A stretch of 64,000 nt of DNA from Archivesica marissinica (taxonomy: Eukaryota > Mollusca > Bivalvia > Venerida > Vesicomyidae): NCBI GenBank assembly GCA_014843695.1, contig CM026401.1, forward strand, positions 31,038,067 through 31,102,066. The letters run 5' to 3'. This document shows positions 1-64,000 of this stretch, piece after piece. The first letter of the stretch is position 1; every line of letters begins with the position of its first letter. Made by a program: the position numbers and the translations under genes. A model generated the notes under the pieces. The model saw only the letters and a list, made by a program, of their open reading frames with translations, ran no database searches and was not told where the DNA came from.

Positions 1-196
1 GTCTTACTACATAATACGTTTACGTCTTAGTCGCCTATAGTGCACACATTTATATATGTAATGGAGATAATCTCAATAAGCTGTAAGCCTTCGATTAAAT
101 CCATTCTCATTCTGTATACAATTTATATGTACATTATGAATGAATAAATATGTTCAAACCAACACACATTCTTGTATCACATTGTTTTATTTACAG
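1..196. other. USP5: Intron sequence upstream of first USP5 exon in window
   Basis: AT-rich sequence ending in the acceptor TTTATTTACAG. No repeat or other feature is recognised. Confidence 0.6.
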
Positions 197-327
197 ATTT
201 TGGTATGCCTTTCGAATTACCTGGTACCAAAAAATCATCGTCGTTTACACCGAATGAAGAATCTATGGCTATGATTATGTCCATGGGTTTTAACCGAGAT
301 CAGGCAATGAAAGCATTAAAAGCTACG
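197..327 (+). CDS. USP5: USP5 internal exon: linker and first part of UBA2 domain
   Basis: The acceptor is TTTATTTACAG at 186-196 and the donor is ACG|GTAAGA at 327/328. The exon starts in the middle of a codon (two bases, then TTT GGT ATG) and ends in phase 0. It encodes [16 protein letters not shown], a short linker, then [20 protein letters not shown], the first two helices of a UBA domain with the MGF loop that contacts ubiquitin. The downstream intron begins with 23-bp tandem copies only about 45 nt after the donor. Confidence 0.92.
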
Positions 328-3300
328 GTAAGAGTAACGATGCACAAAAGATGTACGTTCATGCTATGTCTGTAAGTCCACTTAAACTATGCCTGTAAGT
401 CCACGTAAACTATGCCTGTAAATACACGTAAACTATGTCTGTAAGTCCACTTAAACTATGCCTGTAAGTCCAAATGTCTGTAAATACATGTAGAGAATAT
501 GTGTACCTCCTTGTAGATCTATGTAGGCTGTGTATGTATACGGTGTATATAGGTCCATGTAGGCTGTGTATGTATACAGTGTATATAGGTCCATGTAGGC
601 TGTGTATGTATACGGTGTATATAGGTCCATGTAGGCTGTGTATGTATACAGTGTATATAGGTCCATGTAGGCTGTGTATGTATACGTTGTATATAGGTCC
701 ATGTAGGCTGTTTCTAGGACCATGTTGCCAGTGTAGGTATGTCCATGTAGGCTGTGTATGTATACGGTGTATATAGGTCCATGTAGGCTGTGTATGTATA
801 CGGTGTATATAGGTCCATGTAGGCTGTTTCTAGAACCATGTTGCCAGTGTAGGTATGTCCATGTAGGCTGTGTATGTATACGTGTATATAGGTCCATGTA
901 GGCTGTTTCTAACCATGTTGCCAGTGTAGGTATCATGTAGCTGTGTGTATACGTGTATATAGGTCCATGTAGGCTGTGTATGTATACAGTGTATATAGGT
1001 CCATGTAGGCTGTTTCTAGGACCATGTTGCTAGTGTAGGTATGCATGTAGGCTGTGTATGTATACGTGTATATAGGTCCATGTAGGCTGTTTCTAGACCA
1101 TGTTGCAGTGTAGGTATGTCCATGTAGGCTGTGTATGTATACGGTGTATATAGGTCCATGTAGGCTGTGTATGTATACGGTGTATATAGGTCCATGTAGG
1201 CTGTTTCTAGGACCATGTTGCTAGTGTAGGTATGGTCATGTAGGCTGTGTATGTATACGGTGTATATAGGTCCATGTAGGCTGTGTATGTATACGGTGTA
1301 TATAGGTCCATGTAGGCTGTTTCTAGGACCATGTTGCTAGTGTAGGTATGTCCATGTAGGATGTGTATGCAGGTCAGTGTAGGTCAAGTATGTATGCAGT
1401 GTATACATGTTCATGTAGGATGTGTATGTAGGTACATGAAGGCAGTATATGTAGATATGTGTAGGCAATATATGTAGATATGTGTAGGCAATGTATGTAG
1501 TTTTAATGTCTGGGTAGGTATGTAGGTTTAATATAGGCAATGTATGTAGGTATGTGTAAGGCTGTATGTCCATGTAGGTTGTGTATGTAGGCTGTGTATG
1601 TAGGATATGTATGTATGTCCATGTAGGCTGTGTATGTAGGTCCATGTAGACTGTCCATGTAGGTCCATGTAGACTGTGTATGTAGATCCATGTAGGCTGT
1701 GTGTGTAGGTCCATGTAGACTGTCCATGTAGGTCCATGTAGACTGTGTATGTAGGTCCATGTAGGTTGTGTATGTAGGTCCATGTAGGCTATGTATGTAG
1801 GATATGTATGTATGTCCATGTAGTCTGTGTATGTAGGATATGTATGTATGTCCATGTAGGCTATGTATGTAGGTCCATCTAGACTGTGTATGTAGGTCCA
1901 TGTATGCTGTGTATGTAGGTCCATGTAGACTGTGTATGTAGGTCCATGTAGGTCCATGTAGACTGTGTATGTAGGTCCATGTAGACTGTGTGTGTAGGTC
2001 CATGTAGACTGTGTACGTAGGTCCATGTAGGCTGTGTATGTAGGTCCATGTAGGCTGTGTATATAGGTCCATGTAGACTGTGTATGTAGGACTATGTAGG
2101 CTGTGTATGTAGGTCCATGTAGGCTGTGTATGTAGGTCCATGTAGGCTGTGTATGTAGGCCCATGTAGGCTGTGTATGTAGGTCCATGTAGACTGTGTAT
2201 GTAGGTCCATGTATTGAGTGTATGTAGGTCCATGTATTGTGTGTATGTAGGTCCATGTATTGTGTGTATGTAGGGCCATGTATTGTGTGTATGTAGGTCC
2301 ATGTAGACTATGTATGTAGGTCCATGTAGACTGTGTATGTAGGTCCATGTAGGCTGTGTGTGTAGGTCCATGTAGACTGTGTATGTAGGTCCATGTAGAC
2401 TGTGTGTGTAGGTCCATGTAGACTGTGTATGTAGGTCCATGTAGGCTGTGTATGTAGGTCCATGTAGGCTGTGTATATACGTCCATGTAGACTGTGTATA
2501 TAGGTCCATGTAGACTGTGTATATAGGTTCATGTAGGCTGTGTATGTAGGTCCATGTAGGCTGTGTATGTAGGTCCATGTAGACTGTGTGTGTAGGTCCA
2601 TGTAGGCTGTGTATGTAGGTCCATGTAGGCTGTGTATGTAGGTCCATGTATTGTGTGTGTGTAGGTCCATGTAGGCTGTGTATGTATGTCCATGTAGGCT
2701 GTGTATGTAGGTCCATGTAGGCTGTGTATGTATGTCCATGTAGGCTGTGTATGTAGGTCCATGTAGGCTGTGTATGTAGGTCCATGTAGACTGTGTATGT
2801 AGGTCCATTTATTGTGTGTATGTAGGTCCATGTAGACTGTATATGTAGGTCCATGTAGGCTGTGTATGTAGGTCCATGTAGACTGTGTATGTAGGTCCAT
2901 GTAGACTGTGTGTGTAGGTCCATGTAGGCTGTGTATGTAGGTCCATGTAGACTGTATTTAGGTCCATGTAGGCTGTGTATATAGGTCCATGTAGGCTGTG
3001 TATGTAGGTCCATGTAGGCTGTGTATGTAGGTCCATGTATTGTGTGTGTGTGTAGGTCCATGTAGGCTGTGTATGTAGGTCCGTGTAGGCTGTGTATGTA
3101 GGTCCATGTATTGTGTGTATGTAGGTCCATGTAGACTGTGTGTGTAGATCCATGTAGGCTGTGTATGTATGTCCATGTAGGCTGTGTATGTAGGTCCATG
3201 TAGGCTGTGTATGTATGTCCATGTAGGCTGTGTATGTAGGTCCATGTAGGCTGTGTATGTAGGTAGGTCCATGTAGGCTGTGTATGTAGGTCCATGTAGG

Positions 3301-6300
3301 CTGTGTATGTAGGTCCATGTAGGCTGTGTATGTAGGTCCATGTAGACTGTGTATGTAGGTCCATGTAGACTGTGTGTGTAGGTCCATGTAGACTGTGTAT
3401 GTAGGTCCATGTAGGCTGTGTATGTAGGTCCATGTAGACTGTGTATGTATGTCCATGTAGGCTGTGTATATAGGTCCATGTAGGCTGTGTATGTAGGTCC
3501 ATGTAGGCTGTGTATATAGGTCCATGTAGGCTGTGTATGTAGGTCCATGTATTGTGTGTGTGTGTAGGTCCATGTAGGCTGTGTATGTAGATCCATGTAG
3601 GCTGTGTATGTAGGTCCATGTAGACTGTGTATGTAGGTCCATGTATTGTGTGTATGTAGGTCCATGTAGACTGTGTATGTAGGTCCATGTAGGCTGTGTA
3701 TGTAGGTCCATGTAGGCTGTGTATATAGGTCCATGTAGGCTGTGTATGTAGGTTCATGTAGGTCCATGTATTGTGTGTATGTAGGTCCATGTAGGCTGTG
3801 TATATAGGTCCATGTAGACTGTGTGTGTAGGTCCATGTAGACTGTGTATGTAGGTCCATGTATTGTGTGTGTGTAGGTCCATGTAGACTGTGTATGTAGG
3901 TCCATGTAGGTCCATGTAGACTGTGTATGTAGGTCCATGTAGGCTGTGTATGTAGGTCCATGTAGGCTGTGTATGTAGGTCCATGTAGGCTGTGTATGTA
4001 GGTCCATGTAGACTGTGTATGTAGGTCCATGTAGGCTGTGTATGTAGGTCCATGTAGTCTGTGTATGTAGGTCCATGTAGGCTGTGTATGTAGGTCCATG
4101 TAGACTGTGTATGTAGGTCCATGTAGACTGTGTATGTAGGTCCATGTAGGCTGTGTATGTAGGTCCATGTAGACTGTGTATGTAGGTCCATGTAGGCTGT
4201 GTATGTAGGTCCATGTAGACTGTGTATGTAGGTCCATGTATTGTGTGTATGTAGGTCCATGTAGACTGTGTATGTAGGTCCATGTAGGTCCATGTAGACT
4301 GTGTATGTAGGTCCATGTAGGCTGTGTATGTAGGTCCATGTAGGCTGTGTATGTAGGTCCATGTAGGCTGTGTATGTAGGTCCATGTATTGTGTGTATGT
4401 AGGTCCATGTAGGCTGTGTATGTAGGTCCATGTATTGTGTGTATGTAGGTCCATGTAGGCTGTGTATGTAGGTCCATGTAGACTGTGTATGTAGGTCCAT
4501 GTAGACTGTGTATGTAGGTCCATGTAGACTGTGTATGTAGGTCCATGTAGACTGTGTATGTAGGTCCATGTAGGCTGTGTATGTAGGTCCATGTAGGCTG
4601 TGTATGTAGGTCCATGTAGGTCCATGTACTGTGTATGTAGGTCCATGTAGGCTGTGTATGTAGGTCCATGTAGGCTGTGTATGTAGGTCCATGTAGGCTG
4701 TGTATGTAGGTCCATGTATTGTGTGTATGTAGGTCCATGTAGACTGTGTATGTAGGTCCATGTAGGTCCATGTAGACTGTGTATGTAGGTCCATGTAGGC
4801 TGTGTATGTAGGTCCATGTAGGCTGTGTATGTAGGTCCATGTAGACTGTGTATGTAGGTCCATGTAGGCTGTGTATGTAGGTCCATGTAGGCTGTGTATG
4901 TAGGTCCATGTAGGCTGTGTATGTAGGTCCATGTAGACTGTGTATGTAGGTCCATGTAGGCTGTGTATGTAGGTCCATGTAGCTGTGTATGTAGGTCCAT
5001 GTAGCTGTGTATGTAGGTCCATGTAGACGTGTATGTAGGATGTGTATGTAGGTCCATGTAGACTGTGTATGTAGGTCCATGTAGGCTGTGTATGTAGGTC
5101 CATGTAGACTGTATTTAGGTCCATGTAGACTGTGTATGTAGGTCCATGTAGGCTGTGTATGTAGGTCCATGTAGGCTGTGTATGTAGGTCCATGTAGTGT
5201 GTGTGTGTAGGTCCATGTAGGCTGTGTATGTAGGTCCGTGTAGGCTGTGTATGTAGGTCCATGTAGACTGTGTATGTAGGTCCATGTAGACTGTGTGTGT
5301 AGGTCCATGTAGGCTGTGTATGTAGGTCCATGTAGGCTGTGTATGTAGGTCCATGTAGACTGTGTATGTAGGTCCATGTAGACTGTGTGTGTAGGTCCAT
5401 GTAGGCTGTGTATGTAGGTCCATGTAGACTGTATTTAGGTCCATGTAGGCTGTGTATATAGGTCCATGTAGGCTGTGTATGTAGGTCCATGTAGGCTGTG
5501 TATGTAGGTCCATGTATTGTGTGTGTGTAGGTCCATGTAGGCTGTGTATGTAGGTCCATGTAGGCTGTGTATGTAGGTCCATGTATTGTGTGTATGTAGG
5601 TCCATGTAGACTGTGTGTGTAGATCCATGTAGGCTGTGTATGTAGGTCCATGTAGGCTGTGTATGTAGGTCCATGTAGACTGTGTATGTAGGTCCATGTA
5701 GACTGTGTGTGTAGGTCCATGTAGGCTGTGTATGTAGGTCCATGTAGACTGTATTTAGGTCCATGTAGGCTGTGTATATAGGTCCATGTAGGCTGTGTAT
5801 GTAGGTCCATGTAGGCTGTGTATGTAGGTCCATGTATTGTGTGTGTGTAGGTCCATGTAGGCTGTGTATGTAGGTCCGTGTAGGCTGTGTATGTAGGTCC
5901 ATGTATTGTGTGTATGTAGGTCCATGTAGACTGTGTGTGTAGATCCATGTAGGCTGTGTATGTATGTCCATGTAGGTCCATGTAGGCTGTGTATGTAGGT
6001 CCATGTAGGCTGTGTATGTAGGTCCATGTAGGCTGTGTATGTAGGTCCATGTAGTTCCATGTAGGCTGTGTATGTAGGTCCATGTAGGCTGTGTATGTAG
6101 GTCCATGTAGACTGTGTATGTAGGTCCATGTAGACTGTGTATGTAGGTCCATGTAGACTGTGTATGTAGGTCCATGTAGGCTGTGTATGTAGGTCCATGT
6201 AGGCTGTGTATATAGGTCCATGTAGACTGTGTATGTAGGTCCATGTAGGCTGTGTATGTAGGTCCATGTAGGCTGTGTATGTAGGTCCATGTAGGCTGTG

Positions 6301-9300
6301 TATGTAGGTCCATGTAGGCTGTGTATGTAGGTCCATGTAGACTGTGTATGTAGGTCCATGTATACTGTGTATGTAGGTCCATGTAGACTGTGTATGTAGG
6401 TCCATGTATGTGTATGTAGGTCCATGTAGTCTGTGTATGTAGGTCCATGTAGGCTGTGTATGTAGGTCCATGTAGACTGTGTATATAGGTCCATGTAGAC
6501 TGTGTATATAGGTCCATGTAGGCTGTGTATGTAGGTCCATGTAGGCTGTGTATGTAGGTCCATGTAGACTGTGTGTGTAGGTCCATGTAGGCTGTGTATG
6601 TAGGTCCGTGTAGGCTGTGTATGTAGGTCCATGTATTGTGTGTATGTAGGTCCATGTAGACTGTGTGTGTAGGTCCATGTAGGCTGTGTATGTATGTCCA
6701 TGTAGGCTGTGTATGTAGGTCCATGTAGGCTGTGTATGTATGTCCATGTAGGCTGTGTATGTAGGTCCATGTAGGCTGTGTATGTAGGTCCATGTAGACT
6801 GTGTATGTAGGTCCATTTATTGTGTGTATGTAGGTCCATGTAGACTGTGTATGTAGGTCCATGTAGGCTGTGTATGTAGGTCCATGTAGACTGTGTATGT
6901 AGGTCCATGTAGACTGTGTGTGTAGGTCCATGTAGGCTGTGTATGTAGGTCCATGTAGACTGTATTTAGGTCCATGTAGGCTGTGTATATAGGTCCATGT
7001 AGGCTGTGTATGTAGGTCCATGTAGGCTGTGTATGTAGGTCCATGTATGTGTGTGTGTGTAGGTCCATGTAGGCTGTGTATGTAGGTCCGTGTAGGCTGT
7101 GTATGTAGGTCCATGTATTGTGTGTATGTAGGTCCATGTAGACTGTGTGTGTAGATCCATGTAGGCTGTGTATGTAGGTCCATGTAGGCTGTGTATGTAG
7201 GTCCATGTAGACTGTGTATGTAGGTCCATGTAGACTGTGTGTGTAGGTCCATGTAGGCTGTGTATGTAGGTCCATGTAGACTGTATTTAGGTCCATGTAG
7301 GCTGTGTATATAGGTCCATGTAGGCTGTGTATGTAGGTCCATGTAGGCTGTGTATGTAGGTCCATGTATTGTGTGTGTGTAGGTCCATGTAGGCTGTGTA
7401 TGTAGGTCCGTGTAGGCTGTGTATGTAGGTCCATGTATTGTGTGTATGTAGGTCCATGTAGACTGTGTGTGTAGATCCATGTAGGCTGTGTATGTATGTC
7501 CATGTAGGTCCATGTAGGCTGTGTATGTAGGTCCATGTAGGCTGTGTATGTAGGTCCATGTAGGCTGTGTATGTAGATCCATGTAGGCTGTGTATGTAGG
7601 TCCATGTAGGTCCATGTAGGCTGTGTATGTAGGTCCATGTAGGCTGTGTATGTAGGTCCATGTAGACTGTGTATGTAGGTCCATGTAGACTGTGTATGTA
7701 GGTCCATGTAGACTGTGTATGTAGGTCCATGTAGGCTGTGTATGTAGGTCCATGTAGGCTGTGTATATAGGTCCATGTAGACTGTGTATGTAGGACTATG
7801 TAGGCTGTGTATGTAGGTCCATGTAGGCTGTGTATGTAGGTCCATGTAGGCTGTGTATGTAGGCCCATGTAGGCTGTGTATGTAGGTCCATGTAGACTGT
7901 GTATGTAGGTCCATGTATTGTGTGTATGTAGGTCCATGTATTGTGTGTATATAGGTCCATGTATTGTGTGTATGTAGGGCCATGTATTGTGTGTATGTAG
8001 GTCCATGTAGGCTGTGTATATACGTCCATGTAGACTGTGTATATAGGTCCATGTAGACTGTGTATATAGGTTCATGTAGGCTGTGTATGTAGGTCCATGT
8101 AGGCTGTGTATGTAGGTCCATGTAGACTGTGTGTGTAGGTCCATGTAGGCTGTGTATGTAGGTCCGTGTAGGCTGTGTATGTAGGTCCATGTATTGTGTG
8201 TATGTAGGTCCATGTAGACTGTGTGTGTAGGTCCATGTAGGCTGTGTATGTATGTCCATGTAGGCTGTGTATGTAGGTCCATGTAGGCTGTGTATGTATG
8301 TCCATGTAGGCTGTGTATGTAGGTCCATGTAGGCTGTGTATGTAGGTCCATGTAGACTGTGTATGTAGGTCCATTTATTGTGTGTATGTAGGTCCATGTA
8401 GACTGTATATGTAGGTCCATGTAGGCTGTGTATGTAGGTCCATGTAGACTGTGTATGTAGGTCCATGTAGACTGTGTGTGTAGGTCCATGTAGGCTGTGT
8501 ATGTAGGTCCATGTAGACTGTATTTAGGTCCATGTAGGCTGTGTATATAGGTCCATGTAGGCTGTGTATGTAGGTCCATGTAGGCTGTGTATGTAGGTCC
8601 ATGTATTGTGTGTGTGTGTAGGTCCATGTAGGCTGTGTATGTAGGTCCGTGTAGGCTGTGTATGTAGGTCCATGTATTGTGTGTATGTAGGTCCATGTAG
8701 ACTGTGTGTGTAGATCCATGTAGGCTGTGTATGTATGTCCATGTAGGCTGTGTATGTAGGTCCATGTAGGCTGTGTATGTATGTCCATGTAGGCTGTGTA
8801 TGTAGGTCCATGTAGGCTGTGTATGTAGGCTGTGTATGTAGGTCCATGTAGGCTGTGTATGTAGGTCCATGTAGGCTGTGTATGTAGGTCCATGTAGGCT
8901 GTGTATGTAGGTCCATGTAGACTGTGTATGTAGGTCCATGTAGACTGTGTGTAGGTCCATGTAGACTGTGTATGTAGGTCCATGTAGGCTGTGTATGTAG
9001 GTCCATGTAGACTGTGTATGTATGTCCATGTAGGCTGTGTATATAGGTCCATGTAGGCTGTGTATGTAGGTCCATGTAGGCTGTGTATATAGGTCCATGT
9101 AGGCTGTGTATGTAGGTCCATGTATTGTGTGTGTGTGTAGGTCCATGTAGGCTGTGTATGTAGATCCATGTAGGCTGTGTATGTAGGTCCATGTAGACTG
9201 TGTATGTAGGTCCATGTATTGTGTGTATGTAGGTCCATGTAGACTGTGTATGTAGGTCCATGTAGGCTGTGTATGTAGGCTGTGTATATAGGTCCATGTA

Positions 9301-12300
9301 GGCTGTGTATGTAGGTTCATGTAGGTCCATGTATTGTGTGTATGTAGGTCCATGTAGGCTGTGTATATAGGTCCATGTAGACTGTGTGTGTAGGTCCATG
9401 TAGACTGTGTATGTAGGTCCATGTATTGTGTGTGTGTAGGTCCATGTAGACTGTGTATGTAGGTCCATGTAGGTCCATGTAGACTGTGTATGTAGGTCCA
9501 TGTAGGCTGTGTATGTAGGTCCATGTAGGCTGTGTATGTAGATCCATGTAGGCTGTGTATGTAGGTCCATGTAGACTGTGTATGTAGGTCCATGTAGGCT
9601 GTGTATGTAGGTCCATGTATTGTGTGTATGTAGGTCCATGTAGGCTGTGTATGTAGGTCCATGTAGACTGTGTATGTAGGTCCATGTAGACTGTGTATGT
9701 AGGTCCATGTAGGCTGTGTATGTAGGTCCATGTAGACTGTGTATGTAGGTCCATGTAGACTGTGTATGTAGGTCCATGTAGACTGTGTATGTAGGTCCAT
9801 GTATTGTGTGTGTGTAGGTCCATGTAGACTGTGTATGTAGGTCCATGTAGGTCCATGTAGACTGTGTATGTAGGTCCATGTAGGCTGTGTATGTAGGTCC
9901 ATGTAGGCTGTGTATGTAGGTCCATGTAGGCTGTGTATGTAGGTCCATGTATTGTGTGTATGTAGGTCCATGTAGGCTGTGTATGTAGGTCCATGTATTG
10001 TGTGTATGTAGGTCCATGTAGGCTGTGTATGTAGGTCCATGTAGACTGTGTATGTAGGTCCATGTAGACTGTGTATGTAGGTCCATGTAGGCTGTGTATG
10101 TAGGTCCATGTAGACTGTGTATGTAGGTCCATGTAGGCTGTGTATGTAGGTCCATGTAGACTGTGTATGTAGGTCCATGTAGGCTGTGTATGTAGGTCCA
10201 TGTATTGTGTGTATGTAGGTCCATGTAGACTGTGTATGTAGGTCCATGTATTGTGTGTATGTAGGTCCATGTAGACTTTGTGTGTAGGTCCATGTAGACT
10301 GTGTATGTAGGTCCATGTAGGCTGTGTATGTAGGTCCATGTAGGCTGTGTATGTAGGTCCATGTAGGCTGTGTATGTAGGTCCATGTAGACTGTGTATGT
10401 AGGTCCATGTAGGCTGTGTATGTAGGTCCATGTAAGCTGTGTATGTAGGTCCATGTAGGCTGTGTATGTAGGTCCATGTAGGCTGTGTATGTAGGTCCAT
10501 GTAGACTGTGTATGTAGGTCCATGTAGGCTGTGTATGTAGGAATATGTAGTCTGTGTATGTAGGTCCATGTAGGCTGTGTATGTAGGTCCATGTAGACTG
10601 TGTATGTAGGTCCATGTAGTGTGTGTATGTAGGTCCATGTAGGCTGTGTATGTAGGTCCATGTAGAATGTGTGTGTAGGTCCATGTAGACTGTGTATGTA
10701 GGTCCATGTAGGCTGTGTATGTAGGTCCATGTAGACTGTGTGTGTAGGTCCATGTAGACTGTATGTAGGTCCATGTATTGTGTGTATGTAGGTCCATGTA
10801 GGCTGTGTATTTAGGTCCATGTAGACTGTGTATGTAGGTCCATGTAGACTGTGTATGTAGGTCCATGTAGACTGTGTATGTAGGTCCATGTAGACTGTGT
10901 ATGTAGGTCCATGTAGACTGTGTATGTAGGTCCATGTAGACTGTGTATGTAGGTCCATGTAGACTGTGTATGTAGGTCCATGTAGACTGTGTATGTAGGT
11001 CCATGTAGGCTGTGTATGTAGGTCCATGTAGACTGTGTATATACGTCCATGTAGACTGTGTATATAGGTCCATGTAGACTGTGTATATAGGTTCATGTAG
11101 GCTGTGTATGTAGGTCCATGTAGGCTGTGTATGTAGGTCCATGTAGACTGTGTATGTAGGTCCATGTAGGCTGTGTATGTAGGTCCATGTAGGTGTGTAT
11201 GTAGGTCCATGTAGACTGTGTATGTAGGTCCATGTAGGCTGTGTATGTATGTCCATGTAGGCTGTGTATGTAGGTCCATGTAGGCTGTGTATGTATGTCC
11301 ATGTAGGCTGTGTATGTAGGTCCATGTAGGCTGTGTATGTAGGTCCATGTAGACTGTGTATGTAGGTCCATGTATTGTGTGTATGTAGGTCCATGTAGAC
11401 TGTGTATGTAGGTCCATGTAGGCTGTGTATGTAGGTCCATGTAGACTGTGTATGTAGGTCCATGTAGACTGTGTATGTAGGTCCATGTAGGCTGTGTATG
11501 TAGGTCCATGTAGACTGTATTTAGGTCCATGTAGGCTGTGTATGTAGGTCCATGTAGGCTGTGTATGTAGGTCCATGTAGGCTGTGTATGTAGGTCCATG
11601 TATTGTGTGTGTGTAGGTCCATGTAGGCTGTGTATGTAGGTCCATGTAGGCTGTGTATGTAGGTCCATGTATTGTGTGTATGTAGGTCCATGTAGACTGT
11701 GTGTGTAGGTCCATGTAGGCTGTGTATGTAGGTCCATGTAGGCTGTGTATGTAGGTCCATGTAGACTGTGTATGTAGGTCCATGTAGACTGTGTGTGTAG
11801 GTCCATGTAGGCTGTGTATGTAGGTCCATGTAGACTGTATTTAGGTCCATGTAGGCTGTGTATATAGGTCCATGTAGGCTGTGTATGTAGGTCCATGTAG
11901 GCTGTGTATGTAGGTCCATGTATTGTGTGTGTGTAGGTCCATGTAGGCTGTGTATGTAGGTCCGTGTAGGCTGTGTATGTAGGTCCATGTATTGTGTGTA
12001 TGTAGGTCCATGTAGACTGTGTGTGTAGATCCATGTAGGCTGTGTATGTATGTCCATGTAGGTCCATGTAGGCTGTGTATGTAGGTCCATGTAGGCTGTG
12101 TATGTAGGTCCATGTAGGCTGTGTATGTAGATCCATGTAGGCTGTGTATGTAGGTCCATGTAGGTCCATGTAGGCTGTGTATGTAGGTCCATGTAGGCTG
12201 TGTATGTAGGTCCATGTAGACTGTGTATGTAGGTCCATGTAGACTGTGTATGTAGGTCCATGTAGACTGTGTATGTAGGTCCATGTAGGCTGTGTATGTA

Positions 12301-15300
12301 GGTCCATGTAGGCTGTGTATGTAGGTCCATGTAGACTGTGTATGTAGGTCCATGTAGGCTGTGTATGTAGGTCCATGTAGACTGTGTATGTAGGTCCATG
12401 TAGGCTGTGTATGTAGGTCCATGTAGACTGTGTATGTAGGTCCATGTAGACTGTGTATGTAGGTCCATGTAGGCTGTGTATGTAGGTCCATGTAGACTGT
12501 ATTTAGGTCCATGTAGGCTGTGTATGTAGGTCCATGTAGGCTGTGTATGTAGGTCCATGTAGGCTGTGTATGTAGGTCCATGTAGACTGTGTGTGTAGGT
12601 CCATGTAGGCTGTGTATGTAGGTCCATGTAGGCTGTGTATGTAGGTCCATGTATTGTGTGTATGTAGGTCCATGTAGACTGTGTGTGTAGGTCCATGTAG
12701 GCTGTGTATGTAGGTCCATGTAGGCTGTGTATGTAGGTCCATGTAGACTGTGTATGTAGGTCCATGTAGACTGTGTGTGTAGGTCCATGTAGGCTGTGTA
12801 TGTAGGTCCATGTAGACTGTATTTAGGTCCATGTAGGCTGTGTATATAGGTCCATGTAGGCTGTGTATGTAGGTCCATGTAGGCTGTGTATGTAGGTCCA
12901 TGTAGTCTGTGTATGTAGGTCCATGTAGGCTGTGTATGTAGGTCCATGTAGGCTGTGTATGTAGGTCCATGTATTGTGTGTATGTAGGTCCATGTAGACT
13001 GTGTGTGTAGGTCCATGTAGGCTGTGTATGTATGTCCATGTAGGTCCATGTAGGCTGTGTATGTAGGTCCATGTAGGCTGTGTATGTAGGTCCATGTAGG
13101 CTGTGTATGTAGATCCATGTAGGCTGTGTATGTAGGTCCATGTAGGTCCATGTAGGCTGTGTATGTAGGTCCATGTAGGCTGTGTATGTAGGTCCATGTA
13201 GACTGTGTATGTAGGTCCATGTAGACTGTGTATGTAGGTCCATGTAGACTGTGTATGTAGGTCCATGTAGGCTGTGTATGTAGGTCCATGTAGGCTGTGT
13301 ATATAGGTCCATGTAGACTGTGTATGTAGGACTATGTAGGCTGTGTATGTAGGTCCATGTAGGCTGTGTATGTAGGTCCATGTAGGCTGTGTATGTAGGC
13401 CCATGTAGGCTGTGTATGTAGGTCCATGTAGACTGTGTATGTAGGTCCATGTATTGTGTGTATGTAGGTCCATGTATTGTGTGTATATAGGTCCATGTAT
13501 TGTGTGTATGTAGGGCCATGTATTGTGTGTATGTAGGTCCATGTAGGCTGTGTATATACGTCCATGTAGACTGTGTATATAGGTCCATGTAGACTGTGTA
13601 TGTAGGTTCATGTAGGCTGTGTATGTAGGTCCATGTAGGCTGTGTATGTAGGTCCATGTAGACTGTGTGTGTAGGTCCATGTAGGCTGTGTATGTAGGTC
13701 CGTGTAGGCTGTGTATGTAGGTCCATGTATTGTGTGTATGTAGGTCCATGTAGACTGTGTGTGTAGGTCCATGTAGGCTGTGTATGTATGTCCATGTAGG
13801 CTGTGTATGTAGGTCCATGTAGGCTGTGTATGTATGTCCATGTAGGCTGTGTATGTAGGTCCATGTAGGCTGTGTATGTAGGTCCATGTAGACTGTGTAT
13901 GTAGGTCCATTTATTGTGTGTATGTAGGTCCATGTAGACTGTATATGTAGGTCCATGTAGGCTGTGTATGTAGGTCCATGTAGACTGTGTATGTAGGTCC
14001 ATGTAGACTGTGTGTGTAGGTCCATGTAGGCTGTGTATGTAGGTCCATGTAGACTGTATTTAGGTCCATGTAGGCTGTGTATATAGGTCCATGTAGGCTG
14101 TGTATGTAGGTCCATGTAGGCTGTGTATGTAGGTCCATGTATTGTGTGTGTGTGTGTAGGTCCATGTAGGCTGTGTATGTAGGTCCATGTATTGTGTGTA
14201 TGTAGGTCCATGTAGACTGTGTGTGTAGGTCCATGTAGGCTGTGTATGTAGGTCCATGTAGGCTGTGTATGTAGGTCCATGTAGGCTGTGTATGTAGGTC
14301 CATGTAGGCTGTGTATGTAGGTCCATGTAGGCTGTGTATGTAGGCTGTGTATGTAGGTCCATGTAGGCTGTGTATGTAGGTCCATGTAGGCTGTGTATGT
14401 AGGTCCATGTAGGCTGTGTATGTAGGTCCATGTAGACTGTGTATGTAGGTCCATGTAGACTGTGTGTAGGTCCATGTAGACTGTGTATGTAGGTCCATGT
14501 AGGCTGTGTATGTAGGTCCATGTAGACTGTGTATGTATGTCCATGTAGGCTGTGTATATAGGTCCATGTAGGCTGTGTATGTAGGTCCATGTAGGCTGTG
14601 TATATAGGTCCATGTAGGCTGTGTATGTAGGTCCATGTATTGTGTGTGTGTGTAGGTCCATGTAGGCTGTGTATGTAGATCCATGTAGGCTGTGTATGTA
14701 GGTCCATGTAGACTGTGTATGTAGGTCCATGTATTGTGTGTATGTAGGTCCATGTAGACTGTGTATGTAGGTCCATGTAGGCTGTGTATGTAGGTCCATG
14801 TAGGCTGTGTATATAGGTCCATGTAGGCTGTGTATGTAGGTTCATGTAGGTCCATGTATTGTGTGTATGTAGGTCCATGTAGGCTGTGTATATAGGTCCA
14901 TGTAGACTGTGTGTGTAGGTCCATGTAGACTGTGTATGTAGGTCCATGTATTGTGTGTGTGTAGGTCCATGTAGACTGTGTATGTAGGTCCATGTAGGTC
15001 CATGTAGACTGTGTATGTAGGTCCATGTAGGCTGTGTATGTAGGTCCATGTAGGCTGTGTATGTAGATCCATGTAGGCTGTGTATGTAGGTCCATGTAGA
15101 CTGTGTATGTAGGTCCATGTAGGCTGTGTATGTAGGTCCATGTATTGTGTGTATGTAGGTCCATGTAGGCTGTGTATGTAGGTCCATGTAGACTGTGTAT
15201 GTAGGTCCATGTAGACTGTGTATGTAGGTCCATGTAGGCTGTGTATGTAGGTCCATGTAGACTGTGTATGTAGGTCCATGTAGGCTGTGTATGTAGGTCC

Positions 15301-18300
15301 ATGTAGACTGTGTATGTAGGTCCATGTAGGTGTGTATGTAGGTCCATGTAGACTGTGTATGTAGGTCCATGTAGACTGTGTATGTAGGTCCATGTAGGCT
15401 GTGTATGTAGGTCCATGTAGGCTGTGTATGTAGGTCCATGTAGGCTGTGTATGTAGGTCCATGTAGACTGTGTATGTAGGTCCATGTAGGCTGTGTATGT
15501 AGGTCCATGTAGTCTGTGTATGTAGGTCCATGTAGGCTGTGTATGTAGGTCCATGTAGACTGTGTATGTAGGTCCATGTAGACTGTGTATGTAGGTCCAT
15601 GTAGGCTGTGTATGTAGGTCCATGTAGACTGTGTATGTAGGTCCATGTAGGCTGTGTATGTAGGTCCATGTAGACTGTGTATGTAGGTCCATGTAGGCTG
15701 TGTATGTAGGTCCATGTATTGTGTGTATGTAGGTCCATGTAGACTGTGTATGTAGGTCCATGTATTGTGTGTATGTAGGTCCATGTAGACTGTGTGTGTA
15801 GGTCCATGTAGACTGTGTATGTAGGTCCATGTAGGCTGTGTATGTAGGTCCATGTAGGCTGTGTATGTAGGTCCATGTAGGCTGTGTATGTAGGTCCATG
15901 TAGACTGTGTATGTAGGTCCATGTAGGCTGTGTATGTAGGTCCATGTAAGCTGTGTATGTAGGTCCATGTAGGCTGTGTATGTAGGTCCATGTAGGCTGT
16001 GTATGTAGGTCCATGTAGACTGTGTATGTAGGTCCATGTAGGCTGTGTATGTAGGAATATGTAGTCTGTGTATGTAGGTCCATGTAGGCTGTGTATGTAG
16101 GTCCATGTAGACTGTGTATGTAGGTCCATGTAGTGTGTGTATGTAGGTCCATGTAGGCTGTGTATGTAGGTCCATGTAGAATGTGTGTGTAGGTCCATGT
16201 AGACTGTGTATGTAGGTCCATGTAGGCTGTGTATGTAGGTCCATGTAGACTGTGTGTGTAGGTCCATGTAGACTGTATGTAGGTCCATGTATTGTGTGTA
16301 TGTAGGTCCATGTAGGCTGTGTATTTAGGTCCATGTAGACTGTGTATGTAGGTCCATGTAGACTGTGTATGTAGGTCCATGTAGACTGTGTATGTAGGTC
16401 CATGTAGACTGTGTATGTAGGTCCATGTAGGCTGTGTATGTAGGTCCATGTAGACTGTGTATGTAGGTCCATGTAGACTGTGTGTGTAGGTCCATGTAGA
16501 CTGTGTATGTAGGTCCATGTAGGCTGTGTATGTAGGTCCATGTAGGCTGTGTATATACGTCCATGTAGACTGTGTATATAGGTCCATGTAGACTGTGTAT
16601 ATAGGTTCATGTAGGCTGTGTATGTAGGTCCATGTAGGCTGTGTATGTAGGTCCATGTAGACTGTGTGTGTAGGTCCATGTAGGCTGTGTATGTAGGTCC
16701 GTGTAGGCTGTGTATGTAGGTCCATGTATTGTGTGTATGTAGGTCCATGTAGACTGTGGTGTAGGTCCATGTAGGCTGTGTATGTATGTCCATGTAGGCT
16801 GTGTATGTAGGTCCATGTAGGCTGTGTATGTATGTCCATGTAGGCTGTGTATGTAGGTCCATGTAGGCTGTGTATGTAGGTCCATGTAGACTGTGTATGT
16901 AGGTCCATTTATTGTGTGTATGTAGGTCCATGTAGACTGTATATGTAGGTCCATGTAGGCTGTGTATGTAGGTCCATGTAGACTGTGTATGTAGGTCCAT
17001 GTAGACTGTGTGTGTAGGTCCATGTAGGCTGTGTATGTAGGTCCATGTAGACTGTATTTAGGTCCATGTAGGCTGTGTATATAGGTCCATGTAGGCTGTG
17101 TATGTAGGTCCATGTAGGCTGTGTATGTAGGTCCATGTATGTGTGTGTGTGTAGGTCCATGTAGGCTGTGTATGTAGGTCCGTGTAGGCTGTGTATGTAG
17201 GTCCATGTATTGTGTATGTAGGTCCATGTAGACTGTGTGGTATCCATGTAGGCTGTGTATGTAGGTCCATGTAGGCTGTGTATGTAGGTCCATGTAGACT
17301 GTGTATGTAGGTCCATGTAGCTGTGTGTGTAGGTCCATGTAGGCTGTGTATGTAGGTCCATGTAGACTGTGTTTAGGTCCATGTAGGCTGTGTATATAGG
17401 TCCATGTAGGCTGTGTATGTAGGTCCATGTAGGCTGTGTATGTAGGTCCATGTATTGTGTGTGTGTAGGTCCATGTAGGCTGTGTATGTAGGTCCGTGTA
17501 GGCTGTGTATGTAGGTCCATGTATTGTGTGTATGTAGGTCCATGTAGACTGTGTGTGTAGATCCATGTAGGCTGTGTATGTATGTCCATGTAGGTCCATG
17601 TAGGCTGTGTATGTAGGTCCATGTAGGCTGTGTATGTAGGTCCATGTAGGCTGTGTATGTAGGTCATGTAGGCTGTGTATGTAGTCCATGTAGTCATGTA
17701 GGCTGTGTATGTAGGTCCATGTAGGCTGTGTATGTAGGTCCATGTAGACTGTGTATGTAGGTCCATGTAGACTGTGTATGTAGGTCCATGTAGACTGTGT
17801 ATGTAGGTCCATGTAGGCTGTGTATGTAGGTCCATGTAGGCTGTGTATATAGGTCCATGTAGACTGTGTATGTAGGACTATGTAGGCTGTGTATGTAGGT
17901 CCATGTAGGCTGTGTATGTAGGTCCATGTAGGCTGTGTATGTAGGCCCATGTAGGCTGTGTATGTAGGTCCATGTAGACTGTGTATGTAGGTCCATGTAT
18001 TGTGTGTATGTAGGTCCATGTATTGTGTGTATATAGGTCCATGTATTGTGTGTATGTAGGGCCATGTATTGTGTGTATGTAGGTCCATGTAGGCTGTGTA
18101 TATACGTCCATGTAGACTGTGTATATAGGTCCATGTAGACTGTGTATATAGGTTCCTGTAGGCTGTGTATGTAGGTCCATGTAGGCTGTGTATGTAGGTC
18201 CATGTAGACTGTGTGTGTAGGTCCATGTAGGCTGTGTATGTAGGTCCGTGTAGGCTGTGTATGTAGGTCCATGTATTGTGTGTATGTAGGTCCATGTAGA

Positions 18301-21300
18301 CTGTGTGTGTAGGTCCATGTAGGCTGTGTATGTATGTCCATGTAGGCTGTGTATGTAGGTCCATGTAGGCTGTGTATGTATGTCCATGTAGGCTGTGTAT
18401 GTAGTTCCATGTATTGTGTGTATGTAGGTCCATGTAGACTGTGTATGTAGGTCCATGTAGGCTGTGTATGTAGGTCCATGTAGGCTGTGTATATAGGTCC
18501 ATGTAGGCTGTGTATGTAGGTTCATGTAGGTCCATGTATTGTGTGTATGTAGGTCCATGTAGGCTGTGTATATAGGTCCATGTAGACTGTGTGTGTAGGT
18601 CCATGTAGACTGTGTATGTAGGTCCATGTATTGGTGTGTGTAGGTCCATGTAGACTGTGTATGTAGGTCCATGTAGGCTGTGTATGTAGGCCATGTAGAC
18701 TGTGTATGTAGGTCCATGTAGGCTGTGTATGTAGGTCCATGTATACTGTGTATGTAGGTCCATGTAGCTGTGTATGTAGGTCCATGTAGGCTGGTATGTA
18801 GTCCATGTAGATGTGTATGTAGGTCCATGTAGACTGTGTATGTAGGTCCATGTAGACTGTGTATGTAGGTCCATGTAGACTGTGTATGTAGGTCCATGTA
18901 GACTGTGTATGTAGGTCCATGTAGACTGTGTATGTATGTCCATGTAGGCTGTGTATGTAGGTCCATGTATGCTGTGTATGTACGTCCATGTAGGCTGTGA
19001 TGTAGGTCCATGTAGACTGTGTATGTAGTCCATGTAGACTGTGTGTATGTAGGTCCATGTAGCTGTGTATGTAGGTCCATGTAGACTGTGTATGTAGGTC
19101 CATGTAGCTGTGTATGTATGTCCATGTAGGCTGTGTATGTAGGTCCATGTAGGCTGTGTATGTAGGTCCATGTATTGTGTGTATGTAGGTCCATGTAGGC
19201 TGTGTATGTAGGTCCATGTAGACTGTGTATGTAGGTCCATGTAGACTGTGTATGTAGGTCCATGTNNNNNNNNNNNNNNNNNNNNNNNNNNNNNNNNNNN
19301 NNNNNNNNNNNNNNNNNNNNNNNNNNNNNNNNNNNNNNNNNNNNNNNNNNNNNNNNNNNNNNNNNNNNNNNNNNNNNNNNNNNNNNNNNNNNNNNNNNNN
19401 NNNNNNNNNNNNNNNNNNNNNNNNNNNNNNNNNNNNNNNNNNNNNNNNNNNNNNNNNNNNNNNNNNNNNNNNNNNNNNNNNNNNNNNNNNNNNNNNNNNN
19501 NNNNNNNNNNNNNNNNNNNNNNNNNNNNNNNNNNNNNNNNNNNNNNNNNNNNNNNNNNNNNNNNNNNNNNNNNNNNNNNNNNNNNNNNNNNNNNNNNNNN
19601 NNNNNNNNNNNNNNNNNNNNNNNNNNNNNNNNNNNNNNNNNNNNNNNNNNNNNNNNNNNNNNNNNNNNNNNNNNNNNNNNNNNNNNNNNNNNNNNNNNNN
19701 NNNNNNNNNNNNNNNNNNNNNNNNNNNNNNNNNNNNNNNNNNNNNNNNNNNNNNNNNNNNNNNNNNNNNNNNNNNNNNNNNNNNNNNNNNNNNNNNNNNN
19801 NNNNNNNNNNNNNNNNNNNNNNNNNNNNNNNNNNNNNNNNNNNNNNNNNNNNNNNNNNNNNNNNNNNNNNNNNNNNNNNNNNNNNNNNNNNNNNNNNNNN
19901 NNNNNNNNNNNNNNNNNNNNNNNNNNNNNNNNNNNNNNNNNNNNNNNNNNNNNNNNNNNNNNNNNNNNNNNNNNNNNNNNNNNNNNNNNNNNNNNNNNNN
20001 NNNNNNNNNNNNNNNNNNNNNNNNNNNNNNNNNNNNNNNNNNNNNNNNNNNNNNNNNNNNNNNNNNNNNNNNNNNNNNNNNNNNNNNNNNNNNNNNNNNN
20101 NNNNNNNNNNNNNNNNNNNNNNNNNNNNNNNNNNNNNNNNNNNNNNNNNNNNNNNNNNNNNNNNNNNNNNNNNNNNNNNNNNNNNNNNNNNNNNNNNNNN
20201 NNNNNNNNNNNNNNNNNNNNNNNNNNNNNNNNNNNNNNNNNNNNNNNNNNNNNNNNNNNNNNNNNTGTAGGCTGTGTATGTAGGTCCATGTAGGCTGTGT
20301 ATGTAGGTCCATGTAGGCTGTGTATGTAGGTCCATGTAGGCTGTGTATGTAGGTCCATGTAGGCTGTGTATGTAGGTCCATGTATTGTGTGTATGTAGGT
20401 CCATGTAGACTGTGTGTAGATCCATGTAGGCTGTGTATGTAGGTCCATGTAGACTGTATTTAGGTCCATGTAGGCTGTGTATATAGGTCCATGTAGGCTG
20501 TGTATGTAGATCCATGTAGGCTGTGTATGTAGGTCCATGTATTGTGTGTGTGTGTGTAGGTCCATGTAGGCTGTGTATGTAGGTCCATGTAGGCTGTGTA
20601 TGTAGGTCCATGTATACTGTGTATGTAGGTCCATGTAGACTGTGTATGTAGATCCATGTAGGCTGTGTATGTAGGTCCATGTAGGCTGTGTATGTAGGTC
20701 CATGTAGACTGTGTATGTAGGTCCATGTAGACTGTGTGTGTAGGTCCATGTAGGCTGTGTATGTAGGTCCATGTAGACTGTATTTAGGTCCATGTAGACT
20801 GTGTATATAGGTCCATGTAGACTGTGTATGTAGGTCCATGTAGACTGTGTATGTAGGTCCATGTATTCTGTGTATGTAGGTCCATGTAGGCTGTGTATGT
20901 AGGTCCATGTAGGCTGTGTATGTAGGTCCATGTATTCTGTGTATGTAGGTCCATGTAGACTGTGTATGTAGATCCATGTAGGCTGTGTATGTAGGTCCAT
21001 GTAGGCTGTGTATGTAGGTCCATGTAGACTGTGTATGTAGGTCCATGTAGACTGTGTATGTAGGTCCATGTAGGCTGTGTATGTAGGTCCATGTAGACTG
21101 TATGTAGGTCCATGTAGATGTGTATGTAGGTCCATGTAGTCTGTGTATGTAGGTCCATGTAGACTGTGTGTGTAGGTCCATGTAGACTGTGTATGTAGGT
21201 CCATGTAGGCTGTGTATGTAGGTCCATGTAGACTGTGTATGTAGGTCCATGTAGGCTGTGTATGTAGGTCCATGTAGACTGTGTATGTAGGTCCATGTAG

Positions 21301-24300
21301 GCTGTGTATGTAGGTCCATGTAGGCTGTGTATGTAGGTCCATGTAGGCTGTGTATGTAGGTCCATGTAGGCTGTGTATGTAGGTCCATGTAGACTGTGTA
21401 TGTAGGTCCATGTAGGCTGTGTATGTAGGTCCATGTAGGCTGTGTATGTAGGTCCATGTAGGCTGTGTATGTAGGTCCATGTAGGCTGTGTATGTAGGTC
21501 CATGTAGTGTGTGTAGTAGGTCCATGTAGGTGTGTATGTAGTCCATGTAGAATGTGTGTGTAGGTCCATGTAGACTGTGTATGTAGGTCCATGTAGACTG
21601 TGTATGTAGGTCCATGTAGACTGTGTATGTAGGTCCATGTAGACGGTGTGTGTAGGTCCATGTAGACTGTGTGTGTAGGTCCATGTAGGCTGTGTATGTA
21701 GGTCCATGTATGCTGTGTATATACATCCATGTAGACTGTGTATGTAGGTCCATGTAGACTGTGTATGTAGGTCCATGTAGACTGTGTATGTAGGTCCATG
21801 TAGACTGTGTGTGTAGGTCCATGTAGACTGTGTATGTAGGTCCATGTAGACTGTGTGTGTAGGTCCATGTAGACTGTGTATATACGTCCATGTAGACTGT
21901 GTATATAGGTCCATGTAGACTGTGTATATAGGTTCATGTAGGCTGTGTATGTAGGTCCATGTATTGTGTGTATGTAGGTCCATGTAGACTGTGTGTGTAG
22001 GTCCATGTATTGTGTGTATGTAGGTCCGTGTAGGCTGTGTATGTAGGTCCATGTATTGTGTGTATGTAGGTCCATGTAGACTGTATGTATAGGTCCATGT
22101 AGGCTGTGTATGTATGTCGATGTAGGCTGTGTATGTAGGTCCATGCAGGCTGTGTATGTATGTCCATGTAGGCTGTGTATGTAGGTCCATGTAGGCTGTG
22201 TATGTAGGTCCATGTAGACTGTGTATGTAGGTCCATTTATTGTGTGTATGTAGGTCCATGTAGGCTGTGTATGTAGGTCCATGTAGACTGTGTATGTAGG
22301 TCCATGTAGACTGTGTGTGTAGGTCCATGTAGACTGTGTATGTAGGTCCATGTAGGCTGTGTATGTAGGTCCATGTAGACTGTGTATGTAGGTCCATGTA
22401 GGCTGTGTATGTAGGTCCGTAGGCTGTGTATGTAGGTCCATGTAGTGTGTATGTGGTGTGTTGTGTGTGTGGTGTGTGTAGGTCCATGTAGGCTGTGTAT
22501 GTAGGTCCATGTAGGCTGTGTATGTAGGTCCATGTAGACTGTGTATGTAGGTCCATGTAGACTGTGTATGTAGGTCCATGTAGACTGTGTATGTAGGTCC
22601 ATGTAGGCTGTGTATGTAGGTCCATGTAGACTGTGTATGTAGGTCCATGTAGACTGTGTATGTAGGTCCATGTAGGCTGTGTATGTAGGTCCATGTAGGC
22701 TGTGTATGTAGGTCCATGTAGGCTGTGTATGTAGGTCCATGTAGGCTGTGTATGTAGGTCCATGTATTGTGTGTATGTAGGTCCATGTAGGCTGTGTATA
22801 TAGGTCCATGTAGACTGTGTGTGTAGGTCCATGTAGACTGTGTATGTAGGTCCATGTAGTGTGTGTGTAGGTCCATGTAGACTGTGTATGTAGGTCCATG
22901 TAGGCTGTGTATGTAGGTCCATGTAGGATGTGTGTCCATGTAGGCTGTGTATGTAGGTCCATGTAGACTGTGTGTGTAGGTCCATGTAGACTGTATGTGT
23001 AGGTCCATGTAGGCTGTGTATGTAGGTCCATGTAGGCTGTGTGTCCATGTAGGCTGTGTATGTAGGTCCATGTAGGCTGTGTATGTAGGTCCATGTAGGC
23101 TGTGTATGTAGGTCCATGTAGGCTGTGTATGTAGGTCCATGTAGGCTATGGGTTTGGGATATTGTGAAGCTGATTTCAGTGATTTTGGTGTAACCATCTG
23201 TCAAACATAGCTTGTGTTGATCTAACCATCTGTCAAACATAGCTTGTGTTGATCTAACCATCTGTCAAACATAGCTTGTGTTGATCTAACCATCTGTCAA
23301 ACATAGCTTGTGTTGATCTAACCATCTGTCAAACATAGCTTGTGTTGATCTAACCATCTGTCAAACATAGCTCGTGTTGAACTAACCATCTGTCAAACAT
23401 AGCTTGTGTTGATCTAACCATCTGTCAAACATAGCTTGTGTTGATCTAACCATCTGTCAAACATAGCTTGTGTTGATCTAACCATCTGTCAAACATAGCT
23501 TGTGTTGATCTGTCCATCTGTCAAACATAGCTTGTGTTGATCTAACCATCTGTCAAACATAGCTTGTTTTGATCTCTTCCTCAGAAAACTGATAATAATT
23601 AGGGATGGCAACGAATAGTGACTATATTATATACTAGAATTCTATCAAAAATTAACCTAATTTCTGTTTTACGCGTAAACATCATCTTCTTCAAATGATT
23701 ATTCAGATTGATATTGTACCTAAATCCATTTGCATAGATTACACCTAGCAGTTTCGTATTCTCAGAGCCATTCAAGCTTTTCCAAATGTGTGACTGAGCG
23801 GGTGGCATTTTGGAGGACAATATAATATTTTTTCCGAATGTTCAAATACTGGAATAGTATTCGGATATTCGGACGTTCGATCGAATATTCGTTGCCATCC
23901 CTAATAATAATTCATGTTGTCGTCTGCTGCTTCTAATTATTAAATTTTATTTCTTTATTCGTTTTACACATGTATATAATACACTATATATGCTTGATTC
24001 AGGAGAACAATGTAGAACGAGGCATAGAATGGATCTTCAGTCATTCAGATGAGTTGGACACGCCTATGGACACAGAGGAGCTGGCAGCACCGAGACCGGC
24101 GGAATGTAGGGATGGCAGTTCAAGTGAGTATTATTGTGAATGTACATTGAGGATCTATAATATTGAGAGGATGTAGTTATACTTATTTATTAACGCCAGC
24201 CGTTATGAACTGCTGTCGGTGCGTGTGTCTGTGTGTTTGTGTGCTTGCAGGATAGGATCAAAGTTATTGAGGAATTTTGATGAAGCTTTGTGTTTTGACG

Positions 24301-27300
24301 ATTTGTCTACAGGCCTTTTGAGTCCGCCTCCGTGGTCAAGTGGTTAATGTTGCTGACTTGTATACCACTGTAACCTATCATCACTGATTGTCTCGGGTTC
24401 GAGCCTCGCTCAAGCGTATTCTCGTATATATATATACCAGTATGCATTACATAAGGATCACCCCTCGTATACAGTCAAACCTGTATTAGTGGTCACTTCC
24501 ATTAAGCAGCCACCCTGTATTAAGTGGCCAGATTCCCAATATGTTGTTTTATTGTACATTTGACCTCTATTAAGCAGCCACCTTGTGTTAGCAGCCACTT
24601 TCTATGATTCCCTTAACTGGCTGCTTAAGACAGGTTTGACTGTATACCAGTATAGATTACATATGGAACACCCCTCGCATATATACCAGTATGCATTACA
24701 TATATATATACCAGTATGCAATACAAATTAGCACCCCTCGTATATATATACCAGTATGACATTACCAATGGAAGGCTCCTCATATATATTATTAAATATG
24801 TCTATATGACATTATATATCGAACGCCCCATGTATATATGTCTATATGACATTACATATCGAACGCCCCATGTATATATGTCTATATGACATGGCATATC
24901 GAACGCCCCATGTATATATGTCTATATGACATTACATATTGAATGCCCCATGTATATATGTCTATATGGCATTACATATTGAACGCCCCATGTATATATG
25001 ACATTACATATCAAACGCCCCATGTATATATGTCTATATGACATTACATATTGAATGCCCCATGTATATATGTCTATATGGCATTACATATTGAACGCCC
25101 CATGTATATATGTCTATATGACATTACATATCGAACGCCCCATGTATATATGTCTATATGACATTACATATCGAACGCCCCATGTATATATGTCTATATG
25201 ACATTACATATCGAACGCCCCATGTATATACGCCCCATGTATATATGTCTATATGGCATTACATATCGAACGCCCCATGTATATACGCCCCATGTATATA
25301 TGTCTATATGGCATTACATATCGAACGCCCCATGTATATACGCCCCATGTATATATGTCTATATGGCATTACATATTGAACGCCCCATGTATATATGTCT
25401 ATATGACATTACATATCGAATGCCCCATGTATATATGTCTATATGGCATTACATATTGAACGCCCCATGTATATATGTCTATATGACATTACATATCAAA
25501 CGCCCCATGTATATATGTCTATATGGCATTACATATTGAACGCCCCATGTATATATGTCTATATAACATTACATATAAAATGCCCCATGTATATATGTCT
25601 ATATGGCATTACATATCGAACGCCCCATGTATATACGCCCCATGTATATATGTCTATATGACATTACATATCGAACGCCCCATGTATATACGCCCCATGT
25701 ATATATGTCTATATGACATTACATATCGAACGCCCCATGTATATACGCCCCATGTATATATGTCTATATGGCATTACATATCGAACGCCCCATGTATATA
25801 TGTCTATATGACATTACATATCGAATGCCCCATGTATATATGTCTATATGACATTACATATCGAATGCCCCATGTATATATGTCTATATGACATTACATA
25901 TTGAACGCCGCATGTATATATGTCTATATGACATTACATATTGAATGCCCCATGTATATATGTCTATATGGCATTACATATTGAACGCCCCATGTATATA
26001 TGTCTATATGACATTACATATCGAACGCCCCATGTATATACGCCCCATGTATATATGTCTATATGGCATTACATATCGAACGCCCCATGTATATACGCCC
26101 CATGTATATATGTCTATATGGCATTACATATCGAACGCCCCATGTATATACGCCCCATGTATATATGTCTATATGACATTACATATTGAACGCCCCATGT
26201 ATATATGTCTATATGGCATTACATATTGAACGCCCCATGTATATATGTCTATATAACATTACATATAAAATGCCCCATGTATATATGTCTATATGGCATT
26301 ACATATCGAACGCCCCATGTATATACGCCCCATGTATATATGTCTATATGACATTACATATCGAACGCCCCATGTATATATGTCTATATGACATTACATA
26401 TCGAACGCCCCATGTATATATGTCTATATGACATGGCATATCGAACGCCCCATGTATATATGTCTATATGACATTACATATTGAATGCCCCATGTATATA
26501 TGTCTATATGGCATTACATATTGAACGCCCCATGTATATATGACATTACATATCAAACGCCCCATGTATATATGTCTATATGACATTACATATTGAATGC
26601 CCCATGTATATATGTCTATATGGCATTACATATTGAACGCCCCATGTATATATGTCTATATGACATTACATATCGAACGCCCCATGTATATATGTCTATA
26701 TGGCATTACATATTGAACGCCCCATGTATATATGTCTATATGACATTACATATCGAACGCCCCATGTATATATGTCTATATGACATTACATATCGAACGC
26801 CCCATGTATATATGTCTATATGGCATTACATATTGAACGCCACATGTATATACGCCCCATCTATATATGTCTATATGACATTACATATTGAACGCCCCAT
26901 CTATATATGTCTATATGACATTGTATATTGAACGCCCCATGTATATATGCCCCATGTATATATGTCTATATGGCATTACATATTGAACGCCCCATGTATA
27001 TATGTCTATATGACATTACATATCGAACGCCCCATGTATATATGTCTATATGACATTACATATCGAACGCCCCATGTATATATGTCTATATGACATTACA
27101 TATCGAACGCCCCATGTATATACGCCCCATGTATATATGTCTATATGACATTACATATCGAACGCCCCATGTATATACGCCCCATATATATATGTCTATA
27201 TGGCATTACATATCGAACGCCCCATGTATATATGTCTATATGACATTACATATCGAACGCCCCATGTATATATGTCTATATGACATTACATATCGAACGC

Positions 27301-30300
27301 CCCATGTATATATGTCTATATGACATTACATATTGAACGCCCCATGTATATATGTCTATATGACATTACATATCGAACGCCCCATGTATATATGTCTATA
27401 TGACATTACATATCGAACGCCCCATGTATATATGTCTATATGACATTACATATCGAACACCCCCATGTATATATGTCTATATGACATTACATATTGAACG
27501 CCCCATGTATATATGTCTATATGACATTACATATCGAACGCCCCATGTATATATGTCTATATGACATTACATATCGAACGCCCCATGTATATATGTCTAT
27601 ATGACATTACATATCGAACGCCCCATGTATATATGTCTATATAACATGGCATATCGAACGCCCCATGTATATATGTCTATATGACATGGCATATCGAACG
27701 CCCCATGTATATATGTCTATATGACATGGCATATCGAACGCCCCATGTATATATGTCTATATGACATTACATATCGAACGCCCCATGTATATATGTCTAT
27801 ATGACATGGCATATCGAACGCCCCATGTATATATGTCTATATGACATTACATATCGAACGCCCCATGTATATATGTCTGTATGACATGGCATATCGAACG
27901 CCCCATGTATATATGTCTATATGACATTACATATCGAACGCCCCATGTATATATGTCTGTATGACATGGCATATCGAACGCCCCATGTATATATGTCTAT
28001 ATAACATTACATATTGAACGCCCCATGTATATATGTCTATATAACATTACATATAAAATGCCCCATGTATATATGTCTATATGACATTACATATCGAACG
28101 CCCCATGTATATATGTCTATATGACATTACATATCGAACGCCCCATGTATATATGTCTATATGACATTACATATTGAACGCCCCATGTATATATGTCTAT
28201 ATGACATTGCATATTGAACGCCCCATCTATATATGTCTATGTGACATTGTATATTGAACGCCCCATGTATATATGTCTATATGACATTACATATCGAACG
28301 CCCCATGTATATACGCCCCATGTATATATGTCTATATGACATTGCATATTGAACGCCCCATCTATATATGTCTATATGACATTGCATATCGAACGCCCCA
28401 TGTATATATGTCTATATGACATGGCATATCGAACGCCCCATGTATATATGTCTATATAACATTACATATTGAACGCCCCATGTATATATGTCTATATAAC
28501 ATTACATATAAAATGCCCCATGTATATATGTCTATATGACATTACATATCGAACGCCCCATGTATATATGTCTATATGACATTACATATCGAACGCCCCA
28601 TGTATATATGTCTATATGACATTACATATTGAACGCCCCATGTATATACGCCCCATGTATATATGTCTATATGACATTGCATATTGAACGCCCCATCTAT
28701 ATATGTCTATATGACATTGTATATTGAACGCCCCATGTATATATGTCTATATGACATTACATATCGAACGCCCCATGTATATACGCCCCATGTATATATG
28801 TCTATATGACATTGCATATTGAACGCCCCATGTATATATGTCTATATGACATTACATATCGGACGCCCCATGTATATATGTCTATATGACATTACATATC
28901 AAACGCCCCATGTATATATGTCTATATGACATTACATATCGAACGCCCCATGTATATATGTCTATATGACATTGCATATTGAACGCCCCATCTATATATG
29001 TCTATATGACATTGTATATTGAACGCCCCATGTATATATGTCTATATGACATTACATATCGAACCCCCAACGCCCCATGTATATATGTCTATATGACATT
29101 GCATATTGAACGCCCCATCTATATATGTCTATATGACATTGCATATTGAACGCCCCATGTATATATGTCTATATAACATTACATATAAAATGCCCCATGT
29201 ATATATGTCTATATGACATTACATATCGAACGCCCCATGTATATATGTCTATATGACATTACATATCGAACGCCCCATGTATATATGTCTATATGACATT
29301 ACATATTGAACGCCCCATGTATATACGCCCCATGTATATATGTCTATATGACATTGCATATTGAACGCCCCATGTATATATGTCTATATAACATTACATA
29401 TAAAATGCCCCATGTATATATGTCTATATGACATTACATATCGAACGCCCCATGTATATATGTCTATATGACATTACATATCGAACGCCCCATGTATATA
29501 TGTCTATATGACATTACATATTGAACGCCCCATGTATATACGCCCCATGTATATATGTCTATATGACATTGCATATTGAACGCCCCATCTATATATGTCT
29601 ATATGACATTGTATATTGAACGCCCCATGTATATATGTCTATATGACATTACATATCGAACGCCCCATGTATATACGCCCCATGTATATATGTCTATATG
29701 ACATTGCATATTGAACGCCCCATCTATATATGTCTATATGACATTGTATATTGAACGCCCCATGTATATATGTCTATATGACATTACATATCGAACGCCC
29801 CATGTATATATGTCTATATGACATTACATATCGGACGCCCCATGTATATATGTCTATATGACATTACATATCAAACGCCCCATGTATATATGTCTATATG
29901 ACATTACATATCGAACGCCCCATGTATATATGTCTATATGACATTGCATATTGAACGCCCCATCTATATATGTCTATATGACATTGTATATTGAACGCCC
30001 CATGTATATATGTCTATATGACATTACATATCGAACGCCCCATGTATATATGTCTATATGACATTGCATATTGAACGCCCCATCTATATATGTCTATATG
30101 ACATTGCATATCGAACGCCCCATGTATATATGTCTATATGACATGGCATATCGAACGCCCCATGTATATATGTCTATATGACATTACATATCGAACGCCC
30201 CATGTATATATGTCTATATGACATTACATATCGAACGCCCCATGTATATATGTCTATATGACATTACATATTGAACGCCCCATGTATATACGCCCCATGT

Positions 30301-32416
30301 ATATATGTCTATATGACATTGCATATTGAACGCCCCATCTATATATGTCTATATGACATTGTATATTGAACGCCCCATGTATATATGTCTATATGACATT
30401 ACATATCGAACGCCCCATGTATATACGCCCCATGTATATATGTCTATATGACATTGCATATTGAACGCCCCATCTATATATGTCTATATGATATTGTATA
30501 TTGAACGCCCCATGTATATATGTCTATATGACATTACATATCGAACGCCCCATGTATATATGTCTATATGACATTACATATCGGACGCCCCATGTATATA
30601 TGTCTATATGACATTACATATCAAACGCCCCATGTATATATGTCTATATGACATTACATATCGGACGCCCCATGTATATATGTCTATATGACATTACATA
30701 TCAAACGCCCCATGTATATATGTCTATATGACATTACATATCGAACGCCCCATGTATATATGTCTATATGACATTGCATATTGAACGCCCCATCTATATA
30801 TGTCTATATGACATTGTATATTGAACGCCCCATGTATATATGTCTATATGACATTACATATCGAACGCCCCATGTATATACGCCCCATGTATATATGTCT
30901 ATATGACATTGCATATTGAACGCCCCATCTATATATGTCTATATGACATTGCATATCGAACGCCCCATGTATATATGTCTATATGACATGGCATATCGAA
31001 CGCCCCATGTATATATGTCTATATAACATTACATATTGAACGCCCCATGTATATATGTCTATATAACATTACATATAAAATGCCCCATGTATATATGTCT
31101 ATATGACATTACATATCGAACGCCCCATGTATATATGTCTATATGACATTACATATCGAACAACGCCCCATGTATATATGTCTATATGACATTACATATT
31201 GAACGCCCCATGTATATACGCCCCATGTATATATGTCTATATGACATTGCATATTGAACGCCCCATCTATATATGTCTATATGACATTGTATATTGAACG
31301 CCCCATGTATATATGTCTATATGACATTACATATCGAACGCCCCATGTATATACGCCCCATGTATATATGTCTATATGACATTGCATATTGAACGCCCCA
31401 TGTATATATGTCTATATGACATTACATATTGAACGCCCCATGTATATATGTCTATATGACATTACATATCGAACGCCCCATGTATATATGTCTATATGAC
31501 ATTACATATCAAATGCCCCATGTATAGATGTCTATATGACATTACATATCAAACGCCCCATGTATATATGTCTATATGACATTACATATCGAACGCCCCA
31601 TGTATATATGTCTATATGACATTACATATCAAATGCCCCATGTATAGATGTCTATATGACATTACATATCAAATGCCCCATGTATATATGTCTATATAAC
31701 ATTACATATTGAACGCCCCATGTATATATGTCTATATGACATTACATATCAAATGCCCCATGTATATATGTCTATATAACATTACATATCGAACGCCCCA
31801 TGTATATATGACATTACATATCAAATGCCCCATGTATATATTTCTATATGACATTACATATCGAATGCCCCATGTATATATGTCTATATGACATTACATA
31901 TCGAACGCCCCATGTATAGATGTCTATATGACATTACATATCAAATGCCCCATGTATAGATGTCTATATGACATTACATATCAAATGCCCCATGTATATA
32001 TGCCCCATGTATATATGTCTCTATGACATTGCATATTGAACGCCCCATCTATATATGCCCCATGTATATACGCCCCATGTATATATGTCTATATGACATT
32101 ACATATCGAATGCCCCATGTATATATGCCCCATGTATATACGCCCCATGTATATATGCCCCATGTATATATGTCTATATGACATTGCTTATGGCTTGTGG
32201 CAGATGGAGAATTTAAGATTTGTAATATTGTTTGTGTTTTTAGAGTACAAGTTGGTAGCGTTCATTAGTCACATGGGAACATCTACAATGGTAGGACATT
32301 ATGTATGTCATATACTAAAGGAGGATAGATGGGTTATATACAATGATGAGAAGGTAGCACTGTCAGAACATCCCCCAATGGATCTAGCCTATCTGTATAT
32401 GTACAAGAGAATGTGA
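197..32416 (+). CDS. USP5: USP5/USP13-type ubiquitin carboxyl-terminal hydrolase, 3' end of gene (join 197-327, 24003-24123, 32244-32416)
   Basis: The family disassembles unanchored polyubiquitin, recognising the free C-terminal glycine, and acts in cytosol and nucleus as a thiol protease. Only the C-terminal part (141 codons plus a split first codon) is in the window. In order it shows a UBA domain ([17 protein letters not shown], then [14 protein letters not shown] across a splice junction), an acidic linker, and the final catalytic block with the His box [13 protein letters not shown] and WVIYNDEKV, ending in YMYKRM and TGA. This order, UBA2 then the His box, is that of USP5 and its vertebrate paralogue USP13; an invertebrate would normally have one gene for both. 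The splice phases join cleanly: ACG|GAG is phase 0, and A|AG gives Lys in DGSSKYKLVAF. Upstream exons, including the catalytic Cys, lie outside the window. The two introns are about 23.7 and 8.1 kb and consist almost wholly of minisatellites. Confidence 0.93.
372..500. repeat. Short 23-bp tandem repeat just after the USP5 donor
   Basis: About five copies of a 23-bp unit beginning CTGTAAGTCCACTTAAACT, with GTAAGTCC in most copies. It has the same period as the giant array further on but a different sequence. It begins about 45 nt after the real donor. Confidence 0.85.
515..1350. repeat. 36-bp tandem repeat with interspersed TTTCTAGGACCATG variants
   Basis: The unit starts GGTCCATGTAGGCTGTGTAT and continues GTATACGGTGTATATA. 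Some units are replaced by a longer form containing TTTCTAGGACCATGTTGCCA. It shares the GGTCCATGTAGGCTGTGTAT core with the 23-bp array and grades into it through a degenerate stretch at about 1350-1560. Confidence 0.9.
1560..23147. repeat. Giant 23-bp minisatellite filling the USP5 intron
   Basis: The unit is GGTCCATGTAGGCTGTGTAT plus GTA. Common variants have GACTGT or TTGTGT in place of GGCTGT, and TATATA or TGTGTG in place of TATGTA. There are roughly 900 copies over 20.6 kb of real sequence plus a 1000-N gap. The plus strand is GT-rich and full of TAG. The minus strand has no stop in any frame in most units, and since 23 is not a multiple of three all three minus frames read the same 23-residue cycle ([20 protein letters not shown] then TAY). 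The long minus-strand open frames here are an artefact of the repeat, not genes. Confidence 0.97.
19266..20265. other. Assembly gap, 1000 N
   Basis: Exactly 1000 N inside the 23-bp array; a conventional gap size, so the true length is unknown. Confidence 0.99.
23187..23575. repeat. 32-bp tandem repeat, about 12 copies
   Basis: The unit is TCTAACCATCTGTCAAACAT followed by AGCTTGTGTTGA. Copies are nearly identical, suggesting recent expansion. It follows the 23-bp array after about 40 bases of unique sequence and ends just before a hAT-like MITE. Confidence 0.97.
23600..23903. mobile_element. hAT-like MITE, copy 1
   Basis: The ends are TAGGGATGGCAACGAATA and its complement TATTCGTTGCCATCCCTA. 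Perfect 8-bp target duplications ATAATAAT lie at 23592-23599 and 23904-23911. Its interior is shared with the copy at 46527. It has no transposase. The 8-bp duplication and terminal TAGGG fit hAT. Confidence 0.9.
24003..24123 (+). CDS. USP5: USP5 internal exon: end of UBA2 and acidic linker
   Basis: The acceptor TTGATTCAG ends at 24002 and the donor is TTCAA|GTGAGT at 24123/24124. It begins in phase 0 with [19 protein letters not shown], the third UBA helix, matching the family motif of the form NN-LERA-DWIFSH. It continues through an acidic linker (PMDTEELA) to RDGSS plus one base of the next codon. It is isolated between a 23.7-kb intron and an 8.1-kb intron. Confidence 0.92.
24322..24415 (+). 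mobile_element. tRNA-derived SINE, head only
   Basis: It has GCCTCCGTGGTCAAGTGGTT (box A region), TGTATACCACTGTAACCTAT and box B GGTTCGAGCC. This is the same family as the elements at 35143, 54869 and 56373, but the body is missing and AT-rich satellite follows. Confidence 0.8.
24470..24644. mobile_element. TA-flanked MITE, Tc1/mariner type
   Basis: The terminal inverted repeats are CAGTCAAACCTGT and ACAGGTTTGACTG, flanked by TA on both sides. Internally it has repeated AAGCAGCCACC motifs. Size 171 bp between the TAs, no coding capacity. Confidence 0.82.
24650..24790. repeat. Degenerate edge copies before the 40-bp array
   Basis: Several imperfect copies of ATATATACCAGTATGCATTA with CACCCCTCG. 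They look like diverged forerunners of the array that follows. Confidence 0.6.
24796..32190. repeat. 40-bp minisatellite filling the last USP5 intron
   Basis: The unit is ACATTACATATCGAACGCCC then CATGTATATATGTCTATATG, about 180 copies over 7.4 kb. Variants have TTGAA, AAAAT, GGCAT or CATCTAT. Many units carry an extra 15-bp partial duplication (CGCCCCATGTATATA twice). Blocks of several units recur, a higher-order pattern. It stops about 50 bases before the acceptor of the USP5 terminal exon. Short plus-strand open frames inside are repeat artefacts. Confidence 0.97.
32244..32416 (+). CDS. USP5: USP5 terminal coding exon: catalytic histidine box and stop
   Basis: The acceptor is GTGTTTTTAG ending at 32243. 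The two starting bases AG complete Lys with the previous exon's A, giving [24 protein letters not shown] holds the catalytic His of the C19 peptidase fold, and IYND holds the polar residue that orients it. The exon ends with [19 protein letters not shown] and TGA (32414-32416). The last 60 bases, from 32357, are the first copy of a roughly 59-bp tandem array that runs on for about 1 kb past the stop. Confidence 0.95.
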
Positions 32417-33420
32417 AACTGTCAGAACATCCCCCAATGGATCTAGCCTATCTGTAGATGTACAAGAGAATGTGAAACTGTCGGAACATCCCCCAATGGA
32501 TCTAGCCTATCTGTAGATGTACAAGAGAATGTGAAACTGTCGGAACATCCCCCAATGGATCTAGCCTATCTGTATATGTACAAGAGAATGTGAAACTGTC
32601 GGAACATCCCCCCAATGGATCTAGCCTATATGTACAAGAGAATGTAAAACTGTCGGAACATCCCCCAATGGATCTAGCCTATCTGTATATGTACAAGAGA
32701 ATGTGAAACTGTCGGAACATCCCTCAATGGATCTAGCCTATCTGTATATGTACAAGAGAATGTGAAACTGTCGGAACATCCCCCCAATGGATCTAGCCTA
32801 TATGTACAAGAGAATGTAAAACTGTCGGAACATCCCCCAATGGATCTAGCCTATCTGTATATGTACAAGAGAATGTGAAACTGTCGGAACATCCCCCAAT
32901 GGATCTAGCCTATCTGTATATGTACAAGAGAATGTGAAACTGTCGGAACATCCCCCAATGGATCTAGCCTATATGTATATGTACAAGAGAATGTGAAACT
33001 GTCGGAACATCCCCCAATGGATCTAGCCTATCTATATATGTACAAGAGAATGTGAAACTGTCGGAACATCCCCCAATGGATCTAGCCTATATGTATATGT
33101 ACAAGAGAATGTGAAACTGTCGGAACATCCCCCAATGGATCTAGCCTATATGTATATGTACAAGAGAATGTAAAACTGTCGGAACATCCCCCAATGGATC
33201 TAATCTATTTATATCTGGACAAGAGAATTTGACACTGTCGGAACATCCCCTGATGGATATATATACGGACAAGAGAATGTAACACTGTTGGAACATCCCC
33301 TGATGGATATATATACGTACAAGAGAATGTAACACTGTTGGAACATCCCTGATGGATCTAACCTATTTATATATATGCAAGAGAATTTGACACTGTCGGA
33401 ACATCCCCCAATAGATCTAT
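32357..33420. repeat. 59-bp array made from the end of the USP5 coding sequence
   Basis: The first copy is the real 3' end of the gene (ACTGTCAGAACATCCCCCAA, TGGATCTAGCCTATCTGTAT, ATGTACAAGAGAATGTGA). About 17 further copies follow, each with the CDS-like stretch and TGA. Copies become more diverged after about 33190 (GGACAAGAGAATTTGACACTG). If the transcript continues past the stop, this is 3' UTR. Confidence 0.95.
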
Positions 33421-33439
33421 ATATGTTCAAGAGAATATT

Positions 33440-34475
33440 ATGTAATAGCCTGTCAGAGATGCTTGTATCATTGGAGCTTGTAACATTGAACACCTGGCAA
33501 TAGTCTGTCTGTCAGAGATGCTAGTATCATTGGAGCTTGTAACATTGAAAACCTGGTAATAGCCTGTCAGAGATGCTGGTATCATTGGAGCTTGTAACAT
33601 TGAACACCTGGCAATAGTCTGTCTGTCAGAGATGCTAGTATCATTGGAGCTTGTAACATTGAAAACCTGGCAATAGTCTGTCTGTCAGAGATGCTAGTAT
33701 CATTGGAGCTTGTAACATTGAAAACCTGGCAATTATCTGCCTGTCAGAGATGCTAGTATCATTGGAGCTTGTAACATTGAAAACCTGGCAATAGTCTGTC
33801 TGTCAGAGATGCTAGTATCATTGGAGCTTGTAACATTGAAAACCTGATAATAGCATGTCAGTCAGAGATGCTAGTATCAATGGAGCTTTAGACATTGTAA
33901 CATTGAAAACCCGGTAATAGCCTGTCTGTCAGAGATGCTAGTATCATTGGAGCTTGTAACATTGAAAACCTGATAATAGCATGTCAGTCAGAGATGCTAG
34001 TATCAATGGAGCTTTAGACATTGTAACATTGAAAACCCGGTAATAGCCTGTCTGTCAGAGATGCTAGTATCATTGGAGCTTGTAACATTGAAAACCTGAT
34101 AATAGCATGTCAGTCAGAGATGCTAGTATCAATGGAGCTTTAGACATTGTAACATTGAAAACCCGGTAATAGCCTGTCTGTCAGAGATGCTAGTATCATT
34201 GGAGCTTGTAACATTGAAAACCTGATAATAGCATGTCAGTCAGAGATGCTAGTATCAATGGAGCTTTAGACATTGTAACATTGAAAACCCGGTAATAGCC
34301 TGTCTGTCAGAGATGCTAGTATCATTGGAGCTTGTAACATTGAAAACCTGGTAATAGCCTGTCTGTCAGAGATGCTAGTATCATTTGAGCTTTAGATATT
34401 GTAACATTGAAAACCTAGCAATAGCCTGTCGGTCAGAGATGCTATTATCAATGGAGCTTTAGACATTGTAACATT
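33440..34475. repeat. 59-bp array with a 126-bp higher-order unit
   Basis: The unit contains TCAGAGATGCTAGTATCATT, GGAGCTTGTAACATTGAAAA and CCTGGTAATAG. From about 33840 a 59-bp and a 67-bp version (with GGAGCTTTAGACATTG) alternate, making a 126-bp unit repeated about four times with almost no change. Confidence 0.95.
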
Positions 34476-34607
34476 AATGTCAGTATCTGTTTATTAAAGT
34501 CAGCAGTGTCCAACCATTTTCTTAATATTTGTGGAATTATAAACTTGCAATTTTGTTATTTTTACCCGTTGGTCGTAATGCTTATCTGTCTGCCCACCAA
34601 ATGCAAC

Positions 34608-34847
34608 TTAACCCTTTCAGCACTACATACCTCTAAATAGGCATACAAAAAGTGTAGATCCAGATGAGCCGACTCATGAGGAGCCGTCTCATCAGGATCT
34701 GCACTTTTTGCCATTAATTACTATTTTTAGACAAAATTACCCATTTTGATAATTGAAATGGTCCAAAATGTAATTTTCTTATTAATTTATTGGTCTAAAA
34801 ATATCAGGCACCAGTCCATGGCAGTTACTTGATGTTGAATGGGTTAC
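34608..34847 (-). mobile_element. piggyBac-like MITE, copy 1
   Basis: It begins TTAACCCTTTCAGCACTAC and ends ATGTTGAATGGGTTAC, so the ends are inverted repeats on a TTAA target (right TTAA mutated). A hairpin at 34647-34709 has AAAAAGTG-ATCC-ATGAG arms. It is the reverse orientation of the copy at 45754. Confidence 0.75.
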
Positions 34848-35142
34848 GTTTATATTTCAATAGGTCATAATGCTAAATCTTTATGGAGAATATGACATTA
34901 TTCCAATGTTTACCTACATGCTTGGTGGACCAACAAAATAAAAAATGTATCGTTTGATGTTTATCAGAATGTAATTTTATACAAATTTGCATAAGTTAGG
35001 TAGAGCAGCTTGTTCATATTATACATTGAGTTAAATTATAATGTTCAATAAACTGTTATGAGCTTGTTATTCCTGTGTTTTTCTATATTTTTACCTAACT
35101 TTGTGCTCAAATGTTGTGTGTCGTCAACATTTTACTTCAAAC
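34848..35142. other. Intergenic sequence, nothing recognised
   Basis: AT-rich. AATAAA at 35047 could be a polyadenylation signal for USP5, but several such hexamers occur in this region and none can be chosen by eye. Confidence 0.4.
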
Positions 35143-35400
35143 GAGCCTGGTTGAGTGGTTACGGTCGCTGACTTGTATACCACTGTAACCAATCATCACT
35201 GATGGTCATGGGTTCGAGCCCCGCTCAGGCCGAGTGTGTTTATATGAAAAAGTTGGCAGTTTCTTACAGATGTTGGTGCACCAAGTATTGATTAACAGCT
35301 AGAGCCTGCCCAGGAAAGGTGTTGTTAGGTACACTGTCCTCCGACGATATAGCGCAAAATGAAGCTGATGAAGGCATAAAACCCGAACAAACTTCAACAT
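35143..35400 (+). mobile_element. tRNA-derived SINE, full-length but diverged
   Basis: The head is GAGCCTGGTTGAGTGGTTAC with box A, then CTTGTATACCACTGTAACC and box B GGGTTCGAGCCCC. The body has TATATGAAAAAGTTGGCAGT, GCCTGCCCAGGAAAGGTGTT and GATATAGCGCAAAATG, and the tail resembles AAAACCCGAA. It matches the elements at 54869 and 56373. Confidence 0.88.
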
Positions 35401-35434
35401 GACATATTCTGAACCACACGTCCAATCATCAGGG

Positions 35435-35560
35435 TGCTTCATAGCAGTGAACTTTGGGTGCTTCATAGTAGTGAACTTTGGGTGCTTCATAACAGTGAAC
35501 TGTGGGTGCTTCATAGCAGTGAACTTTGGGTGCTTCATAGCAGTGAACTTTGGGTGATCC
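35435..35560. repeat. 24-bp tandem repeat, about 5 copies
   Basis: The unit is GGTGCTTCATAGCAGTGAAC then TTTG. Copies differ by one or two bases. Confidence 0.93.
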
Positions 35561-35564
35561 TCTC

Positions 35565-36240
35565 TGAGTTGTCATGTCCAACTTAAGCATTGGTGTACAT
35601 ACTACTGAGTTGTCATGTCCAACTTAAGCGTTGGTGTACATACTACTGAGTTGAGGTGTCCGACTTAAGCATTGGTGTACATACTACTGAGTTTGTCATG
35701 TCCGACTTAAGCTTTTGTGTAAGTGCTACTGAGTTTGTCATGTCCGACTTAAGCTTTTGTGTAAGTGCTACTGAGTTGAGGTGTCCGACTTAAGCATTGG
35801 TGTATGTACTACTGAGTTTGTCATGTCCAACTTAAGTGTTTGTGTACGTACTACTGAGTTGTCATGTCCAACTTAAGCGTTAGTGTACGTACTGCTGAGT
35901 TTGTCATGTCCGACTTGAGCTTTTGTGTAAGTGCTACTGAGTTTGTCATGTCCGACTTAAGCTTTTGTGTAAGTGCTACTGAGTTGAGGTGTCCGACTTA
36001 AGCATTGGTGTATGTACTACTGAGTTTGTCATGTCCAACTTAAGCGTTTGTGTACGTACTACTGAGTTGTCATGTCCAACTTAAGCGTTGGTGTACGTAC
36101 TACTGAGTTTGTCATGTCCAACTTAAGCGTTGGTGTACGTACTACTGAGTTGTCATGTCCAACTTAAGCGTTGGTGTACGTACTACTGAGTTGGCATGTC
36201 CAACTTAAGCGTTGGTGTACGTACTACTGAGTTGGCGTGG
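35565..36240. repeat. 41-bp tandem repeat, about 16 copies
   Basis: The unit is GAGTTGTCATGTCCAACTTA then AGCGTTGGTGTACGTACTACT. Some copies read GAGTTTGTCATGTCCGACTT or GAGTTGAGGTGTCCGACTTA. Diverged copies may run on to about 36360. Confidence 0.95.
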
Positions 36241-36451
36241 TGTACTGAATTAAGCAATGGATTATGTACTACTCGGCTAACTCGTCTGAACTTAGCATCA
36301 CTGTACGTATTACCGTACTCTGTTATCTCATCTGAACTATACATTGTTGTAGGAGCTACTGATTATATTGCAACGATTACTCATGTTAGCTGTGTCACAA
36401 TCTCTTATTCCTTGAAGGCGGCTATATTTTTATACAAAAACAAACAAGCGC

Positions 36452-36628
36452 CCCTCGGTCATACTCCGCCCCTCAGTCCTACTCCGCCCCTCAGTCAAAC
36501 ACCGCCCCTCAGTCATACCCCGCCCCTCAGTCATACTCCGCCCCTCAGTCATACCCCGCCCCTCAGTCATACACCGCCCCTCAGTCATACCCCGCCCCTC
36601 AGTCATACTCAGTCATACACCCCCACTC
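36452..36628. repeat. 18-bp C-rich tandem repeat, about 10 copies
   Basis: The unit is CCGCCCCTCAGTCATACC. It contains one CpG per unit and is open in the plus strand (SHTPPL cycle), but no gene structure supports translation. Confidence 0.93.
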
Positions 36629-36639
36629 AGTCATTAGGC

Positions 36640-37670
36640 CCATAGCCACACTGAAGCAGAAAATTGAAATAAATAAATTGCATAAAATATCTCCTTGCTG
36701 TATAAAATGTTGACTGATAGCTGAACGATCAGTACATAATTATAACGGCCTACATCTAAACTCATTAAATCAGAAAACGCAGGAAATTGCTTCTATACCC
36801 CAACAATTATAAAGAGTATCATGCCCCCTGACCCCCTAGATTGCCTCGGTTGAAATGTGCCTCTGTCTACGGTAATGGTCATACACAGTATTGAGTGTTG
36901 GGAGAATGATGTAGATGTAGAGACGTTTAGACTATTTCCCTATATATTACATATCGCCCGCATTTTCTCTCTACTTATATACCGTCCGCATAATGCGTCC
37001 GCATTTTAGACGTTGCCCTTGAAAAACTGTGAACTATCTTGAAATTTATTAAGATCCTTGTATTCTTTTTTGATAGTAAATGTGCTGCTCTACTAAGGTA
37101 AACATATTTGAATTTTGACAAGGACTGCATCATACTATTTAATCAAAAATCCTCCAAACACCAATTGAAACAGTTTTAAATGAACTTAGTAGGCGGATAA
37201 CGAGGACATTCGGATGCGAGATGGGTCTGAGGTTACAAAACTATTTGTATAAGTTCATGATTTAATTTGAGCGGAACCCACACAAGGCTAGTGGCACTGA
37301 CTATATTAAGCCTAATCATACTCAAGACCTGTCTATAGAACTCTCCCTCTGACGTTATATTCCAGAAATAACTTTTGATGACGGATCACTGATGCCCCCT
37401 CCCCCCATCCCAGTGGAATGGAAGTCCGCAAATGTTGATTCCATTATGATTTACAAAAAAGGAGACACGTCAAATCTTGCAACTACAAATGTATAAACAC
37501 ATCTCATTGACGTGTGTTATACGTACGCAGGGGTTCTACAAAGTTTTCCAAACTGGAAGTCCTGACTTCCTGTTTCCCAAAGTCCCAGTCGATAGTGTCC
37601 CAGTCTGCCAATTCATGTTTTAGGAAGTCCGGTGCATCCAACTTATTTAACTCAAATTATAGACATACAA
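36640..37670. other. Intergenic sequence, nothing recognised
   Basis: About 1 kb of AT-rich sequence without tandem repeats, long open frames or recognisable transposon ends. Confidence 0.5.
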
Positions 37671-37675
37671 ATATG

Positions 37676-37711
37676 TAGATATGTGTGCTTTATCAAACGA
37701 TGTGTGCTTTA
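37676..37711. repeat. Detached left end of the 21-bp array
   Basis: AGATATGTGTGCTTTATC and GATGTGTGCTTTA are units of the array at 37997-38925, cut off from it by the MITE at 37712. Confidence 0.8.
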
Positions 37712-37996
37712 CAGGGATTATTCTAGAGGGCGAAATTGTCGCCCTAGGGACCCTGACCCTCTGGGGGCCCCACTTCTCCCTAAAAAAATTGGGTTTTTAT
37801 AATTTTCAAACAAAATTTTGTCTAGTAAGATACACTGGCCCATTATAAAGCACTCCTTCTATTCAAATGTTGTATTTAATTGTTGTACTGTGCATTTTAA
37901 CCCTATTTTGCAGAAGTATATTAAAGAACACCATTTAACGAAGCGATCACGCGCTTTCTCACTTCTCCCAAATATTCTGACCTAGAATGAACCCTG
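37712..37996 (+). mobile_element. CAGGG-ended MITE, copy 1, inserted in an array unit
   Basis: The ends are CAGGGATTATTCTAG and, as complement of the right end, CAGGGTTCATTCTAG. Both flanks carry GCTTTA (37706-37711 and 37997-38002), part of the array unit. The interior is shared, inverted, with 45217-45509. It is 285 bp and non-coding. Confidence 0.82.
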
Positions 37997-38925
37997 GCTT
38001 TACAAGATATGTGTGCTTTACAAAACGATATGTGTGCTTTACAAAATATGTGTGCTTTACAAAACGATATGTGTGCTTTACAAGATATGTGTGCTTTACA
38101 AGATATGTGTGCTTTACAAAACGATATGTGTGCTTTACAAGATATGTGTGCTTTACAAAATATGTGTGCTTTACAAAACGATATGTGTGCTTTACAAAAT
38201 ATGTGTGCTTTACAAGATATGTGTGCTTTACAAGATATGTGTGCTTTACAAGATATGTGTGCTTTACAAAACGATATGTGTGCTTTACAAGATATGTGTG
38301 CTTTACAAAACGATATGTGTGCTTTACAAGATATGTGTGCTTTACAAGATATGTGTGCTTTACAAGATATGTGTGCTTTACAAAACGATATGTGTGCTTT
38401 ACAAAACGATATGTGTGCTTTACAAAACGATATGTGTGCTTTACAAAACGATATGTGTGCTTTACAAAACGATATGTGTGCTTTACAAAACGATATGTGT
38501 GCTTTACAAAACGATATGTGTGCTTTACAAAACGATATGTGTGCTTTACAAAACGATATGTGTGCTTTACAAAACGATATGTGTGCTTTACAAAACGATA
38601 TGTGTGCTTTACAAAACGATATGTGTGCTTTACAAAACGATATGTGTGCTTTACAAAACGATATGTGTGCTTTACAAAACGATATGTGTGCTTTACAAAA
38701 CGATATGTGTGCTTTACAAAACGATATGTGTGCTTTACAAAACGAACACAAACGATATGTGTGCTTTACAAAACGATATGTGTGCTTTACAAAACGATAT
38801 GTGTGCTTTACAAAACGATATGTGTGCTTTACAAAACGATATGTGTGCTTTACAAAACGATATGTGTGCTTTACAAAACGATATGTGTGCTTTACAAAAC
38901 GATATGTGTGCTTTACAAAACGACA
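37997..38925. repeat. 21/18-bp tandem repeat
   Basis: The units are GATATGTGTGCTTTACAA (18 bp) and the same plus AAC (21 bp). The left third mixes both; the right part is nearly pure 21-bp units, interrupted once at about 38742 by AACACAAAC. Both lengths are multiples of three, so all three plus frames and one minus frame are open; none is supported as a gene. Confidence 0.96.
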
Positions 38926-38939
38926 GAGAAAACAAATAA

Positions 38940-39840
38940 ATCTTGTGTCAATGTCTATAATTTAACATGTACATCATCTAACATAAAATTATGTAAATGC
39001 ATGTGATTCAACTGTTCAAGGAGCTGTCATGACATCCCTGCCATACTCAGCACTGAGTATGGGGAGTAATATGTAGATGTAGTTTATACAAACTTATGTT
39101 AGCTTGATTGCGAAACAAGTTTTATAACATTAGATAAATCAATCTCAAGACCTCATTCCTGATGAAATCCATCCCCATGACAGAGAAAGAAGATGCAATG
39201 TGCCTTGCTTAAGGGCACTATAGTAATATCTACTGCTGAGCGCCATCTCTGGACCATTCGCACCTGAAGTGAATGCGCTACCACTGCGCTGTCACAACTT
39301 CAAATCATGTGCCCCTCATCGCTGTAGGGAAGCTATCCAGTTGACATGCCGAAGGTCTGTGGTTCTACCTGGGCACCCATCCGTGCTTGAAATACTGGTC
39401 AGAGGGGCAGCCGCGGTCTTCCTCCGCCAATAAGAGATGGCGAGTCATGTTTGACTGCGAATCCCGGGATCTCAGGTTCGATCCCCCGTCTGATCCTAAT
39501 AATATTAAGTCTTTCAGATGAACTTTAAACCAAGGTTTTGTGTCGGTGTTTTAAGCATGGTAAAAAAATGATGATTTAAAAATCCCAACCGACCAACCTT
39601 ATTTTTTGAAACAGTAAACACATGTTGTTTTTGACTAAGTTGTAACCCATCCATAAAATAGAGGCAATATGGAATTTAAAGGCCTTACCTATTGTTAGTT
39701 TGGTGTGTCCAAGAATTGTCAGAGTTGTATATTCCTCTCATATATTCGGTAACTAATATGACAGTGTAATGGTTCAGGTGTACTCGTTTATTCACAGATA
39801 TAGTATGTTGGTATAGATGTAGACCAGATCAATCTGTACA
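38940..39840. other. Region upstream of PIK3R4 with dispersed-repeat fragments
   Basis: About 39185-39550 looks like a mosaic of tRNA-related repeat pieces: GCGCTACCACTGCGCTGTCA, GCCGCGGTCTTCCTCCGCC, and a box-B-like GGTTCGATCCCC, followed by AGATGAACTTTAAACCAAGG as in other repeats of this window. The last 250 bases before the ATG must hold the promoter or a 5' intron, but no TATA box or initiator can be pointed to with confidence. Confidence 0.45.
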
Positions 39841-39932
39841 ATGGGTAACCAGCTCACTGGTATTGCTCCATCCCAGATTCTTCCAGTGGAACAGTATCTC
39901 ACAGACATACCAGATCTCGAGTTTGGTTGCAG
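39841..39932 (+). CDS. PIK3R4: PIK3R4 coding exon 1 (initiator Met, myristoylation signal)
   Basis: ATG at 39841 opens [20 protein letters not shown] followed by [10 protein letters not shown], and the last two bases AG complete Ser with exon 2. The donor is TGCAG|GTAATT at 39932/39933. The intronic bases give an in-frame TAA at 39934-39936. The last 45-50 bases of this exon, with the donor, are the founding copy of the 51-bp array that follows directly. I can see no clear promoter element upstream; any 5' UTR exon is unidentified. Confidence 0.93.
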
Positions 39933-42900
39933 GTAATTAAAACAGTATCTCACAGACCTACCAGACCTTGAGTTTGATTGCAGGTACTTAGAACTGTATC
40001 TGATGGATTTACCAGACCTCGAGTTTGGGTGCAGGTATTTAGAACAGCATCTCAAGGATCTATCAGACATCGAGTTTGATTGCAGGTATTTAGAACCATA
40101 TATCAATGATCTACCAGGCATTGAGTTTGGTTGCAGGTATTTAGAACCATATATCAACGACCTACTAGGCCTTGAGTTTGATGGCAAGTATTTAGAACCA
40201 TATATCAATGATCTACCAGGCCTTGTGTTTGATGGCAAGTATTTAGAACCATATATCAACGATCTACCAGGCCTTGTGTTTGGTTGCAGGTATTTAGAAC
40301 CATATATCAACGATCTACCAGGCCTTGTGTTTGATGGCAAGTATTTAGAACCATATATCAATGATCTACCAGGCCTTGTGTTTGATGGCAAGTATTTAGA
40401 ACCATATATCAATGATCTACCAGGCCTTGTGTTTGATGGCAAGTATTTAGAACCATATATCAACGATCTACCAGGCCTTGTGTTTGATGGCAAGTATTTA
40501 GAACCATATATCAACGATCTACCAGGCCTTGTGTTTGATGGCAAGTATTTAGAACCATATATCAATGACCTACCAGGCCTTGTGTTTGATGGCAAGTATT
40601 TAAAACCATATATCAACGATCTACCAGGCCTTGTGTTTGATGGCAGGTATTTAGAACCATATATCAATGACCTACCAGGCCTTGAGTTTGATGGCAGGTA
40701 TTTAGAACTATATATCAATGATCTACCAGGCCTTGTGTTTGATGGCAAGTATTTAGAACCATATATCAATGACCTACCAGGCCTTGTGTTTGATGGCAAG
40801 TATTTAGAACCATATATCAATGACCTACCAGGCCTTGGGTTTGATGGCAAGTATTTAGAACCATATATCAATGACCTACTAGGCCTTGTTTGATGGCAGG
40901 TATTTAGAACCATATATCAACGACCTACCAGGCCTTGTGTTTGATGGCAGGTATTTAGAACCATATATCAATGACCTACCAGGCCTTGTGTTTGATGGCA
41001 GGTATTTAGAACCATATATCAATGACCTACCAGACCTTGTGTTTGATGGCAGGTATTTAGAACCATATATCAACGACCTACCAGGCCTTGTGTTTGATGG
41101 CAGGTATTTAGAACCAGATATCAATGACCTACCAGGCCTTGTGTTTGATGGCAGGTATTTAGAACCATATATCAACGACCTACCAGGCCTTGTGTTTGAT
41201 GGCAAGTATTTAGAACCATATATCAACGATCTACCAGGCCTTGTGTTTGATGGCAGGTATTTAGAACCATATATCAATGACCTACCAGGCCTTGTGTTTG
41301 ATGGCAAGTATTTAGAACCATATATCAACGATCTACCAGGCCTTGTGTTTGATGGCAAGTATTTAGAACCATATATCAACGACCTACCAGGCCTTGTGTT
41401 TGATGGCAGGTATTTAGAACCATATATCAATGATCTACCAGGCCTTGTGTTTGATGGCAAGTATTTAGAACCATATATCAACGATCTACCAGGCCTTGTG
41501 TTTGATGGCAAGTATTTAGAACCATATATCAATGACCTACCAGGCCTTGTGTTTGATGGCAGGTATTTAGAACCATATATCAATGACCTACCAGACCTTG
41601 AGATTAATTGCATGTATTTAGAACAGTATCTCAAGGATCAACGGTACACACCTTGAGTTTGATTGCATGTATTTAGAACAGTATCTCAAGGATCTACGGT
41701 ATACACCTTGTGTTTGATGGCAGGTATTTAGAACCATATATCAATGACCTACCAGGCCTTGAGTTTGATGGAATATAAAAACAATTATTGAAGCTTCCAG
41801 TGCTGACTATACGCTGTGTTCTTGTATCATTGTTTGATTGTGGTATAGATTTGTTAGCTTACATATAAATTCATTAAAAACATAATCGTGAGATAGTATG
41901 GTACAAATGTTGGTGTAAATACTTTGCGATGATAATGTATACTTTTTGTTAGGACAGTACAATATTCTTCAATTGTAATGTATGCTTTCAGTTTTGGCAG
42001 TACGCGATTCTTTAATTGTAATGAAATCTATGTATGCTTTCAGTTTGGGCAGTACATGATTCTTCAATTGTAATGAAATCTATGTATGCTTTCAGTTTGG
42101 GCAGTACACGATTCTTCAAGGTTGCAAAGGCCAGGAGTAAGGAAGGTCATGTTGTAGTGAAAGTGTTTGTTATACACGACCCATCCTTACCATTGTCTTC
42201 ATATAAAACTAGACTAGAAGGTAAGATGTTATTCATGACTTTCTACTAGAAATTAATCATATTATATTAGTGTATTTTGTGTGTAGATCAGTAATACACG
42301 ACATATCTAAATGTAAGTCTGCGTTGATAATACATTTAAACTGTAGCAGACATTGCATAGCTTCCTGTTTATATGTATGTCATTAACCGTAGTATAGCTT
42401 CCTGTTTATATATGCCGTTAACCGTAGTATACCTTCCTGTTTATATATGCCATTAACCTTAGTAAACCTTCCTGTTTATATATGTCATTAACTGTAGTAT
42501 AGCTTCCTGTTTATATATGCCGTTAACTGTAGTATAGCTTCCTGTTTATATATGCACCATTAACCGTAGTATGCCATTGACCGTAGTATAGCTTCCTGTT
42601 TATATATGTCATTGAAATGTATACCTTCCTGTTTATATATGTCATTAACCATAGTATACCGTCCTGTTTATATATGCTGTTAACCATAGTATACCTTCCT
42701 GTTTATATATGCTATATATGCCATTAACCATAGTATACCTTCCTGTTTATATATGTCATTAACCATAGTATACCTTCCTGTTTATATATGCTATATATGC
42801 CATTAACCATAGTATACCTTCCTGTTTATATATGTCATTAACCATAGTATACCTTCCTGTTTATATATGCTATATATGCCATTAACCATAGTATACCTTC

Positions 42901-45900
42901 CTGTTTATATATGTCATTAACCATAGTATACCTTCCTGTTTATATATGCTATATATGCCATTAACCATAGTATACCTTCCTGTTTATATATGTCATTAAC
43001 CATAGTATACCTTCCTGTTTATATATGCTATATATGCCATTAACCATAGTATACCTTCCTGTTTATATATGTCATTAACCATAGTATACCTTCCTGTTTA
43101 TATGTCATTAACCATAGTATACCTTCCTGTTTATATATGCTATATATGCCATTAACCATAGTATACCTTCCTGTTTATATATGTCATTAACCATAGTATA
43201 CCTTCCTGTTTATATATGCTATATATGCCATTAACCATAGTATACCTTCCTGTTTATATATGTCATTAACCATAGTATACCTTCCTGTTTATATATGCTA
43301 TATATGCCATTAACCATAGTATACCTTCCTGTTTATATATGTCATTAACCATAGTATACCTTCCTGTTTATATATGCTATATATGCCATTAACCATAGTA
43401 TACCTTCCTGTTTATATATGCTATATATGCCATTAACCATAGTATACCTTCCTGTTTATATATGTCATTAACCATAGTATACCTTCCTGTGTATATATGC
43501 TATATATGCCATTAACCATAGTATACCTTCCTGTTTATATATGTCATTAACCATAGTATACCTTCCTGTTTATATATGTCATTAACCATAGTATACCTTC
43601 CTGTTTATATATGCTATATATGCCATTAACAGTAGTATACCTTCCTGTTTATATATGCCATTAACCTTCCTGTTTATATATGTCATTGAAATGTATACCT
43701 TCCTGTTTATATATGCCATTAACCATAGTATACATTCCTGTTTATATATGTCCTTAACCGTAGTATACATTCCTGTTTATATATGTCATTGACATGTATA
43801 CCTTCCTGTTTATATATGTCATTGAAATGTATACCTTCCTGTTTATATATGCCATTAACTGTAGTATACATTCCTGTTTATATATGCCATTAACCGTAGT
43901 ATACCTTCCTGTTTATATATGTCATTGAAATGTATATCTTCCTGTTTATATATGCCATTAACCGTAGTATACCTTCCTGTTTATATATGTCATTAACCGT
44001 AGTATACCTTCCTGTTTATATATGCCATTAACCGTAGTATACCTTCCTGTTTATATATGCCATTAACCATAGTATACCTTCCTGTTTATATATGCCATTA
44101 ACCGTAGTATACCTTCCTGTTTATATATGTCATTAACCGTAGTATACCTTCCTGTTTATATATGCCATTAACCGTAGTATACCTTCCTGTTTATATATGC
44201 CATTAACCGTAGTATACCTTCCTGTTTATATATGTCATTAACCGTAGTATACCTTCCTGTTTATATATGCCATTAACCATAGTATACCTTCCTGTTTATA
44301 TATGCCATTAACCATAGTATACCTTCCTGTTTATATATGCCATTAACCGTAGTATACCTTCCTGTTTATATATGTCATTAACCGTAGTATACCTTCCTGT
44401 TTATATATGCCATTAACCGTAGTATACCTTCCTGTTTATATATGCCATTAACCATAGTATACCTTCCTGTTTATATATGCCATTAACCGTAGTATACCTT
44501 CCTGTTTATATATGCCATAAGTATACCTTCCTGTTTATATATGCCATTAACCGTAGTATACATTCCTGTTTATATATGCCATTAACTGTAGTATACCTTC
44601 CTGTTTATATATGCCATTAACCGTAGTATACCTTCCTGTTTATATATGCCATTAACCGTAGTATACATTCCTGTTTATATATGCCATTAACCGTAGTATA
44701 CATTCCTGTTTATATATGCCATTAACCGTAGTATACCTTCCTGTTTATATATGCCATTAACCGTAGTATACCTTCCTGTTTATATATGTCATTAACCGTA
44801 GTATACATTCCTGTTTATATATGCCATTAACCGTAGTATACATTCCTGTTTATATATGCCATTAACCGTAGTATACCTTTCTGTTTATATATGCCATTAA
44901 CCGTAGTATACCTTCCTGTTTATATATGTCATTGAAATGTATACCTTCCTGTTTATATATGCCATTAACCATCATGTTTATGAACTCATATCAGAGTATT
45001 TCGGATGAGACATTAAATTGAAGTATTGTGTCGGTGCTTTACACTGTGCACAATGACATAAAAGAACCAGAGGAGACTCTGGAATGTGTCTCTTGTCTGT
45101 ATCATTGCGCTATCCTCCAAAATGACTTATCTCTACAGATGTTTTACATTTACTTATCTCTTACGGGCAACTGGTAGCGATGATAAGTAAATGTAAAACT
45201 CACACCTTCCTGTTTACATGGCTCATTCAAGATCAGAATATCTAGGAGAAGTGAAATGCGCATGGTTGTGTCCTTAATATTAATGGTATTATTTAATAAA
45301 TGTCAACAAAATATGGTTAATATGCTCAATATGACCATTAAATACATCATTTGAATAGAAAGAGTGCTTTACAATGGCCAGTGTAGCTTACTGAACAATA
45401 TTTTGTATGAAAATTGTTTTATGTTTTACGAAGAAATGGGGCCCCCAGGGACGAAGTCAGTGTCCCTAGGGTGACTACTTCGCCCATGTCACCCTCTAGA
45501 TTGAGCCATTGTTTATGTATGCCTTTAACTTGCCAGAAGCCAACAATCACATTACTGTTACTGTACATTTACATAATTCTGCACATGTATGCAGTAATTG
45601 TGTACTGTAATTATATTTTTCAGAGATATGTGTAAACCTAAAGGGGACTTCAAACTGCATACCATTCCAGAGGGCAGCGGTATTACATTATCTTATATCC
45701 CTCTGTATCTCAAACACACCTTGTTTACTGAATGTCGTGTGTTCAAGCCTTGCTTAACCCATTCAACACCAAGTAACTGACATGGACTGGTCCATGACAT
45801 TTTTAGACCAATTAAATTAATAAGAAAATTACATTTGGATCAGTTCATTTATCAAAATGGGTAAACAAAATTTTTTAAAAATTGTAATATTACTGGCAAA

Positions 45901-48900
45901 AAGTGCAGATCCTGATGAGGCTCATCTGGATCTACACTTTTTGTAAACCTATTTAGATGTCTGTGGTGTTGAAAGGGTTAAAGTGCATGGATATCATTAA
46001 TAATTCTTAGCTAATCTGAACTATGTAAATACTAAATAGGCACTGCATATATAGCGGGACAATTCTCTTATTTAGAATTTAGCCATCTGCTTTTAAGTAT
46101 CACCTGACAAATCTTAAAATGTTTTTTCATATTGTCCCCAGAAGGCAGAAAGTAGGGATTGACATGTCATTCAAATTGTCCCACAATGCCACGATTTGAG
46201 TGAAATGTCAAGCACTACTTTCTAGGAAATATAATAAAAATAGTATACATTTGTTATCTGCTCATTTCGCCTACAGCATGCTAAAGGTTAAGTAGATGTA
46301 GATTAATATGAAATTATATGTTATATTATATGTCGATATGTTATGTTGACTCAATTGTCTGATGGTAAAATTAGGTTTGCATTAACGGAGAATGAATGTC
46401 GTCCGTGACTAACGTCTACATGTTACATTGGAATGACCTATACAAATTTAATACTCTCGCAGTCGAGGTATATACTAGATTGTTGCACAATATTTTATTT
46501 CAATATATATATATATATATATACATTAAAGATGGCAACAAATAGCGATTATACTATTCGAATATTCGGTCGGGAAGGTATTCGAATATTCGATAGAATT
46601 CTATCAAAATCACTCAAAATCTTTAAAAAAATGCCAAACTAACCTAATTTCTGTTTTACACATAAACATCATCTTCTTCAAATGATTATTCAGATTGATA
46701 TTGTACCCAAATATGGTAAATCCAATTTGCATAGATTACACCTAGCAGTTTTCTTATTCTCAGAGGGATTAAAGCATTTCCAAACGTGTGACTGAGCGGG
46801 TGTCATTGTTGAGGACAATATAATATATTTTCCCGAATATTCGAATACTGGAATTGTATTCGGATATTCGAACGTTCGAGTGATTATTCGTTGCCATCCC
46901 TAATATACATGTACATACATTGTCTTCTATGATATACAGTGTGTCAACAGGATTGAGGGAAAAGTATAGTTTTTAACTTTATTTATTTTACAACGCTTGC
47001 GAAGCAAGTTTTAACAACTTATATTAATCACTTTCGTTGGCGCAGATGAAAGCGTAAATGTGGTCATTCGTGTGGGAGGAAACCGGAGTACCCGGAGAAA
47101 ACCCACCTGTCCGATCTTGCGACCACCGTATCATCGCACATACTTCCCTGTCAGAGGATCGAGCCCGGGTTGCATTGGCCCTAATAAAAATAACAGTTGT
47201 TCAGATGGGACTTTAAACCAAGATCTCGTGTCGTTGTTTACACCGTGCACGAAACAGAACCAAACCAGAGGAGACTCTGGAATGGGTATCTGTCTGTATC
47301 ATTGCGCTATCCCAGTCCGATGATTGAACCCGGGTTGCATTAGTGAGAAGCGAGCGCGCTAACTACTGCGCTAATCGGACAGTCTATTGGAGAAAGTATA
47401 AAATACTTAGTAGGTCCCTTCTCCTGACTGGGTTTAGTCGCAGAATGTAATAAATATTGTTAGATTGTTTGCTTCATTGCATCTTATGTAATATAAAAAC
47501 TATTATTAGAGGGCGTATATATATTTCAGCAACACGACAAGGCGGCTGTGTTGTTCAGACAGTATGTTAAGCACAGTTTATATGACAGAATAAGTACGCG
47601 ACCATTCCTGAATACCATCGAGAAAAAGTGGATAGCTTGCCAACTACTCTGTGCACTGAACCAGTGTCATAAACTAAAGGTATATGCCGCTGCCTCCTGT
47701 GTCAGAGTGCACTGAACCAGTGTCATAAACTAAAGGTATATGCCGCTACATCCTGCGTCAGAGTGCACTGAACCAGTGTCGTAAACTAAAGGTATATGCC
47801 GCTACATCCTGCGTCAGAGTGCACTGAACCAGTGTCATAAACTAAAGGTATATGCCGCTACATCCTGTGTCAGAGTGCACTGAACCAGTGTCGTAAACTA
47901 AAGGTATATGCCGCTATATCCTGCGTCAGAGTGCACTGAACCAGTGTCATAAACTAAAGGTATATGCCGCTACATCCTGCGTCAGAGTGCACTGAACCAG
48001 TGTCATAAACTAAAGGTATATGCCGCTACATCCTGTGTCAGAGTGCACTGAACCAGTGTCATAAACTAAAGGTATATGCCGCTAAATCATGTGCAAGATT
48101 CATTGAAATGGTATATGCGGCTATATATCATGTGCAAGATTCATTGAAATGGTATATACCGCTATATCATGTGCAAGATTCATTGAAATGGTATATGCGG
48201 CTATATATCATGTGCAAGATTCATTGAAATGGTATATGCCGCTATATCATGTGCAAGATTCATTGAAATGGTATATGCGGCTATATATCATGTGCAAGAT
48301 TCATTGAAATGGTATATACCGCTATATCATGTGCAAGATTCATTGAAATGGTATATGCCGCTATATCATGTGCAAGATTCATTGAAATGGTATATGCCGC
48401 TATATCATGTGCAAGATTCATTGAAATGGTATATGCCGCTATATCATGTGCAAGATTCATTGAAATGGTATATGCGGCTATATATCATGTGCAAGATTCA
48501 TTGAAATGGTATATGCCGCTATATCATGTGCAAGATTCATTGAAATGGTATATGCGGCATATATCATGTGCAAGATTCATTGAAATGGTATATACCGCTA
48601 TATCATGTGCAAGATTCATTGAAATGGTATATGCGGCATATATCATGTGCAAGATTCATTGAAATGGTATATGCGGCTATATCATGTGCAAGATTCATTG
48701 AAATGGTATATGCCGCTATATCATGTGCAAGATTCATTGAAATGGTATATGCGGCTATATATCATGTGCAAGATTCATTGAAATGGTATATACCGCTATA
48801 TCATGTGCAAGATTCATTGAAATAGTATATGCGGCTATATATCATGTGCAAGATTCATTGAAATGGTATATACCGCTATATCATGTGCAAGATTCATTGA

Positions 48901-51900
48901 AATGGTATATGCGGCTATATATCATGTGCAAGATTCATTGAAATGGTATATGCCGCTATATCATGTGCAAGATTCATTGAAATGGTATATGCGGCTATAT
49001 ATCATGTGCAAGATTCATTGAAATGGTATATGCCGCTATATCATGTGCAAGATTCATTGAAATGGTATATGCCGCTATATCATGTGCAAGATTCATTGAA
49101 ATGGTATATGCGGCTATATCATGTGCAAGATTCATTGAAATGGTATATGCGGCTATATATCATGTGCAAGATTCATTGAAATGGTATATGCCGCTATATC
49201 ATGTGCAAGATTCATTGAAATGGTATATGCCGCTATATCATGTGCAAGATTCATTGAAATGGTATATGCGGCTATATCATGTGCAAGATTCATTGAAATG
49301 GTATATACCGCTATATCATGTGCAAGATTCATTGAAATGGTATATGCGGCTATATATCATGTGCAAGATTCATTGAAATGGTATATGCCGCTATATCATG
49401 TGCAAGATTCATTGAAATGGTATATGCCGCTATATCATGTGCAAGATTCATTGAAATGGTATATGCCGCTATATCATGTGCAAGATTCATTGAAATGGTA
49501 TATGCCGCTATATCATGTGCAAGATTCATTGAAATGGTATATGCCGCTATATCATGTGCAAGATTCATTGAAATGGTATATGCCGCTATATCATGTGCAA
49601 GATTCATTGAAATGGTATATGCCGCTATATCATGTGCAAGATTCATTGAAATGGTATATGCCGCTATATCATGTGCAAGATTCATTGAAATGGTATATGC
49701 CGCTATATCATGTGCAAGATTCATTGAAATGGTATATGCCGCTATATCATGTGCAAGATTCATTGAAATGGTATATGCCGCTATATCATGTGCAAGATTC
49801 ATTGAAATGGTATATGCCGCTATATCATGTGCAAGATTCATTGAAATGGTATATGCGGCTATATATCATGTGCAAGATTCATTGAAATGGTATATGCCGC
49901 TATATCATGTGCAAGATTCATTGAAATGGTATATGCGGCTATATATCATGTGCAAGATTCATTGAAATGGTNNNNNNNNNNNNNNNNNNNNNNNNNNNNN
50001 NNNNNNNNNNNNNNNNNNNNNNNNNNNNNNNNNNNNNNNNNNNNNNNNNNNNNNNNNNNNNNNNNNNNNNNNNNNNNNNNNNNNNNNNNNNNNNNNNNNN
50101 NNNNNNNNNNNNNNNNNNNNNNNNNNNNNNNNNNNNNNNNNNNNNNNNNNNNNNNNNNNNNNNNNNNNNNNNNNNNNNNNNNNNNNNNNNNNNNNNNNNN
50201 NNNNNNNNNNNNNNNNNNNNNNNNNNNNNNNNNNNNNNNNNNNNNNNNNNNNNNNNNNNNNNNNNNNNNNNNNNNNNNNNNNNNNNNNNNNNNNNNNNNN
50301 NNNNNNNNNNNNNNNNNNNNNNNNNNNNNNNNNNNNNNNNNNNNNNNNNNNNNNNNNNNNNNNNNNNNNNNNNNNNNNNNNNNNNNNNNNNNNNNNNNNN
50401 NNNNNNNNNNNNNNNNNNNNNNNNNNNNNNNNNNNNNNNNNNNNNNNNNNNNNNNNNNNNNNNNNNNNNNNNNNNNNNNNNNNNNNNNNNNNNNNNNNNN
50501 NNNNNNNNNNNNNNNNNNNNNNNNNNNNNNNNNNNNNNNNNNNNNNNNNNNNNNNNNNNNNNNNNNNNNNNNNNNNNNNNNNNNNNNNNNNNNNNNNNNN
50601 NNNNNNNNNNNNNNNNNNNNNNNNNNNNNNNNNNNNNNNNNNNNNNNNNNNNNNNNNNNNNNNNNNNNNNNNNNNNNNNNNNNNNNNNNNNNNNNNNNNN
50701 NNNNNNNNNNNNNNNNNNNNNNNNNNNNNNNNNNNNNNNNNNNNNNNNNNNNNNNNNNNNNNNNNNNNNNNNNNNNNNNNNNNNNNNNNNNNNNNNNNNN
50801 NNNNNNNNNNNNNNNNNNNNNNNNNNNNNNNNNNNNNNNNNNNNNNNNNNNNNNNNNNNNNNNNNNNNNNNNNNNNNNNNNNNNNNNNNNNNNNNNNNNN
50901 NNNNNNNNNNNNNNNNNNNNNNNNNNNNNNNNNNNNNNNNNNNNNNNNNNNNNNNNNNNNNNNNNNNNNNNTATATCATGTGCAAGATTCATTGAAATGG
51001 TATATGCGGCTATATCATGTGCAAGATTCATTGAAATGGTATATGCCGCTATATCATGTGCAAGATTCATTGAAATGGTATATGCGGCTATATATCATGT
51101 GCAAGATTCATTGAAATGGTATATACCGCTATATCATGTGCAAGATTCATTGAAATGGTATATGCGGCTATATCATGTGCAAGATTCATTGAAATGGTAT
51201 ATGCCGCTATATCATGTGCAAGATTCATTGAAATGGTATATGCCGCTATATCATGTGCAAGATTCATTGAAATGGTATATGCGGCTATATATCATGTGCA
51301 AGATTCATTGAAATGGTATATGCCGCTATATCATGTGCAAGATTCATTGAAATGGTATATGCGGCTATATATCATGTGCAAGATTCATTGAAATGGTATA
51401 TGCCGCTATATCATGTGCAAGATTCATTGAAATGGTATATGCGGCTATATATAATGTGCAAGATTCATTGAAATGGTATATGCCGCTATATCATGTGCAA
51501 GATTCATTGAAATGGTATATGCGGCTATATATCATGTGCAAGATTCATTGAAATGGTATATGCGCTATATCATGTGCAAGATTCATTGAATGGTATATGC
51601 CGCATATCATGTGCAAGATTCATTGAATGGTATATGCGGCTATATCATGTGCAAGATTCATTGAAATGGTATATGCCTTATATCATGTGCAAGATTCATT
51701 GAAATGGTATATGCCGCTATATCATGTGCAAGATTCATTGAAATGGTATATGCCGCTATATCATGTGCAAGATTCATTGAAATGGTATATGCGGCTATAT
51801 CATGTGCAAGATTCATTGAAATGGTATATACCGCTATATCATGTGCAAGATTCATTGAAATGGTATATGCGGCTATATATCATGTGCAAGATTCATTGAA

Positions 51901-54900
51901 ATGGTATATGCCGCTATATCATGTGCAAGATTCATTGAAATGGTATATGCCGCTATATCATGTGCAAGATTCATTGAAATGGTATATGCCGCTATATCAT
52001 GTGCAAGATTCATTGAAATGGTATATGCCGCTATATCATGTGCAAGATTCATTGAAATGGTATATGCGGCTATATATCATGTGCAAGATTCATTGAAATG
52101 GTATATGCCGCTATATCATGTGCAAGATTCATTGAAATGGTATATGCCGCTATATCATGTGCAAGATTCATTGAAATGGTATATGCCGCTATATCATGTG
52201 CAAGATTCATTGAAATGGTATATGCCGCTATATCATGTGCAAGATTCATTGAAATGGTATATGCCGCTATATCATGTGCAAGATTCATTGAAATGGTATA
52301 TGCCGCTATATCATGTGCAAGATTCATTGAAATGGTATATGCCGCTATATCATGTGCAAGATTCATTGAAATGGTATATGCGGCTATATCATGTGCAAGA
52401 TTCATTGAAATGGTATATGCCGCTATATCATGTGCAAGATTCATTGAAATGGTATATGCGGCTATATATCATGTGCAAGATTCATTGAAATGGTATATGC
52501 GGCTATATATCATGTGCAAGATTCATTGAAATGGTATATGCCGCTATATCATGTGCAAGATTCATTGAAATGGTATATGCGGCTATATCATGTGCAAGAT
52601 TCATTGAAATGGTATATGCCGCTATATCATGTGCAAGATTCATTGAAATGGTATATGCCGCTATATCATGTGCAAGATTCATTGAAATGGTATATGCGGC
52701 TATATATCATGTGCAAGATTCATTGAAATGGTATATACCGCTATATCATGTGCAAGATTCATTGAAATGGTATATGCCGCTATATCATGTGCAAGATTCA
52801 TTGAAATGGTATATGCGGCTATATCATGTGCAAGATTCATTGAAATGGTATATGCGGCTATATCATGTGCAAGATTCATTGAAATGGTATATGCGGCTAT
52901 ATCATGTGCAAGATTCATTGAAATGGTATATGCGGCTATATCATGTGCAAGATTCATTGAAATGGTATATACCGCTATATCATGTGCAAGATTCATTGAA
53001 ATGGTATATGCCGCTATATCATGTGCAAGATTCATTGAAATGGTATATGCGGCTATATCATGTGCAAGATTCATTGAAATGGTATATACCGCTATATCAT
53101 GTGCAAGATTCATTGAAATGGTATATGCCGCTATATCATGTGCAAGATTCATTGAAATGGTATATGCGGCTATATATCATGTGCAAGATTCATTGAAATG
53201 GTATATACCGCTATATCATGTGCAAGATTCATTGAAATGGTATATACCGCTATATCATGTGCAAGATTCATTGAAATGGTATATACCGCTATATCATGTG
53301 CAAGATTCATTGAAATGGTATATGCGGCTATATCATGTGCAAGATTCATTGAAATGGTATATGCCGCTATATCATGTGCAAGATTCATTGAAATGGTATA
53401 TGCGGCTATATATCATGTGCAAGATTCATTGAAATGGTATATGCCGCTATATCATGTGCAAGATTCATTGAAATGGTATATGCGGCTATATATCATGTGC
53501 AAGATTCATTGAAATGGTATATGCTAATTGAATGTTGTGTATATTGTGCTAGGTTTGTCACAAAGACATTACAGCGACAAAGCATCACAACAAGCAAAGA
53601 ATGAATATTTTATGTATAAATAACATTGTACAAAATAACATTGTACAAAATACCTACTACAAATTCTTCTAAAATATACACTAACCTTCATATATATCCA
53701 AATAATAGTCAAGGAAATTGTATACAAAAATCCGGCTCATTCATTTTCATTCAGCTTGGTTTTGAATAAACTGGATAATCAGTAGATGTTTTCTTTTTCC
53801 ACCAATGTAGTGTCGCTTTAAGCCAGAGAATGTCATTATAACTGGTTGGTATTTGTTAACAACTTTTTTGTCAATAATGAGGGACCTCGCTGGCTTTGCT
53901 ATTACCTCCCTTGGCAGATAAAGTCCGATTTATCCCTAAATGTATAGCTGTCCTTTCAGTTGGAATCCTTTGTTTTTACAGTTGTTCCCTATACTAACCA
54001 GATGTTGCGTTAATATATATATGTGATTTTATCTAAATCATGTTAGTTAATTGACAAAAGAAGTTACAGATTTTTTACCCATTGGATATACTGTAGGATA
54101 TCTGTCGAGATATAGTGACATAATAATTATAATATGAGAAAGTGGAAGAAAATTTAAGCAACTTAAGATGTCCTACATACTTTTAGGGAGTATTCAGGGG
54201 CAGTAACTGACTGATGTCTCTCATTGTTGTAGGTTTGTCACGGGGACATTAAGTCAGAGAATGTCATGATCACTGGCTGGAACTGGTTGCTGCTGACTGA
54301 TTTTGCCAGCTTCAAACCCACATATCTGCCTGATGTAAGTCATATCTAACCCACATATCTGCCTGATGTAAGTCGTATCTAACCCACATATCTGCCTGAT
54401 GTAAGTCGTATCTAACCCACATATCTGCCTGATGTAAGTCATATCTAACCCACATATCTGCCTGATGCAAGTCGTATCTAACCCACATATCTGCCTGATG
54501 TAAGTCGTATCTAACCCACATATCTGCCTGATGTAAGTCGTATCTAACCCACATATCTGCCTGATGCAAGTCGTATCTAACCCACATATCTGCCTGATGT
54601 AAGTCGTATCTAACCCACATATCTGCCTGATGTAAGTCATATCTAACCCACATATCTGCCTGATGTAAGTCATATCTAACCCACATATCTGCCTGATGTA
54701 AGTCGTATCTAACCCACATAGTTTCATTCAAGCCAACATTTGACCCTAGACTTATGGCCGAGATTGACAGTGAATATACACTATATTGTTTGGACTTTCC
54801 TTTGTTCATTGTACATTGTATTTATTTTCAGCTACATGGAATGTATTTTGCTGTTTGTAGTTATATTCGGTCCTCCTCCGTGGTTGAGTGGTTACGGTCG

Positions 54901-57900
54901 CTGACTTGTATACCACTGTAACCTATCATCACTGATGGTCACAGGTTCGAGCCCCGCTCAGGCCATGTCTCATTTATATGAAAAAGTTGGCAGTTTCTTA
55001 CTGAGGTTGCTGCACCCAAGTACTGGTTAACTGCTGGAGCCTGCCCAGGAAAGGTGTTGTTAAGTAAACTGCCCACCGGCGATATAGCCCGAAATGGTGC
55101 TGATGCAGGCGTAAATCCCGAAATATAACATATAACAATTGTAGTTATATTCAGTTAACCCTTTACACGCTAGCGGCGGATAAAATCACTTTTGCACACA
55201 GCATAGAGCCAGATAGAGATAGACTCTCTGCTGTTTGCTACTCGGATAGTGGAGCTAAAGCACTTGGATGAATAGTAAACAGGTTACCGGGTAGATCCTG
55301 GATCTATGTTGTTTACAAATGTGATTATATTTACTCAGCATGTTACACTAGACTTAAGCTTCCATTTTCCCCCTCATACATGTAGGTAGCAAATCTGTCG
55401 AGGACATCTTATTTATGCCTTACAAAGACAAAATGGTATGATTTGTAATCACAGAACATATACATGTGAGGTGTAGTTATTTGGCCATCCGCAGAATTAA
55501 TATATGATATTTTTTTTAAACTTTATTTTACAACAATTGATAAGCATGTTTTAACTTATATTGATTACTCTCGTTGGCACAGATGAAAGCGTAAATGTGG
55601 TCATTCATGTGGGAGGAAACCGGAGTACCCGGAGAAAACCCATCTGGCGACCACCGTACCATCACACATACTTCCCGGTCCGAGGATCGAACCCTTGTTG
55701 CATTGGTGAGAAGCGAGTGCGCTCATTTTTAATGGGACATGTGTAGAGAATTTGCTTCATGTTTTCAGGACAATCCGTCTGATTTCTCATACTTCTTTGA
55801 CACGTCGAGACGCAGGACATGCTACATAGCGCCAGAGAGATTTGTTGATATTGCTTCTCGTAATGTTGAGGCTGCTAGTCAAGGTCAGAATCTAGATCTG
55901 ACCGCTACAGGAGAGGTGAAAGCTGGTGACCTCACGCCAGCCATGGATATCTTCTCTGCAGGGTAAATATACCAATTGTTGACGTAGCACGGAAATTTAT
56001 TTCAGCTGCACAATTTACCAGCCAAATAACCTGTGCAATTTTCTTTTTTTGGCTGTCGGTAAAGTAAACATTTCAACTAAAAGGAGTGTGTAAAAAGTTT
56101 TTATTTAAACTAAAATTGTACACTAGTCTACTACAAATTGTGATACACAGAGTAGTTGCACCAAATTAAACATCCGTGGCCTAGTGGTTAAAGCGCGGAG
56201 CGGGAGGTTGATGGTCCGAACCTCGTCAGGAGTTCGTTCTGATATGGCCAGTTGGTGAGCCGCCAGCTAGTTAAATAATGGTTACTGATTGCCTACCAGC
56301 CCGGTGTCTGGCATACAAGCATAGGATTCGGGAAGTACTTATGTTCATAAAAAGATGTGTCTCATAAGTCGGGTCCGCCTCCGTGGTCGAGTGGTTAAGG
56401 TCGCTGGCTTGTATACTACTGTAACCTATCATCACTGATGGTCACGGGTTCGAGCCCCGCTCAGACCGTGTCTCATTTATATGAAAAAGTTGGCAGTTTC
56501 TTACGGAGGTTGGTGCACCCAAGTACTGGTTAACCGCTGGAGCCTGCCCAGGAAAGGTGTTGTTAGGTAAACTGCCCGCCTGCGATATAGCCCAAAATGG
56601 TGCTGATGCAGGCGTAAAACCCGAAATATAACATAACTCATAAGTCGGAAATGAATGGTCCTTTAAATAGGGTGACACTATAATAAACAAACACTTACTT
56701 ACTTATATAGTGTAAAATGATCTAAATGCACCAACTATTCCAATATTGGGATACAAATTAATGTTGGTTAATATATACATGTAGCAAGTCTTCTAAAACT
56801 GCCGATCGTTGACTTGCAAGCTAATTCTGATGTAAACGTAACCCGTCATGTCCAAATATAGACACCATACTAGTCATGTGGACCAAACTGAGCGATGTAG
56901 CGTAACATGTCATGTCCCAGTAGTGACACCCTAGTTATGTGGACCAAACTGAGCAATGTAGCGTAACCCTTCGTGTCCCAGTAATGACACCCTAGTCATG
57001 TGGACCAAACTGAGCAATGTAGCATAACCCTTCATGTCCCAGTAGTGACACCCTAGTCATGTGGACCAAACTGAGCAATGTAGCGTAACCCTTCGTGTCC
57101 CAGTAGTGACACCCTAGTCATGTGGACCAAACTGAGCGATGTAGCGTAACCCTTCGTGTCCCAGTAGTGACACCCTAGTCATGTGGACCAAACTGAGCAA
57201 TGTAGCATAACCCGTCCTGTCCCGGTAGTGACACCCTAGTCATGTGGACCAAACTGAGCAATGTAGCATAACCCTTCGTGTCCCAGTAGTGACACCCTAG
57301 TCATGTGGACCAAACTGAGCAATGTAGCATAACCCTTCGTGTCCCAGTAGTGACACCCTAGTCATGTGGACCAAACTGAGCGATGTAGCATAACCCTTCG
57401 TGTCCCAGTAATGACACCCTAGTTATGTGGACCAAACTGAGCGATGTAACGTAACCCTTCGTGTCCCAGTAGTGACACCCTAGTCATGTGGACCAAACTG
57501 AGCGATGTAGCGTAACCCTTCGTGTCCCAGTAGTGACACCCTAGTTATGTGGACCAAACTGAGCGATGTAACGTAACCCTTCGTGTCCCAGTAGTGACAC
57601 CCTAGTCATGTGGACCAAACTGAGCGATGTAGCGTAACATGTCATGTCCCAGTAGTGACACCCTAGTCATGTGGACCAAACTGAGCGATGTAGCATAACC
57701 CTTCGTGTCCCAGTAGTGACACCCTAGTCATGTGGACCAAACTGAGCAATGTAGCATAACCCTTCGTGTCCCAGTAGTGACACCCTAGTTATGTGGTCCA
57801 AACTGAGCAATGTAGCGTAACCCTTCGTGTCCCAGTAGTGACACCCTAGTCATGTGGACCAAACTGAGCAATGTAGCGTAACCCTTCGTGTCCCAGTAGT

Positions 57901-60900
57901 GACACCCTAGTCATGTGGACCAAACTGAGCAATGTAGCGTAACCCTTCGTGTCCCAGTAGTGACACCCTAGTCATGTGGACCAAACTGAGCAATGTAGCG
58001 TAACCCTTCGTGTCCCAGTAGTGACACCCTAGTCATGTGGACCAAACTGAGCAATGTAGCGTAACCCTTCGTGTCCCAGTAGTGACACCCTAGTCATGTG
58101 GACCAAACTGAGCAATGTAGCGTAACCCTTCGTGTCCCAGTAGTGACACCCTAGTCATGTGGACCAAACTGAGCAATGTAGCGTAACCCTTCGTGTCCCA
58201 GTAGTGACACCCTAGTCATGTGGACCAAACTGAGCAATGTAGCGTAACCCTTCGTGTCCCAGTAGTGACACCCTAGTCATGTGGACCAAACTGAGCAATG
58301 TAGCGTAACCCTTCGTGTCCTAGTAGTTTAGACTCTAGTCATGTGGACCAAAACAAGCAATGTAACGTAATATGATGTAACGTAATATGATGTAACGTAA
58401 TATGATGTGGTCTGGCTGTGAAGTATTATCAATGACAACCAAAACAATGTATCGTAATAGCAATTAAAGTGTTTATCATTGTCTGTTTGCTATCATAAAT
58501 TGGGATCATATTTCACTCGTGAATAAATAATTGAATGACAATGATGCCTATTAGATGACCTACCCCTACTTTGGTCCTGAAATCTGTGGATTTTGGCATT
58601 CATTCACATATAAGACGGGTTGATAAAATGGATACCAGACCATGTATAAATTGCATGTTTGTCCAGTTGCAAGTTGAAGACATTTTTAGTGTCGGAGTGA
58701 TTTTTTTTCTAAAAATTATTTATGGATACCATTTAACACATTTAAAAAATATTTTAAAAATGGCTGGTGTACATTAAAAAATTAATTTGAGGCCATAATC
58801 TTATTGTAAAAACCTTGTCTTATAGGCGAGTATGGACGTTAATTAATAACTCTCACAAATCTACATATTTTATTTAGCAATTGGTTATGTTATATGTTAT
58901 ATTTCGGGTTTTACGCCTGCATCAGCACCATTTTGGGCTATATCGCCGGCGGGCAGTTTACCTAACAACACTTTTCCTGGGCAGGCTCCAGCGGTTAACC
59001 AGTACTTGGGTGCACCAACCTCCGTAAGAAACTGCCAATTTGCGATTGGACCAAATAGAATTTGAATATTTGAAAGTGGTATTAGAGTAGTATTTGAAAC
59101 TTGAAACTTTGAAATCAGAATTTTTCCCTAACAGTGGTGTGTTTACACTCGTAATTTCCCAATTGAAAGTTATTTAAAGCCATGAGTAACGCCATGTACA
59201 AAGTGTCAAAGGGCGTCTGAGATTGGGAACAGGTGGTCATGCACGGCAACAAGCTCTCGAGGGGTGTGAATCATTGCTGTTTTTGGAGTGGATTTACCAT
59301 TGAAATGAAATTAGAAATAACCAAAATTAATACAGAAATAGAAAGTGGAAAAAAAAATTTAATACTGAAATGTTTAACCAATTAATGACTAGGGCCACAA
59401 GCCTTTGTCTAGAGAACCGGTCCTATATTAACCATTTACTACACACATAGGTGTAATTCGCCTCCTCTATGCAGAGAACGTCATAATATTTATTCATGAA
59501 ATCATATTTTGTACATGATTTATTGACCTGCATTCTATTTACTGTGTGTGTAATTATGGAGTTCTTTATTGAAGGTAGTCCACCATTATATGTCACAGTT
59601 GGTGGTGTACATTTTGTGTGTGTTCTACGTTTATCTATCGTCGCTACCGGTTGCCCATATGAGCAACGCCTCTGAAGAGATTTTTGGAAGATAGTGCAAT
59701 GATACAGACAGAGACCCATTTCAGAGTCTCCTCTGGTTCTTTTACGTGCACAGTGTACAGCACCGACACGAGACCTCGGTTTAAAGTCCCTGAAAGACTG
59801 TTAATTTTATTAGGTCCAGACGGGGGATCATTTGTTTTCCTATTTACTAGGTGTGTGATAGCAGAGTTATTTACAGAAGGCAGCCCACCATTTGATCTGT
59901 CACAACTGCTTGCATACAGAAACAGAGAGTACAGTCCCTGGAAGGTACTTGAGAAGATTGAAGATACCAATGTTAGGGTATGCATACCTTTGGAAATATA
60001 CCAAGCTTCTGTTTCCATGGCAACATTTGGAAATATACCAAGCTTTTCTTTCCATGGCAACATTGGAAATATACCAAGTTTTTGTTTCCATGTCAACCTT
60101 TGGAAATGTACAGAGCCTTTGTTTCCATGACAACATTTGGACTTATGCCGAGCCTTTGTTTCCATGGCAACATTTGGACTTATACCGAGCCTTTGTTTCC
60201 ATGGCAACATTTGGAAATATACCGAGCCTTTGTTTCCATGGCAACCTTTGGAAATACACAGAGCTTTTCATCCGATGCAATGATATATCAACTGTAGAGT
60301 TACTCCTTACGATATGTAAATTGGTGTTAATAATATGAAAATACAGGGACTGTCAGCTTCAGAGCTGAGGTTCAAAGCAAGAAGCCAAAAATAAGTGAAT
60401 TCTTCTTTAGACAATGATAGACATGATTTTCAATGAACAACTTGAGCATATATTTAATATTGTAGTTATTTATGGATAGCTGACATACATACATGTACAA
60501 AGATATGATGTTACCCCAAACAAAACCCTGGGTATGACTAGAGTTACATGACATTGTCTTGGTGAGTTGTCCTTCCACATTTTGCATTAAGAGACTGTTT
60601 TATTAAAAACAAGTGCTTCTTTAGACAAAGACACATATTGTATTTGGCTTGTGTGTACATGTATATACAGTAAAACCCCTATAATAAGACCACCTATGGG
60701 ACTTTCAAAAAATGGTCTTATTAGCGGGTTGGTCTCTTTATCGAGTTTGGTCAAGAAGACCAAATTATGATAATTTACATGTACAATTTACTTTCAAACA
60801 TGATAATTTCTTGGTGTTTCTGTTTTAATTACAGAAGAGTTGGTTGTTTCTATGGTTTAGGATTGTACTTCTGAAATCCATTCATAGACAACTGTATATC

Positions 60901-63351
60901 ACAATTAATTAATTAACTAATAATAAAATAAAGTACAATGTAAATGAGTTAATCCATTTATTTTCAAAAATTATTTTCTTGTTTTCATTAATTATATTGT
61001 GTATACCAAGCACAGTAGTTTCCTTGAAGTACATATCATCATCAATCATTCATTATTTTAACAAAACGTTCAATGGTTGCCTGCTTATTTAAACACTTCA
61101 CTTTCACGGATTGTTTCTCGATCTCATCTTGGACTTCAGCTAAGTCCTGTGACAGAGTGCCCAAGTCCTTACACATGCAGTACAACTTTAGCTGCGATAT
61201 CAACTCCAGACAATATACAAAAGATTAAAAGCAATAAAAACCAATCATTTACAATCAACACTTCCATGTTTATCTCACTTAACCTTGACCGATACCATAA
61301 AGTGGTCGCTTAATTGTCGTAAAACTGGGACATAATTAAAAATGTTTTATCAATGAAAGTGAGAAAATCGCACGCGGTCGTATTAGGGGCTCAATTAGCA
61401 TAGGATTAATGACATTTGTCTGAATTAACTGGTCTTATTACGGAATAACGGGGTGGTCTGGTTATCGGGGTCAACGACCATTGACATATATAGTGAAATA
61501 TTCCGTTCTGAAAAAAATTGTTCGAAATCGGGGTGGTCACATAGAGGGTTTTTACTGTATATTGTAGACATTATGTAAATGGAACTGATTGTGTGTACAT
61601 GTATGTATGTTGTAGACATTATGTAAATGGAACTGATTGTGTGTACATGTATGTATGTTGTAGACATTATGTAAATGGAACTGATTGTGTGTACATGTAT
61701 GTATGTTGTAGACATTATGTAAATGGAACTGATTGTGTGTACATGTATGTATGTTGTAGACATTATGTAAATGGAACTGATTGTGTGTACATGTATGTAT
61801 GTTGTAGACATTATGTAAATGGAACTGATTGTGTGTACATGTATGTATGTTGTAGACATTATGTAAATGGAACTGATTGTGTGTACATGTATGTATGTTG
61901 TAGACATTATGTAAATGGAACTGATTGTGTGTACATGTATGTATGTTGTATGTATGTATGTATGCTGTAGACATTATGTAAATGGAACTGATTTTGTGTA
62001 CATGTTGTATGTATGTTGTAGACATTATGTAAATGGAACTGATTGTGTGTGCATGATGTATGTATGTTGTAGACATTATGTAAATGGAACTGATTGTGTG
62101 TACATGTATGTATGTATGTATGTATGTATGTATGTATGCTGTAGACATTATGTAAATGGAACTGATTTTGTGTACATGTTGTATGTATGTTGTAGACATT
62201 ATGTAAATGGAACTGATTGTGTGTACATGATGTATGTATGTTGTAGACATTATGTAAATGGAACTGATTGTGTGTACATGTATGTATGTATGTATGTATG
62301 TATGCTGTAGACATTATGTAAATGGAACTGATTTTGTGTACATGTTGTATGTATGTTGTAGACATTATGTAAATGGAACTGATTGTGTGTACATGTTGTA
62401 TGTATAAGGTAGACATTATGTAAATGGAACTGATTGTGTGTACATGTTGTATGTATAAGGTAGACATTATGTAAATGGAACTGATTGTGTGTACATGTTG
62501 TATGTATGTTGTAGACATTATGTAAATGGAATTGATTTTGAATATCAATGAGCAACTTCAACAAGTAACATAGATTTATTATTTTATTTCTTTATTACTA
62601 CATACATACATGTACAAAGCTATGATATTTCAAAATAGAAAATCAATAACTCTCTGTTTGCTCTTTGTGTCCTACTTTTCTTTTAAATGAAGCCCACACA
62701 AACCCCTGGTCTGACAGGGTTACCTAGCCAGGGAACAGGCGTTGATATATTTTGCCTGGTCAATCATATAAATATATTTTAATACTGAGACCATTAATTG
62801 GACCGTATTGAGTTTCTGTTAATATCAACTGTCATTTTGCCAGTAGTAAATTAGTGAAAAATCGACGGACTGGAACCCAGGCTAAGAGTTACCCGACATC
62901 CGTTGTTGACACCTCCATCTGAGTTTTATATTAACTCTTTCAACCCCAAGTAACTGACATGGACTGGTGCATGCTATTTTTAGACCAATAAATTAATAAG
63001 AAAATTACCGTTGGACCAGTTCATTTATCAAAATGGGTAATTTTATCTAAAAATAGTAATAATTATTACTGGCAAAAAAGGCCTGTGGGGTTGAAAGGGT
63101 TAAGAGACCATTTTTGCTCTTTCCCTTGGGTGGTCTCTTAATACAAGTTTGACAGTACTGTGGAATTGTCTGTTTCAGGATCTTGTACGTCACATGATGC
63201 AGAGAGAACCGAGCCACCGGCTGTCCGCGGAGGAGTATTTGATACAACAGCGAATGAAAACCTTCCCAGAATACTTCTATACATTTCTCAAACTCTATAT
63301 ACAGAGATTTGCAACGCCACCAATATTGTCACCAGACGACAGAATTTTGAG
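39841..63351 (+). CDS. PIK3R4: PIK3R4/VPS15, regulatory kinase-like subunit of class III PI3-kinase, N-terminal part (join 39841-39932, 42096-42220, 45624-45679, 47530-47679, 54233-54334, 55769-55962, 59851-59977, 63179-63351)
   Basis: VPS15 binds and activates VPS34 (PIK3C3) on endosomes and autophagosome precursors, where PI3P is made. Eight coding exons give 339 codons plus two bases, about the first quarter of a protein of roughly 1,350 residues; the HEAT and WD40 parts lie beyond the window. Visible features are MGNQ (N-myristoylation signal), [20 protein letters not shown], the glycine-loop-like [15 protein letters not shown] with the ATP-site Lys, [10 protein letters not shown], the catalytic loop HGDIKSEN (HGD in place of HRD, usual for VPS15), DFASFKP (DFA in place of DFG, also usual), [43 protein letters not shown] and [14 protein letters not shown]. 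All seven splice junctions keep frame. Every intron carries tandem repeats or transposon relics. The start is chosen because MGNQ is the family N-terminus. Confidence 0.95.
39885..41765. repeat. 51-bp array made from the exon 1 end and donor of PIK3R4
   Basis: The unit is GGTATTTAGAACCATATATC, AATGACCTACCAGGCCTTGT, GTTTGATGGCA. The left copies are closest to exon 1 (CAGTATCTCACAGACCTACC, GAGTTTGATTGCAGGTA), and divergence toward a homogeneous central form increases to the right. About 36 copies, each with a donor-like CAGGTA or CAAGTA. Because 51 is divisible by three, plus and minus frames stay open ([17 protein letters not shown] cycle on the plus strand), but an in-frame TAA at 39934 separates exon 1 from it. 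Confidence 0.96.
41948..42095. repeat. 52-bp tandem copies of the exon 2 acceptor and exon start
   Basis: CTTTCAG followed by a copy of TTTGGGCAGTACACGATTCT occurs with AG at 41990-41991, 42042-42043 and (the real one) 42094-42095, and a degraded fourth copy starts at about 41948. The unit also has ATTGTAATGAAATCTATGTA. Splicing to either upstream AG gives a stop within a few codons. Confidence 0.9.
42096..42220 (+). CDS. PIK3R4: PIK3R4 coding exon 2 (glycine-loop region and ATP-site lysine)
   Basis: The acceptor is GCTTTCAG ending at 42095 and the donor GAAG|GTAAGA at 42220/42221. It encodes [38 protein letters not shown] and TRLE plus one base. Two in-phase-looking copies of the acceptor and exon start lie 52 and 104 bases upstream. 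Only the third acceptor (this one) leaves an open frame, so it is taken as the functional one. Confidence 0.94.
42345..44972. repeat. 35-bp minisatellite in PIK3R4 intron 2
   Basis: The unit is ACCTTCCTGTTTATATATGC then CATTAACCGTAGTAT, some 70 copies. Between about 42640 and 43620 a longer compound unit of about 79 bp dominates, with an extra GCTATATATGCC. It starts about 120 nt after the exon 2 donor. Diverged remnants flank the MITE at 45217. Confidence 0.96.
44993..45125 (+). mobile_element. Dispersed repeat fragment (GAGGAGACTCTGGAATG family)
   Basis: GTCGGTGCTTTACACTGTGC and AACCAGAGGAGACTCTGGAA, then CTGTATCATTGCGCTATCC. The same order occurs at 47195-47314 and, inverted, at about 59690-59805. 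The class is unknown to me. Confidence 0.7.
45217..45509 (-). mobile_element. CAGGG-ended MITE, copy 2, inverted
   Basis: It reads as the complement of 37712-37996: CATGGCTCATTCAAGATCAG at the left and CCCTCTAGATTGAGCCAT at the right. TGTTTA stands on both sides (45211-45216 and 45510-45515). The flanks CCTTCCTGTTTA and TGTTTATGTATGCC are pieces of the 35-bp array unit, so it too sits inside a minisatellite unit. Confidence 0.78.
45624..45679 (+). CDS. PIK3R4: PIK3R4 coding exon 3 (56-nt microexon-like exon)
   Basis: The acceptor is TATTTTTCAG ending at 45623 and the donor GCG|GTATTA at 45679/45680. The two first bases complete Glu with the G of exon 2, then the exon reads [18 protein letters not shown]. 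It aligns with the family segment of the form LKxxLxxxxNCxPFQxA between the SYK motif and KAAMLFRQY. It is required to keep frame between exon 2 (phase 1 end) and exon 4 (phase 0 start), which is strong support despite its small size. Confidence 0.88.
45754..45981 (+). mobile_element. piggyBac-like MITE, copy 2
   Basis: It starts TTAACCCATTCAACACC and ends GGTGTTGAAAGGGTTAA: 17-bp inverted ends with one mismatch, with TTAA at both sides. A near-perfect palindrome lies at 45898-45942 (AAAAAGTGCAGATCCTGATG arm, one-base loop). Confidence 0.85.
45982..46526. other. PIK3R4 intron 3 sequence, nothing recognised
   Basis: AT-rich unique-looking sequence ending in an AT microsatellite (about 46500-46522) into which the next MITE inserted. 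Confidence 0.5.
46527..46902. mobile_element. hAT-like MITE, copy 2
   Basis: Ends TAAAGATGGCAACAAATA and TATTCGTTGCCATCCCTA. A perfect 8-bp target duplication ATATACAT lies at 46519-46526 and 46903-46910. The interior matches copy 1 (CATCATCTTCTTCAAATGAT, GATTGATATTGTACC, GTGTGACTGAGCGGGTG) but is about 70 bp longer, with extra CGAATATTCG palindromes near the left end. Confidence 0.9.
46975..47390 (+). mobile_element. Composite dispersed repeat with GTGGGAGGAAACCGGAG motif
   Basis: GCAGATGAAAGCGTAAATGT, GTGGGAGGAAACCGGAGTAC and GAGGATCGAGCCCGGGTTGC also occur at 55560-55715. In this copy a segment with ACTTTAAACCAAGATCTCGT and GAGGAGACTCTGGAATGGG (47180-47314) is interposed before the common GAGAAGCGAGCGCGCT end, so one repeat is nested in or fused to another. 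Confidence 0.75.
47315..47380 (-). mobile_element. tRNA-like SINE relic with a perfect acceptor stem
   Basis: On the minus strand the 66 nt begin GTCCGATTAGCGCAGTAGTT and end with AACCCGGGTTCAATCATCGGAC-type sequence; GTCCGAT pairs perfectly with ATCGGAC. A box A-like TAGCGCAGTAGTTAGCGCG and a box B-like GGGTTCAATC are present, but the T stem is too short for a working tRNA. Related pieces at about 47150 and 55675 mark it as repeat-derived. Confidence 0.6.
47530..47679 (+). CDS. PIK3R4: PIK3R4 coding exon 4 (kinase-domain helical part)
   Basis: The acceptor is ATATTTCAG ending at 47529 and the donor AAAG|GTATATG at 47679/47680. Exactly 50 codons: [60 protein letters not shown] and IEKKWIA are nearly invariant in VPS15. 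The last 30 or so bases with the donor are the first copy of the 56-bp array that follows at once. Confidence 0.95.
47652..48085. repeat. 56-bp array made from the exon 4 end and donor of PIK3R4
   Basis: The unit is GTGCACTGAACCAGTGTCAT, AAACTAAAGGTATATGCCGC, TACATCCTGCGTCAGA. The first copy starts in the exon (codons for [10 protein letters not shown]). There are about seven repeats, each with the donor AAAG|GTATATG. An in-frame TGA in GTGCACTGA follows each donor. Confidence 0.95.
48086..53523. repeat. 39/41-bp minisatellite in PIK3R4 intron 4
   Basis: The unit is TATCATGTGCAAGATTCATT then GAAATGGTATATGCCGCTA; variants have GCGGCTA, ATACCG or two extra bases (TATATATC). About 110 copies plus a 1000-N gap. 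It continues directly from the 56-bp array and can be aligned to it with one internal deletion. Each unit keeps ATG|GTATATG, a possible weak donor. Open frames in it are artefacts of a unit divisible by three. Confidence 0.96.
49972..50971. other. Assembly gap, 1000 N
   Basis: Exactly 1000 N inside the 39-bp array; the true size is unknown. Confidence 0.99.
53553..53920 (+). pseudogene. Decayed tandem copy of PIK3R4 exon 5, split by a small transposon
   Basis: After a preserved acceptor-like TTGTGCTAG, bases 53553-53571 read GTTTGTCACAAAGACATTA and bases 53821 onward read AGCCAGAGAATGTCATTATA. Joined in translation they resemble [16 protein letters not shown] of the real exon (here VCHKDI / [10 protein letters not shown]). 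Further on, [11 protein letters not shown] (from about 53883) matches [12 protein letters not shown] position by position. The donor has been lost (GATAAAGTCC where the real exon has GATGTAAGTC). About 24 extra bases lie between the two conserved blocks, and a 246-bp inverted-repeat element interrupts the first. It can no longer be a normal exon. Confidence 0.8.
53572..53817. mobile_element. MITE inserted in the relic exon 5 copy
   Basis: The ends carry short inverted repeats: AGCGACAAAGCAT on the left and, reading the complement of the right end, AGCGACACTACAT. TTA stands on both sides. The intact exon shows the empty site (GACATTAAGTCAGAG), so the insertion boundaries are seen by comparison. 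A TTA/TTAA target and this size fit a PIF/Harbinger-like non-autonomous element. It has no coding capacity. Confidence 0.65.
53921..54232. other. PIK3R4 intron 4, 3' end
   Basis: AT-rich sequence between the relic exon copy and real exon 5, ending with the acceptor TTGTTGTAG. No further feature seen. Confidence 0.5.
54233..54334 (+). CDS. PIK3R4: PIK3R4 coding exon 5 (catalytic loop and DFA motif)
   Basis: The acceptor is TTGTTGTAG ending at 54232 and the donor CTGAT|GTAAGT at 54334/54335. It has 34 codons: [20 protein letters not shown] then [22 protein letters not shown] replaces the HRDLKxxN loop and DFA replaces DFG, as is normal for VPS15, whose catalytic activity is weak or atypical. 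The end of the exon with its strong donor is repeated in the following 33-bp array, and a decayed copy of the whole exon lies about 0.4-0.7 kb upstream. Confidence 0.96.
54309..54722. repeat. 33-bp array made from the exon 5 end and donor of PIK3R4
   Basis: The unit is CCCACATATCTGCCTGATGT then AAGTCGTATCTAA. The first copy is the exon end (PTYLPD) and its donor; about 12 more copies of GAT|GTAAGT follow. Each donor is followed in frame by TAA (GTA AGT CAT ATC TAA). Copies differ at only a few sites (CAT/CGT, TGTAAG/TGCAAG). Confidence 0.97.
54869..55138 (+). mobile_element. tRNA-derived SINE, full length, with 14-bp target duplication
   Basis: Target duplications TTGTAGTTATATTC lie at 54855-54868 and 55139-55152. 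Head GGTTGAGTGGTTACGGTCGC (box A), GGTTCGAGCCCCGCTC (box B), body CATTTATATGAAAAAGTTGG and CCTGCCCAGGAAAGGTGTTG, end CCCGAAATATAACATA. There is no poly-A tail. The intact duplication implies a fairly recent LINE-driven insertion. Confidence 0.93.
55153..55505. other. PIK3R4 intron 5, partly possible repeat
   Basis: GTTAACCCTTTACACGCTAG at 55155 resembles a TTAA-type MITE end, but no matching right end was found. The rest is unassigned. Confidence 0.35.
55506..55735 (+). mobile_element. Dispersed repeat with GTGGGAGGAAACCGGAG motif, copy 2
   Basis: It matches 46975-47390 from ACTTTATTTTACAAC through GCACAGATGAAAGCGTAAAT, GGGAGGAAACCGGAGTACCC and GAGGATCGAACCC to GGTGAGAAGCGAGTGCGCT, without the interposed segment. 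It ends about 30 bases before exon 6. Confidence 0.8.
55769..55962 (+). CDS. PIK3R4: PIK3R4 coding exon 6 (activation segment, APE-like motif)
   Basis: The acceptor is GTTTTCAG ending at 55768 and the donor GCAGG|GTAAAT at 55962/55963. It encodes [40 protein letters not shown], a variable loop, and [14 protein letters not shown] ending in phase 2. IAPERF is the APE motif and MDIFSAG is the start of helix F. The loop between APERFVD and MDIFSAG is where VPS15 orthologues vary. Confidence 0.95.
56165..56360 (+). mobile_element. Second tRNA-related SINE-like element
   Basis: CATCCGTGGCCTAGTGGTTA AAGCGCGG gives a box A, and GGTCCGAACCTCG a box B-like sequence at tRNA spacing. The body has GAGCCGCCAGCTAG and GGATTCGGGAAGTACTTATG. 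It differs from the main SINE family, which inserted immediately downstream. Confidence 0.55.
56373..56636 (+). mobile_element. tRNA-derived SINE, full length, with 12-bp target duplication
   Basis: Target duplications CTCATAAGTCGG lie at 56361-56372 and 56637-56648. It has the same structure as the element at 54869 (box A GTGGTCGAGTGGTTAAGG, box B GGGTTCGAGCCCC, AAAAAGTTGGCAGTTTC, CCGAAATATAACATA). The very high identity to that copy suggests recent activity. Confidence 0.93.
56845..58345. repeat. 61-bp minisatellite in PIK3R4 intron 6
   Basis: The unit is ACCCTAGTCATGTGGACCAA, ACTGAGCAATGTAGCGTAAC, CCTTCGTGTCCCAGTAGTGAC, about 24 copies. The right-hand copies are almost identical; the left ones vary (AACATGTCATG, GCGATG, TTATGTGG). 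Not derived from any exon seen here. Confidence 0.96.
58346..58885. other. PIK3R4 intron 6, nothing recognised
   Basis: Three copies of TGTAACGTAATATGA (58365-58405) trail the 61-bp array; the rest is AT-rich and unassigned. Confidence 0.5.
58886..59041 (-). mobile_element. tRNA-derived SINE, 3' half, minus strand
   Basis: TATATTTCGGGTTTTACGCC, CATTTTGGGCTATATCGCCG and CTTTTCCTGGGCAGGCTCCA are the complement of the SINE body; the tRNA head is missing. This is the typical 5' truncation of reverse-transcribed insertions. Confidence 0.88.
59042..59689. other. PIK3R4 intron 6, 3' part
   Basis: No gene or tandem repeat recognised. The last part (about 59560-59680) has GTAGTCCACCATTATATGTC, which recalls AGGCAGCCCACCATTTGATC of exon 7 (see findings). 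Confidence 0.4.
59690..59806 (-). mobile_element. Dispersed repeat fragment (GAGGAGACTCTGGAATG family), inverted
   Basis: TGATACAGACAGAGACCCAT, AGAGTCTCCTCTGGTTC and GAGACCTCGGTTTAAAGTCC are the complement of the fragment at 47195-47314. It ends about 45 bases before the exon 7 acceptor. Confidence 0.75.
59851..59977 (+). CDS. PIK3R4: PIK3R4 coding exon 7 (kinase C-lobe)
   Basis: The acceptor is ATTTACTAG ending at 59850 and the donor TTAGG|GTATGC at 59977/59978. It encodes [42 protein letters not shown], ending in phase 0. A dispersed repeat in antisense orientation abuts its 5' side (about 59690-59805), so the open frame that runs in from the left is not coding. A 37-bp array starts about 10 nt after the donor. 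Confidence 0.94.
59985..60262. repeat. 37-bp array with X-box-like motifs
   Basis: The unit is TTGGAAATATACCGAGCCTT then TGTTTCCATGGCAACAT, about seven copies, starting about 10 nt after the exon 7 donor. GTTTCCATGGCAAC fits the RFX X-box consensus RYYNYY-NN-RRNRAC. Several copies keep it exactly; two have TGTCAAC or TGACAAC. Confidence 0.92.
60263..60667. other. PIK3R4 intron 7, unassigned
   Basis: AT-rich. Part of it (60424-60520) resembles 62532-62630 as a diverged direct repeat. Confidence 0.45.
60668..61557. mobile_element. TA-flanked transposon relic, Tc1/mariner or pogo type
   Basis: The ends are CAGTAAAACCCCTATAATAA plus GACCACC and, complemented, CAGTAAAAACCCTCTATGTG plus ACCACC, flanked by TA at 60666-60667 and 61558-61559. 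It is 890 bp. The largest open frame inside (61077-61313, 78 codons, plus) has no recognisable transposase motif, so this is a non-autonomous or decayed copy. Inner repeats of GGTCTTATTA and GGTGGTCTGGTTATCGGGG occur near both ends. Confidence 0.8.
61561..62535. repeat. 48-bp minisatellite with embedded TATG microsatellite
   Basis: The unit is TGTAGACATTATGTAAATGG, AACTGATTGTGTGTACATGT, ATGTATGT. About eight uniform copies are followed by copies with GTACATGTTGTATG, GCATGATGTATG or expanded TATG runs, organised in a longer recurring block of three to four units. It begins exactly where the TA-flanked transposon ends. Confidence 0.95.
62536..62930. other. PIK3R4 intron 7, unassigned
   Basis: AT-rich, with partial similarity to 60424-60520 at its left end. 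No gene seen. Confidence 0.45.
62931..63103 (+). mobile_element. piggyBac-like MITE, copy 3, internally deleted
   Basis: It starts TTAACTCTTTCAACCCC and ends GGGGTTGAAAGGGTTAA. It shares AAGTAACTGACATGGACTGG, TTTTTAGACCAATAAATTAA and CAGTTCATTTATCAAAATGG with the copy at 45754, but the palindrome segment is lost. Confidence 0.82.
63179..63351 (+). CDS. PIK3R4: PIK3R4 coding exon 8 (end of kinase domain)
   Basis: The acceptor is TGTTTCAG ending at 63178 and the donor TTGAG|GTATTG at 63351/63352. It encodes [57 protein letters not shown] plus two bases. [13 protein letters not shown] is the kinase subdomain XI Arg motif, and FPEYFYTFL is a VPS15 signature linking to the HEAT repeats. The next exon is not securely identified; see the candidate at 63395. 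Confidence 0.94.
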
Positions 63352-63825
63352 GTATTGAATTAGTGCCACGGTATTTATGTTCCTTGTTTCTAAGAAGGGA
63401 TTTGGGTGCGGCTTTCAAACTTGCAACTCAATATGGCGATGTGTCACACACATCCTTCAAGGTCACACTATCAGTAAAACGTCCAGCTGTATTTATATTG
63501 CGTGTTTACTACACTAAGCAAATCTCAATATTCCAAATCTTTGTGTAAGATTTTTATAATACTTTGCCAAACTCTTTGCATGCTGGGTAAAATAACTGGT
63601 ATATAAATGGTTCAAATAATAGCAGACGACATTTTATTAATGTGTTTTTACTTATGTCACACATTATTTCCAAGTTTGAAGACGGTTACCAGAGTTAAAT
63701 TGCTGGAATGGGAACATTATTCCTGTCTTTGAAGCAGCTAGATCTGCCCATGTTTGCCAAGAATTGCATCTTTTGAAATCAATAAGAATATCTAAATTTG
63801 GTAAGCAGTATCGCAATGCCATTGT
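63352..63825. other. PIK3R4 intron 8, left part
   Basis: Apart from the doubtful exon candidate at 63395 nothing is recognised. Copies of a 41-bp unit start at its right end. Confidence 0.45.
63395..63460 (+). other. Doubtful candidate for the next PIK3R4 exon
   Basis: After TGTTTCTAAG at 63385-63394, the frame from exon 8 would continue RRDLGAAFKLATQYGDVSH, loosely like the family's RKDLGN after the ILSxDxRIL motif. It would need an intron of only 43 nt (63352-63394). Beyond RDLG the similarity fades and no clear donor is seen, so the end given is arbitrary. It may be a chance match or a decayed exon. Confidence 0.2.
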
Positions 63826-64000
63826 ACATAGCTTGTTGATCAACATGAAGGGTACCATACCATTGTACACAGCTTGATGATCAACATGAAGGGTACCATA
63901 CCATTGTACACAGCTTGTTGCTCAACATGAAGGGTACCATACCATTGTACACAGCTTGATGATCAACATGAAGGGTACCATACCATTGTACACAGCTTGA
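63826..64000. repeat. 41-bp tandem repeat running off the window
   Basis: The unit is GTACCATACCATTGTACACA then GCTTGATGATCAACATGAAGG; four or more copies, continuing past the right edge. Confidence 0.93.

Follow-up and report, generated by a model that had tools for sequence, protein, structure and literature searches.

Minisatellite arrays spanning exon edges of PIK3R4 and USP5, a case of the mirage class with an excess at splice donors

RESULTS

Arrays carrying exon edges in PIK3R4 and USP5

The window, i.e., the whole 64-kb stretch of DNA analyzed, contains exons of two neighboring genes, PIK3R4 (the joined exons match human PIK3R4, best E value 2.8e-140) and USP5 (E value 7.8e-49). Together with 200 kb of flanking genome it forms a joined stretch of 264 kb. 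Tandem arrays make up 73% of the window and 57% of the joined stretch, with two 1-kb N gaps falling within them. An Rfam scan gave zero matches, and scans for viral contigs found no viral sequence. Among the 120 matches listed of 751 size-limited ones, protein identity over about 200 residues was 81.2% with Patella vulgata (limpet), 80.5% with Lamellibrachia (tubeworm), and 74.8% with Branchiostoma; amphioxus was rejected as the host because the limpet and tubeworm proteins were the closer among these matches.

Five of the arrays include the edge of an exon of the gene in which they lie:

32244..32416, + strand, coding portion of the terminal USP5 exon, whose end, stop codon included, forms copy 1 of the 59-bp array
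32359..33419, + strand, 59-bp array over the USP5 stop codon and into the 3′ UTR, 18.5 copies
39841..39932, + strand, PIK3R4 exon 1, with the final 44 nt plus the donor CAG/GTAATT forming copy 1 of the 51-bp array
39889..41771, + strand, 51-bp array over the PIK3R4 exon 1 donor, 36.2 copies
41933..42119, + strand, 52-bp array over the PIK3R4 exon 2 acceptor, 2.7 to 3.9 copies, the last being the real acceptor
42096..42220, + strand, PIK3R4 exon 2
47530..47679, + strand, PIK3R4 exon 4, the final 29 nt of which lie within copy 1 of the 56-bp array
47651..48088, + strand, 56-bp array over the PIK3R4 exon 4 donor, 7.8 copies
54233..54334, + strand, PIK3R4 exon 5, the final 20 nt of which lie within copy 1 of the 33-bp array
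54315..54720, + strand, 33-bp array over the PIK3R4 exon 5 donor, 12.3 copies

The arrangement reported in the initial annotation was thus borne out for PIK3R4: the donors of exons 1, 4, and 5 lie inside the 51-, 56-, and 33-bp arrays, whose units hold the gene's own edge, and the exon 2 acceptor lies inside a 52-bp tandem array carrying its own edge. The USP5 stop codon is likewise inside an array of its own edge, but that edge is the boundary between coding end and 3′ UTR and not a splice junction. The limpet protein agrees with the copy 1 joins at the ends of PIK3R4 exons 1, 4, and 5. It is the copy on the exon side, first at donors and last at acceptors, that fits the protein, as expected from the proposal that the real junction is kept at one end of the array. 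Within the exon 1 array, copy identity falls from 88% beside the exon to 71 to 76% in the core.

Array origins are enriched at exon edges

Within the window, 22 edges, comprising 20 splice sites, 1 start, and 1 stop, were tested by comparing the −30 to +30 sequence of each with the surrounding 3 kb, at a threshold score of ≥60. Self-copies were found at five edges, exactly those initially annotated (4 of the 20 splice edges); the other 17 had no copy of their own scoring ≥60 within 3 kb. By the same measure, 81.6% of 250 random non-exon positions scored ≥60, and exon edges are indeed depleted of arrays when raw density, i.e., bases covered, is the yardstick. The bases-covered density was rejected as a null because it mistakes the length of an array for the number of its origins.

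We therefore placed one seed per array. On the collapsed unique sequence of the window, 0.37 to 0.92 edge-spanning arrays were expected, depending on the overlap required, and the probability of five or more was 0.00005 to 0.0016. Across the 264 kb, 15 spanning arrays were observed against 2.3 (2.34) expected from random placement of 107 seeds (Poisson, 3e-8), or 13 against 1.64 if at least 10 exon nt were demanded. The window had been selected post hoc, yet the edges outside it show the same excess, with 11 spanning arrays against 1.65 expected (Poisson, 1.4e-6). These counts omit TRF rows with a score of <100 or <1.9 copies (the latter, two in the window sets), and they refer to 75 edges (37 donors and 38 acceptors), nearly all from the two neighboring genes; PIK3R4 and USP5 exons missed by tblastn are outside this set. 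Edges outside the window were positioned by GT/AG rules near the tblastn ends, with the donor at 155758 of the joined stretch used in place of 155936, which is inside an array copy.

The initial verdict that five cases were far beyond coincidence hence stands under seed placement and falls under raw array density, and the same division applies to the outcome that was to count against it, overlap no greater than density predicts, which is what bases covered give and array origins do not. Recurrent duplication of short segments across exon edges, as originally proposed, is supported, and the enrichment persists in sequence that the initial annotation had not seen.

Could plain density nonetheless account for the pattern, with uniformly distributed arrays that are purged when wholly inside exons and overlap some edges by chance? 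The extensive array coverage and the depletion of edges by bases covered speak for it, as does the drop in pooled enrichment from 4.0 to 3.1 on removal of dispersed repeats within the stretch, a figure that older undetected repeats could shrink further. The ratio of 3.1 is still significant (P = 5.6e-5), and the seed-placement nulls fall well short of the observed counts both overall and outside the window, so we regard this explanation as unlikely. Given the same drop, part of the edge enrichment may reflect sequence age; the enrichment may stem from a mutational preference or else from the greater age of near-exon sequence. The majority of edges in the 264 kb (60 of 75) are unspanned.

Donors are spanned more often than acceptors

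In the 264 kb, 12 of 37 donors are spanned by an array, compared with 3 of 38 acceptors, an excess with Fisher P values of 0.01 to 0.04: P is 0.0098 for these counts and weakens to 0.036 once 10 exon nt are required. Array starts per kb rise from 1.09 farther off to 5.2 near donors, and from 0.87 to 2.64 near acceptors. Between −5 and +50 the starts are even, with five at donors and seven at acceptors, one of the donor starts (at −5) being counted as spanning too. This bias toward donors had not been remarked on in the initial annotation.

Decoy splice sites within the arrays

Many, though not all, copies retain splice signals, as in the mirages described below. The GT is intact in all 35 decoys examined in the exon 1 array, where pairing with U1 is always poorer than at the real donor; all 7 decoys of the exon 4 array have the GT and reproduce the 9-base sequence of the real donor, and 9 of 11 in the exon 5 array retain the GT. 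For a wider count we used 13 donors, a set that differs from the 12 spanned ones in adding L014:3297 (two copies) and L017:5247 (where the TRF array begins 30 nt inside the intron) and in leaving out the decayed case L013:3377. These 13 real donors are followed by 362 exact decoys, 149 of them behind a single donor, and at 12 of the 13 the array holds at least two GT sites with U1 pairing equal to or better than that of the real site. A rule that the real site must outrank its decoys consequently holds for exon 1 and fails elsewhere. A second candidate rule, that an in-frame stop guards every donor array, was also rejected, only 9 of 13 having such a stop ahead of their first decoy.

Rows of equal donors might be thought to help define or regulate the splicing of long introns, and both the donor bias and the abundance of exact decoys are in keeping with such a function. 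It appears very unlikely all the same, since exon 1 has no decoy that matches its real donor in quality, every edge has a unit of different length and sequence, and most donors in the same genes have no array.

That the copies are alternative coding repeats lengthening the protein in some transcripts is an idea to which we attach little credence. It fits the arrays at L018:1758 and L014:3297, whose units are divisible by three and free of in-frame stops before the first decoy; against it are the stops in the nine arrays noted above, the exon 2 array, in which splicing at one or other of its two clear decoy acceptors would bring a frameshift and stops, and the limpet and human proteins, which carry no such repeats at the PIK3R4 joins.

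Derived array and decayed copies

Other parts of the introns that carry these arrays are filled by arrays of the same kind. Further arrays and decayed copies in the window are as follows:

48071..53524, + strand, 39-bp array interrupted by an N gap (49972-50971), with a unit equal to that at the exon 4 donor shortened by 17 bases
53525..53585, + strand, decayed copy of the PIK3R4 exon 5 acceptor and exon start, score 52 (maximum of 300 shuffles, 38)
53818..53857, + strand, decayed copy of part of PIK3R4 exon 5, score 52 (maximum of 300 shuffles, 37)
59535..59611, + strand, decayed copy of the exon 7 acceptor and exon start, score 72.5 (maximum of 300 shuffles, 45)
59989..60268, + strand, 37-bp array beginning 12 nt past the exon 7 donor

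The 39-bp array descends from the 56-bp unit of the PIK3R4 exon 4 donor. Neither this descent nor the decayed copies of exon starts had been noticed initially. The 37-bp array was excluded from the spanning count because its unit contains no exon sequence. Misbuilding or inflation of the arrays during assembly, which the two N gaps inside them might suggest, has a negligible chance of being the explanation in view of the substitutions between copies, graded by exon distance in the exon 1 array, and of the decayed old copies.

DISCUSSION

Tandem duplications of exon-intron boundaries have been named "mirages" in amphioxus, where they are described in Adh3 (units of 10 to 72 bp), PGBD5 (60 and 108 bp), the globins BflGb6 and BflGb9 (globin units of 150 to 160 bp), and troponin C, with regular splicing undisturbed according to cDNA and with length polymorphism and somatic instability (PMC3087553, PMC3902484). 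The initial statement that no named class of repeat looks like this is therefore not supported: those accounts describe the same class, boundary-spanning tandem repeats at donors and acceptors with many copies bearing AG/GT. The unit lengths here, 16 to 102 bp, are within the mirage range of 10 to 160 bp. The arrays in PIK3R4 and USP5 are thus a further case of a known class, in another phylum, with the addition of an edge count and a donor bias.

There are also differences from amphioxus. By protein similarity, the host here looks lophotrochozoan. Certain arrays reach much greater lengths (>5 kb and >100 copies), edges were counted against a null, donors dominate, and a stop codon is hit as well. 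Splicing and instability are demonstrated for the amphioxus repeats, whereas the present arrays are known from the sequence of one haploid assembly. A literature search, partly at the level of listings, found no report of such repeats outside amphioxus.

Two other systems invite comparison. In the Rogers model, introns are reportedly gained through tandem duplication of AGGT-containing segments, the potato RdRp gene being the case mentioned; it shares with our arrays a short tandem duplication bearing splice signals, but there the duplication creates a new intron while here an intron is enlarged at an edge. Ordinary intronic minisatellites are the same kind of array with no requirement for exon content, unlike the arrays here, which contain exon sequence above random expectation.

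Our preferred reading, to which we assign a probability of roughly 70%, is that these are mirage minisatellites in which edge-straddling seeds expanded into introns while coding selection held the exon copy. The genome would form minisatellites very readily, and a short tandem duplication would occasionally straddle an exon edge, after which slippage or unequal exchange would extend it into the intron. Coding selection would hold the exon's own copy at the end nearest the exon, leaving the remaining copies to drift and homogenize as intron. At donors, the real site would be transcribed first and used, by first-come choice or exon definition, and the later decoys may be tolerated for that reason; at acceptors the decoys would be transcribed first and mostly purged. 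Arrays would then survive at sites where splicing continues to use the donor transcribed first. Rather unlikely, in our judgment, is a stronger version in which 5′ splice sites are favored birthplaces of minisatellites genome-wide in this lineage, via transcription, R-loops, or U1-bound structures. If it were true, donor-seeded arrays would be one of the main ways in which introns grow, and the spliceosome would regularly select the foremost donor in rows of tens to hundreds of identical ones.

With arrays across about one-third of the examined donors from two genes, mirages extend beyond amphioxus and turn from single-gene curiosities into a countable pattern. In the rows of identical donors, nature offers an experiment on spliceosome choice between equal sites, and the acceptors of the exons starting at L013:6005 and L027:9404, with AGs just 16 to 17 nt apart, offer a natural test of the AG-exclusion rule. 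Junction arrays likewise point to a way in which introns could grow and be gained.

A third gene with a junction array, absent from the initial annotation, is copine-like (one of its three exons is a weak match, E value 1.9) and is not among the 75 edges. One of its five edges is spanned, and this is an acceptor. With the 12 donors and 3 acceptors of the 75-edge set, both 5′ and 3′ boundaries are affected, as in mirages.

Gene content of the window

The window (positions 31038067-31102066 of contig C16 in assembly G000, which comprises 1.54 Gb in 2,808 contigs) consists of tandem arrays over 73% of its length. USP5 is represented by its 3′ end and PIK3R4 by exons 1 to 8, all on the + strand.

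Coding exons in the window (coordinates, strand, feature)
197-327, +, USP5 coding exon
24003-24123, +, USP5 coding exon
32244-32416, +, USP5 terminal exon, coding part
39841-39932, +, PIK3R4 exon 1
42096-42220, +, PIK3R4 exon 2
45624-45679, +, PIK3R4 exon 3
47530-47679, +, PIK3R4 exon 4
54233-54334, +, PIK3R4 exon 5
55769-55962, +, PIK3R4 exon 6
59851-59977, +, PIK3R4 exon 7
63179-63351, +, PIK3R4 exon 8

Among proteins of fitting length (best 120 of 751), the closest PIK3R4 match was that of the limpet Patella vulgata (77% across the whole query); over the first ~200 residues, identities among the matches listed were 81.2% for the limpet, 80.5% for the tubeworm Lamellibrachia, and 74.8% for Branchiostoma. 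By this one gene, the host looks lophotrochozoan (either a mollusc or an annelid) rather than a lancelet. The limpet protein agrees with joins in which exons 1, 4, and 5 end in the exon-side copy.

Arrays spanning exon edges

The window has 22 edges: 20 splice sites, the start, and the stop. The 60 bases around each were aligned to the 3 kb on either side, with a cut-off score of at least 60. Five edges reached it: the donors of PIK3R4 exons 1 (score 66), 4 (108), and 5 (101), the exon 2 acceptor (99), and the USP5 stop (115). These are the same five cases that the initial annotation had described as tandem copies of exon-intron junctions, although in USP5 the array spans the end of the coding sequence rather than a splice site. 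Along the exon 1 array, identity to the exon copy falls from 88% in the first intron copy through 82%, 80%, and 76% in the three that follow to 71 to 76% in later ones (first 18 copies). Most of intron 4 is a 39-bp array whose unit is the exon 4 donor unit minus 17 bases (score 53, compared to at most 28.5 in 500 shuffles), and thus ~5.9 kb, including a 1-kb N gap, derived from one donor. Decayed single copies of the exon 5 and exon 7 starts lie upstream of those exons, and 12 nt off the exon 7 donor is an array whose unit has no exon sequence.

Enrichment over chance

Of 250 random non-exon positions in the window, 81.6% scored at least 60. Because arrays are long, bases covered are unfit as a null, and array origins were counted instead, with 21 seeds placed on 16.4 kb of collapsed sequence. 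The edge-spanning arrays expected were 0.92, 0.62, and 0.37 for overlaps of 5, 10, and 15 nt (P of at least five, 0.0016, 0.0002, and 0.00005, respectively). Since the window had been picked for its look, the stretch was extended by 70 kb on its upstream side and by 130 kb on its downstream side, and both USP5 and PIK3R4 run on into the added sequence; 10 of the 55 additional edges scored at least 60. The resulting 264 kb is 57% array and contains 107 arrays; 75 splice edges were counted in it. Fifteen edge-spanning arrays were seen there versus 2.34 under random seeding (Poisson, 3e-8), or 13 versus 1.64 if at least 10 exon nt were demanded. Outside the window only, the figures were 11 versus 1.65 (Poisson, 1.4e-6).

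Array starts were likewise concentrated at edges, with 5.2 per kb within −60 to +50 of donors versus 1.09 per kb at 100 to 1600 (p = 2.8e-5), and 2.64 per kb near acceptors versus 0.87 per kb farther away (p = 0.0066). Taking out the dispersed repeats detectable inside the 264-kb stretch left a pooled start ratio of 3.1 (p = 5.6e-5) instead of 4.0, with 3.6 for donors and 2.4 for acceptors; part of the edge excess may thus reflect the greater age of near-exon compared to deep-intron DNA.

Donor bias and decoy splice sites

Spanning arrays were commoner at donors (12 of 37) than at acceptors (3 of 38; p = 0.0098), also with a 10-nt overlap (10 versus 3; p = 0.036). Array starts at −5 to +50 were even, with five at donors, one of which is also in the spanning count, and seven at acceptors. 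A filter acting on splicing would yield such a bias: decoy donors, lying downstream of the real donor, could be ignored, whereas decoy acceptors, lying upstream of the real acceptor, would be encountered first and filtered.

Thirteen real donors are followed by 362 exact copies of their real 9-mers and by 420 GT sites with U1 pairing at least equal to that of the real donor. The largest numbers of exact decoys, 149 and 110, follow the donors at L019:1030 and L018:3993 (positions in fetched sequence pieces); in the exon 1 donor array no decoy equals the real donor in U1 pairing. In 9 of the 13 donor arrays an in-frame stop comes ahead of the first decoy; in the other 4 there is none before it. 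Two of three acceptors examined have 72 and 110 upstream matches to the 8-mer at the acceptor, the nearest upstream AG being 17 and 16 nt off; for the exon 2 acceptor the corresponding values are a single match and 43 nt.

Relation to amphioxus mirages

The initial annotation knew of no named class for such repeats. A name exists: in the sections available of two amphioxus reports (PMC3087553, PMC3902484), tandem repeats of exon-intron boundaries in Adh3 are called mirages, with further cases in globins, troponin C, and PGBD5. They have units of 10 to 160 bp, involve both boundary types, carry AG/GT in many copies, are unstable in length, and leave splicing undisturbed according to cDNA; those sections call their mechanism unclear. 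The arrays described here share the testable sequence features of mirages, a likeness at the level of sequence. They are a real, recurrent feature of this known class in another phylum, for which the edges were counted and a donor bias was seen. A literature search of limited coverage found no boundary-spanning repeats in animals other than amphioxus.

Other genes and repeats

Downstream of PIK3R4, a copine-like gene (L027:9404 and upstream; L028:775-1047), found afterwards and outside the 75-edge count, has one of five edges array-spanned: an acceptor that is the last of ~165 copies of a 16-bp unit (2.6-kb array, AG every ~16 nt). The USP5 exon matching human residues 652-698 (L015:7363-8937 region) is followed by ~20 copies of its 3′ part plus donor, in 79- and 88-bp units, many of them matched by human USP5. 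The intron that follows USP5 exon 197-327 is mostly occupied by a 23-bp-unit array (1390-23147, ~21.8 kb) interrupted by a 1-kb N gap (19266-20265). A 40-bp-unit array without exon sequence (24796-32183, 7.4 kb) stops ~60 nt ahead of the USP5 terminal exon acceptor.

Dispersed tRNA-like (SINE-looking) elements occur on both strands at ~35140-35390, ~54870-55130, ~56370-56640, and ~58890-59050, with the common body tggcagtttcttac...gcacccaagtactggttaac; their 20-base core had no match in viral contigs. Among the matches listed, internal TTAGGG clusters lie far from contig ends on C1 (~5.86-5.90 Mb) and C6 (~33.29-33.31 Mb), some repeats at ~5.8-kb spacing. Upstream of USP5 are two long open frames of 353 and 399 aa (L009:8456-9514 and L010:6398-7594), which we take to be transposase-like.
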